A DNA stretch of 64,000 bases from IMG/VR virus record IMGVR_UViG_3300042402_002841, positions 62,001-126,000 of that record; one strand, written 5' to 3'. This document shows positions 1 to 64,000 of the stretch, one piece after another (within the stretch, counting starts at the first letter, position 1; each line of letters opens with the position of its first letter). The DNA comes from a virus. Both the position numbers and the translations under genes were made by a program. The notes beneath the pieces were generated by a model, which was given only the letters and a program-made list of their open reading frames with translations, had not been told where the DNA came from and ran no database searches.

Positions 1-3000
1 ATAATTTCATCTGGCAAACCTTCTGATGCAATCCTATTTAATCCATGCTTTATTATTTTGTCCGCAACAGATTGGTCAATCATTCCACGCTCAACCATTA
101 CCTCTAGTGCTTTTTCTCCCGCATCTCTACCACCTCTTCTTGCGAGTGGGACTATTGCTCCAGCAGGTCCACCAGCGGAAAATCCAATTGCCATTTCTCC
201 AATTAGTTGAACAACATCTGCTTGTTCTGGGTTGACCCCAACTCTTTCAATAAGTTTTCTTCCAGTCCTACTTCCAAGCATTCTGCCCACCGCAGTGGCG
301 GTCATGCTTCCACTAGGTGTAAAACTCGCAAGACCACCTCTGTCGTCTTGTTCCTCACCCATGATTTTTGCAGACTGAATTGAAGGAATGGAATACATGG
401 AGCCAGGTTCGGTGTCTGCGATTGAATCAATTTCAATTTCTACAACAATGTCTTCCTCTATAACCGTTTTTTCAAGCGCTTGCATTGCTGGGGATGCAGA
501 ATCAATATCGCTATCAGTTACAGAATCAGGAGGGGTAATGCCATGCCTTCTAAATGCACTCAAAACTTCTGCATTTGATTCAAGTTCAAACTCTAAATCT
601 GGAGCAGAACGAGAAGCCAGATAAGAAATGGGAGGATTATCGGAAACAAAATCAATTGCTTCTATTTCTTCTGCGCTTAATCTTGCTTCTTGAGAAGATT
701 TTCTTAATGCATTTCTTCCTACTGAAGCACCAAGCCTGTCAGGATATGGCCCATTTTCTACAATCGTAAGAATGTCATGAACTGCTGGTGCAAAACCACG
801 ACCTACTCTCTGAAAGAGTGATTCATACATTTCAATTTCTTCTTGGATTTGTTCAAGGTCTGCTCGGAATTCACTAATATCATCATATGTGTCTGTAGTG
901 CTTGTGTTTCCTTGTTGTCTTCTTTCTTCGTATCTTCTTCTTGCTTCTTCTGACTTTATTTTAAACTCATTTGCCCCATTACGAAGATGAGTAATAGCAG
1001 ACATAAGTTTTCTTTTTTCTTCTGGGGTTATGTTTTCCCCTCTTTGTGCCTTTTGTCCAATTTCTTCAAGTTCCTCAAAAGACATACCCATTGTGTCTAC
1101 AAGGTTGTTTAAAAGTTCTTTTTTCTGCGTATCTCTAAGGCGGTGTCCTTTTCTGATGCGCATATTTCTCGCACTTCTAAACATTCCCCACAAGCCACCT
1201 TTGCCATCTTCTCCGTAAAGATGCTCCTCAATGTCTTGGTTGGTAAATCTTTCTTCCTTAATCATTCGTGGAACTTTGCCGTGTCTATCCTTTTCAAATG
1301 GGTCAACAGGACCACGGGGTGTTCTTCCTGTGGGTGCCGAAGGACGACGGGGTGTCTTTATTACTCCTGCGCCTTCGGGAAGCGTCGGCTCAACCAACAC
1401 TCCTGGAGTGATTGGTCTCTTAGGTTTAACTGGCTTAGGTGAATCAATCGGAGCATCTGGTCTTCTCCCAGGAATAATTAAATCACCATCTGGCACTGGT
1501 GGTGCTCCAGGAACTATTAATGGACCCCAGTGAGGAGATGTTGAGCCAGGAATAATAAGCCCACTTGGTGAGGGCGGTACAGAATCTATTATTTCTATTT
1601 CTTTTTCTGGCAAGAAAGCGTCAAGGACTTCATCAACTTCTGGATTATCTCCTATTAATCCAACTTCTCTGTTTGCAACAAGTTCTGCGTGCGTTTCAAA
1701 AAACGCCAAATTTCTAGCCTGATTAAACGCACGAGGGTTTCTTGTGTCCGCAAGTACACCGAGAGCCTCTTGTTGCTTGACTTGAGAATATTGGCCTGCA
1801 AGAGCATCAAGTCTTCTATCAATTAAATCATTAAAACTTATTCCAAAAACTTGAGCAATGTTTTCATCAGAAGCAGTGTCAATAAATTCTTGCACTACAG
1901 ACATGAGTTCACTGTTAGTTAATGCGTCAAAGTTTTCATCAGGATAAGAAAGTTTGAACCATTCAAATACTGCGTCGTATTGTTTTTTGTGGGTCATTTC
2001 GTGTGCGCCAACTTGGGCACCAAAGTCTTCCCATCCGTTCCCAGCCTCAGCCGCAAGGTCTGTTGAATATGTTTCAACCCACCTTCTTGATTTTTCGTCA
2101 CCACTCATGGCTTCCGTGATTGCTCTCCATTGGTCATCAATGTCGCCACCAGTAGCCTCATAAAGGTCCATGTATCCAGGACCTGGACCTTCTCTGTACC
2201 CCTGTATTGCTGGACCAGAACCTATGTAGATATCTGTCGGGCGAGCGACACCGCCTAACCCTTCAAAATCAAAGTTGCTCCTCCCTTTACTATCAACAAA
2301 GTAACCGAAGTCAACATATATTTCAAAAGGCTTACCGTTTTCAGTTTTAAAAGTTTCTGGATTTTTTGATGCTTCAACAAGTATTTGTTTAAAAGCACCA
2401 ATTCTGAATTTTTTTTCTCTTTCAATTGCTGCGTCAATAAAATTTGTTATGGTGTCGGGTATTCCATCTCTCTTTGCTTCTTCATATGCTGCAATAATTG
2501 CATCTTTGTCTAGCAAGCCAGTTTTTCTTCTTATGGCATCAAGATGCATTTCTACCGTTGTATCAATTACCCACTTTTCATGTTCTTCTGGGGACCCGCC
2601 CATAAATAATTTTTCAAATTGACCAGGAAGAGATGGCGCATCTGGGTCTTCGCTTTGACCAGAACTAAATGGCGCATCTGGGTCTTCGCTCATCGCTCTA
2701 AAAATTTCACCTAAAGCAAGGTATTCGTCTGGCTCCGTAATGCCGTATTTTGTTTTTAAGTCGTTGATGACTTTGTTTTTTTCATCCCTAACCCTGTTCA
2801 TTCTTGCTTCTGCGCCTCTTGTTGCATCCATGACATCTCTCACTCTTGCAACCACGCTTGAAACATAGGAAGGGTCATCTTCTCCTGCGTCGCCAACTAG
2901 TCCTTCCCCTATTCCAGCCCTTGATGCAAGACTCCTCAAGCCATCAATACCGTTCTCCTTGTAGGCTTTTCTAATCTCATAAGCAGACACACCTATATTC

Positions 3001-3740
3001 ATAAGCGATTCTGTGACACGAGACCTATTGCCTGGAGCGCTCATGATATTGCTTAAAGAACTGGCAATGTTTTGTATTTGGCTCGCAGAAATACCAAAGC
3101 AACCCTCTCCTCTTTCGTTGGTAAACCTGTTTGCGGCAGGCGTTCCTGGTGGACACCTAAACTTACCGAGTGAGTCAATAACTAACCCCATGGCTCTTGC
3201 CGCTCTTGCCGCAAGTTTTCCTGCAGGGTTTCTTTCACCAATAGTTTTTCCCAAAGATTTTATTTCTGGCTCAAAACCCTGAGACTTCATTGGTTCTCCA
3301 GTTTTTGGATTTACTGGATATCTAGTAACTTTTGCTACTGCTGTTTTTGGTTTTGGAAGACTATTTGTTGGTGCATTGCGGTCCATCCAACCCCAGTTTG
3401 GTACTGGGTCTGGAGAACGAAGCGCTTCAATTCTTTCTGACTCTGTTACATAGTGTTTAAAATACTGACCTTCTTTTTTAGTTGCGTCAGGGTCATAAAC
3501 AACGCCATTAATATTTTTGTAATTTGTTCCCTTTTCTAGTCCACGCTTTTTTCCGTCAGTATTGGGACTAGTAGGCATGGCGACCTTGACTGATACATCG
3601 GCAATTAATCTCTCTGATGTAGAGATAATTTTATTGCCAGCCTTGAATGTCAATGCAGCAGCGTCTGCGTCAAGGCGTGTTGTTCTGCTATTGAACCCAG
3701 GTGCGTAATGGCGAATTTTATTGATGTTCACCCCCGTCAT
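1..3740 (-). CDS. Giant virion-associated protein with HExxH motif (partial)
   Basis: Reading the minus strand from the ATG at 3740, the frame stays open for more than 1240 codons and leaves the window at base 1, so the C-terminus is missing. Visible landmarks are a cysteine-bearing RCPPGTPAANRF segment (about residues 191-215), a zinc-protease-like HEMTH (residues 580-584), a possible third ligand in FETHAEL (about residue 678), a proline-rich linker (about 730-790), a charged coiled-coil region and, near residue 1133, RGGLASFT, which matches a motif recurring in the protease fusion at 5282-11551. The start lies 17 bases after the upstream stop, so the genes are co-transcribed. A virion polyprotein or injected protein with a metallopeptidase domain is inferred. 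The family is not recognised. Confidence 0.75.
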   Translation of the reverse strand, partial: MTGVNINKIRHYAPGFNSRTTRLDADAAALTFKAGNKIISTSERLIADVSVKVAMPTSPNTDGKKRGLEKGTNYKNINGVVYDPDATKKEGQYFKHYVTESERIEALRSPDPVPNWGWMDRNAPTNSLPKPKTAVAKVTRYPVNPKTGEPMKSQGFEPEIKSLGKTIGERNPAGKLAARAARAMGLVIDSLGKFRCPPGTPAANRFTNERGEGCFGISASQIQNIASSLSNIMSAPGNRSRVTESLMNIGVSAYEIRKAYKENGIDGLRSLASRAGIGEGLVGDAGEDDPSYVSSVVARVRDVMDATRGAEARMNRVRDEKNKVINDLKTKYGITEPDEYLALGEIFRAMSEDPDAPFSSGQSEDPDAPSLPGQFEKLFMGGSPEEHEKWVIDTTVEMHLDAIRRKTGLLDKDAIIAAYEEAKRDGIPDTITNFIDAAIEREKKFRIGAFKQILVEASKNPETFKTENGKPFEIYVDFGYFVDSKGRSNFDFEGLGGVARPTDIYIGSGPAIQGYREGPGPGYMDLYEATGGDIDDQWRAITEAMSGDEKSRRWVETYSTDLAAEAGNGWEDFGAQVGAHEMTHKKQYDAVFEWFKLSYPDENFDALTNSELMSVVQEFIDTASDENIAQVFGISFNDLIDRRLDALAGQYSQVKQQEALGVLADTRNPRAFNQARNLAFFETHAELVANREVGLIGDNPEVDEVLDAFLPEKEIEIIDSVPPSPSGLIIPGSTSPHWGPLIVPGAPPVPDGDLIIPGRRPDAPIDSPKPVKPKRPITPGVLVEPTLPEGAGVIKTPRRPSAPTGRTPRGPVDPFEKDRHGKVPRMIKEERFTNQDIEEHLYGEDGKGGLWGMFRSARNMRIRKGHRLRDTQKKELLNNLVDTMGMSFEELEEIGQKAQRGENITPEEKRKLMSAITHLRNGANEFKIKSEEARRRYEERRQQGNTSTTDTYDDISEFRADLEQIQEEIEMYESLFQRVGRGFAPAVHDILTIVENGPYPDRLGASVGRNALRKSSQEARLSAEEIEAIDFVSDNPPISYLASRSAPDLEFELESNAEVLSAFRRHGITPPDSVTDSDIDSASPAMQALEKTVIEEDIVVEIEIDSIADTEPGSMYSIPSIQSAKIMGEEQDDRGGLASFTPSGSMTATAVGRMLGSRTGRKLIERVGVNPEQADVVQLIGEMAIGFSAGGPAGAIVPLARRGGRDAGEKALEVMVERGMIDQSVADKIIKHGLNRIASEGLPDEI

Positions 3741-3757
3741 AGCGGGCCACGCTTTCT

Positions 3758-5131
3758 CTAGATTGTTGGGTCTGTATCTTTGACCTCTGCCTCAAGAAGT
3801 TCAAACTCAATGAGTGATGCCATAAGGTCTGAATCTACTTCACCAGACTTTTCTTCAACTACTTTTGCTCCACCAGTAACCCAGTTGGCAGGAATCAACT
3901 TCTCTTGTCCAAGAGCCTTTGCTCTCTTCATGATGTGCTTTTTGGCTGCTTCTTTGTCTTTGGCGCGACCAAATGCGCTAATTGCATTCTTTAGGTCGTC
4001 AGTGTTGGAAATTGGATAAGAACCGTCTGGAAGAGCAGTTCCTTCTTTTGCCATCTGTGTACGAACATCCTCACTGAATGCTCTCTTAAGGGCGATTTCT
4101 GCGGCTTCTGCCTCAATTGCTTCTGCCTCTTCTGGCTCGTACTTGTCGTATCCAAGAACTTCGCCATCAAGTGAAACGAAAACATCGTAGGACTTTCCGT
4201 CAACGCCTTCAATTTCAACGGCGTATGAATCAAATCCTTCAAAAATGTCTGGCTCAACAGCGATTACTTCACCCTCAATTGACTTAACAGCAATTTCTGC
4301 TGCTTCATGGAAATCAATAACCATCATTGAGTCAAGAGCGGACTTTTGTTCAAAAGCGTTGTCATCAAGTTTATGGAAACCAAGAACTTCTGCAGTTGTT
4401 CCATCAATGTAAACCTCAACGGCTCTTCCGTCTTTTGCCTGAACATCAACAACAAACATGTCCGCATCAGACGAGTAGCCAGAGTCAAGAACCTTGCCCT
4501 TAAACATCTGCTCTGCAATACCCTCTACTGAAAGCAAGCCTGGCATTCCACGCTCTGGAACACATCCACCAGGACAATCGTCACAAACTCCCGAACCACC
4601 AGGGTAAACCTTGCGCTCAATTGCACACATGTAGGCGTTTCTTCCGAGTTCAGCAGACTTTTCCCCAAGGCTCATCAGACGCTTTTTTCTGGCTGCCTCA
4701 AGGTCTGTGCCACCCATGTCCGACATATCGTCGTCTTCTTCCTCTTCTTCGTCCTCTTCTTCCTCTTCGTCGTCATCTTCGTCGTCTGCATCCATATCAA
4801 CAGGCATTTTTTTCTTAGAGGTTGGCATTGAGGTCATTTCCTCATCGTCTTCATCTTCTTCTTCGTCGTCGCCAGGCATTCCCATTCCCATGCCCTTTTG
4901 GCGCTTTTTCATCTCTTCCATCATCATGCCGTCGTCCCAGTCTTTACCACCTTTTTCGTAGTAATCGTCGGACTCCGTGACGGGAACCATTTTCATTTGC
5001 ACTGGCATTGCACCGCACTTGCCGCAAACCTTTGCTCCTGGCGTATAACCGCAGTCGGCAGCGTTTGCGCCTTTTGCGCACTTGAGAACATTGCCGTCTG
5101 CATCAACGCTGACTTCAACTTTTTCGTCCAT
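3758..5131 (-). CDS. Acidic capsid-associated protein of unknown role
   Basis: The start at 5131 is chosen because AGGAGTTCATA precedes the ATG; a longer frame upstream lacks such a site. The 457-residue product has an N-terminal CxxC-type segment (VCGKCG), long runs of Asp/Glu around residues 80-150, a second cysteine cluster (CDDCPGGC), two repeated modules resembling PepSY-like folds (each holding a VEVYIDG or YDVFVSL strand), and a C-terminal SYPISNTDDLKNAI / HIMKRAKALG segment. That last segment resembles one commonly found at the ends of actinophage head proteins. Its position between two head polyproteins suggests a scaffold, decoration or capsid-related role. It does not look like a typical HK97-fold major capsid protein. 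Confidence 0.75.
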   Translation of the reverse strand: MDEKVEVSVDADGNVLKCAKGANAADCGYTPGAKVCGKCGAMPVQMKMVPVTESDDYYEKGGKDWDDGMMMEEMKKRQKGMGMGMPGDDEEEDEDDEEMTSMPTSKKKMPVDMDADDEDDDEEEEEDEEEEEDDDMSDMGGTDLEAARKKRLMSLGEKSAELGRNAYMCAIERKVYPGGSGVCDDCPGGCVPERGMPGLLSVEGIAEQMFKGKVLDSGYSSDADMFVVDVQAKDGRAVEVYIDGTTAEVLGFHKLDDNAFEQKSALDSMMVIDFHEAAEIAVKSIEGEVIAVEPDIFEGFDSYAVEIEGVDGKSYDVFVSLDGEVLGYDKYEPEEAEAIEAEAAEIALKRAFSEDVRTQMAKEGTALPDGSYPISNTDDLKNAISAFGRAKDKEAAKKHIMKRAKALGQEKLIPANWVTGGAKVVEEKSGEVDSDLMASLIEFELLEAEVKDTDPTI

Positions 5132-5212
5132 TATGAACTCCTGTTGTCGGTGAGTAAGGACACGAATGTCAATACCAAGTGTGAATCTGTTTGTAAAAGT
5201 ATAACTTAGCAC

Positions 5213-5233
5213 GCCGTTCCCCGAGAGGACGGC
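5213..5233 (-). other. Leader hairpin between head genes
   Basis: GCCGT and ACGGC arms plus a CC/GG pair, with one bulged T and a six-base loop, lie in the 150-base gap between the giant protease fusion and the acidic gene. No T-run follows on the minus strand, so this looks more like a leader or processing hairpin than a terminator. The rest of the gap holds an AT-rich stretch with a TATACT at 5198-5203 (minus strand) that could be a -10 box. No coding potential is seen. Confidence 0.3.
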
Positions 5234-5281
5234 TACTAATTTGACTATAAAATGATGTTATTCCTGTTGTGTTCTATGTTT

Positions 5282-8200
5282 CTAATTTTTATTAATAAAT
5301 GTAGACATTGCGGCTTCGGAAACTTTTTCAAGCAGTTTTGAATACCAATCAATTCTCTTGTCTCCGCCTATTTCAATTTGGTTATCAAGAGCAAACATCA
5401 AACCTTCAAGAACAAGGTCTGCTTCATCGTCTGTCAAGTAGATACTTCCAACATTGGTTCTTCTGCTGCCAGTCTTTGATGCTTCATTTCTTCTAATAAC
5501 TTCTTGAAGTTTGCTTAGACCATCTTCAGCCTTTTTGTTCTTTGCTTTTTGTGCTGCTCTAATTTCTTTTTGTAAAGAAGTTTCAATATCTTTAAAGAAT
5601 GTGGCTTCATCGGTAATCATTGCTTTTGGTCTTGATGTGGAAGCAAGTCCAACTCTTGACCTCTTACCTTTGTCTGCCTCCTGCTTGCTTCTCATTTCTT
5701 CAATAACTTGACGAGCAACTTCGCTGATTTTCCTCATCTCGTTATCGCGTCTGGCGTTAGATTGAGGCATTTCTCTAGTTCCAGGTCTTGGTCTGTCAGC
5801 ATCTCTTGAGCGTGAGCGCGAGGCGAGACCACCAGAACGAGGTAAGTCATCAATAATCCATGGGTCCTCGGCATACTTGGCTTGCGTTTTGGAAAGTTGT
5901 CCAAGAAGTCTATTTGCTGAAGAAACACTAAGTTTTTCGTACTTATTTTCGCCAGGAGAGTTTGTCTCAATGTAATCCTCAAGTGCTTCAATTGCGTCAT
6001 TAATTGACTTCTTTGTCATATCCCTATCGCCAAGTAAGTCGTTAACTGTTTCCCAAATATCTTCAGAAACAATGTCAATTTCGCCATCAAAATCAAGTTC
6101 ATTAAGTTTATTTTTAATGTCTTGAATTTTTTCTTGGTAAGACTGTAACTCTTCTTCTCTTTGTTCTTTGCCTTCTTTGGCGCTTGCTTTTGGCTTGTAT
6201 GTTTTTTGTGAACCTTGAGTTTTTTCTTTTTCTTGTTGACGCTTTTTTCTTGCGTCACCTTGTCTTTCAATCTCTCTTGGGGAAATTTCTCTTGCCTGCT
6301 CTTCTCTTTCTTCGTTTCTCCGAGCACGACGCTGTTCTGGAGTCATAGAGCGTCTTTCTTCACGCTCCATGTCTTCCATAACTTTTTTAATTGCTCCCTG
6401 ATATGCGGCTTGAGACATCTTTTCGTTTTTGTCTTTAACTTTTTCTGGGTTACCTTCGTACATTAACCATTCAAATTTTTCATCATTTGTCAATTCATCC
6501 CAGTTATCTGGTTTTGCATCATCAAGGGAAAGTCCATCAAATTTAGTATTTTCTGCACCCCTAGTTGAGCCCCTGCCAGTGCCAAAATTGCCTCTTTCGT
6601 TGGCTGAAAGACCAACATCTCCGAGCCCTCTTGCACCAATTCCTCCTGGTCGCGCAGTTCTTCTCTCTTTATCGTTGTCACCAAATCCACCAGAAGATTC
6701 AAGACCAACTCTTCCCCTTCTTCCAGAACCACTGGCAGAACCAGGCCCAAAGTTTTGGTACATGGTGCGGAGTCGTTTCCACTTTGATGCTGCCAATTGA
6801 CCATCGTTTGCTTCAAAATCCCTAAGAGCATCTTGTACGAGTTGTAGATTGTTCGCTCTACCACTTCTTGCCCAGAAAATATAATCTTTCTGCATTGCTT
6901 CAGTTATGTCTGCTGGTGCACCGTTATTGGGTTTTCTTCCTTTATTGGTTGATGCAAGCCCTCCGCCCCTAATATTGAGGCTGGAGTATTCACCGTCATT
7001 GGATTCTGCTGCCTGTTCAAGAACACCAAGAAGGTCTGATGAAACCATTCCGCTTCTTGACTTTGATTGCTCAATTGCTTTAATCAAATCTTCGTACTCG
7101 TTATCATCAATTGAGAATTTGCCATTATTTGATTTTTCAAGTTTTTCAGAAACCGCTTTAAGAATATTTTTGTTTTCAGCAGTACGAGAAAGAAGTTCAA
7201 CCTCGTCCCTGAGTGAACCGATTTCGTCTTCCGTAAGTTCAATATCAAGTTTCTTGTGAGGATTTATTGTTCCACTTTGACTGGAGAATGCTCTTGTTTT
7301 TTTAATACGCCTTGCCCCTGCTTGTCCTGAAAGCCTTGTTCCAGACCTCTCAAGTGCTTCAGTGCTGTAATAACCATCTTTTGATTTCTTTGTTTTCTTC
7401 AAAGAATCAATCAGTTCGTCAATCGCTTTTTTATCGCCTTCATTATCAACTGCACCAAAGTTATTCATTCTGGTCAAAGTGTCAACATAATTATCAATTT
7501 CATCATCAGTCATTGGGATTGCATCATTTGCAACACTACTGTCATCAATTTTGTCAATTATATTTTTAAGGATTTCCATATCCTCATCTGAGCCAACACC
7601 GCCAACTTGCGAATCATCAAGATATTTTTCTAAAACATTTTGAAGTTCGCCATACTCTTCAAGAGTCATATCCATCTGTCGGTTTTCGGAAGCCAAACCT
7701 TCTCTTACCGCACGAGCATTTCTTCCTCTGTCTATGTTTTCGGATGCTGCATCGCCGACTGGGTCGTCAGCCATTCCTCTTCGTGCGCCTGGATTTCTTG
7801 GTCCAAATGCTTCGTCATAGTCTGTGTCGTCATCAAAATTTGAACTAGAGGCAAGACCTGAACGACCTTCTCTATCTTGTCGCTCTTGTCTTTTCTTTCT
7901 AGTAATTCCAATTTCACGCTGACGAAGTTTTGATGGCTCCATCTTGAGTAATTCTCCAGTTTGCTCAAGCGTTAGTCCACTTCTTAAATAAAGAAGGTCA
8001 TCTTCATCGTTTTCTTTTCTTAATTTTGCTGTCAATCTTCTCTCTGTTCTGCGAACTTCTCTCGGCGACATTCCAAATAGTTCAGCAGTATCACGAACAC
8101 TCAAGCCAGAGGCTCTGTACATGAGAAGGTCCATGTCTGAATTTGCCCCAGACTCAGAGTTTTGACTTAGTCTTCTAAATTCTCTATTTGCAGAAGATTT

Positions 8201-11200
8201 TGCAACCCTTGCACCACTCAGGTTGTACTTTTCAGCAATTTCTTTTGCTGACATTCCAGATAGAAAATCTCTAAAAATATCATTATCAGGAATTTGAGTA
8301 CCGTCTTCTGAAACGGTGCGAACTGGTCTTTGCAGGTTTCTTTCACCCCGTGTAGATGCTCTACTCTGTGAAGCCAATCCACCTCTACGGATATCATCTG
8401 GAACATATTGAGCAGGTTTTCCGCCTTCTCTAATAACACCACCGTCAGGAACGCCAGTTAGTTGTTCAATTTCATCATCGCTTAAACCAAGTTCTCTAAG
8501 TTTTTTGAAAACATTTTGGTCAAATTGCGCTCTTCTTTCGCGAGCCTCAGTTGGGTCAACATTTCCTCTTTCATCTCTCTGAATCTGACCATCTCGGCCA
8601 AGCATTGTGCCGTCTCCACGGCGAGATGTTGAAGCAAGACCTCCAGTAAGTGTCCGTTTTGCTCTTACTCTTTCTTGTAAGAATTCAGAATTTAGCCTTG
8701 CATCTTCAAGTTCATCCATAACCCCCTCATTTAGCCCGTTTTTAAAATAATCTTCCCAAAGCGAATTGATTTGTGGGTCGTTTGGATTTTCTTCAAATCC
8801 TTTTTTAGTTGCTCTTTGCAACTCTTTAGAAAAATCCTCTAAATCAATTGATGGGTCTAGTTCTATTATGTTTTCAACTTCAAACCAAAAATCCGCTTCG
8901 CTCATATCTGGCTCTCCGCTTTGAAGTGCCTGAATTAAATTTTCTTTTTTCTGAGACGATTCTTTTTTAGCGTCTTGAATTTCCTTATCAGTTGGTGGTT
9001 TGTTTGCCGACAGGCGACGAGCAGTTTTAAATACCGAATCTGACCATTCATCAACCGTTTCTTCAATCAGTTCATTAATTTTGTCTTCTTGTTTTCTAGA
9101 AGCGTTTTTAGGCATCATTCTTTCTGCAAGCATGCCTCTAACTGCGTCTGTTAAAGCCCTACCAACATCTTCGGATATATATCTATCAAAATTTCTTTCG
9201 CTGCTTTGCAGATTGAGATAATCATCAAAATCTCCGTTTTTTATTGCATCAAGGAAATTTTTTTTAGTTTCAGACAGCATTTCTTCGTCGTCATCAAGAT
9301 TTGAAATTATGTTTTTAAGTATGTCTGCATGTTTATCTGGGATACCGCTTCTATCAATAAATTTGTCCGACACGGGCTTTGAACCAGGACCGCTAACAAT
9401 TTCTCCCCTAAGAACTTCTGGTTTTTTTTCTACAGAAGTTGAAGCAAGTCCGCTTCTTCTCTTTTTTGCGAAGATGGATTCTGGATTCCATGAATCTGGG
9501 TTTTCCCAAGTTCTTTCGCTAAAAAAATCATAAACTTCGTCGTCAAATACTTTTTCTAAGCCCGCCTTACTGACAACCCCTTCATATTTTTCGTTAACCG
9601 CTACACCATATTGTTCTAGCAATCCAGCAAGAATATCTGAATCTTTTTCGGTGCCGTTTGCTAATTCAGTAAGTTTTTCTTTCATCTTTGTTTTGTCTTT
9701 AAGATTTAAGATGTCTAAAACTTCTTTTGAATTTTCTAAATCAAACTCTAAATCGTCTTGATAAAACTTACGAAGACCTTCAGCACTTTCAACGATGTCG
9801 TCAAGAAGTTTTTCATCAGAGCGAACAGCGTCAAGCATCGTTGTGCCCACTCTGCTTCCTGGTTCTCCCCCTGAATAATGAAAAAACGCTCTAGCCAACT
9901 CTTCGTTAGTTCTGTCTTCAAACCATTCTTCGTGGTCTTGTTCACGGGGGGTTAAACCTCTATATGAGGCTAGACCTTGTCTTTTTGGCTCTTTGGGAGT
10001 AGGGGTTTGTCTTCCTTGATTAAATGCACGAGTTGCTGCTTCAGCATCTACTCGGCCACCAGTGGACCTGTCGTTAACACCTGGGATTGCAGGGCGCTTA
10101 AATGGTGTTCCTTCTTGGACTACACCGTCTCCGTCACCATCCCATGCGTTTGGGTCAAACCTTGCCGCCCCTCTGGCGGCTCTGCCCAATTTTCCCAAGC
10201 CTCCGCTTAGCGTGCGCCCCAGGGCTTTTTCGGCCACGCTAATGGCCTCTATAAATTCGCTAGTGACACCAGATGTAACCACGATTCCGTCTTCTGTTAC
10301 ATGCGATTCAACTCTGTGGTAATCAAAAATTGGGTCAAGAAGTTGTTTTGTTTGAAAAGCGTTCTCAATAGGAACTGGGATTATATAGTCGCTCTTAACT
10401 TCAACATCTTTTTCTGCGGACGCAATTACTTCTTGCAGGTTTTCAAGAATGGCCTTGAGTCTTGACATGTTCTTACCACTAAGGGCACGCCCAACTTTTA
10501 CATCAAGTGAGTCAGAAATAATATTTGCTAGGTCTGCAAAATCTTCATCAAAAGACCATTTTTCGTCATTCTCGTAAGACTTTGGCATAATTATGCCATT
10601 CTCACCCATGTCGTCGCCCATATAGGCATTTCCTTGAGGTTTTACCTGCATTGGCATTGAAGGCATTTGTGAAGGAACAACGACTCGTGAGCCAGATTCT
10701 TCCGAAGATGGCATGTAAACGGTTTGCACAGAAACCTTTTCTGGCTTACCAAACATGAACTCTCTACCTGTGTAGTGGTACGCAACTCTGTAGGTTGTAG
10801 GCGCACCGTCTGGTGTCATTCTGTCAAAAATTACTGTATTTTCTTCTGCGAGACGAACTTTTACTGGAGCACCAGCACGGACAGCCAATTCAATCTCTAA
10901 TTGATTCTTGCGCTCATCTCCCACTCTTGGCTTATTTGCTTCAAGAATGTTAGGGGTTGGCCTTTGGTGTCTGTGCGGTATTCCACGGTTGCTTTGCAAC
11001 ATCAACATTCCGCCCTTGGAATCATCAATCATGGTTGAATCATCTGACTTTACTGAAATTGTTCCAGTCAACTGGTTGGCACCATGTAGAACTGGCGAAA
11101 CTTCGTAAAGTTCTACTTCTTTTAAGATGTTGGCCTGAAGATTGGGGTCAAAAATTGAATCAAGAGTCTTATAGCCGATTGACCATTCTTGTTCTTGTCC

Positions 11201-11551
11201 AAAAAAAGCCACATTGGCAAATGCTTCTCGTCCTTTTTCGGAACCTAAATTAAATTGAACTTTCGCATAAAGTCCACCAATTCCAGCCGTAAGCATTTTT
11301 GAAGGAAGTCTTCTGTCTCCAGGAGCAACTTCGTAGATTTCTAGCACCTTACCAATAGGGTCATTCCAGTTGTGCCCCCAAACAACACGAGGCTTTCTTC
11401 TTGTAAGGCTCTTTGTGAAGGCTCCAGAAACAAGAACATCTCCAACAGAATCTTTATTTCCAATACCAGCCACAAAGCATTCAACCATACCCTGTGCTTC
11501 GTCAATGTTGAACTGGCCTGGAATAGCCTTGAATTCAATGTTCTGGTTCAT
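5282..11551 (-). CDS. Prohead protease fused to a giant repeat-punctuated polyprotein
   Basis: The 2089-residue product starts after an AGGAGCATA ribosome site. Residues 1-165 match the HK97-type prohead protease (U35): WGHNW supplies the likely catalytic His60, EWSIGY the Ser124, and VELYEVSPV the usual following strand. Family members are normally 150-250 residues, so this one is about ten times longer. Beyond it come a DGDGDGVVQEGTPF calcium-loop-like segment (about 467-480), many charged helical blocks, and three tandem helix-turn-helix-like units (about 1080-1220). A GLAS motif in an (R)xGLAS(x)S context recurs about ten times between blocks. The protease presumably matures the capsid and may also process its own fused tail. 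Neighbours are the portal and the acidic head protein. The protease assignment is strong; functions of the downstream blocks are unknown. Confidence 0.9.
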   Translation of the reverse strand: MNQNIEFKAIPGQFNIDEAQGMVECFVAGIGNKDSVGDVLVSGAFTKSLTRRKPRVVWGHNWNDPIGKVLEIYEVAPGDRRLPSKMLTAGIGGLYAKVQFNLGSEKGREAFANVAFFGQEQEWSIGYKTLDSIFDPNLQANILKEVELYEVSPVLHGANQLTGTISVKSDDSTMIDDSKGGMLMLQSNRGIPHRHQRPTPNILEANKPRVGDERKNQLEIELAVRAGAPVKVRLAEENTVIFDRMTPDGAPTTYRVAYHYTGREFMFGKPEKVSVQTVYMPSSEESGSRVVVPSQMPSMPMQVKPQGNAYMGDDMGENGIIMPKSYENDEKWSFDEDFADLANIISDSLDVKVGRALSGKNMSRLKAILENLQEVIASAEKDVEVKSDYIIPVPIENAFQTKQLLDPIFDYHRVESHVTEDGIVVTSGVTSEFIEAISVAEKALGRTLSGGLGKLGRAARGAARFDPNAWDGDGDGVVQEGTPFKRPAIPGVNDRSTGGRVDAEAATRAFNQGRQTPTPKEPKRQGLASYRGLTPREQDHEEWFEDRTNEELARAFFHYSGGEPGSRVGTTMLDAVRSDEKLLDDIVESAEGLRKFYQDDLEFDLENSKEVLDILNLKDKTKMKEKLTELANGTEKDSDILAGLLEQYGVAVNEKYEGVVSKAGLEKVFDDEVYDFFSERTWENPDSWNPESIFAKKRRSGLASTSVEKKPEVLRGEIVSGPGSKPVSDKFIDRSGIPDKHADILKNIISNLDDDEEMLSETKKNFLDAIKNGDFDDYLNLQSSERNFDRYISEDVGRALTDAVRGMLAERMMPKNASRKQEDKINELIEETVDEWSDSVFKTARRLSANKPPTDKEIQDAKKESSQKKENLIQALQSGEPDMSEADFWFEVENIIELDPSIDLEDFSKELQRATKKGFEENPNDPQINSLWEDYFKNGLNEGVMDELEDARLNSEFLQERVRAKRTLTGGLASTSRRGDGTMLGRDGQIQRDERGNVDPTEARERRAQFDQNVFKKLRELGLSDDEIEQLTGVPDGGVIREGGKPAQYVPDDIRRGGLASQSRASTRGERNLQRPVRTVSEDGTQIPDNDIFRDFLSGMSAKEIAEKYNLSGARVAKSSANREFRRLSQNSESGANSDMDLLMYRASGLSVRDTAELFGMSPREVRRTERRLTAKLRKENDEDDLLYLRSGLTLEQTGELLKMEPSKLRQREIGITRKKRQERQDREGRSGLASSSNFDDDTDYDEAFGPRNPGARRGMADDPVGDAASENIDRGRNARAVREGLASENRQMDMTLEEYGELQNVLEKYLDDSQVGGVGSDEDMEILKNIIDKIDDSSVANDAIPMTDDEIDNYVDTLTRMNNFGAVDNEGDKKAIDELIDSLKKTKKSKDGYYSTEALERSGTRLSGQAGARRIKKTRAFSSQSGTINPHKKLDIELTEDEIGSLRDEVELLSRTAENKNILKAVSEKLEKSNNGKFSIDDNEYEDLIKAIEQSKSRSGMVSSDLLGVLEQAAESNDGEYSSLNIRGGGLASTNKGRKPNNGAPADITEAMQKDYIFWARSGRANNLQLVQDALRDFEANDGQLAASKWKRLRTMYQNFGPGSASGSGRRGRVGLESSGGFGDNDKERRTARPGGIGARGLGDVGLSANERGNFGTGRGSTRGAENTKFDGLSLDDAKPDNWDELTNDEKFEWLMYEGNPEKVKDKNEKMSQAAYQGAIKKVMEDMEREERRSMTPEQRRARRNEEREEQAREISPREIERQGDARKKRQQEKEKTQGSQKTYKPKASAKEGKEQREEELQSYQEKIQDIKNKLNELDFDGEIDIVSEDIWETVNDLLGDRDMTKKSINDAIEALEDYIETNSPGENKYEKLSVSSANRLLGQLSKTQAKYAEDPWIIDDLPRSGGLASRSRSRDADRPRPGTREMPQSNARRDNEMRKISEVARQVIEEMRSKQEADKGKRSRVGLASTSRPKAMITDEATFFKDIETSLQKEIRAAQKAKNKKAEDGLSKLQEVIRRNEASKTGSRRTNVGSIYLTDDEADLVLEGLMFALDNQIEIGGDKRIDWYSKLLEKVSEAAMSTFINKN

Positions 11552-11648
11552 TATGCTCCTAATGTTCTTAGACGATAATAAAGCATCAAGGACTGATGTT
11601 TATGCAAGTATTAAATACAGATATTGAGTTTCTGTAAATTCAATGCAA

Positions 11649-11666
11649 TTAGTTTAAAGAAACTAA
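11649..11666 (-). other. AT-rich hairpin at the portal stop codon
   Basis: TTAGTTT and AAACTAA arms separated by four bases overlap the last codon of the portal gene. No T-run follows on the minus strand, so it may be an RNA-stability or partial-termination element between the portal and protease genes. The rest of the 110-base gap holds the protease ribosome site and no other recognisable signal. Confidence 0.3.
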
Positions 11667-13708
11667 ATTATATGAGACCCCATCGCCCATGCTCTCCTGG
11701 TCTCATCTTCTGCTATTTGTGATTTCTTTTTAGCAAGGAGGTTTGTAAATGTACCAACAAGCGATGTTCTCAAAGTCGTTGCTTTGTCTTCCTCGCCAAC
11801 GACGCCAAGTGTTGCAAAAATTGCGTTATTAATTTCTTGAGCAGTTTCTTCGTTTATTGACTTAATTCTTAACATTTGAGAGTTAATATGAGCAATAATG
11901 TCCTCTTTTTCAAGAGAGGTCTTAATAAGAGACTTTTCAGAATATGTACTTTGAGCATCATTGATAATTGCATTCAAGACTGGCCTGATGTCTTCATCCA
12001 TTTGTTTGGCCCAAATATCTGAACTAAATATAGATTCAACATCAAGTGCTCCAATAGCCAACTGCTTTCTTGCTTTTACGCCAGATGCTTTTTCAAGAAC
12101 AACACGCTGTTGTCTTTCAAAGATTCTTTCAAGACTTCTGTCAAGAATCTCAGTCCATCTATTAAATGTTGTTTCAACTCGCAATTCCCAATCCTTATTG
12201 GATTTTGTAGAAACAACCGAGTAGTTGGCGGAGGCCTGTGCTGGCGCTGTAGGCATGGCTGCTTGTTCTGGGGGCCCAACATTCGGCAACCCAGCACCTT
12301 GAGCCATTTCTTGCCCTTGCTGAGCCAAGGCCATTGCGCCTTCCATTGTGGTTGGGTCTGGGGGCATTGCTCCAGCATCTGCTCCTGGAGGCATTCCTGG
12401 GTCTCCTGGAGGCATTCCTGGCATCCCTGGTGCTCCGCCCATCACTCCAGCCTGAGGTGGTTCTTCCATCTTCTTCTTCGTGTTGGCAATAGGGGTTAGG
12501 TTTGGGTTCATCAAGAGAGAATCAGCAAGGTCGCTATCCACTTCTTTTCTTCCAGAGCCAATTCTGTATTCGTTTGTACTAATTAGACCTTGACTGAGTT
12601 CTTCTTTTAGATATCTTTGTCTTTCCTGTTCGTAAAGAATTAAAACAGGAACTTGCGAAGTATTAAAATCAATATAGTGGTCTTCATCAAGTTCATCTAA
12701 AGCACGAGCAATTGGTTCAAGATGAGGGAGCATTGTTTCGTTCCAAAAAACTCTAATCTCTTCTCCAGCGTTGGAAAATGTGCGACCAGCGGCATTTCCA
12801 ATAACTGATTCAGGTACACCGAAAGATGCAAGAATTTCTTCTTTTGTTATTTGTCGCATCTGAATGTAGGCAGCGTCTCTTGGGTTCGCTGATGTATCAA
12901 CAAAGTCTGCGCCATCATCGGAAGAAATAACCGTAGTTGCGCCAGCGCGAGCAATATTTCCTCTAAATCTGCTTTTCAACTCTTCTTTGTCGTCGTCATC
13001 AATTTCCCCACGAAGCACAAGAAGACCACCAGGTCTGCCGTCATTAAGAAGGTAATTACGATTATATACTTTTGCTAAATTCTCAATTTCAATAGCAATA
13101 CCAGCAGACTCAAGTGGAGTCATTGAAAGATAAGGGTCCAATGGATGAGGTCTGCGAATCCAAACCACATCTTTAGCCTTCATGTTTATAACACTGCCGT
13201 TGGGCATTCTCACTTCATATCCAGCAACAAAGTTTTTAGGGTCTGGAATCGGAGAGGTTGATTGTGGCGGTAATAGGTTGAGACCAATAACACCACCATC
13301 TCGCCCATAAATTTTTTCAATAAACACGCCTCTTGTGCTCATTAACAGTTGGGAAGACAACCTGTATCGGAATATAAAAGAATTTTCTCCGATGTTTGAC
13401 TTTGTGTTTAGTAATTTAAGTATTTCTGAATTTTTGGCTTTAGAGCCAGTAACAATCTCGCCGTCTGGTGAATTGTTTTTTCTTAAAACAATAGGCAAGC
13501 GTGCTTGATTTCCAGCGATTGCGTCAATACATCTAGCCACCCATGTGACCTTCTGCATGCCTTCTTTGTAGACACGCTCAATATCCCATGAATCATTATA
13601 TGCCTTACCAGCGAACCCAGGATTGTGGGCGATAGGCGCACCAGGACCAACGCTCTTGGAGGATTGATTACCGTTTAATGATTTATTTTGAAAATTATTC
13701 CAAGCCAT
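11663..13708 (-). CDS. Phage portal protein
   Basis: The 681-residue product is a portal of the HK97/SPP1 type: the dodecameric ring at the capsid vertex through which DNA enters and to which the tail joins. Recognisable stretches include SWDIERVYKEGM near the N-terminus, DVVWIRRPHPLDPY and GRPGGLLVLRGE in the middle, and ITKEEILASFGVP with FWNETMLPHLEPI in the stem/crown part. A Met/Pro/Gly-rich insert (about residues 415-490) precedes a C-terminal helical region longer than in typical portals. It follows the small membrane gene by two bases and precedes the prohead protease, the classical portal-protease order, although here on the strand opposite to the terminase. Confidence 0.93.
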   Translation of the reverse strand: MAWNNFQNKSLNGNQSSKSVGPGAPIAHNPGFAGKAYNDSWDIERVYKEGMQKVTWVARCIDAIAGNQARLPIVLRKNNSPDGEIVTGSKAKNSEILKLLNTKSNIGENSFIFRYRLSSQLLMSTRGVFIEKIYGRDGGVIGLNLLPPQSTSPIPDPKNFVAGYEVRMPNGSVINMKAKDVVWIRRPHPLDPYLSMTPLESAGIAIEIENLAKVYNRNYLLNDGRPGGLLVLRGEIDDDDKEELKSRFRGNIARAGATTVISSDDGADFVDTSANPRDAAYIQMRQITKEEILASFGVPESVIGNAAGRTFSNAGEEIRVFWNETMLPHLEPIARALDELDEDHYIDFNTSQVPVLILYEQERQRYLKEELSQGLISTNEYRIGSGRKEVDSDLADSLLMNPNLTPIANTKKKMEEPPQAGVMGGAPGMPGMPPGDPGMPPGADAGAMPPDPTTMEGAMALAQQGQEMAQGAGLPNVGPPEQAAMPTAPAQASANYSVVSTKSNKDWELRVETTFNRWTEILDRSLERIFERQQRVVLEKASGVKARKQLAIGALDVESIFSSDIWAKQMDEDIRPVLNAIINDAQSTYSEKSLIKTSLEKEDIIAHINSQMLRIKSINEETAQEINNAIFATLGVVGEEDKATTLRTSLVGTFTNLLAKKKSQIAEDETRRAWAMGSHII

Positions 13709-13710
13709 CT

Positions 13711-13935
13711 CTACTCAAGACCTAGTAAGAAACCGAAAATTCCACATGTAATACCCGCCGCAATAAAACCAAAAGCAGGGGAGATTAGACTCACCCCAAC
13801 GCTTGTGAATACAATAAATCCTACCATCAATAGGTTGGTAAAGAATGAGCGTGTTGCTAATTGTTTCAATGCTCTGAAAAAAATAGAGATACTCTTTACA
13901 ACAGAAGCCTTTGCTTTAATGATGAAATTATTCAT
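13711..13935 (-). CDS. Small membrane protein upstream of portal
   Basis: About 74 residues, reading MNNFIIKAK and then two hydrophobic segments (LLMVGFIVFTSVGVSLI and FGFIAAGITCGIFGFLL) that look like a helical hairpin in the membrane. The stop lies two bases from the portal start, so the two are translated together. A longer frame reaching 14040 would run into the terminase coding region and is not used. No family is recognised. An inner-membrane anchor for head assembly is only a guess. Confidence 0.55.
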   Translation of the reverse strand: MNNFIIKAKASVVKSISIFFRALKQLATRSFFTNLLMVGFIVFTSVGVSLISPAFGFIAAGITCGIFGFLLGLE

Positions 13936-13959
13936 ACGCACACACCGTAGCGCATAAAG

Positions 13960-13974
13960 TGCACTCAATGTGCA
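13960..13974. promoter_or_regulatory. Inverted repeat between divergent head and terminase operons
   Basis: TGCAC-TCAAT-GTGCA is a perfect five-base inverted repeat in the 61-base gap separating the leftward head operon from the rightward terminase operon. This gap must hold both start regions, so a binding site for a regulator acting on both is plausible. No convincing -35/-10 pair was seen beside it. Confidence 0.3.
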
Positions 13975-13996
13975 ATTACCTACGAGAGAGAAAAAC

Positions 13997-15304
13997 ATGA
14001 CTACAGACTGGATAAAGGTTCTTGAATATCTTGAACCCAAAAAACCTCCGTTTTGTCCAGAAGAGCCCTCAATGCCTCAAAAAGTGTTTTTGAGAACAAA
14101 TGCAATTGAGGCTTTATTCGGAGGAGCAGCAGGAGGTGGAAAGTCTTCTGCTTTGCTTATGGCTGCACTTCAGTATGTTGATATTCCTGGATATTCAGCA
14201 ATTCTTTTTCGTCGTACATTTGCTGACCTTTCTCTTCCAGGTGCTCTTATGGACAGATTTAAGGCGTGGGTTGATGAATATGAAGATGTTCACTGGAATG
14301 CAAACAGTTATGTGGCCACCTTCCCCTCTGGGGCAAGAATCTCATTCGGGTATCTAAATAACACTAATGACTATCTCCGATACAAGGGCTCTGAATTTCA
14401 GTTCATCGGCATGGATGAGGTTACTGAAATCCGTGAATCCGACTACAGATATCTCTTTTCCCGTCTTCGTCGTCCTGCTTCTGGTCCCTTATCTCAGGTT
14501 CCCCTCAGGATGAGGGCTGCTTCAAACCCTGCCCCCAACTGGGTTAGGCAGAGATTTATTGTAGAAGGCCTAGAAAAAAACAGAATATTTGTGCCATCAA
14601 AATTGACGGACAACCCTGGCATTGACGCTGATTCTTACCGTCAAGCGCTTCAGGCTCTTGACCCGATTGAACGAAGAAGGCTGGAAGAAGGAGATTGGTG
14701 GTCAACGACCTTAGGAACACTTTTTGAGAGAGAGTCTGTGGTCATTATTGACTCAGACGAAGTTCCTGTTGTTTCTTCAGCAGCCCGTGTGGTCAGATTT
14801 TGGGACCTTGCGGCGACGGAGCCTTCTGCGGTAACTCCAAACCCAGACTGGACCGTTGGTACATTAATGCTTTTTGATGGTGGTGTTTCTTATATTCTTG
14901 ACATCAAAAAGGCACGAGTTCGTGGAGAAAAGGTTGAGCAATTAATCGCACAGACCGCCTATGAAGATGGTCGTGGGGTAGCCATCAGGATGGAAATGGA
15001 GCCAGGCTCCTCTGGAAAGGCTTTGGTTGACCAGTACGCCAGGTATGTAGTTCCTGGTTATGACTTTCAAGGCATAAGGTCAACTGGAGATAAGGTCACC
15101 AGGGCTAGACCGTTTGCGGCAGCCGTAGCCAACGGTAATGTCAGGATTGTGCGAGGAACATGGCTTAGTGACTGGCTTGATGAACTTTCTTCATTCCCTG
15201 AAGCATGTGACCATGACGACCAAGTGGACTCCGCAGTCGGTGCCTTTACATATTTAACTGGCCTGGGGTTGCCACAACGAAAAATTGTCAGTATCATCGT
15301 CTAG
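13997..15304 (+). CDS. Terminase large subunit
   Basis: The 435-residue product is the DNA-packaging motor ATPase and nuclease. GGAAGGGKS is the Walker A loop (about residues 44-52) and FQFIGMDEVTEI carries the Walker B acidic pair. The C-terminal half has the RNase H-like nuclease pattern, with an acidic residue in RFWDLAAT, another in IRMEMEPGSSG, and DHDDQVDS near the end. The ATG at 13997 follows GAGAGAG, whereas an in-frame ATG at 13970 lacks a ribosome site. The length is normal for the family. No small subunit was identified nearby. Confidence 0.95.
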   Translation: MTTDWIKVLEYLEPKKPPFCPEEPSMPQKVFLRTNAIEALFGGAAGGGKSSALLMAALQYVDIPGYSAILFRRTFADLSLPGALMDRFKAWVDEYEDVHWNANSYVATFPSGARISFGYLNNTNDYLRYKGSEFQFIGMDEVTEIRESDYRYLFSRLRRPASGPLSQVPLRMRAASNPAPNWVRQRFIVEGLEKNRIFVPSKLTDNPGIDADSYRQALQALDPIERRRLEEGDWWSTTLGTLFERESVVIIDSDEVPVVSSAARVVRFWDLAATEPSAVTPNPDWTVGTLMLFDGGVSYILDIKKARVRGEKVEQLIAQTAYEDGRGVAIRMEMEPGSSGKALVDQYARYVVPGYDFQGIRSTGDKVTRARPFAAAVANGNVRIVRGTWLSDWLDELSSFPEACDHDDQVDSAVGAFTYLTGLGLPQRKIVSIIV

Positions 15305-15331
15305 GTACTTACTACTTTACAGGAGACAACC

Positions 15332-15829
15332 TTGTTAACACCTAAGGAAATTAGGGCACAACTAATTGGTCTTGATGACTTTTTAAACAACGAAAAAACA
15401 CTCAATTCTGAACTGGAAGAGGCTTTGGGGCATCTTGTTGAACTTAACAAGTTAAAAAAAGAAATTTCAGAACTTTACGATTCGTATTCTTCTAAAATGA
15501 TTGACAGAATGGAATCTGTTAACGAAAAAGAAGTAAAACTTCAATCTGGAGCCGAACTCAAGTGTAAATCAGGTGCGCCCAGAAAAGCGTGGGATAGCGA
15601 GAATCTCATGAAAACAGTCTATTCCAGACTTCGTCAATCTTCAGTTGACATGGATACAGGTGAGGTCGGGTTGTCGGATGAAGAAATTGTCATTAAACTA
15701 CTTGACTACTTACAGCCGTCATATTGGCGAGTTGGAGCACTAAATGACCTCGGCATCAACGCAGACCAATACTGCGAAGTTGGCGAACCAAAAACAAACA
15801 TTGCTATTTATACAAAGGATGAAAAATAA
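15332..15829 (+). CDS. Unknown protein opening the recombination cluster
   Basis: This 165-residue protein starts at TTG, supported by AGGAG six bases upstream. The N-terminal 60 residues are heptad-like and probably coiled coil (LNSELEEALGHLVELNKLKK). A compact C-terminal part ends in TNIAIYTKDEK. The stop overlaps the start of the Rad52-like gene, so it belongs to the same transcript and probably acts with recombination or replication. No family recognised. Confidence 0.75.
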   Translation: MLTPKEIRAQLIGLDDFLNNEKTLNSELEEALGHLVELNKLKKEISELYDSYSSKMIDRMESVNEKEVKLQSGAELKCKSGAPRKAWDSENLMKTVYSRLRQSSVDMDTGEVGLSDEEIVIKLLDYLQPSYWRVGALNDLGINADQYCEVGEPKTNIAIYTKDEK

Positions 15830-16569
15830 TGGCTACTAAGAAAATTGACCCCACTGAACAAGAAGTTGCTTACTCTCCAAGTGGAGTTAGTTGGGAAGAA
15901 GTGTATAAAAAAGAAACAAAGGAAAATCAAGAGCGCGTTTCAAAAATGCACCATGACCTTTCTGAACAATTCCCCAAAGAAGTTGAGCGTCAACTTAAAA
16001 AGGGTGGAACCAGCCTCACATACATCCCAGTTAGCGAAGTAATTAATCGCCTTAATAAGGTTCTTGGTTTTGACGCATGGTCATATGAAATTATCAAGTG
16101 CGAGCGAGATGCGCTTGACCCTGACTTCATCGTTGCTCATGTTCGCATGACTGTTTATCCTAGTTCTGATAAATTCGTCAGTGTTGTAAAAGACGGTTTC
16201 GGTGGTCAAAAGATTAAGCGAACCAAGAATGGCGACATCGTTGACCTTGGTGATGAATTTAAGGGTGCTGTTTCTGATGCCCTAAAAAAGGCGGCTCAGT
16301 CTCTTGGTGTTGGTCTTTATCTTGCTCGCACGGAAGAAGCGATAGGAATTGAACAAGAAGAATCAATTGACCCAGTTATTGAGTCAATGTGGGAACAGTT
16401 TGTGGACCTTTCTCGCAGTCTTGATTCTGAAAAGAAGGCTCAACTTGGAGAGTTTTGGAAGTCATACGCTGGAGAGCGACCAAAGCCAACAAAGGCAACC
16501 GCAACAAAGGTAGACCTAGAAGCGCTTATTAATCAGTGTGCAATTCTTCACTTGACAGAAGGTGAGTGA
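15829..16569 (+). CDS. Rad52-like single-strand annealing protein
   Basis: The 246-residue product has the Rad52/Rad22 superfamily core: YIPVSEVINRLNKVLG, then VVKDGFGGQ, then EFKGAVSDALKKAAQSLG followed by VGLYLA. These proteins form rings that anneal complementary strands in phage recombination. A basic, Lys/Thr-rich linker and a short C-terminal tail follow, as in other phage members. It is followed directly by a RecB/Cas4-like nuclease, giving the familiar annealase-exonuclease pairing, and then by an HNH protein and a RuvC-like resolvase. The annealase call rests on motif pattern and context. Confidence 0.82.
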   Translation: MATKKIDPTEQEVAYSPSGVSWEEVYKKETKENQERVSKMHHDLSEQFPKEVERQLKKGGTSLTYIPVSEVINRLNKVLGFDAWSYEIIKCERDALDPDFIVAHVRMTVYPSSDKFVSVVKDGFGGQKIKRTKNGDIVDLGDEFKGAVSDALKKAAQSLGVGLYLARTEEAIGIEQEESIDPVIESMWEQFVDLSRSLDSEKKAQLGEFWKSYAGERPKPTKATATKVDLEALINQCAILHLTEGE

Positions 16570-17328
16570 GTGTTAATTCCACCGCCACACCTGTCCCCAT
16601 CTTCAATAGGCACATTTAATCAATGCCCGTTGAAATTTAAATATTCTAAAATTGATGGAAAACAAGAAAACCCTACAGAAGCAACTTTGATGGGTAATTT
16701 TGTCCACGATGTTATTGAAGAGTTCTATAAACACGACCCAGAGGCTAGAAGTATTCTTCTTGCTAAAAATCTTGCATCTCAATTGTGGGAAGAAAAATGG
16801 CAAATCCAGGCAGAACCATGGGTTAGAGGTCAAGACAATCTCAAGATGTTCCGATGGAAATCATGGTGGTGTATTGAAAATCTATGGAAGATAGAGAACC
16901 CTAAGGTTATTTCTCCAACTGGTTTAGAGCATGAACTAAATGGAGAAATAGGTGGCGTTAGAATCAAAGGTTTTATAGATAGATTCAGCGAAGCCAAGGG
17001 CGAAGGTTTTGTCATATCTGATTATAAAACTGGTAAAACTCCTAAAAAAACATGGATAGACGACAAGTTTTTTCAACTTCTTGTTTACTCTCATTTGCTT
17101 GAGTCAACGGGGGTTGGTAAGGCGGTTAAAGTTGAACTTCTTTATCTTAAAGATGGGGTCAAGTTCCACAAGAGCGTTACAGATGAAGAACTTCAATCTG
17201 TAGAAAAAACAATAGTAGAAACCAAAGCAGAGATTGACAAACGCTGTGAAACAGAAGAGTTTGAAGCAGTTAAATCAATTCTCTGTAACTGGTGTTCATT
17301 TAAAAAGGAATGTCCTGCATGGCGGTAA
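16570..17328 (+). CDS. PD-(D/E)XK nuclease, RecB/Cas4-like, with Fe-S cysteines
   Basis: The 252-residue product starts at GTG immediately after the annealase stop. HLSPSSIGTFNQCPLKF is the family N-terminal motif carrying the first cysteine. GFVISDYKTGK holds the catalytic D and K of the PD-(D/E)XK fold. The C-terminal CNWCSFKKECPAW supplies three more cysteines, the four-cysteine 4Fe-4S pattern of Cas4 and AddB-type exonucleases. It probably resects DNA ends for the upstream annealing protein. It overlaps the next gene by ten bases. Confidence 0.88.
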   Translation: MLIPPPHLSPSSIGTFNQCPLKFKYSKIDGKQENPTEATLMGNFVHDVIEEFYKHDPEARSILLAKNLASQLWEEKWQIQAEPWVRGQDNLKMFRWKSWWCIENLWKIENPKVISPTGLEHELNGEIGGVRIKGFIDRFSEAKGEGFVISDYKTGKTPKKTWIDDKFFQLLVYSHLLESTGVGKAVKVELLYLKDGVKFHKSVTDEELQSVEKTIVETKAEIDKRCETEEFEAVKSILCNWCSFKKECPAWR

Positions 17329-17834
17329 TGATGAATGATGATGTTTTTGCACGAATGGTTTCTGAAGAGGTGAAAAATAAACTTTCTACTTCTCAGAAAA
17401 AAATACTTCTTGAACCCGAAAACTGGGGTAGATGGAAAGATGCTCTTTTGTTTTTAGTTGAAAGCCTTGACAGGCAGATAGAAAACATCAAAGAGGACGC
17501 AGATGCTGATGCTGAGAAGTACTCAACAATGGGTTTGAGCGGTAAAAAACTGGCAGTAGAAGCAGCCCGTGAATATCAGCATAGAATTAAAAAAATTGAC
17601 AGATTTAAATTTCATGTAAATCGTCGGATTGACGAAGTAATGATGATGATTGAGACTGGAAATGTTGAATCATCAGACGGATGGGATAGAGTTGCTTTTT
17701 TGGAAAATGCAATTGTTAAGCATCGTGAATTATTGCGTGAATTTGATTTAGAAGATACTGCTGTTGATAGGGCTCTGTGGTCTGCGCTTGCGGGGAACTG
17801 GGATTTTGATTCAATTAATGAAGGGAATCTATAA
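17319..17834 (+). CDS. Helical protein of unknown function in recombination operon
   Basis: The start at 17319 is preceded by AAGGA at a good distance. The 171-residue product is almost entirely helical and charged, with an alanine- and acid-rich centre (DADADAEKYS) and a basic stretch (HRIKKIDRFKFHVNRR). No catalytic motif is visible. Its position between the nuclease and a small protein plus HNH gene suggests a DNA-processing partner, but its function is not known. Confidence 0.72.
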   Translation: MAVMMNDDVFARMVSEEVKNKLSTSQKKILLEPENWGRWKDALLFLVESLDRQIENIKEDADADAEKYSTMGLSGKKLAVEAAREYQHRIKKIDRFKFHVNRRIDEVMMMIETGNVESSDGWDRVAFLENAIVKHRELLREFDLEDTAVDRALWSALAGNWDFDSINEGNL

Positions 17835-18013
17835 TGAATGTAGATATTGACAAAGTAATTTCTATGCTCTCCGACCAAATTGGAGTGCTTACTAAAGACA
17901 ACATTATTTTGCGTGTTCTTGTGCAACAGTTGGAAGATGAACTACAATCTGCTCGTGCGCCACAGGTCAAAGAAAAAGGAAGCAGAGTACAAACTCCGCC
18001 GTCCATTAGTTGA
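17834..18013 (+). CDS. Small coiled-coil protein (59 residues)
   Basis: Its ATG overlaps the previous stop (TAATG). The frame reads MNVDIDKVISMLSDQIG and continues as an amphipathic helix ending in a basic tail with SRVQTPPSIS. It overlaps the HNH gene in another frame by 77 bases. Coupled translation and heptad-like spacing support a real gene, but it has no recognisable family. Confidence 0.55.
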   Translation: MNVDIDKVISMLSDQIGVLTKDNIILRVLVQQLEDELQSARAPQVKEKGSRVQTPPSIS

Positions 18014-18254
18014 AAAACTTTTAAACGAAAGACCCTTGTGTGAGGCTTGTCCTGTTTTTGCCGAATATGACGGCAAGGCAACATACTCTCGTAATCGTTC
18101 AGTAGATATTCATGAAGTAGTTAGACGCTCTCAGGGCGGTTCAATTCTTGATGAAGAAAACCTTATGGCGGTATGTCGCCCGTGTCATAACAGGATAGGA
18201 AACTACCCACAACTTGCATTTGATTTAGGCTTGGCAAAACACTCATGGGGGTAG
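17937..18254 (+). CDS. HNH endonuclease-like protein
   Basis: A compact HNH domain is visible: a zinc pair in CEAC, the SVDIHEVVRRSQGG segment with the first conserved histidine, and CRPCHNRIG with the second zinc pair and the HxxxN-type end. The ATG at 17937 gives 105 residues; a GTG further inside is a possible alternative start. Such free HNH nucleases are common near terminase genes, where some assist packaging cleavage. Here the gene lies in the recombination cluster. The fold assignment is good, the role is inferred. Confidence 0.78.
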   Translation: MNYNLLVRHRSKKKEAEYKLRRPLVEKLLNERPLCEACPVFAEYDGKATYSRNRSVDIHEVVRRSQGGSILDEENLMAVCRPCHNRIGNYPQLAFDLGLAKHSWG

Positions 18255-18259
18255 TTTTT

Positions 18260-18781
18260 ATGGGTGTTGACCTGTCTTTAACATCAACTGGATTGTCGGT
18301 AAATGGGGAGACAAGTGCATTTAAGTCAAAAAACAAGGGAGCGGCAAGGCTTTACGAGATTTCCAACCATGTACTAACAGACTTATCTGTAAAGGGTGCC
18401 AACTGTGTGATTATTGAGAGTTACTCCTATGCGTCTAGAAACTCTCAGGCTCACAGTATTGGAGAATTGGGAGGGTGTGTTCGGATGACCCTATGGCAAC
18501 ATGGAATACCTTTTATAGAAGTGCCACCAACATCCAGGGCAAAGTTTGCTACTGGAAAAGGGAATGCTGGAAAAACTGAAGTTATTTCTGCTGTCTCATC
18601 AAAGACTGGAAAACTGTTTTCTGGCTCTAGTGCAGATGACGAATGTGATGCCTGGGTTCTTGAACAAATGGGATTGGCAAAAATTAATAATTCTGATTAC
18701 TCATGGACAAAAGAGCAACTATCTGCTTTGGACAAGATAGATTGGTCGCCACTAGATACTTTAGTTATTGGAGAAAAATGA
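18260..18781 (+). CDS. RuvC-like Holliday junction resolvase
   Basis: The 173-residue product shows the RuvC/RNase H-like acidic set: Asp in MGVDLSLTSTG at the N-terminus, Glu in VIIESYSY, and Asp residues in SADDECDAWVL. The intervening SIGELGGCVR matches the helix preceding the second catalytic region in bacterial RuvC. ATG 18260 is preferred because GGGGG lies eight bases upstream; an in-frame ATG at 18245 is the alternative. It probably resolves branched replication or recombination intermediates before packaging. Confidence 0.85.
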   Translation: MGVDLSLTSTGLSVNGETSAFKSKNKGAARLYEISNHVLTDLSVKGANCVIIESYSYASRNSQAHSIGELGGCVRMTLWQHGIPFIEVPPTSRAKFATGKGNAGKTEVISAVSSKTGKLFSGSSADDECDAWVLEQMGLAKINNSDYSWTKEQLSALDKIDWSPLDTLVIGEK

Positions 18782-19125
18782 TTTCACGCAATGCGCCGAT
18801 TAGTCAAGTAGATATTGAGCATGAATTACTCCGTCTTATGGAGATGCTTGAGACGGAGACTGAAGCATTTGAAACACTCGCTGAGGATTCTGCAAAGAAA
18901 GAAGCCTTGTATAAATCTAATTGGGCAAAAGAATACCTCTCTGCAAAAGGCTCAATCAAGGAGCGAGAGGCTTGGGCGGATTACAAGTTGGCTGATGAGA
19001 ACTTTGACTACAAAATTGCTGAGGCTCTACTAAAGTCAAAGCGTGAAAAATTGCTTTCGCTTCGTACATCAATTGACGCAATGCGAACGCTTAATGCAAA
19101 TGTCAGGGTTCAGGTAAACCAATGA
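18778..19125 (+). CDS. Coiled-coil protein of unknown function
   Basis: ATGA overlaps at both ends tie this 115-residue gene to the resolvase and the ParB-like gene. The product is a single long charged helix pattern (LLRLMEMLETETEAFETLAE) with a basic C-terminal half and no catalytic motif. An accessory role in recombination is inferred from position only. Confidence 0.7.
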   Translation: MISRNAPISQVDIEHELLRLMEMLETETEAFETLAEDSAKKEALYKSNWAKEYLSAKGSIKEREAWADYKLADENFDYKIAEALLKSKREKLLSLRTSIDAMRTLNANVRVQVNQ

Positions 19126-19904
19126 GAGAGAAAATATCCCAAGACTTAATGCCTTTAGCATTAAATGTTGACGACCTAATTCCGCTTGAAAAGAATCCTA
19201 GAAAAGGCAACATTGAAGCAATTATGTCTTCGTATGAAGAGTTCGGTCAGATGAAGCCGATTGTTGTTCGCCCAAACAATGATGGGACATTCACGGTGAT
19301 TGCTGGCAACCATCAACTGCAAGCGGCTAAAAAACTTGGATGGACACAGATTGCCGCTGTTCAGATGAATGCCGATGACGACCGTGCTGTTGCGTTTGCA
19401 TTGGCAGACAACAGAACGATGGAACTCGGACATACCGACCCAGCAATCCTGAATGAAATGGTCATAGACCTGTACGAAGATTTTCCAGAACTATTTGAGG
19501 GACTTGGGTGGGATGAATTTGAAATTGCTGCAATTGAAGAAACTCAGTATGTTTCAGAAATAGTTTCACCCATTGCTGAAGCGTACTTCACCCCAGTTAT
19601 TCAAAAACCTGTTGAGCCGAGCGCGCCAGTCAATATCAATGTTGAGGAATCCGAAGATGGTGTCAGACGGATTGTTGCTGGCAATGATATTGACCACAAC
19701 AGAGTAGCAGTCTCTGGAAGCACAATCGTATCTCCTGGCTCATCTCCGCAGGCAGTTGTCCAGTACACCATTGTTTTTGACAACCCAGAACAGCAACGAA
19801 AATGGTATGACTTTGTTCGTTACCTTCGTAATGACCCAGGTATTTCTGGGACAACAACAGCAGAAAAGTTGATGGATTTTATTGACATGCATACGGAGGT
19901 TTGA
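19122..19904 (+). CDS. ParB/Srx-fold nuclease-like protein
   Basis: The first 120 residues form a ParB N-terminal domain: DLIPLEKNPRKG, MKPIVVRPNNDGTFTVIAG, then GNHQLQAAKKLG, the GxxR-like segment with His in place of Arg. The C-terminal half is unrelated and ends in a helical region that could mediate partner binding. It opens a set consisting of this gene, a tiny gene, a PP-loop PAPS-reductase-like enzyme and a second ParB-like protein. ParB/PAPS-reductase pairs are known as IbrB/IbrA in enterobacteria, but what this one does in a phage is unknown. Confidence 0.82.
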   Translation: MREKISQDLMPLALNVDDLIPLEKNPRKGNIEAIMSSYEEFGQMKPIVVRPNNDGTFTVIAGNHQLQAAKKLGWTQIAAVQMNADDDRAVAFALADNRTMELGHTDPAILNEMVIDLYEDFPELFEGLGWDEFEIAAIEETQYVSEIVSPIAEAYFTPVIQKPVEPSAPVNINVEESEDGVRRIVAGNDIDHNRVAVSGSTIVSPGSSPQAVVQYTIVFDNPEQQRKWYDFVRYLRNDPGISGTTTAEKLMDFIDMHTEV

Positions 19905-19906
19905 TA

Positions 19907-20098
19907 ATGAACATTCATTCACCTGAAAATATTGAGTCATATCTTTCTTTAGTTAGCAAACTAAATAAAAAATACAAAGGTAGAGATTGGTCGGATAGGC
20001 ATTCAATTATTTTAACAAGTGCTTTATTTTATGAAGTTGCTTCCAAAATTGTTGAACTTCAGAATCGCATTGAAGAACTAGAAGCAGATAATGACTAA
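19907..20098 (+). CDS. Small helical protein between ParB and PP-loop genes
   Basis: The ATG at 19907 follows the ParB stop by two bases and the gene overlaps the next by eight. The 63-residue product begins MNIHSPENIESYLSLVSKL and ends in a leucine-zipper-like VELQNRIEELEAD. No family recognised. It is conserved in layout with the module, which suggests a linker or dimerisation partner. Confidence 0.6.
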   Translation: MNIHSPENIESYLSLVSKLNKKYKGRDWSDRHSIILTSALFYEVASKIVELQNRIEELEADND

Positions 20099-21233
20099 GC
20101 AGAGAATGTTTCTAGATATATCCTGTGTTGATGCTGCTCGGCAAAGGATAAGACATGTCTATGATACTTTTGATACTGTTTGCGTTCAGTTTTCTGGAGG
20201 AAAAGACAGCACAGCAGTTCTTTACTTGGCTAAAGAAATTCATGAAGAGCGAGGACTAGGTCCAGTAAAAGTAATCTTCAGAGACCAGGAAATGGTAAGC
20301 CCTCTTGTTTATGACTATGTAGAAAAAGTTATGAATTATGACTGGGTGGATATGGAGTGGTACTGCCTTCCGTATGCTCAAGAAATTTGGGTGCTTGGGG
20401 TTAGGGAAAACATATTGGCTTGGGACCCATACAGGGAAAAGGCTGGCATGCTTGCACGCCCCATGCCTCCGTGGGCTATTAATGCATCTCATTTTGGGAT
20501 GCCTATGGACCAAACTCTTCCAGAAGGAATTGATTACTACACAATGCAGGGAAAAACGGGAAGCGTGGCTTTTATAACTGGAGTTCGTGCAAACGAATCT
20601 ATGGTTCGCTATCGCTCCTTGGTTCAAAAGGTGCACGAAAATTATATTGTTAGTCCGTACAAAATGAAAAAGTCAATACCTTTAAAGTTTGCAAAAGTTA
20701 TCTATGACTGGCAAATGGATGATGTATTAAAATTTATTTCAGAAGAACATGATGCTGAATATTGTGAGTACTACGACCTTGCATCAATGACTGGCTCAAA
20801 TACCAGGGTTGGTGTTCCTCTTCATGCTGTTGCAATTAGACGCATTGGAGACCTTGTCGCAACTGAGCCAGATTTTTACGACACACTATGGTCAGTATGG
20901 CCAAATATTGATGCTCAGAGACGCTGGTGGCCAGAGTTTGATATTGAAAAATTTATTGAAAATTATGCTGCTGATGGATTTAGGGGCGCAAAGCGATGCA
21001 TAGAGGAAAACATGCTTGACGATTTTGACAAGCGTCGCGCTCGTGCTTATGTTGCTGATTTTAGAAAAAAACATTTAAAAGACCCATATTCATATCCAAT
21101 GAATTGGCTTATAAGAAACTTGTTGTTAAATGAAATAACTATTTCTGCAGCAGCGCCAGTTGGTCCCAAAACCAAAGCAGACACTCTTAGAAAAAAACTT
21201 GCAGAACAGGAATTAAATAATGCAGAAAATTGA
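20091..21233 (+). CDS. PAPS-reductase-like PP-loop protein (IbrA-like)
   Basis: The 380-residue product carries the PP-loop SGGKDS (about residues 35-40) of the adenine-nucleotide alpha-hydrolase / PAPS reductase family, followed by FRDQEMVSPLVYDYVEKV. It continues with the long C-terminal extension typical of IbrA-like and phage members rather than the short CysH tail. TGVRANESMVRYRSL resembles the Arg-containing substrate loop. No CysH-type C-terminal cysteine pair is visible, which argues against plain sulfate assimilation. Flanking ParB-like genes suggest an adenylation or thiolation chemistry on DNA or RNA, which is inference. Confidence 0.85.
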   Translation: MTKQRMFLDISCVDAARQRIRHVYDTFDTVCVQFSGGKDSTAVLYLAKEIHEERGLGPVKVIFRDQEMVSPLVYDYVEKVMNYDWVDMEWYCLPYAQEIWVLGVRENILAWDPYREKAGMLARPMPPWAINASHFGMPMDQTLPEGIDYYTMQGKTGSVAFITGVRANESMVRYRSLVQKVHENYIVSPYKMKKSIPLKFAKVIYDWQMDDVLKFISEEHDAEYCEYYDLASMTGSNTRVGVPLHAVAIRRIGDLVATEPDFYDTLWSVWPNIDAQRRWWPEFDIEKFIENYAADGFRGAKRCIEENMLDDFDKRRARAYVADFRKKHLKDPYSYPMNWLIRNLLLNEITISAAAPVGPKTKADTLRKKLAEQELNNAEN

Positions 21234-21771
21234 TTATGTACCTTTTGCCGAATTAAATATTGCTCCATTTAAGGCAACATACATACTTAGACCAGACCTG
21301 TTGACCCTCTCCAAGTCGCTTATTGATTTTGGTTTCATGCTTCCAATAGTTGTTCAAAAAGAAACAAACATTGTTATTGACGGTAATGAGCGAGTGTCTC
21401 TTGCAAAAATCAATAAATATGTCAAAAAAGCCGTAGGGGATTTGTGTCCTGTCGTTTATGTTGAATGCGATACTCTTGAAGCACAAATGATGCATCTGAG
21501 ACTAAATCGTTCCAGAGGAAATCTTTTAGCAAAACCAACATCAGGTATTATTAGAAATCTTGTCAAATCAAAAAAGTATTCAAAAGAAGACCTTGAAGAA
21601 TTTTTGCAAATGAAGCATGACGAGTTTTATCTTCTTCTTGATGGTTCTTTGCTTAAACATAGAAAAATTTCAGAACATAGTTACTCCCGTGCATGGGTGC
21701 CAGTTGAGGCCGACCCGAAGGCTACTGATTCCTCAATATCAATTGAGAGACCGCCTAATTCCGATAGATAA
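21220..21771 (+). CDS. Second ParB-like protein
   Basis: The gene overlaps the PP-loop gene by 14 bases. The first 100 residues again read as a ParB-type domain: VPFAELNIAPF, LIDFGFMLPIVVQKETN and VIDGNERVSLAKI (GNER replacing the usual GERR/GxHR). A helical segment and an unstructured Ser/Pro-rich tail follow. It is clearly diverged from the ParB-like protein at 19122, so the module has two distinct ParB folds around one PP-loop enzyme. Confidence 0.75.
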   Translation: MQKIDYVPFAELNIAPFKATYILRPDLLTLSKSLIDFGFMLPIVVQKETNIVIDGNERVSLAKINKYVKKAVGDLCPVVYVECDTLEAQMMHLRLNRSRGNLLAKPTSGIIRNLVKSKKYSKEDLEEFLQMKHDEFYLLLDGSLLKHRKISEHSYSRAWVPVEADPKATDSSISIERPPNSDR

Positions 21772-21790
21772 GTAACCAATAGTCCTGTAA

Positions 21791-21799
21791 TGATACAAT
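21791..21799 (+). promoter_or_regulatory. Extended -10 promoter candidate before the tail operon
   Basis: TGATACAAT matches the extended -10 form TGnTAnAAT and lies 30 bases before the first structural gene on the plus strand. There is no clear -35 box at 17 bases. Similar extended -10 boxes occur before 35318, 56129 and 59512. It could drive the late connector-tail transcript. Confidence 0.35.
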
Positions 21800-21829
21800 T
21801 TTTTAAACGCTCAATTAAGGAGTAAAACA

Positions 21830-22021
21830 ATGGACATACCAAGACGAGGGTTTCTCAGAGGTGGTAGAGATGCGGTCAGAACTAACAGGTTCCGCCGAAC
21901 GGCTCGTTCACTAGCACAGCAAGCCCGCAGAGCAGTGGGTTTTGGTGGTGTGCCAGATGAAAGAGTGCGAGACATCATCGGTGAAGGTCGCAGGGCTCGC
22001 CGTTTCGCTCGCGAGCGCTAA
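21830..22021 (+). CDS. Small arginine-rich protein
   Basis: AAGGAG nine bases upstream of the ATG marks a strong start. The 63-residue product is extremely basic (RNRFRRTARSLAQQARRAV; GRRARRFARER) and has no acidic counterbalance apart from a short VPDERVRD turn. A DNA- or RNA-binding or minor head protein is possible. No family recognised. It is followed by CCCTTAAGGG (22026-22035), a palindrome that overlaps the ribosome site of the next gene. Confidence 0.68.
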   Translation: MDIPRRGFLRGGRDAVRTNRFRRTARSLAQQARRAVGFGGVPDERVRDIIGEGRRARRFARER

Positions 22022-22040
22022 TTAACCCTTAAGGGCAATA

Positions 22041-22928
22041 ATGCTCGTCACAGTACAAGACCTCGTAACCTACATGGACATTTCTTTGTCTTTAAGGCAG
22101 CAAGATGCTGCCGATATTGTGCTGTCTGGTCTTCAAAGCGAACTTGATGCGTACCTGGGGAGACCTGTTGAAATAACGGAGTTTACCGAGGAGTACAAAG
22201 TTCCAAGCAATCACTTAGCCACTCCGATGTCGTCATTCTTTTATCAAAACAGCCTTGAGTCTTCTTTTTATACGGCTAATGGTAATTCCAATCAATCTTC
22301 AATGAACTATGCGCTTCCTCCAGAGACGGTCTATTTAAGAAACTCTCCAGTAGTAAAAGTTCATAGCGTACAAATTCAAAATCAGTGGACAACGCCCACT
22401 TACTTAGGTGAAGCAATAACCAGAACAGCGGTAGTAACAGGTGCTACAAAATCTGGAATTAGGATTACTTTTACTGCCAATAATCACGGATTCACGGTCG
22501 GACAGTATGTGACAGTGACTGGAATTACTCCAACTGTATACAATGTTTCAAATAAAAAAATAGTTGAGGTTACAACCAATTCTTTTATCGTTGAGGTTGA
22601 ACCTGGCGCATTGAGTGCGTATGTTTCTGGTGGCGAAGCAGAGGCTATTGGGACCAACTATTCTGTCCGCCGATACGGGATTGACATCTTCAATATTGTT
22701 GCTGATGACACTATCACGGTGAACTATGAGGCTGGATTAGATGGTCAATCAATTCCCATTTTTAAACTTTTAATTCTTCGTGCAGCGACAAGAGAAATGC
22801 AAAATATGCACGACGATGTTGTTGGTATTAAAGACCTTGAATCAAGGAATGTTGCTCCTCTTGAGACTGGCTTTTCAGACAGAGAACTGGCTTCCGTTAA
22901 GCAGTACAAGCGCCAAAGGATTGCGTAA
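22041..22928 (+). CDS. Head-tail adaptor with inserted beta-domain
   Basis: Residues 1-60 (VTVQDLVTYMDISLSLRQQD, then SELDAYLGRPVE) and the last 60 residues match phage head-tail connector/adaptor proteins. These bind the portal underside. Between them sits an insertion containing a beta-rich domain with FTANNHGFTVGQYVTVTG, a module frequently found in tail and fibre proteins. It begins the connector-tail order: adaptor, gp10-like completion protein, tail terminator, sheath, tube. Confidence 0.72.
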   Translation: MLVTVQDLVTYMDISLSLRQQDAADIVLSGLQSELDAYLGRPVEITEFTEEYKVPSNHLATPMSSFFYQNSLESSFYTANGNSNQSSMNYALPPETVYLRNSPVVKVHSVQIQNQWTTPTYLGEAITRTAVVTGATKSGIRITFTANNHGFTVGQYVTVTGITPTVYNVSNKKIVEVTTNSFIVEVEPGALSAYVSGGEAEAIGTNYSVRRYGIDIFNIVADDTITVNYEAGLDGQSIPIFKLLILRAATREMQNMHDDVVGIKDLESRNVAPLETGFSDRELASVKQYKRQRIA

Positions 22929-22929
22929 A

Positions 22930-23364
22930 ATGCGCATTCAAATACATGTTGATAAAAATAAAGTTGAAGATGCTTTAGAAAACATGCAGGACGCAGTAAA
23001 AGACCTTCGTCCTGTTTTTAGAAAAGCAGAAAAAGACCTTTCAGATATTTATACAAAACACTTTACATCTAATGGTAGTGGAAGATGGAAACCACTTGAT
23101 GCCGAGTATGGTGCATGGAAGTCAGCAAATTACCCTGGAAGACCGACTCTTGTTCAGAGCGGAGCGCTTTTTAGAACCATTAGAAAATTCAGCGTTAGGG
23201 AAATAAATAAAACATCAGCATCATTTGGTACGGATGCGAAAGTAGCCAAATTTCATCAGTACGGTACATGGAGCATGCCTAAGCGAGAAATAATATTTGA
23301 GCCACCGATGTTTGCTAAGAAACTTGCAGAAGACATTGCTGACCATATTGAGGATGCTGCCTAA
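22930..23364 (+). CDS. Tail completion / HK97 gp10-like protein
   Basis: The 144-residue product reads like phage virion-morphogenesis proteins (Mu gpG / HK97 gp10 class): SGRWKPLDAEYGAWK, then GRPTLVQSGALFRTI, FHQYGTWSMPKREIIFEPP and a C-terminal helix. These signatures (LxxSGxLxxS-like, then HQxG...PxRxFL-like) are distinctive for the family. It probably joins tail and head. It begins one base after the adaptor stop and overlaps the next start. Confidence 0.85.
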   Translation: MRIQIHVDKNKVEDALENMQDAVKDLRPVFRKAEKDLSDIYTKHFTSNGSGRWKPLDAEYGAWKSANYPGRPTLVQSGALFRTIRKFSVREINKTSASFGTDAKVAKFHQYGTWSMPKREIIFEPPMFAKKLAEDIADHIEDAA

Positions 23365-23948
23365 TGGAACTCATGTTTGGTGCTCACTATGCAAAGCAAT
23401 ATGTAAATAATTATTTAAGAAATGATATTCCAGTAAGAATTGTGGATTACAGAAATGGCTGGAATCTTGACGATGCAACCCTCCCTACTCCTGTATCTTT
23501 TTTTACATACGAACCAATTGCCTTAGATACATGGCCCACAATCATTACGGTCGCCATGTCAACAAACAGGATGGAAAGAATTGGTTATGCAGGAATTAAC
23601 CCTCTGTATAGGGTCAATTATTCAATGAGGACATATGTTTGGGTGCGTGATATTGGTTCCGAAGAAGCAACTCTAATGAGGGACAGATTAACCACTGTCG
23701 TTCGTTCTGCCCTTCTTGACTATCCATGCATGAAAGCAACAGACCCTCAGGACTCATTTAAAGCAATGATTGATGAGTCAACGATGCAAGAGCAATTTTC
23801 AGACTTAACTCTTTTAAAAGGTGACAGAGTTATGGCTGGCGCATATTTATCTTATGACTTGTCAATTGATGAAGTCGTGGACAGACGACCACTGGGAACG
23901 GTGAGCAATGTTGAACTTGAATATACCAATCTAGACAGAACCCCATAA
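23364..23948 (+). CDS. Tail terminator-like protein
   Basis: This 194-residue gene overlaps the completion gene (TAATG). Beta-strand-rich segments PVRIVDYRNGWNL, TIITVAMSTNRMER and YRVNYSMRTYVWV followed by a helix containing RDRLTTVVRSALLD fit tail terminator/neck proteins located between gp10-like and sheath genes in contractile phages. The assignment depends mainly on gene order and predicted topology. Confidence 0.6.
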   Translation: MELMFGAHYAKQYVNNYLRNDIPVRIVDYRNGWNLDDATLPTPVSFFTYEPIALDTWPTIITVAMSTNRMERIGYAGINPLYRVNYSMRTYVWVRDIGSEEATLMRDRLTTVVRSALLDYPCMKATDPQDSFKAMIDESTMQEQFSDLTLLKGDRVMAGAYLSYDLSIDEVVDRRPLGTVSNVELEYTNLDRTP

Positions 23949-23987
23949 GGGGATGATGTAAACTAAATGTGATTTACAGGAGAAAAA

Positions 23988-24353
23988 ATGACTCATATTC
24001 ATAAAATTGAAAAAATCAAAGACGAAAAAGAGTTTGATTCAAACGGCTCTGGGTATGTAATTGTGTCAAATGTTGCTGGAAGACCAATAGTTATTGGTTC
24101 GCCAGCGGTCACTCTTTATCCAGGAGATAAAGCATTTTCATGTGAAGACAACGATTCCGTACTTCGGGCAGTAAAAGCCAAAAAACTTGCAATCGTTGAA
24201 ATCTTTGAATCAAAACCGAAAACAAAGAAGCAAAAGCCAGAAGAACCAAAACAAGAAGAAACTTTAGCAACAGTTGCAGATATAGAAGAAGAAGTTTCTG
24301 TACAATTGGGGTTGTCCGATGAAGGCGATTCTCCGCTGAGCGACAAACTGTAA
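23988..24353 (+). CDS. Small structural protein before sheath, unknown
   Basis: AGGAGAAAAA precedes the ATG. The 121-residue product has a compact N-terminal beta-rich part (VIVSNVAGRPIVIGSPAVTL, YPGDKAFSCEDND) and a charged, disordered C-terminus rich in Lys, Pro and Glu. The first part resembles small head/tail decoration folds, but no family is recognised. It is co-directional with the sheath gene, 18 bases downstream. Confidence 0.65.
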   Translation: MTHIHKIEKIKDEKEFDSNGSGYVIVSNVAGRPIVIGSPAVTLYPGDKAFSCEDNDSVLRAVKAKKLAIVEIFESKPKTKKQKPEEPKQEETLATVADIEEEVSVQLGLSDEGDSPLSDKL

Positions 24354-24371
24354 GACACTAAGAGAGGTCCA

Positions 24372-25847
24372 ATGCCAGGCGTAACAATTACCACAGCAGT
24401 AAGAACAGGCCCAACAAGCGCTACTGTTCGTGAATCATCACAGGCTTTTTTTATTGGTCTTGCTCAGCGAGGACCAGTTGATGAGGCAGTTCTCGTAAGA
24501 AGCCTTGCCGAGTTTGAGGAGACATTTGGTACATATGTTACCTATGCCTACCTGCATCCAACTGTTCAAACTTTCTTTGAAGAGGGTGGCACGCAGTGTT
24601 ACATCGCCAGAGTCGTTGGACCAGGAGCAACCACTGCAAATGTAATCTTGGATGACGGTGGCCCAAGCGCGGATGAACTTATTGAATTGACAGCAAATGG
24701 CCCTGGAAACTGGGCGCACAGCATGCAAATTCAAGTAACCGCATCAGGTTCTCTTCGTAATATTAAATTGACCTACAATGGTGACCTTGTTTACCAAACA
24801 GGAAACAGAGCAAGCGCATCAGCCCTGGTAAGCGCAATCAACAACAGCGCAATTGCATCACAATACATGACTGCAACTCTATTGATTGACGAACTTCCAG
24901 GTGCTTCTGCAGCAGTAGCCTTTGGAGCAGGTACTTATACTGACGGCAATGACGACATTGGAGATTCCACAGTTGACACAACATTTACAGCATATGTTTC
25001 TGCTCTTGATTTGTTTCTTGACTCGTATGGAACTGGTGCAGTTGTTTGTCCAGAAACACACCAAATCAATACGCAATTGATTGCTCATGCAAATTCTTAT
25101 AACAGAATTGCACTATTGCATCTTGAAGAAGGCACGAGTGACCCTGCTGATGATGCAGCAACACTGAGTGCAGAAGACCACTCGGAGCATGCAGCAGTTT
25201 ATTACCCATGGGTTTTTATTCCAACCGATGTTAATGGAGTTAATAAGTTAATTCCGCCAACAGGATTTGTTGCTGGTAAGCGTGCTCTTGCGCACAACCA
25301 GACAGGCCCTCATCAGCCATATGCTGGTCTTGTATCTAGTGCAAGATTCGTAAATGGAGTTGAAGTTGATGTTAATAGAACACTCGGTGACTCACTTGAT
25401 GCTGAGTATGTAAACGCAATTCGTTTTATTGCTAACTCTATTAGAATCTATGGAGCACGCTCGTTGTCAACTGACACCGATAATTTCAGATTCATTACAA
25501 TTCAAGACACTGTCAATGGAGTTGTTATTGAAGCAAATGCTTCAATGGAAGACTTAGTCTTCTCTGTAATTGATGGTCGTGGTGGATTGTTTGCTTCAAT
25601 TGAAGGAAGATTGACCGCCATTTGTGAAAGAATGAAGGCAATCGGAGCGCTTTACGAGGCATACGATGCTAATGGAAAATTGCTTGACCCTGGCTACTCG
25701 GTTAAGTGCGACACTTCAATCAACACAACAGCACAACTTGCAGAAGGAACAATCAAGGCTCAACTTGGTGTCCGAGTGAGTTCAGTTGGCGACAAGATTG
25801 AAGTGACAATCATTAAGTCAAACCTAACATCCTCAATTACAGTCTAA
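24372..25847 (+). CDS. Tail sheath protein
   Basis: The 491-residue product begins MPGVTITTAVRTGP, then QAFFIGLAQRGPVDEAVLVRS and LAEFEETFGTYV, the classic N-terminal signature of contractile tail sheath proteins. The C-terminal part has VNAIRFIANSIRIYGARSLS and a final domain with IEVTIIKSN, matching the conserved handshake domain. The sheath contracts to drive the tube through the envelope. Length is normal. The tube gene follows 13 bases later. Confidence 0.95.
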   Translation: MPGVTITTAVRTGPTSATVRESSQAFFIGLAQRGPVDEAVLVRSLAEFEETFGTYVTYAYLHPTVQTFFEEGGTQCYIARVVGPGATTANVILDDGGPSADELIELTANGPGNWAHSMQIQVTASGSLRNIKLTYNGDLVYQTGNRASASALVSAINNSAIASQYMTATLLIDELPGASAAVAFGAGTYTDGNDDIGDSTVDTTFTAYVSALDLFLDSYGTGAVVCPETHQINTQLIAHANSYNRIALLHLEEGTSDPADDAATLSAEDHSEHAAVYYPWVFIPTDVNGVNKLIPPTGFVAGKRALAHNQTGPHQPYAGLVSSARFVNGVEVDVNRTLGDSLDAEYVNAIRFIANSIRIYGARSLSTDTDNFRFITIQDTVNGVVIEANASMEDLVFSVIDGRGGLFASIEGRLTAICERMKAIGALYEAYDANGKLLDPGYSVKCDTSINTTAQLAEGTIKAQLGVRVSSVGDKIEVTIIKSNLTSSITV

Positions 25848-25860
25848 GTAGGAGCAAAAA

Positions 25861-26316
25861 ATGGCAAAACTATCTCAGAGGCAAATCCTTGCGGAAATTG
25901 TTCCGATTAGCGCTTCATCGCCTAAGTGGAACCTTTTCCAGTTTGCTCAAGTTTCTGGTGGCGAAATTACCGCTTCTGTTGAAAAGATTTACCCTGGTGG
26001 CGCAAAATTTCCAGAAGTTCTTTGTGCTCCAGCGGAAATTGGTGACATTACGCTAACTGCTCATTACGACGATGACAGAACTGCCGCAGAAGACGGAAAC
26101 GGAATTGCTGCAAAAATTAAAGCCCTCAGACCGCTTGTTGGTCGTGCTTACTACGACATTGTAGTAAAGACATATGACTGCGACATTGAGGTTAAGGGTC
26201 TTGACCGCACATATTCAAAGTGTCTTTTGGTTGGAATTACAGAGCCAGACGGTGACTCATCTTCGGGTGCCCCAGCAACATTTGCACTGACATTCTCAGT
26301 GCAAGGCGTGGTCTGA
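25861..26316 (+). CDS. Tail tube protein
   Basis: The 151-residue product directly follows the sheath gene after AGGAGCAAAA. The strands KWNLFQFAQVSGGEITASVEK, YPGGAKFPEVLCAPAEIGD and the terminal SGAPATFALTFSVQG fit the T4 gp19-like tube fold of contractile tails. Position between sheath and tail-assembly chaperones supports the assignment. Confidence 0.88.
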   Translation: MAKLSQRQILAEIVPISASSPKWNLFQFAQVSGGEITASVEKIYPGGAKFPEVLCAPAEIGDITLTAHYDDDRTAAEDGNGIAAKIKALRPLVGRAYYDIVVKTYDCDIEVKGLDRTYSKCLLVGITEPDGDSSSGAPATFALTFSVQGVV

Positions 26317-26378
26317 TTTAAAATAACATTTTACTAGTTACTTGCACTGCAAACCAATTGCTGTGCTAGTGTTCTGGC

Positions 26379-26918
26379 ATGACAGAAAATAACTCTCTCT
26401 ATTCAGAATCAGAACAACCTAAAAAGGCAGAGCCAAAACAGGCTTCTTTGCCGAAGGTTGAAGAACAAAATGTCCTTAACAAACTTAAAGAAGTAATTCA
26501 AAAAAAGGTTGAGCGTCCAGTTGTTCGTCTTGATGTCCCAGAACGCCCAGGCGTTTCTTTGCGAATCAGCCCAAATATTACCCAAAATCAACTTCGCAAT
26601 TGGCGAAAGAATTCTGGCGAGGACACAAAGGCTGGCATGGACTCCATTAAGTTTTCTTGCTATGTAATTGGTTCAACAACAGTTGGTGTATGCATTGACG
26701 AAGAAGAAGTGTTTGACGAGAGTGGTTACTCTCTTAACTTCGCATCATCGCACATCCTTGAGATGACAGAGGCTTCACGCCCTATCCCAGAGGCTGTTCG
26801 TGCGTTTTTTGGAGTTGACCCACACCTTGAGGCTGCCGCTTTGGCAATCCTTGATGCTTCTGGATACTCCGACACGATTGACACATCGGACCCTACGACG
26901 GAGTCTTCAACGAACTAG
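26379..26918 (+). CDS. Tail assembly chaperone (upstream frame)
   Basis: This 179-residue protein between tube and tape measure has a disordered, charged N-terminus and a folded part (VVRLDVPERPGVSLRISPN, IKFSCYVIGSTTVGVC, VRAFFGVDPHLEAAA). Gene order marks it as the gpG-like tail assembly chaperone that binds the tape measure during tail building. It ends at 26918 while an overlapping reading frame continues (next entry), the usual arrangement for programmed frameshifting. A weak TGCTAGTGT extended -10-like box lies just upstream at 26364-26372. Confidence 0.8.
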   Translation: MTENNSLYSESEQPKKAEPKQASLPKVEEQNVLNKLKEVIQKKVERPVVRLDVPERPGVSLRISPNITQNQLRNWRKNSGEDTKAGMDSIKFSCYVIGSTTVGVCIDEEEVFDESGYSLNFASSHILEMTEASRPIPEAVRAFFGVDPHLEAAALAILDASGYSDTIDTSDPTTESSTN

Positions 26919-27100
26919 TTGATGACTCCTTAGTTGTATCCGCTGCTCGGCTAGGAGAGTTGTTTGGGACTGACCCAATACAACTTTTAAACTGCAGTGA
27001 AGACGAATGGTTGATACGCCTTGCCTGTGCTAAAGTTATTAGTAACGACCGTGAAGACCAGGAAAAACAACGCCAAAAAGCGCAAAACTCTGGCCGTTAG
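26882..27100 (+). CDS. Tail assembly chaperone extension, -1 frame
   Basis: After an in-frame TGA at 26879-26881 the -1 frame is open to the TAG at 27098-27100 and reads YDGVFNELVDDSLVVSAARL followed by GELFGTDPIQLL and a basic end. It has no credible start codon of its own, so it is best read as the gpGT-type extension made by -1 frameshifting between 26882 and 26915. That would give a fusion of about 240 residues. The only repeat-like site in the overlap is GGACCCT (26888-26894), where CCT can re-pair as CCC; a canonical XXXYYYZ heptamer is absent. Confidence 0.7.
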   Translation, partial: HIGPYDGVFNELVDDSLVVSAARLGELFGTDPIQLLNCSEDEWLIRLACAKVISNDREDQEKQRQKAQNSGR

Positions 27101-27118
27101 CGAATTACTGGAGCATCA

Positions 27119-30100
27119 ATGGCTGAAGCGAAACTTACAATTGACATTGATGTTGATGGTGTAGCAAAAGCAGTAACAGGCCTAGCCAGTGTTAATAGGG
27201 CTGTAAGAAACATTGACAGCAGAACAAATGGTCTTGCTACAACCGCTCGTGGGGCTGGACAAACAATACAGACCAGCGTTAATAAGTGGAAAAAGTCTTT
27301 TGACCAGTTTGACAAAATGGTCAAGATGGTGGGAACCGTAGGCTTAAAAGGCCTTTCAATGGCGCTCAAATTTGCAACTTTTGAAATGGCCGCTATGGGT
27401 GCAGCCATGCTTGCCGTGCATGGTGCCTTTATCTTGGGTAATGCAGCAATGAAGGCTATGAAGGCCACCTTGGGGCCTCTTGCTGCTGGTATGACTGGGA
27501 TTGTCGCAGCAGCAGCCGCAGCATCTGCGGCAATCAGGGAGCAGCAAGCCGCAATGTGGGCTTACAAAAATAACTCCGCCCCCCAGTTTGGTTCTGGTTT
27601 AAATCAAGCAAGAATGGTGATGCGTGCCCTTCATACTGATGTTGAATTGTCAACAGTCGGCATTGAGAATTTAAACAAAGCCTATGGGACCATTTCAAAA
27701 TCTTCAACCTTTACAGCACAGAGTCAAAACCTTCTTAAAGGATTAATGGACTTTGCTTCAGCGGGTCAACCAATTGAAGAAGGAATAACAAAAGCAGCAG
27801 AATTGGTTGCTTTGCTCCAAGATTCAAAAAAGTCTTTTTCTGAAGCAAAATCATCAGCAGAACAACTTTTTCCAGATAAAAAAGCCGTTCAAAAAGCGAT
27901 GAAAGACTTAAAAATAAATACAAAAGAAGGTCTTCAAAAAGCAATCACAAGCGGTGAATTGGCAAAGGCTGCTGGTGTTGAAGGTCAGTTTGATGCAGTT
28001 TCTGGAACCTTGATGAACAGAGTAAAAGGCTATTTTACTATTTTGAGAAATCAATTAGGAGACCTTGGTCAACCACTTCTTGAACCAATAAAAGAAGCAG
28101 CAAATTCAATATTTAATATTCTTCGTCGTGGGTTTGTAAAAATTTCTGGTAACACACAAAAATTTGGCATGGGCTCAATGCTTGAAGGTTTAGTCAATAT
28201 GGTTGACAAACTCACTACATGGTCCACTGATTTGATTAATGAAAATATTTCATCAGTTGAAGGCATGTTTGAGAAAATGGCTGGATGGTGGAAGGATTTT
28301 AGATACGGCTGGAATGAAACGCTTGACAAATTAAGACCGTTTATTGATGGTGCTCGCGTAATTGAAAAAGCATTTGGTGAAGTGTGGCGACATGTAAAAG
28401 ATATTGTTGGTTCAGGTTTTGGTCAATTCAATGAATGGCTTCAACAAAATGAAGAAACGGTAGTTGAATTTGGTGGAAAAATCGGAGACCTTTTTACTTC
28501 AATTATGAAGTTTCAAATGGAAATGAAAAAAATCATTCAAGACCTAATGCCCTTTATCAACAATGTTATTGGTGGCGTGTCGCAAATGGTTGACCAGATG
28601 ACCAGTTTTATAAAAGCGCTTCGGTCAATTACTGGCGGTGGCGTTATTGGAGCGCTTGCTAGTCTTCTTGCAATTAGGGGCGCGTTTGGTGCAATGAAAA
28701 ACACCAAAGGCGGATGGATGGCAAAACAAACAATAACAACTCAACCAATAAACGCTCAGCAAGTTGTTATTAACACTCCATCTGTGGTCCCTGGCGGTGG
28801 AAGACTTGGAACCACTGGCGCTGCAATGCGTAATGGGGTACCAGCAGGACCTGGCGGTTTAGCAAGCGCTACTCCCCGATATGGCCTAGCCAGTAGTGGG
28901 TTTGGGCCAACAAATTATCCACAATATTATGCGCATGGAGGTCCTGGGGGCTTAGGTGGTACTCGTGGAGCGCCCCTTCCTGGACCCGCTATACCAATGG
29001 TTGGCCAACCAGGTTATCAACCAAGCCTTATTCATGGTCCGCAAAGAACCCGAGGAAGAAGAGCAGCCGTAGGCGCTTACAACAGGTTTAGAAACTTTTC
29101 TTACAACACATTTACGATGCCTGCCGAATCAGACGAAATGTATCAACAGAGACGGGCTACAGAAACAAGAATTGATAGACACGGAAACGAAGTTTATACT
29201 CGTTCAGCAAAGTTTAGACAAAGACAAGCAGCCCAAAGAGCGGCTCGTTCTGGACCGTTCATGTCTAAGGGGTATAAGGCTTTAGGGCAGTTTCAAGGTT
29301 CTCAAGGTGTGAAGATGGGAACTGGTCTTGCTCTTGGAGCAATGTCTCAATTTGCACCAGCAGAAGCACAGGGCGCGCTTGCTCTTGGTGGAATGGTTGG
29401 CATGATGAACCCGCTCGCTGGTATTGGTGTTGCTGGTCTTGGTACTGCTATGAAATCCAAAACAACAACAGGAGGAATGCTTTCTGGTGCTGCTGGTGGA
29501 GCAGCGATGGGTGCGATGGTTGGAAGTATTATCCCAGGACTTGGGACAGCGGCAGGTGCAGCGGCAGGCGCATTGATTGGTGCCGTAGGTGGCGGAATCA
29601 TGGGGTCTATTAATAAAAATAAAGAACAAGTAAAGGCCGCAAGGGAAGCAGCATCAAACGCTGGACAAAGCATTATTAATGGAGTTCTTTCTGGTGTTCT
29701 TGATGGAGTAAGGAAAGAAAGCGGCACTAAAGGTAGAACCGTTCTAAGAGATGCACTTCCAAATATTAGAGCAAAACAAGAATCAGCCCTCAGCATCATT
29801 AATCAAGCACCAGAAAAAAGAGGAAATTACTTCGGAATAATGCCAGACGCATTGGACCGTGGTGCAACTGGTGGTCAAATTGGTCTTGTTATGGAAAACT
29901 ACACCAAAAAAAGAATGCCAGGAATATTGAGAAAAGCAATTGGCGCAGCAACGATGAGTATGGATATTGCTGGAAATCTTGCTTATGGAACAGTTAGCAA
30001 ACTGGGTATGAAAAGCCTTACTGACAACCGTGTTCTCAACCCCCTTGGATACTCAACCAATAACCTTAAAGATGTTGATAAGAGAAAACAAGAAGAGGCT

Positions 30101-31672
30101 TTGAGAACCTTATATAGAAAACAAGATTCTTTAGGAATGAAAATTTCTGAAAAAGAACTCCAAGAAATGATGAAAAAACCTGGAGACGCACTTAAAAAAA
30201 TGCGCAAAGACATGGAGAATAACGAAAAAGCCATGGGACCAATTCAGGATTCCTACAACGCAAGAATGGATAAGTTAGGAAAAATTACTGGCAAGTCTGA
30301 CAGGGAGATTAATGATTTAGCAAAATCAATGGGCGTCAACCTCATGGATAATACTAAAGAATTTACAGAGGTATTAAAAGACCTTGGATTGGCAACAGTA
30401 AAAACAGTACAACAACTGCAGAGTGCCTTAACTAATGTCTATGTTGATGCTTTGTCAGAATTTGACAAAGCAATTAAAGCGCTCCAAACGCCACAAATCC
30501 TTGATGAATCAGCAGAGGCTTTCAGAAGACTTTATGATGCTCAGGGCGGAAGCGTAACAAAAGAGCAAGAACTTCAATATGTAAGTGATTTTTTTGAACA
30601 AACACTCACATACTTTGAAGGCGACCCAATGAAAGCGTACGCGCAAACTATTGAGTCTTTGCAGAAAAACGGAACTGCTTTTACTGACCCAAGAAGCCCG
30701 CTCTATGGAATGCAGAACATGGACTTGCTCGGCAGTGATGTTACTAAGGGTGTTTTGGAGAGAATGACTTCTGGATTTGGTGCCGAATATGGTGGGCGAC
30801 TGAACTCAATGCTCATGCAGTCAGGCGTATCTGTTAATCAAGAAGATTTTAACGCAAGATGGCAAGCCATGACCATGGACCAAAGAATGACTGCTGCTTC
30901 GGCTATTACTGGAGGAATTGGAACTGGAAAAGATAGGCAGATGGCTATCAATAAGTATGGTTCTGAATCGGCGGCACTGTTAGCGGTGGCAGGCTTGACT
31001 GATTTGACAACTAGCGCAGTTGAAACACCAGGAACAGAGGCAAAAGACCTTGCTGAAGTTTCAGAAGAAATAGCAACAGCAACAACTAGGTTGATTGACC
31101 AAATGTCTGAGTATTTTAAAGTAGCAGATAATGCAGTTCCTTCTTGGTACAACACTCCTCCATCTTGGTGGGACCCTAAAGATACTTCAACCCCTCGCGG
31201 TCAGGCTTTTGGTGACACAACCTCAAGTCGTCTCTCGCAGACAATGGCTCGCCACGCCTCTATGAATAGCATGTTGACGGGAACACGCACTGTCACTTCT
31301 GGCTATAGAAACTACGGTCTTGGTTCAATAAATTCCGACCATGTAACTGGAAGAGCATATGACCTTGTTGGTCAAAACCTGGGACAGTACCAATCCTTAG
31401 TCAGGGGAACTGGTGGTTTTGCAGAATTCCACGGAGTTAATGGAGCAAGACATCTTCATGTAGTTCCTGGTTCTGGGGCTATTGGAGATAGCCGTGTACC
31501 TGTATCTTCCTCTACTACACCAGGGCCGATAGTAATGTCTGGCGGTGGAGGTGGTGGAAATAACTACAACTTCTATGTGAGTGGAAATCAAAATGCCTCT
31601 GCTGGTGAAATAGCAGAAATAGTTATGCAAAAAGTTAAAGAAGTAGAACGCTCAAATAGGGAGAGAAGATAA
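27119..31672 (+). CDS. Tape measure protein with M15-type peptidase domain
   Basis: The 1517-residue product sets tail length and occupies the tube lumen. The N-terminus (LTIDIDVDGVAKAVTGLASV) and an Ala/Gly-rich hydrophobic stretch near residues 90-140, plus another at about 740-840, are typical. Long helical regions follow. Residues about 1395-1450 hold a peptidase of the M15/LAS type: SGYRN, SDHVTGRAYD (His and Asp zinc ligands) and ARHLHV (third His), which would cut peptidoglycan cross-bridges during DNA entry. A Gly/Pro-rich stretch around 28855-28900 contains two GLAS motifs like those in the prohead protease fusion. Confidence 0.93.
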   Translation: MAEAKLTIDIDVDGVAKAVTGLASVNRAVRNIDSRTNGLATTARGAGQTIQTSVNKWKKSFDQFDKMVKMVGTVGLKGLSMALKFATFEMAAMGAAMLAVHGAFILGNAAMKAMKATLGPLAAGMTGIVAAAAAASAAIREQQAAMWAYKNNSAPQFGSGLNQARMVMRALHTDVELSTVGIENLNKAYGTISKSSTFTAQSQNLLKGLMDFASAGQPIEEGITKAAELVALLQDSKKSFSEAKSSAEQLFPDKKAVQKAMKDLKINTKEGLQKAITSGELAKAAGVEGQFDAVSGTLMNRVKGYFTILRNQLGDLGQPLLEPIKEAANSIFNILRRGFVKISGNTQKFGMGSMLEGLVNMVDKLTTWSTDLINENISSVEGMFEKMAGWWKDFRYGWNETLDKLRPFIDGARVIEKAFGEVWRHVKDIVGSGFGQFNEWLQQNEETVVEFGGKIGDLFTSIMKFQMEMKKIIQDLMPFINNVIGGVSQMVDQMTSFIKALRSITGGGVIGALASLLAIRGAFGAMKNTKGGWMAKQTITTQPINAQQVVINTPSVVPGGGRLGTTGAAMRNGVPAGPGGLASATPRYGLASSGFGPTNYPQYYAHGGPGGLGGTRGAPLPGPAIPMVGQPGYQPSLIHGPQRTRGRRAAVGAYNRFRNFSYNTFTMPAESDEMYQQRRATETRIDRHGNEVYTRSAKFRQRQAAQRAARSGPFMSKGYKALGQFQGSQGVKMGTGLALGAMSQFAPAEAQGALALGGMVGMMNPLAGIGVAGLGTAMKSKTTTGGMLSGAAGGAAMGAMVGSIIPGLGTAAGAAAGALIGAVGGGIMGSINKNKEQVKAAREAASNAGQSIINGVLSGVLDGVRKESGTKGRTVLRDALPNIRAKQESALSIINQAPEKRGNYFGIMPDALDRGATGGQIGLVMENYTKKRMPGILRKAIGAATMSMDIAGNLAYGTVSKLGMKSLTDNRVLNPLGYSTNNLKDVDKRKQEEALRTLYRKQDSLGMKISEKELQEMMKKPGDALKKMRKDMENNEKAMGPIQDSYNARMDKLGKITGKSDREINDLAKSMGVNLMDNTKEFTEVLKDLGLATVKTVQQLQSALTNVYVDALSEFDKAIKALQTPQILDESAEAFRRLYDAQGGSVTKEQELQYVSDFFEQTLTYFEGDPMKAYAQTIESLQKNGTAFTDPRSPLYGMQNMDLLGSDVTKGVLERMTSGFGAEYGGRLNSMLMQSGVSVNQEDFNARWQAMTMDQRMTAASAITGGIGTGKDRQMAINKYGSESAALLAVAGLTDLTTSAVETPGTEAKDLAEVSEEIATATTRLIDQMSEYFKVADNAVPSWYNTPPSWWDPKDTSTPRGQAFGDTTSSRLSQTMARHASMNSMLTGTRTVTSGYRNYGLGSINSDHVTGRAYDLVGQNLGQYQSLVRGTGGFAEFHGVNGARHLHVVPGSGAIGDSRVPVSSSTTPGPIVMSGGGGGGNNYNFYVSGNQNASAGEIAEIVMQKVKEVERSNRERR

Positions 31673-33216
31673 TGACTAAAGAAGGAATTTCATATCAAAA
31701 TCCTATTAGGTTTCGGAATGCTTCAACGAATGCTGAAAACTACGAAAAAGCAAGTAAAATTTTTCAATCCCAAGTTCCTGGAAGATTTGTTCAAGATGCA
31801 CTTAATGTTTATTTTTGCACTACATACAAATCTACCAGAGGTGAACCTATCTGGAACAGAATAAATCAAGCAGACGGAAAACCTCTTAACGGTAAATATA
31901 TTTTAATAAATTTCGGAAAATCTGGAGAAACACCAGAATCCAAAACTTTAAATGGTCAAAAAATTTCTTACACAATTTCGTCAGTAAGGCTTCGTTTAAA
32001 TGCAAACAGAGCATACGACAAGAAAGCGCTTGGTAGTTTTGTTTTTGTCCTCTTGCCAAGCAACGACGCAGTAGCCCCAACATCCCCAACAGGAACAGTT
32101 GCAAATCCATTAGTTCAAACTGGTGATAGTTCAACATATGCATTAACGGCAAATATTCTTGAAGGAAAAGATAGAAATGCGCAAGCATACGCATATCTTT
32201 CTAAAGACACGAATGGAAGAAGTGGTTCTGGAACTGTAAGAAGAGGAACTACACCTGCAACAACAAGTTCAACTCCGAGCATCGCGTCTATTGTTGGACG
32301 ACAGGAGTCTGCAGCAATAACTGCTTCAACAGGAAGAACAAGTTCTACACCCCCAAGGCCAAATCCAAGCGGTTCAAGCCCATCTTCACGCAGAACTTCT
32401 GGGGGCAGGTCAAATACTCCTCCGAATGTCAGTAATTCTCCCAGTCTCTCTACGGTTGTCGTGAGGTTGCAACCAGATAGGAATATATTTAACGGCAGAG
32501 GACTCTACAACGGATATGTAGATAAGCCATATATTCAGCAAACAATTTCAGTTTTTAGCAATACCCGTGATGAAAGAAATCAAGAACAGCCAACACGGGA
32601 AAGAATTGTAAGAAGACATGTATTTGAAATAATTCCAAATACTTTTGAATTTTCTCAACTTTCTTCTACATGGAACGAAGTTGAAAGAAGTGGAAATTAT
32701 CCGCTAGTTGATTGGGCTAAATATAACTTGACAAAATGCAGTTTTAGATTTCTTGTTGCAAGCAGAAGAATAGATGAAATAGAACAGCAAAGAACTCTAG
32801 TAAATGATGGAATGGATGTTTCTATTGAACAAGAAATTGAAAACATCAGAATAATGGCTGGCTCACCCTCTCCAGTCACATTTTACAATTTTAATAAACT
32901 TCTCAGCACTTCCTATAGGTTCCCCTACCTTGAAAATACTAGAGGAATTCAGTGGGTAATTGCCGATTTATCTGTTACAGCCACAAGACTTACACCAAAT
33001 GGCCGAGGTATTGCTGCTGCTGAAGTTTCAATTACATTAAACGAATATCCAGAGATAGCACGAGATATTGTATTACTCCCACCTCTTGCGCCAGATAGAC
33101 CAATTCCTCAAATATGTAGACCTAATCCATGCCCACCGCCCACCCCTAGGGCAAGAGGGTTGTTGACCGATACATTTACTATTGATAGAAGTATCTACAC
33201 TCCAGAGAGCAAGTAA
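31672..33216 (+). CDS. Baseplate/tail-tip protein with disordered linker
   Basis: This 514-residue gene overlaps the tape measure stop (TAATG). An N-terminal domain (KYILINFGKSGETP, ISSVRLRLNANRAYDKKALG) is joined by a long Ser/Thr/Pro/Gly-rich linker (about residues 190-265) to a C-terminal domain with FEIIPNTFEFSQLSSTWNEV, VDWAKYNLTKCSFRFLVASR and VSITLNEYPEIARD. The latter resembles proteins placed between tape measure and hub in contractile phages, which carry a LysM-like or gp53-like part. The role is inferred from order. Confidence 0.62.
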   Translation: MTKEGISYQNPIRFRNASTNAENYEKASKIFQSQVPGRFVQDALNVYFCTTYKSTRGEPIWNRINQADGKPLNGKYILINFGKSGETPESKTLNGQKISYTISSVRLRLNANRAYDKKALGSFVFVLLPSNDAVAPTSPTGTVANPLVQTGDSSTYALTANILEGKDRNAQAYAYLSKDTNGRSGSGTVRRGTTPATTSSTPSIASIVGRQESAAITASTGRTSSTPPRPNPSGSSPSSRRTSGGRSNTPPNVSNSPSLSTVVVRLQPDRNIFNGRGLYNGYVDKPYIQQTISVFSNTRDERNQEQPTRERIVRRHVFEIIPNTFEFSQLSSTWNEVERSGNYPLVDWAKYNLTKCSFRFLVASRRIDEIEQQRTLVNDGMDVSIEQEIENIRIMAGSPSPVTFYNFNKLLSTSYRFPYLENTRGIQWVIADLSVTATRLTPNGRGIAAAEVSITLNEYPEIARDIVLLPPLAPDRPIPQICRPNPCPPPTPRARGLLTDTFTIDRSIYTPESK

Positions 33217-33222
33217 TTACAA

Positions 33223-34869
33223 ATGTTTAGTAAATCATCTTTGCAAATAGGGGACCTAACCCAACAAACAATGGCAATTATTGCCGAAAATTTATTAACA
33301 ATAAATGTTAATTACACAATGGATATGTCTTCTCAGTTGTCTTTTACAGTTATTGACCCTGGATTTGAAATGGCGTCCAATAATTATTTTCAAGTTGGAA
33401 GAGATGTTGTTTATGAGTCGTCAGTTTTTTTTCAATCAAGAATACCAACAACCAACACAGATACAGCCGTACCCGTCCGTGGAAGAATGCGCTACACATA
33501 CGAGATATCAAGCGCTTCTGTTCAGCAAAACGGAACAGCCTCTCCGCAGTGGACTATAGAAGCATTGCCAAAAGCAGTAATGCAAATGAAGAGAGATAAA
33601 AAACCAGGGAACATTGGGGGTTCTGGTTATGAGTTTGTGAGAAAAGCCGCCAACAAATATGGTCTTGCTTTTGTTGGTGAAAAAAGTTCACGAATTAAAA
33701 ACGCATCAAAAAACTCTGGAGACAATCAAGCCGATTCTGTATGGACTGTAATAACAAATATTGCTCAAAATTCTCAATATGTTGTTTTTGTTGCAGACGG
33801 AACACTTTATTTTGCATCAGAAAAATGGCTTTTATACAAATGGGGTTCAGAAAAAATAATTGGTAAACCAAAATTAGACAAAAATGGAAAACCAATAAGA
33901 AACAAGGATGGAACGCCACAAAAAAATCCAGACAAATTTTTTGTACCTCTTGATTATCCTGCAAAAAGTGAAGCAAATGCTCGTAAATTTGAAGTTTTAC
34001 AACTTCCAAATATAAGAAAATCAGAAAACGACCCGATGGCTGGAGATGGTAGTCTTTTAGTGTCGCGAAATAACGGTGTTGCTCTTAGGCCAGGGATGAC
34101 CATTAGAATTAATAGCATCCCAACCATGAATATATTTTATTTAATTACGGGCGTTTCTTATGGAGAGCAGATTACTGACCCAGTTTCTGTGCAGTTCAGA
34201 AGTCCAGAAAGACTTGAAGTAAATGGCAAGCCAGCCAAAATTCCACAATTACCAGTAGGTAAAATTTTTGATAGTAAATATTTTACTGAATCTGTAAGAC
34301 TTGGCGACACTGCGGTTGGTAGTCCAATATTCAATGAAACAACTCCTCCTTTTGTTGCTTCTGGAACAACATTAAACCCTGTTGGTCCACAAACCGCTGG
34401 TGTTATACCAAATTCAAGAAGAATTGATGTCTATCCAAGGTCTCAGTTTGAATTAGCAATGTTTGGAGATGCAAATAGAGGATTACCAAACCCTAACCAC
34501 ATATTGGAAGGGGGAAATATTGATTGTTGGAACAGACCAGTTGTTGTTACAAATTCAGATAACTTGACATTTTGCGCAACCATTAGACCGCATATATATA
34601 CTAAAACAGTAATGGGAGACACTATTTATGTAATTACTGAAAGAATATGGTGTGTTTCTGGAGTTCCAACAACATTGAGTACTGAGGATGCAGAAACCAG
34701 ATACAACACACAGGGTGTTCATCATGGAATATTTGGCAATATTACAAGCGCTCAAAGATACATTCCAATTCTTGTTCGCATACAAAAACTTGTGATTAAA
34801 GAAAGATTCAATGAGTCCTACCAATCAATTTGGAACGGTAGAGCACCGCTAGTAACTAGGTGTAGTTAA
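33223..34869 (+). CDS. Baseplate hub protein (gp27/gpD-like)
   Basis: The 548-residue product has the beginning expected of hub proteins: IVNVNY-type strands (LLTINVNYTMDMSSQLSFTV, IDPGFEMASNNYFQVGRDV), an RKAANKYGLAFVGEKS helix and LRPGMTIRINSIPTMNIFYL, as in phage late-control D/gp27-like proteins. An OB-fold spike gene follows directly by TAATG, reproducing the hub-spike order. No lysozyme motif is seen. The last 150 residues have no recognisable match. Confidence 0.72.
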   Translation: MFSKSSLQIGDLTQQTMAIIAENLLTINVNYTMDMSSQLSFTVIDPGFEMASNNYFQVGRDVVYESSVFFQSRIPTTNTDTAVPVRGRMRYTYEISSASVQQNGTASPQWTIEALPKAVMQMKRDKKPGNIGGSGYEFVRKAANKYGLAFVGEKSSRIKNASKNSGDNQADSVWTVITNIAQNSQYVVFVADGTLYFASEKWLLYKWGSEKIIGKPKLDKNGKPIRNKDGTPQKNPDKFFVPLDYPAKSEANARKFEVLQLPNIRKSENDPMAGDGSLLVSRNNGVALRPGMTIRINSIPTMNIFYLITGVSYGEQITDPVSVQFRSPERLEVNGKPAKIPQLPVGKIFDSKYFTESVRLGDTAVGSPIFNETTPPFVASGTTLNPVGPQTAGVIPNSRRIDVYPRSQFELAMFGDANRGLPNPNHILEGGNIDCWNRPVVVTNSDNLTFCATIRPHIYTKTVMGDTIYVITERIWCVSGVPTTLSTEDAETRYNTQGVHHGIFGNITSAQRYIPILVRIQKLVIKERFNESYQSIWNGRAPLVTRCS

Positions 34870-35240
34870 TGTCGTCAATAGTTAATAGATTAAAAGGCTC
34901 ATCCCACCCAACACCACCTGGTGGGATATATGTAGGTTCTATAAAAACCGTTGCCCAAGATGGCCGTGTTTATGTAAATATTCCAAAACTGAGCAACACA
35001 ATAGGTCCAATCAGAGTCGCTAACTCAAATGCAAATAAAAGATTGACAGTTGGAACTCAAGTTCTATGCGCTTATACAAACATGACGAACGAAGAAATGT
35101 ATGTAATTGGAAATATAACCCCATCAGACATATTTACACCAGTGATTGCATCGCCAGTTTCTGGTCAGATACTTAAGTATGACGGCACAAAATGGATTAA
35201 CGGAACAGTTGATGTTATTGAAATACAGGTTTTTAGTTAA
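34869..35240 (+). CDS. Baseplate spike/assembly protein with OB fold
   Basis: The 123-residue product reads PPGGIYVGSIKTVAQDGRVY, then VNIPKLSNTIGPIRVA and LTVGTQVLCAYTNMTNEEM, a compact beta-barrel like the gp5/gpV OB domain that caps the hub. The C-terminal GQILKYDGTKWING is a short motif also found at fibre N-termini (compare [14 protein letters not shown] in the collagen-like fibre), perhaps a shared docking segment. No needle-type repeats are present, so the tip may be supplied by another protein. Confidence 0.7.
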   Translation: MSSIVNRLKGSSHPTPPGGIYVGSIKTVAQDGRVYVNIPKLSNTIGPIRVANSNANKRLTVGTQVLCAYTNMTNEEMYVIGNITPSDIFTPVIASPVSGQILKYDGTKWINGTVDVIEIQVFS

Positions 35241-35302
35241 AATTATGTTTAGTACAAGAAATTACACCCTACTCATCCTGTGTGGATGTTCATTGATTTT
35301 TG

Positions 35303-35311
35303 TGAGATAAT
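35303..35311 (+). promoter_or_regulatory. Extended -10 promoter candidate before baseplate wedge
   Basis: TGAGATAAT matches an extended -10 hexamer in the 77-base gap between the spike and wedge genes. A -35 box is not evident. It would start transcription only a few bases before the ATG at 35318, so the mRNA would have a very short leader. Such a leader has no room for a ribosome site, and none is visible. Confidence 0.3.
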
Positions 35312-35317
35312 ACAAAC

Positions 35318-35614
35318 ATGGACTGTCTTTCTTTCCCTATCAAATTTACAAACGAGGGTTTAAAAAGGCTGCCCGAAGGAAGTTTTGATTTTTTTAAACA
35401 AATATTGACAATATCAATGCTAACTGAACCTGGGGAACATCCAATAACTCCAGACTTTGGTGTTTATGACCCGTCATTTATACCCGTTGAGCCAGAAAAT
35501 TTTATTTTAAATGCCGCAAGATTTGTGCCCGAGGTTGAGATTAGAAACATCAACCCAACCCTGAATGCTGACGGTAGTGTAGATGTTGAATTCTCTTTTG
35601 ATTTGCGCAGGTGA
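35318..35614 (+). CDS. Baseplate wedge protein, gp25-like
   Basis: The 98-residue product has the gp25/W fold signature: SFPIKFTNEGLKRLPEGSFD, FKQILTISMLTEPGEHPITP, then DFGVYDPSF and a C-terminal VEIRNINPTLNADG strand. In T4 and Mu-like baseplates this protein nucleates sheath assembly and joins the wedge to the tube. The gpJ-like gene follows at five bases, the usual order. Confidence 0.88.
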   Translation: MDCLSFPIKFTNEGLKRLPEGSFDFFKQILTISMLTEPGEHPITPDFGVYDPSFIPVEPENFILNAARFVPEVEIRNINPTLNADGSVDVEFSFDLRR

Positions 35615-35619
35615 TTTGA

Positions 35620-36819
35620 GTGCCCATTGATTTTTCTGAATATGTATACCTTGTGCCTTTTGATGTTTCTCCAACATCTGTTTACCTTGACGCAATTGAC
35701 TACGCAAAAATTGTTCTTCCAGAGTTTCAGCCAAGACAAGGAACTCCAGAAGATGCAATTCTTCAGGCTGTCTCTTACATTTCTGCATTAAACATTGCTG
35801 CGATAAACAGACTTCCAGACAGATTGATGGCTGGTCTTGTTGGAATGATGGGGGTTGAAATTGATGATGGGGAAAAAGCGATTATTGATGTTGAATTTAC
35901 CTGTATTGACAATTTGGGCACAACTATTCCGCAGGGAACCCTTTTAAGACATGACTATGAATTTTTAGGTGAGCAAAGGTCTGTTTATTTTCAGACAAAC
36001 GAAGAGGGAATTATTGCTCCAGTAGACCCAGAAGACCCACTTCCTACGGCGATTATTGAAGCAGAGGCTATTGATGTCGGGGTCGTATTGCCTATACCAA
36101 ATGGCACAGAGTTGACTATTGATACTCCTACATCAAATATCATTAGTGCGGTTCTTGATGCAACGGTAAATAGTGGAACAAACCCAGAAAATGAAAACGA
36201 TTATTTAAGTCGGGCTGTTGCATATTTAGGCTCTCTTTCTTCCTCTTTTGCTAAGGCTTCACAAATTGACGGTTTTGTTCTTTCAAGATTTTTATCAACC
36301 ACAAGTCGGTGTAGAACTTTTGATTTAACAAATCCAGTAAGTGGACTTCAGTGGGATGACGAAAATGAGCCTGGGTATTTAACAGTTTTTGTTTATGGAA
36401 TCAATCAACAATTAACAAACGACCAAAAACTTGACATTTTGATAGCAGTTCAAGAAAGAACAGTCGCTGGATTAAGTGTTTCAATTGAGGATGTAAAACT
36501 TGTTGATTTGACAGTTATGGTTGAGGTTGCTCATTCTTCTGATTATGACAGTGATGTTATTCAAGAGAATATTGAAAATACACTTATTAACTATTTTTCT
36601 CCAACAAATTACAGGTTTACACAGTCCATGAAACTTTCAGAATTTTATTCAGTATTGTCCGCAATACCTGGAGTTATATACATTAATTCACTTTCAGTTA
36701 CACCTGGAGACGGTGGTGAAAATGATGGGGATGGAAATGTTGATTTTGACCTAAAAGGTTCATTGCCTCAAATTGCAATAAACGACATAACAGTCGGTTT
36801 AACATCATTGGAAGTGTAA
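35620..36819 (+). CDS. Baseplate J-like protein
   Basis: GTG start, 399 residues. PEFQPRQGTPEDAILQAVSY, then INRLPDRLMAGLVGMMGVEI and later TNPENENDYLSRAVAYLG and TTSRCRTFDL match Baseplate_J proteins (P2 gpJ / T4 gp6 class), which form the wedge ring around the hub. A C-terminal domain (YFSPTNYRFTQSMKLSEFYS, VLSAIPGVIYINSLSV) is also typical. It is followed at one base by the gpI-like gene. Confidence 0.9.
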   Translation: MPIDFSEYVYLVPFDVSPTSVYLDAIDYAKIVLPEFQPRQGTPEDAILQAVSYISALNIAAINRLPDRLMAGLVGMMGVEIDDGEKAIIDVEFTCIDNLGTTIPQGTLLRHDYEFLGEQRSVYFQTNEEGIIAPVDPEDPLPTAIIEAEAIDVGVVLPIPNGTELTIDTPTSNIISAVLDATVNSGTNPENENDYLSRAVAYLGSLSSSFAKASQIDGFVLSRFLSTTSRCRTFDLTNPVSGLQWDDENEPGYLTVFVYGINQQLTNDQKLDILIAVQERTVAGLSVSIEDVKLVDLTVMVEVAHSSDYDSDVIQENIENTLINYFSPTNYRFTQSMKLSEFYSVLSAIPGVIYINSLSVTPGDGGENDGDGNVDFDLKGSLPQIAINDITVGLTSLEV

Positions 36820-36820
36820 A

Positions 36821-38329
36821 GTGAAGACTTTACAGCGTCTTAGTAATGCAAATAGCCTTATAAAGTTTACTGTTGATTCATCTTCCGAATCGTTAGCAGC
36901 AACAGAAAGTGATTCAGATTGGGAGGTTGAAGGAGGAAATTTTAGATTTACTGGTGAAAACTATTATGTTTCAAGCCACTATGTTCTTGAGGCAACCCCA
37001 ACAAACAACAGCCTTACTACACCAATGGTTGTTTCACTTGATGTAGGTTCAGTTTTTGATGTAGATGATGTAAATGAAAGTTTTGTTTTTTCTTGCGTTG
37101 TTTATTGCGGATTAAGAAATGTGACTATTAATGCAAAATTGTATGACGGACTTGGGCAAGAAGTTGAAGGCAATACAAAAGTTATTCAAGCGGGTTCGTG
37201 GACTGCTTTGCGCTCTAATGTTTTTACAAAAGTACCCTTAACGCCACCCAGCGTTGGTCAATATACGGTTTCTTTGACAATAGTAGGCCATGGAGGAGAA
37301 ACTGTAAAAATCTCTACCCCAAACTTGGTTAACGAAGATTCTTGGGCATCAAATCCAGTCATTCAAAGCATGAGGCCATATATTCCTGGTTTTTATGAAT
37401 CATACGACAGAAACGAAACAGACCCCCAGTATCCATTTTTTAGATATGTAGATGTACTAACCGACGCAATTGCAGACACCATGTTTTTGTATTCTGAGTG
37501 GTTTCAGTTTGATTCAAGAGAAATTATACCTGGAGCATCAAAAGCAGACTTGTCAACCAGAAGTAGATTAACAAACTACCAAGCCGTATACGACGAAAAT
37601 TTAAGTTGGCTTGCTCAGTTTTCTGGAGCAAAAATTAAAAACCAACTTTATGTTGGAAATGCTGCAATAGTTACCGATACCGATGAGTTTAAAAAATCTC
37701 AATTATTTCCTGCAATATACGGTCGTGGCGCTGGAACTCAGGGGTCAATCAAGGAAGCAGTCGGCCATGTTCTTTCAGGAACAAAAACAGTAGTTATCGG
37801 CCAACATGTTGATGGAAATCCATGGATAATGAAAGTTGTAACAATTATTTCTGAAACTTCAGGTTTTGATATCCGCAACGATGTCCGTGTCGCCACAACT
37901 GGACCAATAACCATAAACACTGCCTTAAATGCTGGCGACACGATTGATGGCGTTATTCTTGCAAATGGAGACAGAGTTCTTGTAAAAAATCAAGTTTTTC
38001 CAGAAGAGAACGGTATTTATGTTGTTTCTGCGTCACCATCTAGGGCTGCGGATTTTGATTCATCGGGAGAAATGCAAAATGGTGCAACATTTTATGTTTT
38101 AGAAGGAGATGACAACAAAAGAAAGGCGTTTGAACTTTCAGTAACTGGAACAGTAAATGTAGGTACAACCGCTTTGACTTTTATAACATTCAAAGGTTCT
38201 CCTAAAGTTCTTACTGCTGCGGAGCCAGCAAGACCTCTGGGTTATTCCTTGATTCATGAAATAGTTAGGGAATTTACACTAACTCTTGGCGATTTAGAAT
38301 TTGGCATTTTGGGTACTGCTACTCTGTAG
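36821..38329 (+). CDS. Tail protein I-like wedge protein with fibre-type module
   Basis: GTG start, 502 residues. MRPYIPGFYESYDRNETDPQ, then RYVDVLTDAIADTMFLYSEW and SWLAQFSGAKIKNQLYVGNA resemble the gpI-like helical wedge proteins that attach fibres. The first 170 residues form a beta-sandwich of carbohydrate-binding appearance (DWEVEGGNFRFTGENYYVSS). A fibre-type module (LANGDRVLVKNQ, ENGIYVVSASPSRAADFD) is inserted near residues 350-455, and the same module recurs in the fibre at 39063. The position after J supports gpI. Confidence 0.72.
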   Translation: MKTLQRLSNANSLIKFTVDSSSESLAATESDSDWEVEGGNFRFTGENYYVSSHYVLEATPTNNSLTTPMVVSLDVGSVFDVDDVNESFVFSCVVYCGLRNVTINAKLYDGLGQEVEGNTKVIQAGSWTALRSNVFTKVPLTPPSVGQYTVSLTIVGHGGETVKISTPNLVNEDSWASNPVIQSMRPYIPGFYESYDRNETDPQYPFFRYVDVLTDAIADTMFLYSEWFQFDSREIIPGASKADLSTRSRLTNYQAVYDENLSWLAQFSGAKIKNQLYVGNAAIVTDTDEFKKSQLFPAIYGRGAGTQGSIKEAVGHVLSGTKTVVIGQHVDGNPWIMKVVTIISETSGFDIRNDVRVATTGPITINTALNAGDTIDGVILANGDRVLVKNQVFPEENGIYVVSASPSRAADFDSSGEMQNGATFYVLEGDDNKRKAFELSVTGTVNVGTTALTFITFKGSPKVLTAAEPARPLGYSLIHEIVREFTLTLGDLEFGILGTATL

Positions 38330-38379
38330 CCCAATAATAAGGCACAATAGATGTATCCCAGACAAGCGCAGAGGTTGCA

Positions 38380-38745
38380 ATGATTGCAGGAAAATACAAT
38401 ATTTTGTGCGAGCAGGGCTCAACATTTAGCCGTATCTTGCTAATTCAACAACCAACAGATGAAGACCCAACGGTATTTGAACCATACGACCTAACTGACC
38501 ATACAGCAAGAATGCAGGTTCGTAGAACTATTGATTCGTCAACGGTTATAGTATCTCTAACTACTGAAAATGGAAGAATTTCAATTAATGAAGAAGCAGG
38601 TCAAATAAACCTCTCCATGTCTGATGAAGTCACTTCTGCTATTACATCAAGCGGAGTTTATGACCTTGAAATTATTGATGATGACGGCAATGTTTCAAGA
38701 GTTATTGAAGGAACATTTACATTATCTCAGGAAGTTACAAGATGA
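38380..38745 (+). CDS. Baseplate/fibre attachment protein (BppU-like N-terminal fold)
   Basis: The 121-residue product reads YNILCEQGSTFSRILLIQQP, then YDLTDHTARMQVRRTIDSST and SGVYDLEIIDDDGNVSRVIE, a pattern shared by small phage proteins that link baseplate and fibres. Its stop overlaps the next start (ATGA). The 50-base gap before it holds GGCACAATAG but no convincing promoter. Confidence 0.62.
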   Translation: MIAGKYNILCEQGSTFSRILLIQQPTDEDPTVFEPYDLTDHTARMQVRRTIDSSTVIVSLTTENGRISINEEAGQINLSMSDEVTSAITSSGVYDLEIIDDDGNVSRVIEGTFTLSQEVTR

Positions 38746-39053
38746 GTGCTGCAGTTCCCAACAATGTAGTTGTTACTGATGAACGAAATATTGTTACGGT
38801 TGAACAGGATGCCCCAAATACAGTAATTGTCCGTTCCTCTTCTGGGTCAACGATAAATACGCGACGCTATATATATACACAAGGCGTGGCTTCTGCTGAA
38901 TGGGTCATCACCCACAATCTTGGTGGATACCCTTCTGTAACTATTGTTGATTCTGCAAAGACGCATGTTTTTGGTGAGGTACAATATGACAGCACGACTC
39001 AAATAACCGTGAGTTTCTCTGCACCTTTTTCTGGATACGCATACCTAACCTAA
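38742..39053 (+). CDS. Small tail fibre-associated protein
   Basis: 103 residues, coupled by ATGA to the previous gene. A C-terminal motif, AEWVITHNLGGYPSVTIVDS with VFGEVQYDSTTQITVSFSAP, is widespread in phage fibre ends and seems to be a compact beta-domain. The N-terminus is a repetitive, valine- and asparagine-rich strand (NVVVTDERNIVTVEQDAPNT) that may form a trimeric stalk. Confidence 0.62.
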   Translation: MSAAVPNNVVVTDERNIVTVEQDAPNTVIVRSSSGSTINTRRYIYTQGVASAEWVITHNLGGYPSVTIVDSAKTHVFGEVQYDSTTQITVSFSAPFSGYAYLT

Positions 39054-39062
39054 GGCGGAATA

Positions 39063-40367
39063 ATGGCACAAAAGTTTCTTACAAATATTGACCTAAATCA
39101 GAATCAGATTCTTAATGCCACATTTGAGGTTCTTGGTACCGACCCTAATACGGGCAACTTTGAAGGCCGACTTATTTACAACAGCACCACGGACACCATC
39201 AAGGTGTACGCAAATGGTGCATGGCGCTCTCTGCCGCACACCATCGCATCTGGAGGCGGTTCTGGAATCGCTGAAGCGCTTACCGTTTCAGAGTCCAACG
39301 GCACAGTCACCCTTACACTTAATGTCGCAGATGTTGATTCTGCTGGCCTTCTTTCTTCAACATTCTGGTCGTTACTTAATGGTGCAACATCTGATGCAAC
39401 TGTTTCTACTCTTGCAAAAAGAGACTCAAGCGGAAATATTAAGGTTGCCACCCCAACCGATGCGGCACATGCTGCTACTAAGGGCTATGTAGATGCAGCC
39501 CGTCAGGGTCTTGATGTCAAGCAGTCAGTTCGTGCCGCCACTACAGCAGAAGTTAACCTCGCAAACGAACTTGAGGCTGGCGACACAATTGACACAAATG
39601 TGACGCTTGTTGCTGGTGACCGTGTTCTTGTTAAGAACCAGGGAACAGCATCACAAAACGGTATCTATGTTGTTCAGTCTTCTGGCGCAGCAGTTCGTGC
39701 GACCGATGCAAACGGCACTGCTGACACTGGAACAGTATCTGGTGGAACTTTTACCTTTGTTGAGGAAGGCGCTGTAAACGCAGACTCTGGCTGGGTTGTT
39801 TCAAGCAACGGAGCAATCAATGTTGGAACAGACCCAATGGCGTGGGTTCAGTTTTCTGGTGCTGGTCAGGTCATTGCTGGAGACGGTCTTACAAAAGATG
39901 GAAACACAATCAACGCTGTTGGTACAGAAAATCGCATTTCTGTATCAGCAAATGCTATTGACATTGCTTCTACCTATGTTGGTCAGAACACTATTACAAC
40001 CCTTGGCACAATCACTACTGGTACATGGAATGGTACTGATATTGCTGTTGCCGACGGCGGTACTGGTTCAGGAACTGCTTCTGGTGCTCGTACAAACCTT
40101 GCAGAAACTTCAACTTCTGGTCAAACAACCTCTACTGCAGTTCTTGCAAGAGTCGTCCATCAGGCCTGTGCTGCTTCTTCGGTTGGTGTTTCAACCACAA
40201 CAGTTACGCACAACTTTGGCACAAAGAATGTGACCGTTCAGGTTTACCAAGTGTCAACTGGCGAGACAGTTAACTGCGATGTTGTTCGCTCAAGCAATGA
40301 TGCTGTTGTTGTTACAATGAATGGGACAATCTCGGCTGACGATTTCCATATCGTAGTAACAGGTTGA
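39063..40367 (+). CDS. Tail fibre protein
   Basis: The 434-residue product begins MAQKFLTNIDLNQNQILNAT with NTGNFEGRLIYNSTTDTIKV, a common fibre N-terminal module, followed by PTDAAHAATKGYVDAARQGL and the AGDRVLVKNQ/NGIYVVQSSG module. A C-terminal strand with VTHNFGTKNVTVQVYQVSTG closes it. The repeated modules suggest a trimeric fibre built on the baseplate. AAGGCGG precedes the start. Confidence 0.82.
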   Translation: MAQKFLTNIDLNQNQILNATFEVLGTDPNTGNFEGRLIYNSTTDTIKVYANGAWRSLPHTIASGGGSGIAEALTVSESNGTVTLTLNVADVDSAGLLSSTFWSLLNGATSDATVSTLAKRDSSGNIKVATPTDAAHAATKGYVDAARQGLDVKQSVRAATTAEVNLANELEAGDTIDTNVTLVAGDRVLVKNQGTASQNGIYVVQSSGAAVRATDANGTADTGTVSGGTFTFVEEGAVNADSGWVVSSNGAINVGTDPMAWVQFSGAGQVIAGDGLTKDGNTINAVGTENRISVSANAIDIASTYVGQNTITTLGTITTGTWNGTDIAVADGGTGSGTASGARTNLAETSTSGQTTSTAVLARVVHQACAASSVGVSTTTVTHNFGTKNVTVQVYQVSTGETVNCDVVRSSNDAVVVTMNGTISADDFHIVVTG

Positions 40368-40411
40368 TAATTTGCCCTGAGGGGCACACAATGTAGGAAG
40401 CGATTGAGGTC

Positions 40412-44086
<3,675 letters not shown>

Positions 44087-44093
44087 GTAAACA

Positions 44094-44432
44094 ATGACTA
44101 TCGCAATTGCAAGACTTGCAAAAACACCAATTGACTCAACTGAAGAAGTTGTGTACCAAGTTCCATCTGGCGGCGGAGCCACTGCTACGCAGTTAATTTT
44201 TTGCAATACCAGTTCATCAAATGTAACTATCAATATTGCAATAACAAGCAGTTCTGCAACATCAACTGTTGCCAGTGACCGCATTTTTAGCGAGATGGCG
44301 CTTACTGGAAATGAAACAATGATGATTTCTTCCGACATTATGCTTTTAAGTGGTGAAAAAGTGTGGGCAAGTGCTTCCGTAGATGATGTTGTTAACTTCT
44401 TCATGTCGGGAATTGAAGACACTCCAGAATGA
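44094..44432 (+). CDS. Small beta-rich virion protein, unknown
   Basis: 112 residues, seven bases after the fibre gene. TEEVVYQVPSGGGATATQLI, then NVTINIAITSSSATSTVASD and MLLSGEKVWASASVDDVV form a jelly-roll-like strand pattern. A similar layout (short sandwich, NxxIxLNxT, polar loop, LTGNG) occurs in the protein at 52685, suggesting related accessory fibre proteins. Function unknown. Confidence 0.62.
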   Translation: MTIAIARLAKTPIDSTEEVVYQVPSGGGATATQLIFCNTSSSNVTINIAITSSSATSTVASDRIFSEMALTGNETMMISSDIMLLSGEKVWASASVDDVVNFFMSGIEDTPE

Positions 44433-44438
44433 GGAATA

Positions 44439-45170
44439 ATGGCAAGACGATTTACTAGCATTCAAAGAATGAATGTGCCAAATCCGATGGCACAGTTTCT
44501 TGATGCGGCTGACCCTATTTACGGCACGGGTGTAGACGGTAATGTCACCCTTGATGGCTCAACAACAATCCTTGGAATGGAGCCAGCATCTAGTAAATAC
44601 ACAATGACTTCTGATTTGTATTTCCATAACCTGACACTCAATGCAAATATCCACCTGCAAACAAACGGTTATCGTTTATTCGTAAAAAATCAATTAAACA
44701 TGGCTAACGGGTCAAGAATTGGATTTACTACTGGCTTCGCTACTGCTGGCTCAATTGCTCAGGGCGGTGGGGTTCTCGGAGCAGTAACAAACAGTCTTGG
44801 TGGGGCAGGACTAAATGTGGCAACTGCCGTAACGGCAACTGCACCAACAGAGGCTCTTGGGGGCGCAAAGTATTACACAATCCCTCATCAAGCAGTGAGA
44901 GGGTGGGCGGCTACCGCTTCTGCTACTACCCCAACATTTGTAAGAGGAGGAGCAGGTGGTTTAGGACAGGCTGGCGGTGGAGTGGTAATCATCGCCGCAA
45001 GATATATAACCGTCACCTCTGGTACTGCCGTTATTTCTGCTCCCGCAACCGCCCCTGCTGGTGGCGGAGTAATTCTCATTGTCTCTTCTCACTCGGCACT
45101 TCCAGCAGGTCTCACTACTGATGTGACTGGGCAAAATCCTGGCACCGTCAACTACATGCAACTGGTGTGA
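44439..45170 (+). CDS. Gly-rich beta-helical tail protein (paralogue 1)
   Basis: GAGGAATA precedes the ATG. The 243-residue product reads DPIYGTGVDGNVTLDGST, then DLYFHNLTLNANIHLQTNGY and RLFVKNQLNMANGSRIGFTT, followed by glycine- and alanine-rich strands. The next gene begins with a matching DAIYGNGSDGDATVNED ... TNGFRVFVQNTLN, so the two are tandem duplicates. The fold is probably an elongated beta-helix; a tail tip or adhesin role is inferred. Confidence 0.7.
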   Translation: MARRFTSIQRMNVPNPMAQFLDAADPIYGTGVDGNVTLDGSTTILGMEPASSKYTMTSDLYFHNLTLNANIHLQTNGYRLFVKNQLNMANGSRIGFTTGFATAGSIAQGGGVLGAVTNSLGGAGLNVATAVTATAPTEALGGAKYYTIPHQAVRGWAATASATTPTFVRGGAGGLGQAGGGVVIIAARYITVTSGTAVISAPATAPAGGGVILIVSSHSALPAGLTTDVTGQNPGTVNYMQLV

Positions 45171-45173
45171 TGT

Positions 45174-46805
45174 ATGGAGCGAGTAAATAAGACAATCGTC
45201 CAGAGAGCGGGCAATGACGCCATCTATGGAAACGGGTCCGATGGAGATGCAACGGTTAATGAAGATGTAATAATTACCTCAGATATGTACTATAGAAACC
45301 TGACTATTACAGGCACTGGGTTTTTAAGAACAAACGGGTTTCGCGTTTTTGTGCAAAACACACTTAATATCCAGTCTGGTGGACAGATAGGTATTGGTCT
45401 ATCTGGGGGGAACGACCCTTCTGATGTTTCTAATGGAACAGTCGCTGGTCATGCAACTTCATCTATTTCGTATCGTCTTGGCGGTCAAGGTGGTGGTGGT
45501 ACCGACCCAAACATTCCCACTCTTCCATCTTTTCTTCTTAAAGACATCAATGTTTTGTCTCAAGGATTATTCTTTGACCCAGCACTTGGAGTGGTCGCTT
45601 TACGGGGTGGCTCCAAGGGGACTACTGGTTCTGCTGGGGCAACAACACCCGCTTTAACCAATTCGGATTCATGGCCTGGTAAGGCTGGTGCGGCTGGGTC
45701 GCCAGGAAGCACAAGCAACTATGGAACAGTAAACCCAAATGCAAGTACGGTCGGTGTTCCTGGCGGTAGGGGGAATCCTGGAAGTGATGGAAACGCAACT
45801 GGGGCAACACCTGGACTTGGTGGGGCTGGAGGTTCGGGCGGCTCAGGCGGTCCTGTTGTTTGTGTAATTGCAAGAATTATTACTGGTTCTGGCTCTATTG
45901 TTTCTAGGGGAAAACTAGGTTCTGCGGGCTCGTCTGGGTTAACTGGAAACCCTGGAACACAAGGAGCAAATGGTTCTCCAGCCCCAAATAGTTCACACCA
46001 CACTCCTAACCCACACCACCATGTGGCTCCTAGTAGAAATTTTAGTTTTACTCACTCTTCAAGTCAGCACTCAGACCTGTTTATGCATTGGGTAAAAGCG
46101 GCAAATCATCACAACCCAGCGGCACATACTGCAGCAAGCGGTAAGACCCCTGCACACCACAGGCCAGCCGCATTCCATGAAAATCCCCACCATCACCACA
46201 CTGGTGGATTTCATAACCCAACAAATGATGGAACATTCGGCGGTCAGGCGCACTGGTTTTCTAACTCATGGCATGCGAGATATCAAGTGCACCACGCAAC
46301 TCCCATATCTTTTGTTTTTCGCAAATCTGCTGGTCACTCAAGTGGGAGCGATGTCAACTCACAGGCAGGAAATGGAACCCATAACTTGGTTTTCTGGCAC
46401 AATCATCTAGGTGGAGACAATCAAAATGTTGCGTGGGGTAGGTCGCTTATCCATAGTCCAATTTTCCATAGTTTTACTGGGCCTCATGTCCATACGCCAG
46501 CACATACCGTTAACCCAAACTGGACTCACCATACAAATCCAGATGCCGCCCAAACGCCAGCGGCAGTAGATACAGTTTTTCCTGGTGGTGCGGGTGGTGT
46601 AAACAATGGAACCACAACAGGCGTTCGTGCCCCAGCAGTGACTGGGGGCACGGGTAAGCCTGGCGGTAGCGGTGGAGGCGGAGTCGTATTGGTTATAACA
46701 GACAGTGTTTCTGGTACTATTACCTACGATACAAGCGCGCGAACACCTACGGAATCAGACAGTGTTAGCGCTACCGATGGCGCAGCGTATATTCTTATAA
46801 ATTAA
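45174..46805 (+). CDS. Gly- and His-rich fibre/adhesin (paralogue 2)
   Basis: 543 residues, sharing its first 70 residues with the neighbour at 44439. The middle is glycine-rich (LGGAGGSGGSGGPVVCVIAR). A block from about residue 280 to 460 is unusually rich in histidine: SSHHTPNPHHHVAPSRNF, NHHNPAAHTAASGKTPAHHR, ENPHHHHTGGFHNPTNDG. A glycine-rich C-terminus ends in GAAYILIN. Metal-coordinated histidines stabilise some phage fibres (for example T4 gp37), so a metal-bound adhesin is plausible. No enzyme motif. Confidence 0.72.
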   Translation: MERVNKTIVQRAGNDAIYGNGSDGDATVNEDVIITSDMYYRNLTITGTGFLRTNGFRVFVQNTLNIQSGGQIGIGLSGGNDPSDVSNGTVAGHATSSISYRLGGQGGGGTDPNIPTLPSFLLKDINVLSQGLFFDPALGVVALRGGSKGTTGSAGATTPALTNSDSWPGKAGAAGSPGSTSNYGTVNPNASTVGVPGGRGNPGSDGNATGATPGLGGAGGSGGSGGPVVCVIARIITGSGSIVSRGKLGSAGSSGLTGNPGTQGANGSPAPNSSHHTPNPHHHVAPSRNFSFTHSSSQHSDLFMHWVKAANHHNPAAHTAASGKTPAHHRPAAFHENPHHHHTGGFHNPTNDGTFGGQAHWFSNSWHARYQVHHATPISFVFRKSAGHSSGSDVNSQAGNGTHNLVFWHNHLGGDNQNVAWGRSLIHSPIFHSFTGPHVHTPAHTVNPNWTHHTNPDAAQTPAAVDTVFPGGAGGVNNGTTTGVRAPAVTGGTGKPGGSGGGGVVLVITDSVSGTITYDTSARTPTESDSVSATDGAAYILIN

Positions 46806-46817
46806 CGGGAGAAAATA

Positions 46818-47054
46818 ATGGATTTTGGATTAACCACAGAACAGAAGCGCACCATACTTCTGTCGTCAAAAACAAACATTCTTAACGACATGTATGTTTT
46901 GTTGATTAGAATCGGAGTTGACCCAGATACATTTGACGGTTCACTTGACCTCCCCGAGGACGATTCTTCAATCCGTGGGGAAAGATTGCGCATTGAAAAA
47001 CTGGTGCAATCTCTTGAGTTGATTAACACAAAACTAGAAGACCTTGAGGTATAG
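46818..47054 (+). CDS. Small acidic helical protein (paralogue of 50342 gene)
   Basis: GGGAGAAAATA precedes the ATG. The 78-residue product reads LTTEQKRTILLSSKTNILND, then RIGVDPDTFDGSLDLPEDD and a C-terminal coiled coil. The VDPDTF turn and spacing match IDPDSF in the protein at 50342, indicating duplicated adaptor-like proteins bracketing the enzyme cassette. Function unknown. Confidence 0.68.
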   Translation: MDFGLTTEQKRTILLSSKTNILNDMYVLLIRIGVDPDTFDGSLDLPEDDSSIRGERLRIEKLVQSLELINTKLEDLEV

Positions 47055-47063
47055 TTTCGCTTT

Positions 47064-47486
47064 GTGAAACTTTTTGTCTACTGCCCTGAGCAGTATAATA
47101 ATCAATCAGGCTCTCCAGAGTGGGAATTCGCTTTAGATTTGTCAAAAAATTCTAAGTTGCCAATAGTTTCCAATATAGAGACTTTTAAACATATAGAAAA
47201 ACCACAAGTTATTTCTGTTCCAGAGAAACAAATTTACAACATTGAGAAAACCGTAAAATCTGGATTCATACATTCAATTGACATAACTGACGAGTTTTAC
47301 GAAATTCAAAAATCAATAGTTGCTTGCTTTACCCATGAAGATGGCGGAACATACCAAGAAGTGCCAATTATTAAGGAAAAGCACAAAGCAAAATTTAGGG
47401 TCCGACATTACAAAAGTGGCGAATACACTGTCATTGTAAGAGATGAACAAAAAGAGTTTATTAATGATAGTTTTAAGGTTGTATGA
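47064..47486 (+). CDS. Unknown protein before the oxygenase
   Basis: GTG start, 140 residues. MKLFVYCPEQYNNQSGSPEW, then KHIEKPQVISVPEKQIYNIE and a beta-sandwich-like C-terminus (KAKFRVRHYKSGEYTVIVRD). It is coupled to the oxygenase gene by an ATGA overlap, so it is probably its partner or substrate. No family recognised. Confidence 0.62.
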   Translation: MKLFVYCPEQYNNQSGSPEWEFALDLSKNSKLPIVSNIETFKHIEKPQVISVPEKQIYNIEKTVKSGFIHSIDITDEFYEIQKSIVACFTHEDGGTYQEVPIIKEKHKAKFRVRHYKSGEYTVIVRDEQKEFINDSFKVV

Positions 47487-48064
47487 AAGTAGAAAAACCG
47501 AACACCTGCATCAATGTCTATAAAGATGTTTTTTCGGCAGAACATTCTTTAGAGTTTATTAAAATGCTTGAAAAAGAAACAGAAAATGAATGGTCAGACC
47601 TTGAGTGGGGAAATTCAGGTACTGGCTCTGGGTTTGTGACTCAAGTAAGAACATCGTTGGGATGCCTATTAGTGTCGCTATTTAGGCCATATGAACCTAC
47701 TGAATTGTCGGAGTATTTTCACCAAAATATATTTTCACATGTAGAAGAAGTTGTCCGTGATTACATTCAGGAGAATGTATTACACGAGGGCGTTCACGAG
47801 CCATATAGCGTTTTAAAATACTACGAAAATACCGAATACCATGCCCACTATGACCACTTTAGAGATAACCGCAGGGCATTTAGTGTTGTGGCAAATTTGA
47901 TGGCACCAGAAGAGGGTGGAGAACTGGAGTTTCCACGAATGGATGTTTCAATTAAACCAGAAATCGGCTCTGTAGTTATTTTTCCAAGCAACTTCCCTTA
48001 CCTGCATATTGCGCACCCAGTAAAATCTGGACTAAAATACTCACTTGTATCCTGGTACTCGTAA
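47483..48064 (+). CDS. 2-oxoglutarate/Fe(II)-dependent oxygenase (prolyl hydroxylase type)
   Basis: The 193-residue product shows the double-stranded beta-helix iron site: His and Asp in YHAHYDHF (near residues 120-126), the distal His in LHIAHPV, and the 2-oxoglutarate-binding Lys or Arg near GLKYSLVSWYS. LMAPEEGGELEFPRMD and GSVVIFPSNFPY are family strands. This matches prolyl 4-hydroxylase-like enzymes, which need Fe(II), O2 and 2-oxoglutarate. Position near a GPT collagen-like fibre and next to a halogenase suggests fibre modification. The substrate is not shown by the sequence. Confidence 0.88.
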   Translation: MKVEKPNTCINVYKDVFSAEHSLEFIKMLEKETENEWSDLEWGNSGTGSGFVTQVRTSLGCLLVSLFRPYEPTELSEYFHQNIFSHVEEVVRDYIQENVLHEGVHEPYSVLKYYENTEYHAHYDHFRDNRRAFSVVANLMAPEEGGELEFPRMDVSIKPEIGSVVIFPSNFPYLHIAHPVKSGLKYSLVSWYS

Positions 48065-48071
48065 GGAAAAA

Positions 48072-49562
48072 ATGGACAATCTCCCAATTATAAAAATTTC
48101 TATTGCTGGTTCTGGAACCGCTGGTTTAGTTTCTGCTCTTCTCATGAGGTCTGCATTCCCAGCAGCAGAAATAACTGTTGTTTCATCGTCTCAAATTGGA
48201 ATTATTGGGGTTGGTGAAGGCAGTACTGAACACTGGCGCAACTTTATGGATTTATGCGAGATACCTGTTGAGGACCTTATTGTTGCAACCAAGGCGACTC
48301 ATAAATATGGAATCAGATTTGAGGGCTGGACAACACACACGCCTGATTATTTTCATAGCGTTTCTAGTGTTGATGATATTTTTGCTCATCAGTATTACGC
48401 AACATATTTAGGTCATATTGAACGAAAAAAAATGATTACGAGCCAAACTGCGAGCATCGGCCTAATTAGGGACAAAATTAACAGAAACAATCTGCATCAC
48501 TCAACTAATCAGTATCATTTTGATACCCACAAATTAAATGAATTTCTAGTAAGTCTTGCTTTTAAGAGAAATATTAGATTTATTGATGATGAAATTGAAA
48601 GTGTAGAAGTTTCAGAATCTGGAATCAATTCGGTAACAATGAAATCTGGATTTGTTCTTGATGGTGATTTTTGGATTGATGCCACTGGTTTTAAGCGTGT
48701 TTTAATTAAAGAACTGTCAGACATGAAATGGGAGTCTTTTTCAGATTATCTACTGTGCGATAGGGCGGTTGTTTTCCAAACACCAAGCGACCCAAGTGGA
48801 AAAATCAAATCATACACACGGGCTAGAGCCGCTTCTGCTGGCTGGGTGTTTGAAATACCCACCCAAGAGCGTCGTGGTAATGGTTATGTATTTTCATCAA
48901 AACACATCACTGATGAGGAAGCCAAAAAAGAACTGTCAGAAATGACTGGTTATGATGCTTCAGAAGCAAGGGTTATTAGTTTTGATGCGGGATATATTAA
49001 AGAGCCGTGGGTTAAAAACTGTTGCGCCATTGGATTGTCTTCCTCCTTTGTAGAGCCACTAGAAGCAACAAGTATCGGAAGCACGATTCAGCAAGTAAAA
49101 ATGCTTATACCTTCATTGGCTTCTTTTAATAAAAAAACATCTAAATCTCAGAGAGTTTACAATAAAAACTTTTCAGTAATGATGAACAATTTGCTCACCA
49201 TGATTCGCTTGCACTACTACAGCGACAGAGTGGATACAGACTTTTGGCGAGACATGAAGGAAATGCCAGTCAACGAAACTCTTCAAGACATGATTGATAT
49301 CTGGGGAGAACGCGGTCCAACTAGAGATGATTTTTCAAATTACTATTTCAACCTTTTTGGTCCAGCACATTTTACTCATGTCGCTCAAGGGCAAGGGCTG
49401 TTTAATCCAGAATCATGCGGGCTTGCTCTGGAAAGAATGGAAATAAGAACTGTAGTAGAAAAAGAAATCGCCAACCAGAGGCATTACAGAATTGCTCATG
49501 AATTGGTTGACCACGCTCAGGCCCTTAAAGAACTAGAGGAAGCAGACGGTGATTGGCAATGA
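48072..49562 (+). CDS. FAD-dependent halogenase (tryptophan halogenase family)
   Basis: The 496-residue product starts after AAGGA. IAGSGTAG (residues 11-18) is the FAD-binding GxGxxG. GVGEGSTEHW (46-55) is the second conserved box. ATHKYGIRFEGW places a Lys at 78, where PrnA and RebH carry the catalytic K79. GWVFEIP (about 257-263) is the WxWxIP box with Phe replacing the second Trp. VEPLEATSIGS matches the PLEST region whose Glu is catalytic. The enzyme should chlorinate or brominate an electron-rich substrate using FADH2 and O2. No flavin reductase was found nearby, so the host may supply it. The family call is strong, the substrate unknown. Confidence 0.9.
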   Translation: MDNLPIIKISIAGSGTAGLVSALLMRSAFPAAEITVVSSSQIGIIGVGEGSTEHWRNFMDLCEIPVEDLIVATKATHKYGIRFEGWTTHTPDYFHSVSSVDDIFAHQYYATYLGHIERKKMITSQTASIGLIRDKINRNNLHHSTNQYHFDTHKLNEFLVSLAFKRNIRFIDDEIESVEVSESGINSVTMKSGFVLDGDFWIDATGFKRVLIKELSDMKWESFSDYLLCDRAVVFQTPSDPSGKIKSYTRARAASAGWVFEIPTQERRGNGYVFSSKHITDEEAKKELSEMTGYDASEARVISFDAGYIKEPWVKNCCAIGLSSSFVEPLEATSIGSTIQQVKMLIPSLASFNKKTSKSQRVYNKNFSVMMNNLLTMIRLHYYSDRVDTDFWRDMKEMPVNETLQDMIDIWGERGPTRDDFSNYYFNLFGPAHFTHVAQGQGLFNPESCGLALERMEIRTVVEKEIANQRHYRIAHELVDHAQALKELEEADGDWQ

Positions 49563-50341
49563 AAAAAGAAAAGATTAAACCAGGACAAATAAGAATTACG
49601 CCATCAGACAACCGCTTGTTGACAATGCCTCCCCATGTGAATGCAATCAACAACCCTCCTTCTTGGTTTTCAAAAATCAGTAAAGAGCGAGGCTCTATTA
49701 GGAGATGCGCTGGAACCATTGACATGTTGTCTGCAGGGATAACAATTCCGTGCTGGACAAATTTTGACTTTAAACTGGATGACAAAACAAAAACATGGGA
49801 GACAAGAGGTTCTAATTTTGGTGGCACGAGAGGCCACCAGGATGTTGGGGCTATAGAACATTTTCCATATCAATCAGTTGGCGAATGTCCAATTTCATCT
49901 ATTAGAAAAGTAGAAAATTCTTTTTATCCGAAATTAATTAATCCATGGAAAATAGAAACAGCACCAGGTTGGTCTATTTTACAGATGCCTATCTATTGGG
50001 AACCAAACGAAAATTACACAATTCTTCCAGCAATTATTCATACAGACTTTTACCACACTGCAAATATAGTTTTGAATTTAACCTCAGATAAGCCGTTTAC
50101 TATCAAATACGGAACTCCTTTGGTACAGATAATTCCGTTTAAAAGAGATTCAGATTTTGAATCTATAATATTTGAAGACGAATCAAATTTTAAATATGTT
50201 GATTCTACTGGTTTTGGTTTTGGTCACATTTTTCCTACAAACGGAACTTCTGGTCCCTATAGGAGAGAAAAAATGCGAATTGACGAAGAATTGGCTAATC
50301 AGAAACAGTCTTTAGTTGACAAGATTTTGAGGAGAAAATAA
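49559..50341 (+). CDS. Unknown protein coupled to the halogenase
   Basis: Coupled to the halogenase by an ATGA overlap, 260 residues. KIKPGQIRITPSDNRLLTMP begins a beta-rich protein with PGWSILQMPIYWEPNENYTI, IIHTDFYHTANIVLN and GTPLVQIIPFKRDSD, a cupin-like or double-psi-like strand order. No family is recognised with confidence. The tight coupling suggests it works with the halogenase or carries its substrate. Confidence 0.65.
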   Translation: MKKEKIKPGQIRITPSDNRLLTMPPHVNAINNPPSWFSKISKERGSIRRCAGTIDMLSAGITIPCWTNFDFKLDDKTKTWETRGSNFGGTRGHQDVGAIEHFPYQSVGECPISSIRKVENSFYPKLINPWKIETAPGWSILQMPIYWEPNENYTILPAIIHTDFYHTANIVLNLTSDKPFTIKYGTPLVQIIPFKRDSDFESIIFEDESNFKYVDSTGFGFGHIFPTNGTSGPYRREKMRIDEELANQKQSLVDKILRRK

Positions 50342-50599
50342 ATGAACACAGAAGACCAACTTGCTGCACTGGAAAGAACAAAGAATCTTATTGAAAAAGA
50401 GTTGTATACGCAGTTAATGTTTTTAGGCATTGACCCTGATTCTTTCTCTACTGACGAATTTGATTCTAATGCTTTTCTTGCATCCGCTCCAGAAAACCCG
50501 ACAAACTTTGAGTGGCTTGCATATCTTGCTATCGCTAGATTTGTCCCCAGACTAAAAACGGCAGAAAGCCAAATCTTGGAGATTTCTAATGAAGTTTGA
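50342..50599 (+). CDS. Small helical protein (paralogue of 46818 gene)
   Basis: The ATG directly follows the previous stop. The 85-residue product reads MNTEDQLAALERTKNLIEKE, then LGIDPDSFSTDEFDSN and ends in a coiled coil (ESQILEISNEV). The IDPDSF segment and layout match the protein at 46818. It overlaps the next gene by 11 bases. Function unknown. Confidence 0.68.
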   Translation: MNTEDQLAALERTKNLIEKELYTQLMFLGIDPDSFSTDEFDSNAFLASAPENPTNFEWLAYLAIARFVPRLKTAESQILEISNEV

Positions 50600-51248
50600 T
50601 GAGGAAACACTTTTACGAAATGTACCAGTAAGCCATTTTGGTGTTTTTTTGCTTTTTAAGGCTATATGGGTAAACGAATCAGAGGACGAGAGCGTCGGCT
50701 CAAGCCGCTGTGACAATCTTGATTATGGCGGTGTTCCTGTTACTCATGGCACCTCTTATCAGGACGAATCATTAAACGCTGGATTGGCTTCCAAGGCTTC
50801 AGAATTCACTCTTGCTGTCACCAATATTAAAAGATACGAGCATGTCATTGAAGCGATACCCAACTATTACATCACCTATATGGAGATTGTGAAAACAGTA
50901 AATGGTGTAGAAATAATTGGAGTGTCCATAGAGGACGACCCAACCCCTCAAATGATGTGGGTGGGAAAGAATTTTCACCAGTTGCTTAAGATTATGCGTG
51001 AGTGGTCATTCATGCTGGACGAGCCTTTCAACTCTGACCATCCAATGGCTGAATACTCAAAGAAGTTCTTTGACCACACTCAACCTCCCCAAAACATCCT
51101 GGACGAGATAGATTCATACCCAGATATGCAGTTGGCTAAATTCTTAAAAGGCCAAGACGACTATCGCAAGATTCCAGAATTCCCAGACATGTCGGAAGAC
51201 ATGAAGCAATGGGTTTTAGAAATAGCAGAACAGCACGGACCTCAATGA
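50589..51248 (+). CDS. Unknown protein in the enzyme cassette
   Basis: 219 residues. PVSHFGVFLLFKAIWVNESE opens the protein; TPQMMWVGKNFHQLLKIMRE and PDMSEDMKQWVLEIAEQHGP close it. No catalytic pattern is recognisable. ATGA overlap with the following membrane protein gene and overlap with the previous gene show a single transcript from the oxygenase to the glycosyltransferase. Confidence 0.65.
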   Translation: MKFDEETLLRNVPVSHFGVFLLFKAIWVNESEDESVGSSRCDNLDYGGVPVTHGTSYQDESLNAGLASKASEFTLAVTNIKRYEHVIEAIPNYYITYMEIVKTVNGVEIIGVSIEDDPTPQMMWVGKNFHQLLKIMREWSFMLDEPFNSDHPMAEYSKKFFDHTQPPQNILDEIDSYPDMQLAKFLKGQDDYRKIPEFPDMSEDMKQWVLEIAEQHGPQ

Positions 51249-51616
51249 CAACTATTGAAGAACAAATGCGAAAATCATTCTTTGACCATTTCTTCAACGG
51301 GGAAGAAGTTGAAATACTTGAAAAGACTCCTAATAACAAAATTATTAGCACCATAAAAACCATGGGTCGTAAAGAATATTGGACCCGAGTAAATCTTATT
51401 GAGGCATATGGGTTCACAATTAGAATTTCTATTATCTTTCCAGGTTTGCTTTTTAACAAATCGTGGTGGTGGCTTTATATTTTTGCAATTATTGCTAGTT
51501 TTCTTTTGATTTGGACATCAACCAAAAAAACTCTGCCAACAATTATTTTATTCAATATGATGTGGATTGTTCTTTCTGTTCTTTTTATCACTAAACACTT
51601 TTGGTGGGGCCAATGA
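51245..51616 (+). CDS. Membrane protein upstream of glycosyltransferase
   Basis: 123 residues: a soluble N-terminal 60 residues, then hydrophobic spans (IRISIIFPGLLF, WWWLYIFAIIASFLLIW, TIILFNMMWIVLSVLFI) consistent with two or three membrane segments. It overlaps the glycosyltransferase start by ATGA. Possibly it anchors the downstream enzyme at the membrane; this is inference. Confidence 0.65.
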   Translation: MTTIEEQMRKSFFDHFFNGEEVEILEKTPNNKIISTIKTMGRKEYWTRVNLIEAYGFTIRISIIFPGLLFNKSWWWLYIFAIIASFLLIWTSTKKTLPTIILFNMMWIVLSVLFITKHFWWGQ

Positions 51617-52680
51617 GATTCCATGTAGTTTCTCTTCCGCATACAAATACAACCAAAGATTTTACGGCTTGTGCCTATACGGAGAAGGTCCGCAAGTTCT
51701 GCATCATGATGAAGAACCTCGGACATACCGTGTATCTATATGCAGGCGAGCATAACGAAGCGCCGTGCGATGAACACATTGTGTGCATTACCGAAGAACA
51801 GCGTCTTGAGGTTGTCGGAAACAATCACTACTCGGCTGCATCCTTTGACTGGAACCTTCCTCACTGGAAATCCTTCAATAGCAATGTCATTAAAGGTATT
51901 CAAGAACGCCTAGAGCACAAAGACTTTATTTGTCTTATTGCTGGTTACGCCTCAAAGCCGATTGCTGACGCATTTCCTAGCGAGTTGAGCGTGGAGTTCG
52001 GAATTGGATATGGCGGTTCCTTCGCCCCCTACAAGGTATTTGAATCCTACGCATGGATGCACTCCTGCTACGGCTCAAAGGTAACCGACCCACATGCTCT
52101 TGATGGCAAGTTCTATGACGCAGTAATACCGAGTTACATAGAAGTAGAAGACTTTCCAACACAATCAGAGCCAGATGATTACTACCTGTACATCGGGCGA
52201 CTAATTGAGCGCAAGGGCTACCAGATAGCCGTAGATGTCTGTAAACATCTGGGTAAACGCTTAATAATCGCAGGTCACGGAACACCACCCGAGTACGGTG
52301 AATATGTCGGTGTTGTAGGAACCGAAGAGCGAGCCAAACTCATGGGTGGAGCAATCGCTACATTTACTCCAACTATCTATGTAGAGCCTTTTGGAACCGT
52401 TGCCGTAGAGGCTATGGCATGCGGGTCACCTGTCATCTCCACGGACTGGGGCGCTTTTACTGAGACCGTAATAGATGGGGTGACTGGCTTTAGGTGTCGT
52501 ACAATGCAAGATTTTGTAGACGCCGCTGAACAAGTCAAAAAACTAGACAGAAACCTTATTGGCGAGTATTCAAAAAAACGCTATGGTCTAGACGCGGTTG
52601 GGTTTATGTATGAAGTTTACTTTACTCGCCTTCAAAGCCTATGGGGTAAAGGTTTTTATGAACTGAGAGAAGTAGAATAG
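51613..52680 (+). CDS. Glycosyltransferase, GT4-like (GT-B fold)
   Basis: The 355-residue product has the GT-B C-terminal half with YIGRLIERKGYQIAVDVCKH, LIIAGHG and the nucleotide-sugar motif EPFGTVAVEAMACGSPVIST, whose E-x7-E binds the donor. ATGA couples it to the membrane protein. Base composition here is slightly more GC-rich than in the neighbouring genes. It could glycosylate fibre threonines in GPT repeats, as known for bacterial collagen-like proteins, or modify host wall polymers. The acceptor is not deducible. Confidence 0.9.
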   Translation: MRFHVVSLPHTNTTKDFTACAYTEKVRKFCIMMKNLGHTVYLYAGEHNEAPCDEHIVCITEEQRLEVVGNNHYSAASFDWNLPHWKSFNSNVIKGIQERLEHKDFICLIAGYASKPIADAFPSELSVEFGIGYGGSFAPYKVFESYAWMHSCYGSKVTDPHALDGKFYDAVIPSYIEVEDFPTQSEPDDYYLYIGRLIERKGYQIAVDVCKHLGKRLIIAGHGTPPEYGEYVGVVGTEERAKLMGGAIATFTPTIYVEPFGTVAVEAMACGSPVISTDWGAFTETVIDGVTGFRCRTMQDFVDAAEQVKKLDRNLIGEYSKKRYGLDAVGFMYEVYFTRLQSLWGKGFYELREVE

Positions 52681-52684
52681 ATAT

Positions 52685-53053
52685 ATGGCTACATTTACAA
52701 AACAAAAATTAAGCGAAGACTCGTCGGGTATAGGGTTTGCCCTTGTTGATGGAGTACCCCTAATTGCCCATACAACTCCTATTTCTTCTTCTATTTTTGA
52801 TGAAGTGTGGCTGTATGTAGCGAATAAAAGTTTTACCAACCCAGGAATTATTCAACTTAACATGACAACAGATGAGAATTTTATAAGCACTTTTGTTCAA
52901 GTTCCAGTATTGTCAGGAATGTTTTTATTAATACCTGGATTAGTTCTAACTGGAAATGGAACAGAAGGTTCCACCGTTACAGTTACAGACATGACTGGTT
53001 TATTTGAAGACGCTTTATCGGTCTATGGGTATGTGAATAGGATTACGCCATGA
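52685..53053 (+). CDS. Small beta-rich virion protein
   Basis: 122 residues. ALVDGVPLIAHTTPISSSIF, then EVWLYVANKSFTNPGIIQLN and LLIPGLVLTGNGTEGSTVTV form a sandwich fold similar in layout to the protein at 44094. It overlaps the next gene by ATGA. A decoration or fibre-tip protein is inferred. Confidence 0.6.
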   Translation: MATFTKQKLSEDSSGIGFALVDGVPLIAHTTPISSSIFDEVWLYVANKSFTNPGIIQLNMTTDENFISTFVQVPVLSGMFLLIPGLVLTGNGTEGSTVTVTDMTGLFEDALSVYGYVNRITP

Positions 53054-53661
53054 CCAGTCGCGACCCTGCTGTTGCAAATGTTGCATCAGATATTTCTAAT
53101 CTCAACAATCGTCTTGGCATTGCGGAATCTTATGTATCCAACAATACATTTACATACAAGGTCGGAGATACTGGACCAGGCGGTGGTATTATTTTCTTTG
53201 TTGATAGATTTAATGAATATGCTGGCTTCACCTATTTGGAAGTAGCACCCTCTAGTACTGAAGTTGCAAGAAGTTGGGCCACTAATATTAATTCAAATCA
53301 GACAACATCTGTCACTGGTGCTGATTCGCGAGCCTTAGGTGGTGGTCATCAAAATACAATAGATATCGTTAATCAGTCTGGTAATGTTGCCGCAACCTGT
53401 GCCGCCGCCTATTGCGCCGACTTAACATCAGGAGGTCAATCCGATTGGTACCTGCCATCACTAGCGGAGTTGGTTCTCATCTATAGGGTTGTTCATTTAG
53501 ATTTAGGTACTGGTAGTTTTTTAAACTCTAACTACTGGGCTTCTACTGAATCCCCTGCTAGTCCAGACGGTGCCGCTGTTGTTGGTTTCATTTCTGGAGG
53601 CGCGGCTATTAACACCGCTAAAAGTACTAGCGCCAGAGTTCGTGCAATAAGAAGATTCTAG
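53050..53661 (+). CDS. C-type-lectin-fold protein (DUF1566/Lcl-like)
   Basis: The 203-residue product has an N-terminal coiled coil (ISNLNNRLGIAESYVSN), GDTGPGGGIIFFVD, then LTSGGQSDWYLPSLAELVLI, YWASTESPASPDGAAVV and a final ARVRAIRRF. This is the DUF1566/Lcl lectin-like fold, used for ligand binding by adhesins and some phage tips. Such folds can be diversified by retroelements, but no reverse transcriptase is in the window. Confidence 0.8.
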   Translation: MTSRDPAVANVASDISNLNNRLGIAESYVSNNTFTYKVGDTGPGGGIIFFVDRFNEYAGFTYLEVAPSSTEVARSWATNINSNQTTSVTGADSRALGGGHQNTIDIVNQSGNVAATCAAAYCADLTSGGQSDWYLPSLAELVLIYRVVHLDLGTGSFLNSNYWASTESPASPDGAAVVGFISGGAAINTAKSTSARVRAIRRF

Positions 53662-53760
53662 TGAATCCAAAATAAAATAGGAGTAATGTTTCAAAACTCT
53701 TTACATCGTTACCCTCGCTTAAATAGTAAAATTATGCTGTAAGTAGCGCTTGGAGTGTAA

Positions 53761-54477
53761 ATGCCTATAAAACTTTTTCAAGACGGTCAGGTGCTTGACG
53801 CAGCAGATGTGAACACCTACTTCATGGACCAGGCTCTTGTTGTCTTTGATGATGTTACCGACAGAACCAACGCTTTTGGTGGTTCGGGTGAACCAGAACT
53901 TAAAGAAGGAAGAATTTCCTTTTTAAAAAGCGACAAAACTCTTTACATATATTTGAATGAAGTTCCAGGGACTGGGTTGCCAGGATGGACTCCTCAGTTG
54001 GCAAACATTGAAGATGGAAGCATCACTTCAGCCAAAATTTTTAACGGCACAATCGTTAATGCCGACATCAGCCCATCTGCCGACATCGCGTTATCAAAAC
54101 TCGCAATTGGCTCTCTGCCGACCGACATTACTATTTCTTCTGCAAACATTGTTAACGGCACGATTGTGGATGCAGACATTAATTCATCAGCCGCAATAGC
54201 GCTTACAAAACTTGGCGTAGGTGCACTGCCTACGGGTATAACTATTGCTTCTGCAAATATTGTTAATGAAACTATTGTCAACGACGACATAAGCCCAACA
54301 GCCGCAATCGCTCAGTCAAAAATTTCTGGCCTTAGCACATCTCTTGCAGCAAAACTTGATGCTACAGCAACCGCTGTAGATTCTGAAAAAATTGATGGTC
54401 GTACAGTTTTTGTGCAAGAAGAAGAACCAACAGCACTTGCAATTGGAGATATCTGGTTTCAAGTAGTAGGACTCTAG
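53761..54477 (+). CDS. Tail fibre protein with repeated segments
   Basis: The 238-residue product begins MPIKLFQDGQVLDAADVNTY, a common fibre N-terminus. Three repeats of about 30 residues follow (GTIVNADISPSADIALSKLA, NGTIVDADINSSAAIALTKL, NETIVNDDISPTAAIAQSKI), giving a beta-roll-like shaft. The 99-base gap upstream has TTTACA at 53700-53705 and TAAAAT at 53727-53732, spaced too widely (21 bases) for a standard promoter. Confidence 0.78.
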   Translation: MPIKLFQDGQVLDAADVNTYFMDQALVVFDDVTDRTNAFGGSGEPELKEGRISFLKSDKTLYIYLNEVPGTGLPGWTPQLANIEDGSITSAKIFNGTIVNADISPSADIALSKLAIGSLPTDITISSANIVNGTIVDADINSSAAIALTKLGVGALPTGITIASANIVNETIVNDDISPTAAIAQSKISGLSTSLAAKLDATATAVDSEKIDGRTVFVQEEEPTALAIGDIWFQVVGL

Positions 54478-54478
54478 A

Positions 54479-55801
54479 ATGTCTATTTTTTGGGGTGATT
54501 GGGATTATCAAAACGATAACCCATCGCTTAACGGAATGCGTGTTGGTAGCACGGTTACATGGTCTGCAGTATCACACACATCCACTTCAGTGACGGCAAC
54601 AGTAAAAATTTACACTGAAAATAGATTTAGATACACTAATGACACTCAAAAACTTAGTTACAACTGGACTACAAACACAAAAACATTTGTAAACAATCAA
54701 GGAACAGACACGAGTGGTGGCGGCGCAGTATTGCGTGACACTCAAGAATGGACATACACATATCCTACTGACTCCTACCACACGAGTCCTGGTACTGCAT
54801 TTTTTAATTCATTTCTTAGTGAAACTACAAATGGTGTTACGCCGTTTGTTTATCATTGGCTTGCCATTCCAGCAAGACCAGCAGACTATCCAACACCCCC
54901 AACGAGTGTTACATCTACTCCAGGAAACGGAATTGTAACGATTGGTTTTGGAGCACCAACAGACAATGGCGGAGTAGCGATTAGTTACTACGAATATAAA
55001 ATAAATGACGATACTGGTTATACAACAATTGAAACAAATCCATTCAATGTTAATGGCTTCAACGGGAATCCGTTAACCGTTAGTATTCGTGCAGTTAACG
55101 GAGCATTCCTTGCTAGTCCAACCGCAAGCGCAACTAGCACTCCTCGCACAGTTCCAGGAGTTCCAACAAATGTTACATCAACCCCATCAAACGGATTATT
55201 GACAATAAGTTATGGTGCTCCAACTTCTGATGGTGGAAATGCTGTTTCTTCTTATCAATTTTCAACAGATGGAACTAACTATTCAACTGTATCAACTAAT
55301 CCATTTACCGTTTCTGGGACAAACGGAACTGCGATTACAGTTAGAGTTCGCGCCGTCAACGCCGCTGGCGCTGGTGCTGCAGCAAGTACAACAAACACTC
55401 CTCGTACCGTTGCTGGTGCACCAACATCTTTTGCTGGCAACAGTTCGGTATTTGGGCAAATTGCACTATCTTGGGGAGCGCCAACTAGTAACGGTGGCGC
55501 AACAATTACTTCCTACATATTGCGTAACGGAAGCACAATCCTTCAAAGCGCTAACTTAACTTCTTTTACTCACACTGGTTTGTTGCCTTACGAAGAATAT
55601 TCATACACGGTAACTGCAGTTAATGCTTCTGGAGAAGGAAACATATCTTCTCTAACAATAAGAACACTAGGTGGAATAGCAAAGGTTTGGAACGGAACAT
55701 CATGGGTAAATGTTCTTCCTAAAATCTGGAATGAAACAGAGTGGGTTGATGCTCAGGCTCGGATGTGGAATGAAACAGAAGAGTGGAAACACGGTATTTA
55801 A
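54479..55801 (+). CDS. Fibronectin type III-containing tail protein
   Basis: The 440-residue product has an N-terminal domain with WGDWDYQNDNPSLNGMRVGS, then three FN3-type repeats (TSVTSTPGNGIVTIGFGAP, TNVTSTPSNGLLTISYGAP, FAGNSSVFGQIALSWGAP) and a terminal tandem of KVWNGTSWVNVLPKIWNETE. The tandem W-N-E/G-T motifs may bind carbohydrate. FN3 repeats are common on virion surfaces as weak wall-binding domains. It starts one base after the fibre stop. Confidence 0.82.
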   Translation: MSIFWGDWDYQNDNPSLNGMRVGSTVTWSAVSHTSTSVTATVKIYTENRFRYTNDTQKLSYNWTTNTKTFVNNQGTDTSGGGAVLRDTQEWTYTYPTDSYHTSPGTAFFNSFLSETTNGVTPFVYHWLAIPARPADYPTPPTSVTSTPGNGIVTIGFGAPTDNGGVAISYYEYKINDDTGYTTIETNPFNVNGFNGNPLTVSIRAVNGAFLASPTASATSTPRTVPGVPTNVTSTPSNGLLTISYGAPTSDGGNAVSSYQFSTDGTNYSTVSTNPFTVSGTNGTAITVRVRAVNAAGAGAAASTTNTPRTVAGAPTSFAGNSSVFGQIALSWGAPTSNGGATITSYILRNGSTILQSANLTSFTHTGLLPYEEYSYTVTAVNASGEGNISSLTIRTLGGIAKVWNGTSWVNVLPKIWNETEWVDAQARMWNETEEWKHGI

Positions 55802-55843
55802 TTTAATTAAACTATTTACGGATACTTGCTGTATATTGTCTAT

Positions 55844-56086
55844 ATGAACCCATGGCAAGAATGGAAAAAAAGAAACGCCGAGCGTCAGTCTCAGGGAAAA
55901 GTTTCTCCAACAGATTTTTTAAATCCCGAGACAGAATATGCACCAGTTGAGGTGATTGGTCGCAGAATAAAAATTTGTGAAGACTGTGACCAATATCTAG
56001 CAACTAAACAATGTAAAGAATGTGGCTGTTTTATGCCGTTAAAAACGCGACTACAGATGGCTTCATGTCCTTTGGGTAAATGGTAA
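55844..56086 (+). CDS. Zinc-ribbon protein
   Basis: 80 residues. A four-cysteine zinc ribbon is clear: RIKICEDCDQY, then KQCKECGCFMPLKTRLQMAS and CPLGKW at the end. The same ribbon occurs in small proteins of T4-like and other myoviruses, where it is of unknown function. The ATG at 55844 is preferred to an upstream in-frame ATG at 55826. An AT-rich stretch precedes it without a clear promoter. Confidence 0.75.
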   Translation: MNPWQEWKKRNAERQSQGKVSPTDFLNPETEYAPVEVIGRRIKICEDCDQYLATKQCKECGCFMPLKTRLQMASCPLGKW

Positions 56087-56092
56087 ATCTTT

Positions 56093-56121
56093 CCCCGTGC
56101 TAAAATTGACTGAGCACGGGG
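56093..56121 (+). promoter_or_regulatory. Hairpin covering a ribosome site, with overlapping extended -10
   Basis: CCCCGTGC (56093-56100) and GCACGGGG (56114-56121) form a perfect eight-base stem with a 13-base loop. The right arm contains the G-run that serves as ribosome site for the TTG start at 56129. The loop and left arm also carry TGCTAAAAT (56098-56106), an extended -10 box. If transcription starts inside the loop, the left arm is lost and the ribosome site is free. Read-through transcripts would fold and mask it. No T-run follows, so it is not a terminator. Confidence 0.5.
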
Positions 56122-56128
56122 GTGTGGT

Positions 56129-57898
56129 TTGTATAGGTCAAGGTTTTATCGGCTATTGGTATTTTCGCCGTTAATACTCTTACTATTTATTTCTTCACCC
56201 GTATCTGCTGAGTCTGGTTTAACAGTAACTGTTTACAACAATTTTGGTTACAACAACGCCCCACCATTACCAAACGAGTCTGGAAGACCAGTGGTTGGAA
56301 CCACGACAGTTTCAAGGGTTGAGCAAAACTTTGACCAAAGTCCGCCGTTCGGAATGTATGAAGACTTCATTGTTCGCTACGAGGGTTATATAACTTCACC
56401 AGTTTCTGGTTCTTTTAGGTTCTGGCCTCAAGGCGATGATGGAACACGACTCTATATAGATGATGTCCTTGTCCAAGATGATTGGCGAGACAAGGGTGGT
56501 GGTGGAACACTGTCAAGTTATGTTGATTTTGAGGCTGGAGTATCTAAGAAATTTGAAATGTGGTTCTATGAAAACGGTGGGGGTGCGTGGACCACGCTTT
56601 ATTGGGACATTGGTCAAGGATGGGAAGTGGTCCCAGATAGTGCTTTTACTCAACAGGTAGCACCAACCACAACCACGACTATCGCTCCGTATCTAAATAA
56701 CCCGCAAAACCTTGTGGTCACATCTACCGATGAAACAAAGGTCTATTTGTCTTGGGATGCTCCAGAACAGTCAAATGCTGATGTTGAAAGATATGCGGTT
56801 TTTTGGTCTTGCGATAATTGGGTATCTGGGTATGCCATACCTTCATTGACAAATTTTGCCATAATTGAAAATTTTGAACCTGAACAATCCTGTCTGTTCA
56901 AAGTAAGAGCAGACAATGACTCAATTCCTGTTTACTCTGGCTGGAGTAATGAAGTTAACGGCATAACATTGCCTACAACTACAACTACAACTACCCTGCC
57001 AGAACCAGAGCCTGTTCCAACAACTATTCCTGTACCCCCCACATTCCCGCCAGTAGATACGGAGGAGCCAGTTGAGACACCCCCGAGCCAAAGTGATACC
57101 GAAGGCGATGAACCCGCCGCCTCGGTACCACAATATGCCGAAGAACAAGAGACACCAACGGAAGAAGAACCAGTAGTTTCAGCAACTGAAGAAGCAGTAG
57201 CAGAGATTGATACAACGGAAGTTTCAGCCGATGATTTAGCAAATGTGGTTTCTGAGATTCTTTCCGACATTGAAAGTCCTGAAGAACTTGGCTCTGTTGT
57301 AAGCGCAATTCTAGATAAGCCTCTTACAGACGAACAGTTTGCATCCGTTATTGACGAGGTTCTATCTGAGCCGCTTTCAACAGAAGAACTTTCTGCTGTT
57401 CTTAATGCAGTTTTTGACGAACCTTTATCAGATGAAAAGTTTGATTCGGTAATTGATGCCGTTCTTGACCAGCCACTTTCTGATGAGCAATTTACTGAAG
57501 TTGTTGGAATCTTGGAAAGCGACACTGTTACTGAAGAGCAAGTCGCCAGTGCAGTTGATGCAGTTTTGGAATTGGGAATCACCGAAGACCAAGCAACAGA
57601 ACTTGCTACAAGTGAAAAGGTTTTGCAGAGCATTGACGGCGAGCAGGCTACTGAAGTTTTTGCCTCCATTGATATTGGAGAAGTAACTGTAGAAGAAGCG
57701 GCTGAAATTGTTAATGCGGTTCAAGAAGCACCTACTGAAGTTAGAGATGCTTTTGAAGAAGAAATCAATGTATTTGAAGGAGCAGTTGACTCCTATGTTC
57801 CGCTTGGCTCTTCAGTTCCAGTTAGCACTCGTCGTGTCATAATTGGTATGAGCGCTGTTGTTCTTTTTAGTGCCCCTGTACCTGTATCTAGGAGATAA
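56129..57898 (+). CDS. Secreted PA14/FN3 surface protein
   Basis: TTG start with GGGGG upstream. The 589-residue product has a signal peptide (LLVFSPLILLLFISSPVSA), a PA14-type lectin domain (about 30-180: MYEDFIVRYEGYITSPVSGS, GDDGTRLYIDDVLVQDDW), an FN3 domain, a Thr/Pro-rich linker, and an acidic region with five 17-18-residue repeats of the LSDEQFxxVIDxVL type. It ends in a hydrophobic segment (RRVIIGMSAVVLFSAPVPV) and two arginines, a likely membrane anchor. It should be exported to the host surface. Superinfection exclusion or adhesion is possible. Confidence 0.8.
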   Translation: MYRSRFYRLLVFSPLILLLFISSPVSAESGLTVTVYNNFGYNNAPPLPNESGRPVVGTTTVSRVEQNFDQSPPFGMYEDFIVRYEGYITSPVSGSFRFWPQGDDGTRLYIDDVLVQDDWRDKGGGGTLSSYVDFEAGVSKKFEMWFYENGGGAWTTLYWDIGQGWEVVPDSAFTQQVAPTTTTTIAPYLNNPQNLVVTSTDETKVYLSWDAPEQSNADVERYAVFWSCDNWVSGYAIPSLTNFAIIENFEPEQSCLFKVRADNDSIPVYSGWSNEVNGITLPTTTTTTTLPEPEPVPTTIPVPPTFPPVDTEEPVETPPSQSDTEGDEPAASVPQYAEEQETPTEEEPVVSATEEAVAEIDTTEVSADDLANVVSEILSDIESPEELGSVVSAILDKPLTDEQFASVIDEVLSEPLSTEELSAVLNAVFDEPLSDEKFDSVIDAVLDQPLSDEQFTEVVGILESDTVTEEQVASAVDAVLELGITEDQATELATSEKVLQSIDGEQATEVFASIDIGEVTVEEAAEIVNAVQEAPTEVRDAFEEEINVFEGAVDSYVPLGSSVPVSTRRVIIGMSAVVLFSAPVPVSRR

Positions 57899-57901
57899 TG
57901 A

Positions 57902-58069
57902 ATGTTTAAAAATTTGAAAGACAATCTCAGCGACTTGGCGTGGACGCTTGGTGGCACTGGTCTTGTATTGATAACCCTGAGTGGTGATACTCAAAAATGG
58001 GGTATATGGATATCTCTTGGCTCTTTAACCGTTTATTTACTTGGAATGTTAATTAAGGATGATGAATAA
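57902..58069 (+). CDS. Small membrane protein (55 residues)
   Basis: MFKNLKDNLSDLAWTLGGTG begins the product. Two short hydrophobic segments (TLGGTGLVLITLSG and GIWISLGSLTVYLLGMLI) are separated by a polar turn. It starts four bases after one surface-protein gene and overlaps the next (TAATG). A holin-like or accessory membrane role is possible, but it could also support secretion of its neighbours. Confidence 0.6.
   Translation: MFKNLKDNLSDLAWTLGGTGLVLITLSGDTQKWGIWISLGSLTVYLLGMLIKDDE

Positions 58070-64000: not shown

What the first reader, a model, noticed from the sequence alone, without database searches (positions are those of the whole stretch)
5282..11551. Recurring GLAS motif divides a protease-headed giant protein into blocks
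Seen in sequence: (R/G)xGLAS(T/S) occurs about ten times on the minus strand, at about 9959-9985, 9432-9455, 8625-8645, 8361-8385, 7845-7865, 7682-7705, 6945-6970, 6690-6712 (GLES variant), 5815-5838 and 5629-5658. Each separates charged helical blocks, and the N-terminus is an HK97-type prohead protease. The same motif appears once in the neighbouring giant protein (310-345) and twice in the tape measure (28855-28900). Known: prohead proteases cleave capsid proteins and scaffolds at short defined sites. Inference: GLAS is the cleavage site of this protease, so the 2089-residue protein is a self-processed polyprotein whose fragments are scaffold or internal virion proteins. Linkers without cleavage are the alternative.
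Basis: partly seen in the sequence, partly recalled or inferred. Interest (0 to 1): 0.85.

Follow-up and report, generated by a model that had tools for sequence, protein, structure and literature searches.

The report
Virus-specific cut-mark in phage giant proteins
Phages of one abundant uncultured group string their virion-borne effector domains together behind a capsid protease and separate them with one short sequence that is the same throughout a virus but differs between viruses, which is what a protease cutting site would look like, although no cut has yet been shown.

Summary
GLAS occurs 9 times (plus one GLES) in the 2089-aa protein, against 0.07 expected. It also marks four more giant head-cluster proteins of the same 132-kb virus and its tape measure. 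Relatives from IMG/VR carry a different motif at homologous positions: GFAS, GMAS, GFSS, GLRS, GMRS, (R/G/K)LSSG, PLGSRS, STRS, ISGRM and others. Each variant is repeated across its virus. Copies use varied synonymous codons. None of 212 copies falls inside a Pfam domain (29.9 expected). All four copies tested by AlphaFold lie in disordered linkers. Blocks in relatives include ArdC anti-restriction, UvrD helicase, exonuclease, zeta-toxin kinase, NUDIX and DnaJ domains. Concerted change at many unrelated sites needs something that reads the motif in trans and argues against inert linkers. The best reading is a proteolytic processing site in phage polyproteins that carry effectors. The scaffold reading of the fragments is not supported; identified blocks look like effectors.

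The parts
5282..11551 (-). 2089-aa polyprotein-like ORF: S78 protease head, blocks separated by GLAS, conserved helical C-terminus
11057..11488 (-). Peptidase_S78 prohead protease domain (aa 22-165); invariant H60, S124, H156
   Evidence: Pfam PF04586; alignment A1; fold resembles T4 gp21 and herpesvirus assemblins
10220..11551 (-). conserved N-terminal head (aa 1-444); a separate gene in some relatives (566 aa in G022, 460 aa in G030)
9962..10240 (-). EF-hand-like segment (aa 438-530: FDPNAWDGDGDGVVQEGTPFKRP) shared with three other giant proteins of this virus, followed by the first GLAS
9965..9976 (-). motif 1 KRQGLASYRG (aa 526)
9440..9451 (-). motif 2 RRSGLASTSV (aa 701)
8630..8641 (-). 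motif 3 LTGGLASTSR (aa 971)
8369..8380 (-). motif 4 RRGGLASQSR (aa 1058)
8006..8152 (-). sigma70-r4/HTH-like helix-turn-helix in the block between motifs 4 and 5
   Evidence: Pfam Sigma70_r4_2 E 1.3e-5, just under its cut-off
7847..7858 (-). motif 5 GRSGLASSSN (aa 1232)
7688..7699 (-). motif 6 VREGLASENR (aa 1285)
6950..6961 (-). motif 7 RGGGLASTNK (aa 1531); GFAS/GMAS/GFSS/GLRS at the homologous site in relatives
   Evidence: AF2 disordered segment
6695..6706 (-). motif 8 GRVGLESSGG (GLES, aa 1616); GFSS at the homologous site in G002
5819..5830 (-). motif 9 RSGGLASRSR (aa 1908)
5639..5650 (-). motif 10 SRVGLASTSR (aa 1968); orthologous site found in ten viruses, most with their own variant
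5285..5650 (-). conserved C-terminal helical block after motif 10
3758..5212 (-). acidic 484-aa protein between the two giants
   Evidence: PHROG 80 match at its C-terminal part (aa 408-450), E 2.7e-4; weak PepSY
3..3740 (-). part of the 1744-aa second giant protein (runs off the window)
1989..2003 (-). HEMTH zincin motif (aa 580 of the 1744-aa protein); HExxH in the second giant of the other motif-bearing viruses
324..335 (-). GLAS in the second giant (DDRGGLASFTP)
11663..13708 (-). portal protein (no motif)
   Evidence: Pfam PF04860 E 1.3e-48
27119..31672 (+). tape measure protein, 1517 aa
   Evidence: identity inferred from size, position and homologues
27179..27190 (+). GLAS in tape measure (aa 21)
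28856..28867 (+). GLAS in tape measure (GPGGLASATP)
28883..28894 (+). GLAS in tape measure (RYGLASSGF)

Best explanation
GLAS is this virus's version of a processing site. The 2089-aa protein and four other giants are phage polyproteins that load a set of effector and enzyme domains into the virion. A phage-encoded protease cuts them at the motif, most likely in the prohead or at assembly, so that separate domains can be ejected into the host with the DNA. The most likely enzyme is the S78 protease at the N-terminus of the 2089-aa protein, acting in cis and in trans. Shown: motif enrichment, placement in linkers, concerted virus-specific variation, presence in head giants and tape measure, effector domains between motifs in relatives. 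Inferred: cleavage, timing, the enzyme, ejection.
For: GLAS x9 vs 0.07 expected. Copies use varied synonymous codons, so selection is on protein, not a DNA repeat. Relatives show virus-specific variants at homologous positions. Over 32 orthologous sites in 16 viruses, within-virus identity of the variable residues is 0.49 vs 0.23 permuted, 0 of 5000 reach it. 0 of 212 motifs fall inside recognised domains vs 29.9 expected. A motif starts 8-21 residues before the ArdC domain in all 7 ArdC-bearing giants tabulated, at ORF positions 1029-4365 and with different variants. The four motifs in the AF2 model fall in four pLDDT<50 linkers between helical domains. Blocks 87-375 and 376-701 of the 3112-aa protein are paralogues aligned from their GLAS onward. 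HK97 mature capsid protein is 282 of 385 residues, so it starts at S104-L-G-S, the same x-L-x-S core; L202 uses PLGSRS. The S78 model resembles T4 gp21 and herpes assemblins. Motif class follows the protease tree.
Against: No cleavage product is known. The capsid protein's conserved maturation region (VKDVYSALPSGT) stays constant while linkers change. The tape measure, a tail protein, carries the motif, which a protease active only inside the prohead would not reach. Some relatives keep S78 and giant ORFs with no detectable motif (G028, G034, L362). Co-variation of S78 residues with motif class is confounded by kinship. A zincin and a proteasome-like hydrolase are alternative enzymes.
Confidence: 0.6

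Rival explanations
1. The motif is a processing site, but the cutter is the zincin metallopeptidase in the second giant protein (1744 aa here), working in the infected cell or after injection, as proposed by Iyer et al. for polyvalent proteins.
For: HExxH outside the first giant in every motif-bearing virus whose second giant is in view (23 of 23 nonredundant loci). No HExxH in the head cluster of motif-less G028, G032, G034 although S78 is there. Fast-evolving. Would explain motifs in the tape measure. Iyer et al. propose MPTase processing of polyvalent proteins (PMC5512222).
Against: 25 loci scored motif-less also have a zincin, some with too little sequence to judge. The absence pattern rests on few evolutionary events. 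No resemblance of the motif to a known zincin site was tested.
Confidence: 0.2
2. The motif is a binding or sorting tag (cargo-loading or ejection signal, or a modified serine) read by a co-evolving virion protein, not cut.
For: Concerted variation only requires a reader, not a protease. It marks head giants and tape measure, both plausibly ejected. Many copies per protein would give avidity.
Against: Copies lie at domain junctions, never within domains; only 2 of 381 copies lie within 40 aa of a C-terminus, where tags often sit. The capsid protein, a natural binding partner, is about 92% identical between viruses with different motifs, e.g. own GLAS vs G002/G003 GFSS.
Confidence: 0.15
3. The motif is an inert flexible linker.
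For: It lies in Gly/Ser/Arg-rich disordered segments; a few giant relatives lack it.
Against: Inert linkers would drift independently. Here unrelated sites share one variant per virus, including the tape measure, and a hydrophobic residue is kept.
Confidence: 0.03
4. The motif is a DNA-level recombination seam or repeat.
For: Blocks move as cassettes, e.g. the kinase-like block is in the protease ORF of G002 but in the 1298-aa protein here.
Against: Codons of the 25 copies differ at every synonymous position.
Confidence: 0.02

Closest known systems
Polyvalent proteins of phages and conjugative elements (Iyer et al. 2017, PMC5512222)
   Same: Giant multidomain phage late proteins with ArdC-N, zincin MPTase-PolyVal, helicase, kinase and other conflict domains; peptidase processing proposed by those authors
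   Different: [quoted passage not shown] here an S78 prohead protease is N-terminal. A repeated virus-specific separator motif is not mentioned in the passages of that paper that I read
HK97-type prohead protease (Peptidase_S78) and capsid maturation
   Same: Pfam S78 domain, next to portal, HK97-fold capsid protein; HK97 cut before S-L-G-S matches the motif core
   Different: HK97 protease is a small separate protein (own knowledge); here it heads an effector string of up to 4736 residues
T4 gp21 and the SPN3US/phiKZ-type proteases with ejected head proteins
   Same: A prohead protease trims many internal, ejected head proteins at a short shared motif (SPN3US gp245, PMC10052503)
   Different: Those mostly remove N-terminal propeptides of separate proteins; here sites would separate domains of one chain, and the motif differs between close relatives
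Gordonia Bendigovirus proteases (GMA6, Gray) and Brevibacterium phage Cantare
   Same: Closest cultured relatives by protease (39-44%) and capsid (about 47%)
   Different: In GMA6 and Gray the protease ORF is about 455-485 aa, next to the capsid gene, with no effector load in that ORF

Membership tests
Peptidase_S78 prohead protease | S78 domain above Pfam cut-off | tested here: met
   PF04586 40.8 bits vs 21
Peptidase_S78 prohead protease | conserved catalytic His and Ser | tested here: inconclusive
   H60, S124 and H156 invariant in 14 aligned relatives; assignment as catalytic is by analogy
Peptidase_S78 prohead protease | cleaves the capsid protein | not testable with these tools
   HK97-type capsid gene present with a region aligning to HK97 K103|S104
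Polyvalent protein | several unrelated conflict-type domains in one chain | tested here: met
   In relatives: ArdC + MPTase-PolyVal + UvrD + RNase_T + KTSC behind S78. In this virus: NUDIX, DUF3626 and three HExxH motifs in the 3112-aa protein, zeta toxin in the 794-aa protein. In the 2089-aa protein itself only S78 and an HTH were recognised
Polyvalent protein | packaged and delivered with the DNA | not testable with these tools
   gene position among head genes only
Virus polyprotein | several sites matching one consensus between functional domains | tested here: met
Virus polyprotein | cleavage at those sites | not testable with these tools
   needs mass spectrometry or an in vitro assay
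Virus polyprotein | site co-varies with the protease | tested here: inconclusive
   motif classes follow the S78 tree but any gene of these viruses may do so; column associations are clade-confounded

The most novel reading that the evidence does not exclude
These phages use a private, virus-specific cleavage (or delivery) code. One short motif, largely uniform within a virus and changed in concert across many unrelated sites, marks the giant effector proteins and the tape measure. It is read by one phage-encoded enzyme and could limit exchange of effector cassettes between viruses with different codes.
Probability: 0.45. Interest if true: 0.9.

Novelty: new variant of a known kind. Interest (0 to 1): 0.8.

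Why it matters
If true, tailed phages have polyproteins in the sense used for RNA viruses, with the capsid-maturation machinery or a companion peptidase as processing enzyme. The motif would then give fragment boundaries for dozens of unannotated effectors, including anti-restriction proteins, in an abundant aquatic phage group (about 600 contigs by protease). The many natural motif variants paired with 70-90% identical proteases would also be a ready-made set for studying how protease specificity evolves.

Tried and rejected
A second motif K(S/A)LG near N-termini, which I first took for the real prohead site, is not significantly enriched (11 vs 4.3, shuffles reach 13), so it is only a weak lead. 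Protease residues 131/133/144 associate with motif position 3, but only because one clade shares both. A first pooled test of motif identity was contaminated by conserved structural tetramers and was replaced. The EF-hand-plus-first-GLAS segment finds nothing in cultured phages. The S78 profile finds no solved structure by sequence. PADLOC finds nothing in the three proteins tried. The 3112-aa protein has no close relatives except the same virus. The literature search for phage polyproteins with prohead proteases found none relevant, in an open-licence library only. In larger samples some relatives first scored as motif-less had new variants (LSGSM in L294, GPxGxM in L372, GSKSTT in L417), while L362, G028 and G034 still showed none.

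Full report
What is there. The window is bases 62001-126000 of a 132,392-bp virus record. GLAS occurs nine times in the 2089-aa ORF; shuffling its residues gives 0.07 on average and never more than 2, and no 4-mer of any kind exceeds 4. The N-terminus is a Peptidase_S78 domain. An AlphaFold model of that domain (mean pLDDT 72) finds Epstein-Barr virus protease, T4 gp21 and other herpesvirus assemblins as its best PDB folds, with weak E-values (0.013-0.04 for the first three) but nearly all top hits from this one family.

The head genes continue outside the window on the same strand. GLAS also occurs ten times in a 3112-aa protein and twice each in 794-, 1298- and 1744-aa proteins. The capsid protein (452 aa) is of the HK97 family. 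The 25 copies in the giants use different synonymous codons throughout, so this is not a DNA repeat.

The decisive comparison. Scans with the capsid protein and the protease returned hundreds of IMG/VR relatives. The S78 domain was found in 33 of 40 relative records, at the head of open frames of 474-4740 codons (ORFs from the first start codon 460-4736 aa). In most of these an over-represented 4-mer of the giants is a variant of the motif, and it is particular to the virus: GFAS, GFSS, GMAS (13 copies), GLRS (15), GMRS, (R/G/K)LSSG, RFSSG, STRS (21), PLGSRS, and in another branch (I/V)(S/T)GxM. At homologous positions the variant is usually the virus's own: RVGLASTS here, TRGFASTS in G001, RMGFSSST in G002, TRGLRSST in G005. 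Across 32 orthologous sites and 16 viruses, identity of the two variable residues between different sites of one virus is 0.49; shuffling variants among viruses within each site gives 0.23 (maximum 0.34 in 5000). Kinship among the viruses was thinned, not removed.

The tape measure. In 15 of 18 viruses the tape measure protein carries that virus's own motif, 25 copies against 6.1 when motif assignments are permuted (0 of 20000). Whatever reads the motif therefore acts on a tail protein too, or on everything that leaves the virion.

Where the motifs sit. In 19 giant proteins from this virus and relatives, 0 of 212 motifs lie inside recognised domains (Pfam envelopes and HExxH positions), against 29.9 expected. 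Multi-part enzymes are not split: UvrD helicase (about 605 aa in G024) has motifs 24 residues before and after it; ArdC with its metallopeptidase has a motif 8-21 residues upstream in all seven giants tabulated, whichever variant the virus uses. In an AlphaFold model of residues 1460-2089, built from 12 sequences, the four motifs fall in the four long low-confidence segments between helical domains; overall confidence is moderate (mean pLDDT 67, pTM 0.27), so only the alternation of order and disorder is used. In the 3112-aa protein two adjacent metallopeptidase-like blocks are paralogues whose alignment starts at GLAS in both.

What the blocks are. In relatives the chain behind the S78 head holds ArdC-N, MPTase-PolyVal, UvrD, RNase_T exonuclease, KTSC, sigma70-r4/HTH and WYL; other giants of the head cluster hold DnaJ, zeta toxin, NUDIX, GNAT and pentapeptide repeats. 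Several of these are domains of polyvalent proteins (PMC5512222). In this virus's own 2089-aa protein only S78 and an HTH block are recognisable; the remaining blocks are unassigned and partly helical, so the effector role of those blocks rests on the relatives and on sister giants. Block content turns over while the first about 440 residues and the last about 120 stay conserved.

Who reads the motif. S78 is the natural suspect. It is fused to the substrate, and HK97's known cut gives a mature protein starting S-L-G-S (PDB chains of 385 and 282 residues), matching the motif core x-(L/F/M)-x-S. The capsid protein of this family aligns ALPS there, also fitting the loose core. But the capsid site is the same in viruses with different linkers; in G022 and G030 the S78 head is a separate gene, so it would have to act in trans; and the tape measure is not a prohead protein. 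A zincin lies downstream in every motif-bearing virus where the second giant is in view (23 of 23) and is missing in the motif-less G028, G032 and G034, but it also occurs in 25 loci scored motif-less. A proteasome-like N-terminal-nucleophile hydrolase is a third candidate. I put cleavage by some protease at about 0.8 in all: about 0.4-0.6 for S78 as cutter, 0.2 for the zincin, the rest for other enzymes; the tag, linker and DNA-repeat readings share the remaining 0.2.

Limits. All relatives are metagenomic contigs, often fragments; gene calls are mechanical ORFs; motif variants were chosen from the same sequences in which they were then counted. The homologous-site and domain-overlap tests use those choices; the tape-measure test used proteins that were not used to choose the motifs, except for this virus. 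No virion protein has been examined.

Noticed in passing
G000:C1:125643-126257, starting at window 63643: Proteasome beta-subunit-like Ntn-hydrolase ORF (partial Pfam match, PF00227 E 3.6e-7); homologues in 11 of 18 relative records.
   Followed up: partly
window 9962-10240 and three other giants: EF-hand-like segment FDPNAxDGDGDGxVQEGTPFERP recurs in several giant proteins, usually before the first motif, in this virus and many relatives.
   Followed up: partly
window 48045-49562: Tryptophan halogenase (Pfam E 3e-103) in a phage late region.
   Followed up: no
window 19122-21771: ParB-N protein, PAPS-reductase-like protein and a further small ORF in a row, reminiscent of IbrA/IbrB-type or DNA-modification gene pairs.
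   Followed up: no
A2 alignment; own 1298-aa protein C-terminus (C1:51750-55646): Kinase-like block (DPKTGxxYYxK...NAWLANWD) sits in the protease ORF of G001/G002 but at the end of another giant here: a cassette that changes protein.
   Followed up: partly
L417, L372, L294, L353: Further candidate motif variants (GSKSTT, GPxGxM x7, LSGSM, GVVGxM) in relatives first scored as motif-less.
   Followed up: partly

What the first reader, a model, noticed from the sequence alone, without database searches (positions are those of the whole stretch)
48072..49562. Phage-encoded FAD-dependent halogenase with near-complete catalytic motifs
The GxGxxG, GEGSTEHW, Lys78 (K79 position), GWVFEIP and PLEAT boxes are all present; only the second Trp of WxWxIP is Phe. 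Halogenases in viruses are rare; a cyanophage enzyme is the best-known case. With no secondary metabolite cluster here, the substrate is likely a protein or a small host metabolite. The adjoining oxygenase gene and the coupled 260-residue unknown protein may define the substrate.
Basis: partly seen in the sequence, partly recalled or inferred. Interest (0 to 1): 0.78.

Follow-up and report, generated by a model that had tools for sequence, protein, structure and literature searches.

The report
Phage halogenase beside histidine-rich tail fibre
A phage carries a real flavin-dependent halogenase gene that, in about fifty distinct related viruses, almost always sits behind a strange histidine- and glycine-rich fibre-like gene, which suggests these viruses chemically decorate the protein they use to touch their host; that would give viral halogenases, whose purpose is unknown, a testable job.

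Summary
ORF 48072-49562 (+, ATG, 496 aa) is a PF04820 flavin-dependent halogenase (E 3e-103) with GxGxxG, the catalytic Lys (K78) and Glu (E331), GEGSTEHW and WVFEIP. Its family is under purifying selection.

The claim that viral halogenases are rare is wrong: 78 phage records and at least 588 IMG/VR stretches match.

The new result is the neighbourhood. In 53 distinct relatives fetched by the halogenase alone, every locus with enough flank (47/47) has a Gly-rich fibre-like gene pair upstream. In 45/47 the larger protein carries a His-rich block (window: 34 His in 184 residues). In 49/50 the halogenase runs into the 260-aa gene, a dUTPase-fold protein whose catalytic Asp is His or Asn. A 2OG-Fe(II) oxygenase is usually present. 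Flanks outside this cassette are poorly conserved. The VirX1-type cyanophage halogenases form a separate clade yet also follow Gly-rich adhesin-like genes.

Best explanation: a tail-fibre cassette in which halogenase and hydroxylase modify side chains, most plausibly of the Gly/His-rich fibre. Substrate and activity are inferred, not shown. Enzyme: new member of a known family. Cassette: apparently undescribed.

The parts
44439..45170 (+). FIB-S: 243-aa Gly-rich fibre-like protein, first gene of the conserved cassette
   Evidence: Homologue in the same place in every clade locus with enough flank; almost no His (0-4 per 100 aa across the family); lies right after a gp10/collar/collagen tail protein
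45174..46805 (+). FIB-L: 543-aa Gly/His-rich fibre-like protein; N-terminal part resembles FIB-S, with a long His-rich insert; candidate substrate
   Evidence: 35 His in all; 87 of 89 distinct homologues have at least 12 His per 100 aa, median 26
45990..46541 (+). His-rich block of FIB-L (residues 273-456: 34 His, 6 Trp, 12 Phe, 1 Tyr)
46818..47054 (+). 78-aa small protein of unknown function, cassette member
   Evidence: Homologues at the same position in L002, L007 and others; no Pfam hit
47064..47486 (+). 140-aa protein of unknown function (GTG start), cassette member
   Evidence: Homologue in L002 (28% identity, 4e-13) and a ~135-aa ORF at the same place in most loci
47483..48064 (+). 2OG-Fe(II) oxygenase, 193 aa, prolyl-4-hydroxylase-like
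   Evidence: PF13640 8e-14; iron ligands H122, D124, H175 conserved in 259-262 of 262 relatives, 2OG-binding K185 in 238
48072..49562 (+). Flavin-dependent halogenase, 496 aa; catalytic K78 at 48303-48305, E331 at 49062-49064, WVFEIP at 48843-48860
49559..50341 (+). 260-aa dUTPase-fold protein (phrog_7084), ATGA-coupled to the halogenase; dUTPase catalytic Asp replaced by His161
   Evidence: AlphaFold2 mean pLDDT 92.6 from 61 sequences; dUTPases Z about 10, Foldseek E 1.3e-4; profile hit to dUTPase motif III; His/Asn in 61 of 61

Best explanation
The gene encodes an FADH2-dependent halogenase of the PrnA/BrvH superfamily that belongs to a conserved tail-fibre cassette: FIB-S, FIB-L (Gly/His-rich), two small genes, 2OG-Fe(II) oxygenase, halogenase, dUTPase-fold protein. 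Most likely mechanism: late in infection the host's flavin reductase supplies FADH2; the halogenase makes hypohalous acid from FADH2, O2 and halide, guides it by K78/E331 to an electron-rich ring, and halogenates aromatic side chains (His above all, with Trp or Tyr) of the Gly/His-rich fibre protein, while the 2OG oxygenase hydroxylates the same protein. The dUTPase-fold protein has probably lost dUTP hydrolysis and may act as a binding or scaffolding partner that presents the fibre to the halogenase. Shown here: family, catalytic residues, selection, cassette linkage, composition of the fibre protein, predicted fold of the 260-aa protein. Inferred: activity, halide, substrate residue, role of the dUTPase-fold protein, benefit (stiffer, metal-binding, stickier or protease-resistant adhesin).
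For: Family and motifs. Linkage without selection bias: among 53 distinct (<90% identical) relatives fetched with the halogenase only, FIB upstream 47/47, His-rich FIB-L 45/47, dUTPase-fold gene downstream 49/50; cassette genes have a homologue in 65% of other loci against 21% and 17% for the 4-kb flanks. Converse: of 76 loci fetched with FIB-S, the 17 without a halogenase all run off a contig end within about 3.3 kb. One phage carries two cassettes, each with its own fibre pair, oxygenase and halogenase (L103). FIB-L: His is the constant feature (all 89 have at least 10 His, median 45), Trp can be absent. Parallel case: in VirX1-type cyanophages (Syn9, S-RIM44, P-RSM6, S-SZBM1, P-TIM40, S-WAM1) halogenases of a separate clade directly follow Gly-rich adhesin-like genes, and in Syn9, S-RIM44 and P-TIM40 are followed by the same dUTPase-fold family. 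In Syn9 the only three Gly-rich ORFs of 147 lie directly upstream of the halogenases, 638 bp away; a random point falls that near in 2.8%. No flavin reductase in the phage record, while 13 of 14 control genomes have one, consistent with host supply.
Against: No enzyme assay and no mass spectrum exists. Gene order shows association, not substrate. The IMG/VR phages are related, so conserved order is partly inheritance. Two of 47 loci have a poor His block (L150, L165) yet keep the halogenase. Halogenation of peptidyl His by a flavin enzyme is not known to me. Other phage halogenases (P-SSM2, S-PM2, Syn1, S-B64, S-SSM7) are not beside fibres. FIB-S and FIB-L match no annotated tail family; 'fibre' is inferred from position and composition.
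Confidence: 0.48

Rival explanations
1. The halogenase acts on a small molecule (free tryptophan, an indole, a host metabolite or pigment) as an auxiliary metabolic gene, for instance to make an antibiotic or block a host pathway; it lies in the tail region only because late genes are packed there.
For: Best characterised relatives (BrvH, Trp halogenases, VirX1 in vitro) act on small aromatics; earlier authors guessed antibiotic protection (PMC2984593); several cyanophage halogenases are not beside fibres.
Against: No biosynthetic genes in the cassette; near-perfect linkage to FIB-S/FIB-L across loci whose flanks differ is hard to explain for a metabolic gene; the partner genes are an oxygenase and a dUTPase-fold protein without the catalytic Asp.
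Confidence: 0.22
2. The cassette modifies another target: a collagen-like tail protein (40412-44086, GPT repeats), or a host surface molecule or polysaccharide, with the Gly/His-rich protein acting as a metal-loaded structural or binding part that needs no modification itself.
For: The neighbouring gp10/collar protein has ten collagen-repeat stretches and the oxygenase is prolyl-4-hydroxylase-like; HxH and HHH motifs are common in FIB-L (97% and 75%) and would bind metal; a glycosyltransferase lies at 51601-52680.
Against: The collagen-like protein is not a constant neighbour of the cassette, FIB-S/FIB-L are.
Confidence: 0.17
3. A flavin enzyme of this fold that hydroxylates or oxidises rather than halogenates (the tunnel Ser is Ala, the second Trp is Phe).
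For: FxxPxxSxG is FVEPLEATS here and Ala at the Ser is fixed in the whole clade; the Trp motif is thought to prevent monooxygenation (PMC8407142).
Against: Catalytic Lys and Glu are kept in all; about half of the sampled bacterial relatives also have Ala there; WxWx(I/L)P is intact in 30 of 33 clade members.
Confidence: 0.13

Closest known systems
BrvH, Brevundimonas flavin-dependent halogenase (PDB 6FRL)
   Same: Best solved-structure match by sequence (2e-64), same catalytic Lys/Glu, FLEPLESTS variant of the tunnel motif, no biosynthetic cluster listed, acts on indoles (PMC8407142)
   Different: Bacterial, separate clade; lacks GEGSTEHW; no fibre/oxygenase cassette tested here
VirX1 / Syn9 gp41-gp42 viral halogenases (PDB 6QGM)
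   Same: Phage halogenases; order Gly-rich adhesin-like genes, small gene, halogenase, dUTPase-fold gene, oxygenases
   Different: Separate group in the tree, weakest of the 30 PDB matches, GEST instead of GEGSTEHW, unrelated Gly-rich protein without a strong His block, two halogenases in tandem
PrnA/RebH/Thal tryptophan halogenases
   Same: Family, cofactor motif, catalytic pair
   Different: Natural-product enzymes acting on free Trp; no such cluster here
dUTPase superfamily (for the 260-aa protein)
   Same: Predicted fold and the motif III/IV region
   Different: Catalytic Asp replaced by His or Asn in 61 of 61; extra N- and C-terminal parts
Nereis jaw proteins Nvjp-1 and Nai11527 (analogy only)
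   Same: Gly/His-rich structural proteins in a halogen- and zinc-rich material (PMC13120676)
   Different: Animal, no homology claimed, no flavin halogenase known there

Membership tests
Flavin-dependent halogenase (PF04820) | Full-length match above the curated cut-off | tested here: met
   346.6 bits against a cut-off of 21
Flavin-dependent halogenase (PF04820) | GxGxxG dinucleotide fold motif | tested here: met
   GSGTAG
Flavin-dependent halogenase (PF04820) | Catalytic Lys (PrnA K79) and Glu (PrnA E346) | tested here: met
   K78 and E331 align with the Lys and Glu of BrvH and Trp halogenases
Flavin-dependent halogenase (PF04820) | WxWxIP motif | tested here: inconclusive
   WVFEIP; 30 of 33 clade members have WxW; variants and absences are known among these enzymes (PMC8407142), so it is not strictly defining
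Flavin-dependent halogenase (PF04820) | Fx.Px.Sx.G tunnel motif | tested here: inconclusive
   FVEPLEATS: Ser is Ala, Gly is Ser, the Ala fixed in the clade; Ala also in about half of bacterial relatives. My reading of the spacing as FxxPxxSxG is from the aligned sequences, the defining paper was not held
Flavin-dependent halogenase (PF04820) | Halide- and FADH2-dependent halogenation | not testable with these tools
   needs purified enzyme
VirX1-type viral halogenase | Groups with Syn9/Syn10 halogenases in a tree | tested here: not met
   Window lies in another clade, 33 rows with support 100; the Syn9 type is in a separate group
Tryptophan-specific halogenase (PrnA/RebH type) | Natural-product gene cluster nearby | tested here: not met
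   No biosynthetic genes seen in the neighbourhood
2OG-Fe(II) oxygenase (47483-48064) | HxD...H iron triad and basic 2OG ligand | tested here: met
   H122, D124, H175, K185
dUTPase (49559-50341) | dUTPase-like fold | tested here: met
   PF00692 in 22 of 61 members, best 1e-6
dUTPase (49559-50341) | Catalytic Asp of motif III | tested here: not met
   His in 43, Asn in 18 of 61

The most novel reading that the evidence does not exclude
Phages halogenate and hydroxylate their own tail adhesin: a two-enzyme cassette with a dUTPase-derived presenting protein modifies a Gly/His-rich fibre, giving a virion part with halogenated histidines, and this is also the natural role of the VirX1 family.
Probability: 0.27. 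Interest if true: 0.92.

Novelty: new variant of a known kind. Interest (0 to 1): 0.7.

Why it matters
Viral halogenases have been annotated for about two decades and one (VirX1) is a valued biocatalyst, but no natural substrate or purpose is known. The cassette names a concrete protein substrate that can be checked by mass spectrometry of virions or by co-expression. If true, it would be a post-translational chemistry of phage adhesins not described in the papers I could search, and would place many '2OG-Fe(II) oxygenase' and 'tryptophan halogenase' auxiliary metabolic genes in virion maturation instead of host metabolism.

Tried and rejected
Rarity of viral halogenases: rejected. A bacterial origin for the window's clade: the three 'bacterial' members (L259-L261) lie on MAG contigs carrying the same phage cassette, so they look like phage contigs in bins. 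Trp as the general target in the fibre: FIB-L has 0-1 Trp in 24%. FIB-S in cultured phages: no match, so the cassette could not be tied to an isolate. Papers on halogenase plus tail fibre, and on His-rich tail fibres, gave nothing relevant. Pfam on the optional 235-aa and 350-375-aa cassette genes gave nothing clear. The host of the window's phage was not determined.

Full report
What is there. The window is bases 62001-126000 of a 132-kb IMG/VR virus record. It encodes a terminase, contractile tail sheath, baseplate and collagen-like tail proteins. The reported ORF is real: ATG 48072 with an AAGGA box, 496 aa, TGA ending at 49562, overlapping the next start (ATGA). It matches PF04820 at 3e-103 and PHROG 2928 at 4e-107. 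K78 and E331 align with the catalytic Lys and Glu of BrvH and the Trp halogenases.

Not rare. Published surveys agree (20 of 153 cyanophages, PMC10452541; prnA in six of sixteen cyanomyoviruses, PMC3037559).

The cassette. Comparing the loci around the relatives shows a conserved order: FIB-S (about 240 aa, Gly-rich), FIB-L (400-1100 aa, Gly/His-rich), about 77 aa, about 135 aa, 2OG-Fe(II) oxygenase, sometimes one or two further genes, halogenase, 260-aa protein, often another 2OG oxygenase. To avoid selection bias I counted only loci fetched with the halogenase, reduced to 53 sequences under 90% identity: FIB upstream 47/47 testable, His-rich FIB-L 45/47, the 260-aa gene downstream 49/50. An oxygenase of this type was found in 48 of 62 loci in the wider, not bias-free set. 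The converse search with FIB-S gave 76 loci; the 17 without a halogenase all end too soon (the two with most sequence left have 1.5 and 3.3 kb). ORFs of the cassette have homologues in 65% of the other loci, ORFs within 4 kb on either side in 21% and 17%, so the unit is conserved beyond its surroundings. One contig carries two cassettes (L103).

The fibre-like protein. FIB-L resembles FIB-S at its N-terminal end and carries a long insert. In the window the block is residues 273-456 with 34 His, 12 Phe, 6 Trp and 1 Tyr. Across 89 distinct FIB-L, the best 100-residue stretch has a median of 26 His; FIB-S never exceeds 4. HH occurs in 98%, HHH in 75%, HxH in 97%; Trp is 0-1 in 24%. If FIB-L is the substrate, His is the aromatic side chain that is always abundant. 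Naming it a fibre rests on position next to the gp10/collar/collagen protein and on composition; no annotated family matched.

The partners. The 2OG oxygenase keeps HxD...H and the basic 2OG ligand in nearly all 262 relatives. The 260-aa protein, modelled from 61 sequences at mean pLDDT 92.6, gives dUTPases as its top matches (Z about 9.3-10, 106-139 residues aligned, rmsd 1.9-7.5 A; Foldseek 1.3e-4). A profile comparison finds the same relation by sequence (E 0.002; PF00692 in 22 of 61 members) and aligns the catalytic Asp of motif III with His161, which is His or Asn in every member. It is therefore unlikely to be an active dUTPase by the usual mechanism. No flavin reductase of PF01613 is in the record; 13 of 14 control genomes have one, so the host can supply FADH2.

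Phylogeny. In an 86-row tree the window lies in a clade of 33 with support 100; its members are viral or on MAG contigs with the same phage cassette. The Syn9/VirX1 type is a separate group. Yet in six such cyanophages the halogenases also follow Gly-rich adhesin-like genes directly, three have the same dUTPase-fold family right behind, and oxygenases follow in several. In Syn9 only 3 of 147 ORFs are that Gly-rich and all three lie directly before the halogenases. Those six phages are related to each other and not independent. S-SRM01 has a divergent halogenase directly before an annotated gp37-gp38 adhesin tip gene. Phages of the P-SSM2, S-PM2, Syn1, S-B64 and S-SSM7 kind have halogenases elsewhere, so not every phage halogenase need have this role.

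Mechanism. Shown: family, catalytic residues, strong purifying selection in relatives, linkage, composition, predicted fold. Inferred: that the enzyme halogenates; that the target is FIB-L; that His is the residue; that the dUTPase-fold protein presents the substrate. Chemically, halogenated His and Tyr are known in structural material of marine animals (5-bromohistidine, PMC8659048), and Nereis jaws combine Gly/His-rich proteins, zinc and halogens (PMC13120676); this is an analogy, not evidence. I put the fibre-modification reading at about one half.

Novelty. The enzyme is a new member of a known family. The cassette, and the link between viral halogenases and Gly-rich adhesin-like genes in two separate halogenase clades, I did not find described in the searched library, which lacks most subscription journals.

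Noticed in passing
window 50342-50599 and 46818-47054: The 85-aa ORF after the 260-aa gene looks like a diverged copy of the 78-aa ORF before the oxygenase (shared pattern around 'Y..L...G.DPD.F'): a repeated small protein, possibly an assembly helper.
   Followed up: no
window 50589-51248: 219-aa ORF resembles part of a 372-aa protein of L002; similar 350-375-aa proteins sit inside the cassette just before the halogenase in other loci; function unknown.
   Followed up: partly
L108, L107, L136 (about 9240-9977): A ~235-aa protein whose C-terminal half recalls a methyltransferase-like pattern (IKPGGLLIVSNSS) is an optional cassette gene before the halogenase; no Pfam hit.
   Followed up: partly
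L008 3394-9042 and L010 6879-10361: Viral contigs with three halogenase genes in tandem and many ~200-aa ORFs, no FIB pair: another kind of phage halogenase locus.
   Followed up: no
window 40412-44086: 1224-aa gp10/collar protein with ten collagen-repeat stretches (GPT/GAT triplets), a possible second target of the P4H-like oxygenase.
   Followed up: no
L259, L260, L261: GTDB MAG contigs (Actinomycetota, Gammaproteobacteria) that carry the phage cassette, apparently phage contigs binned with bacteria; a hint to host groups only.
   Followed up: partly
window 20091-21233: Phage-encoded phosphoadenosine phosphosulfate reductase-like gene among the structural genes.
   Followed up: no
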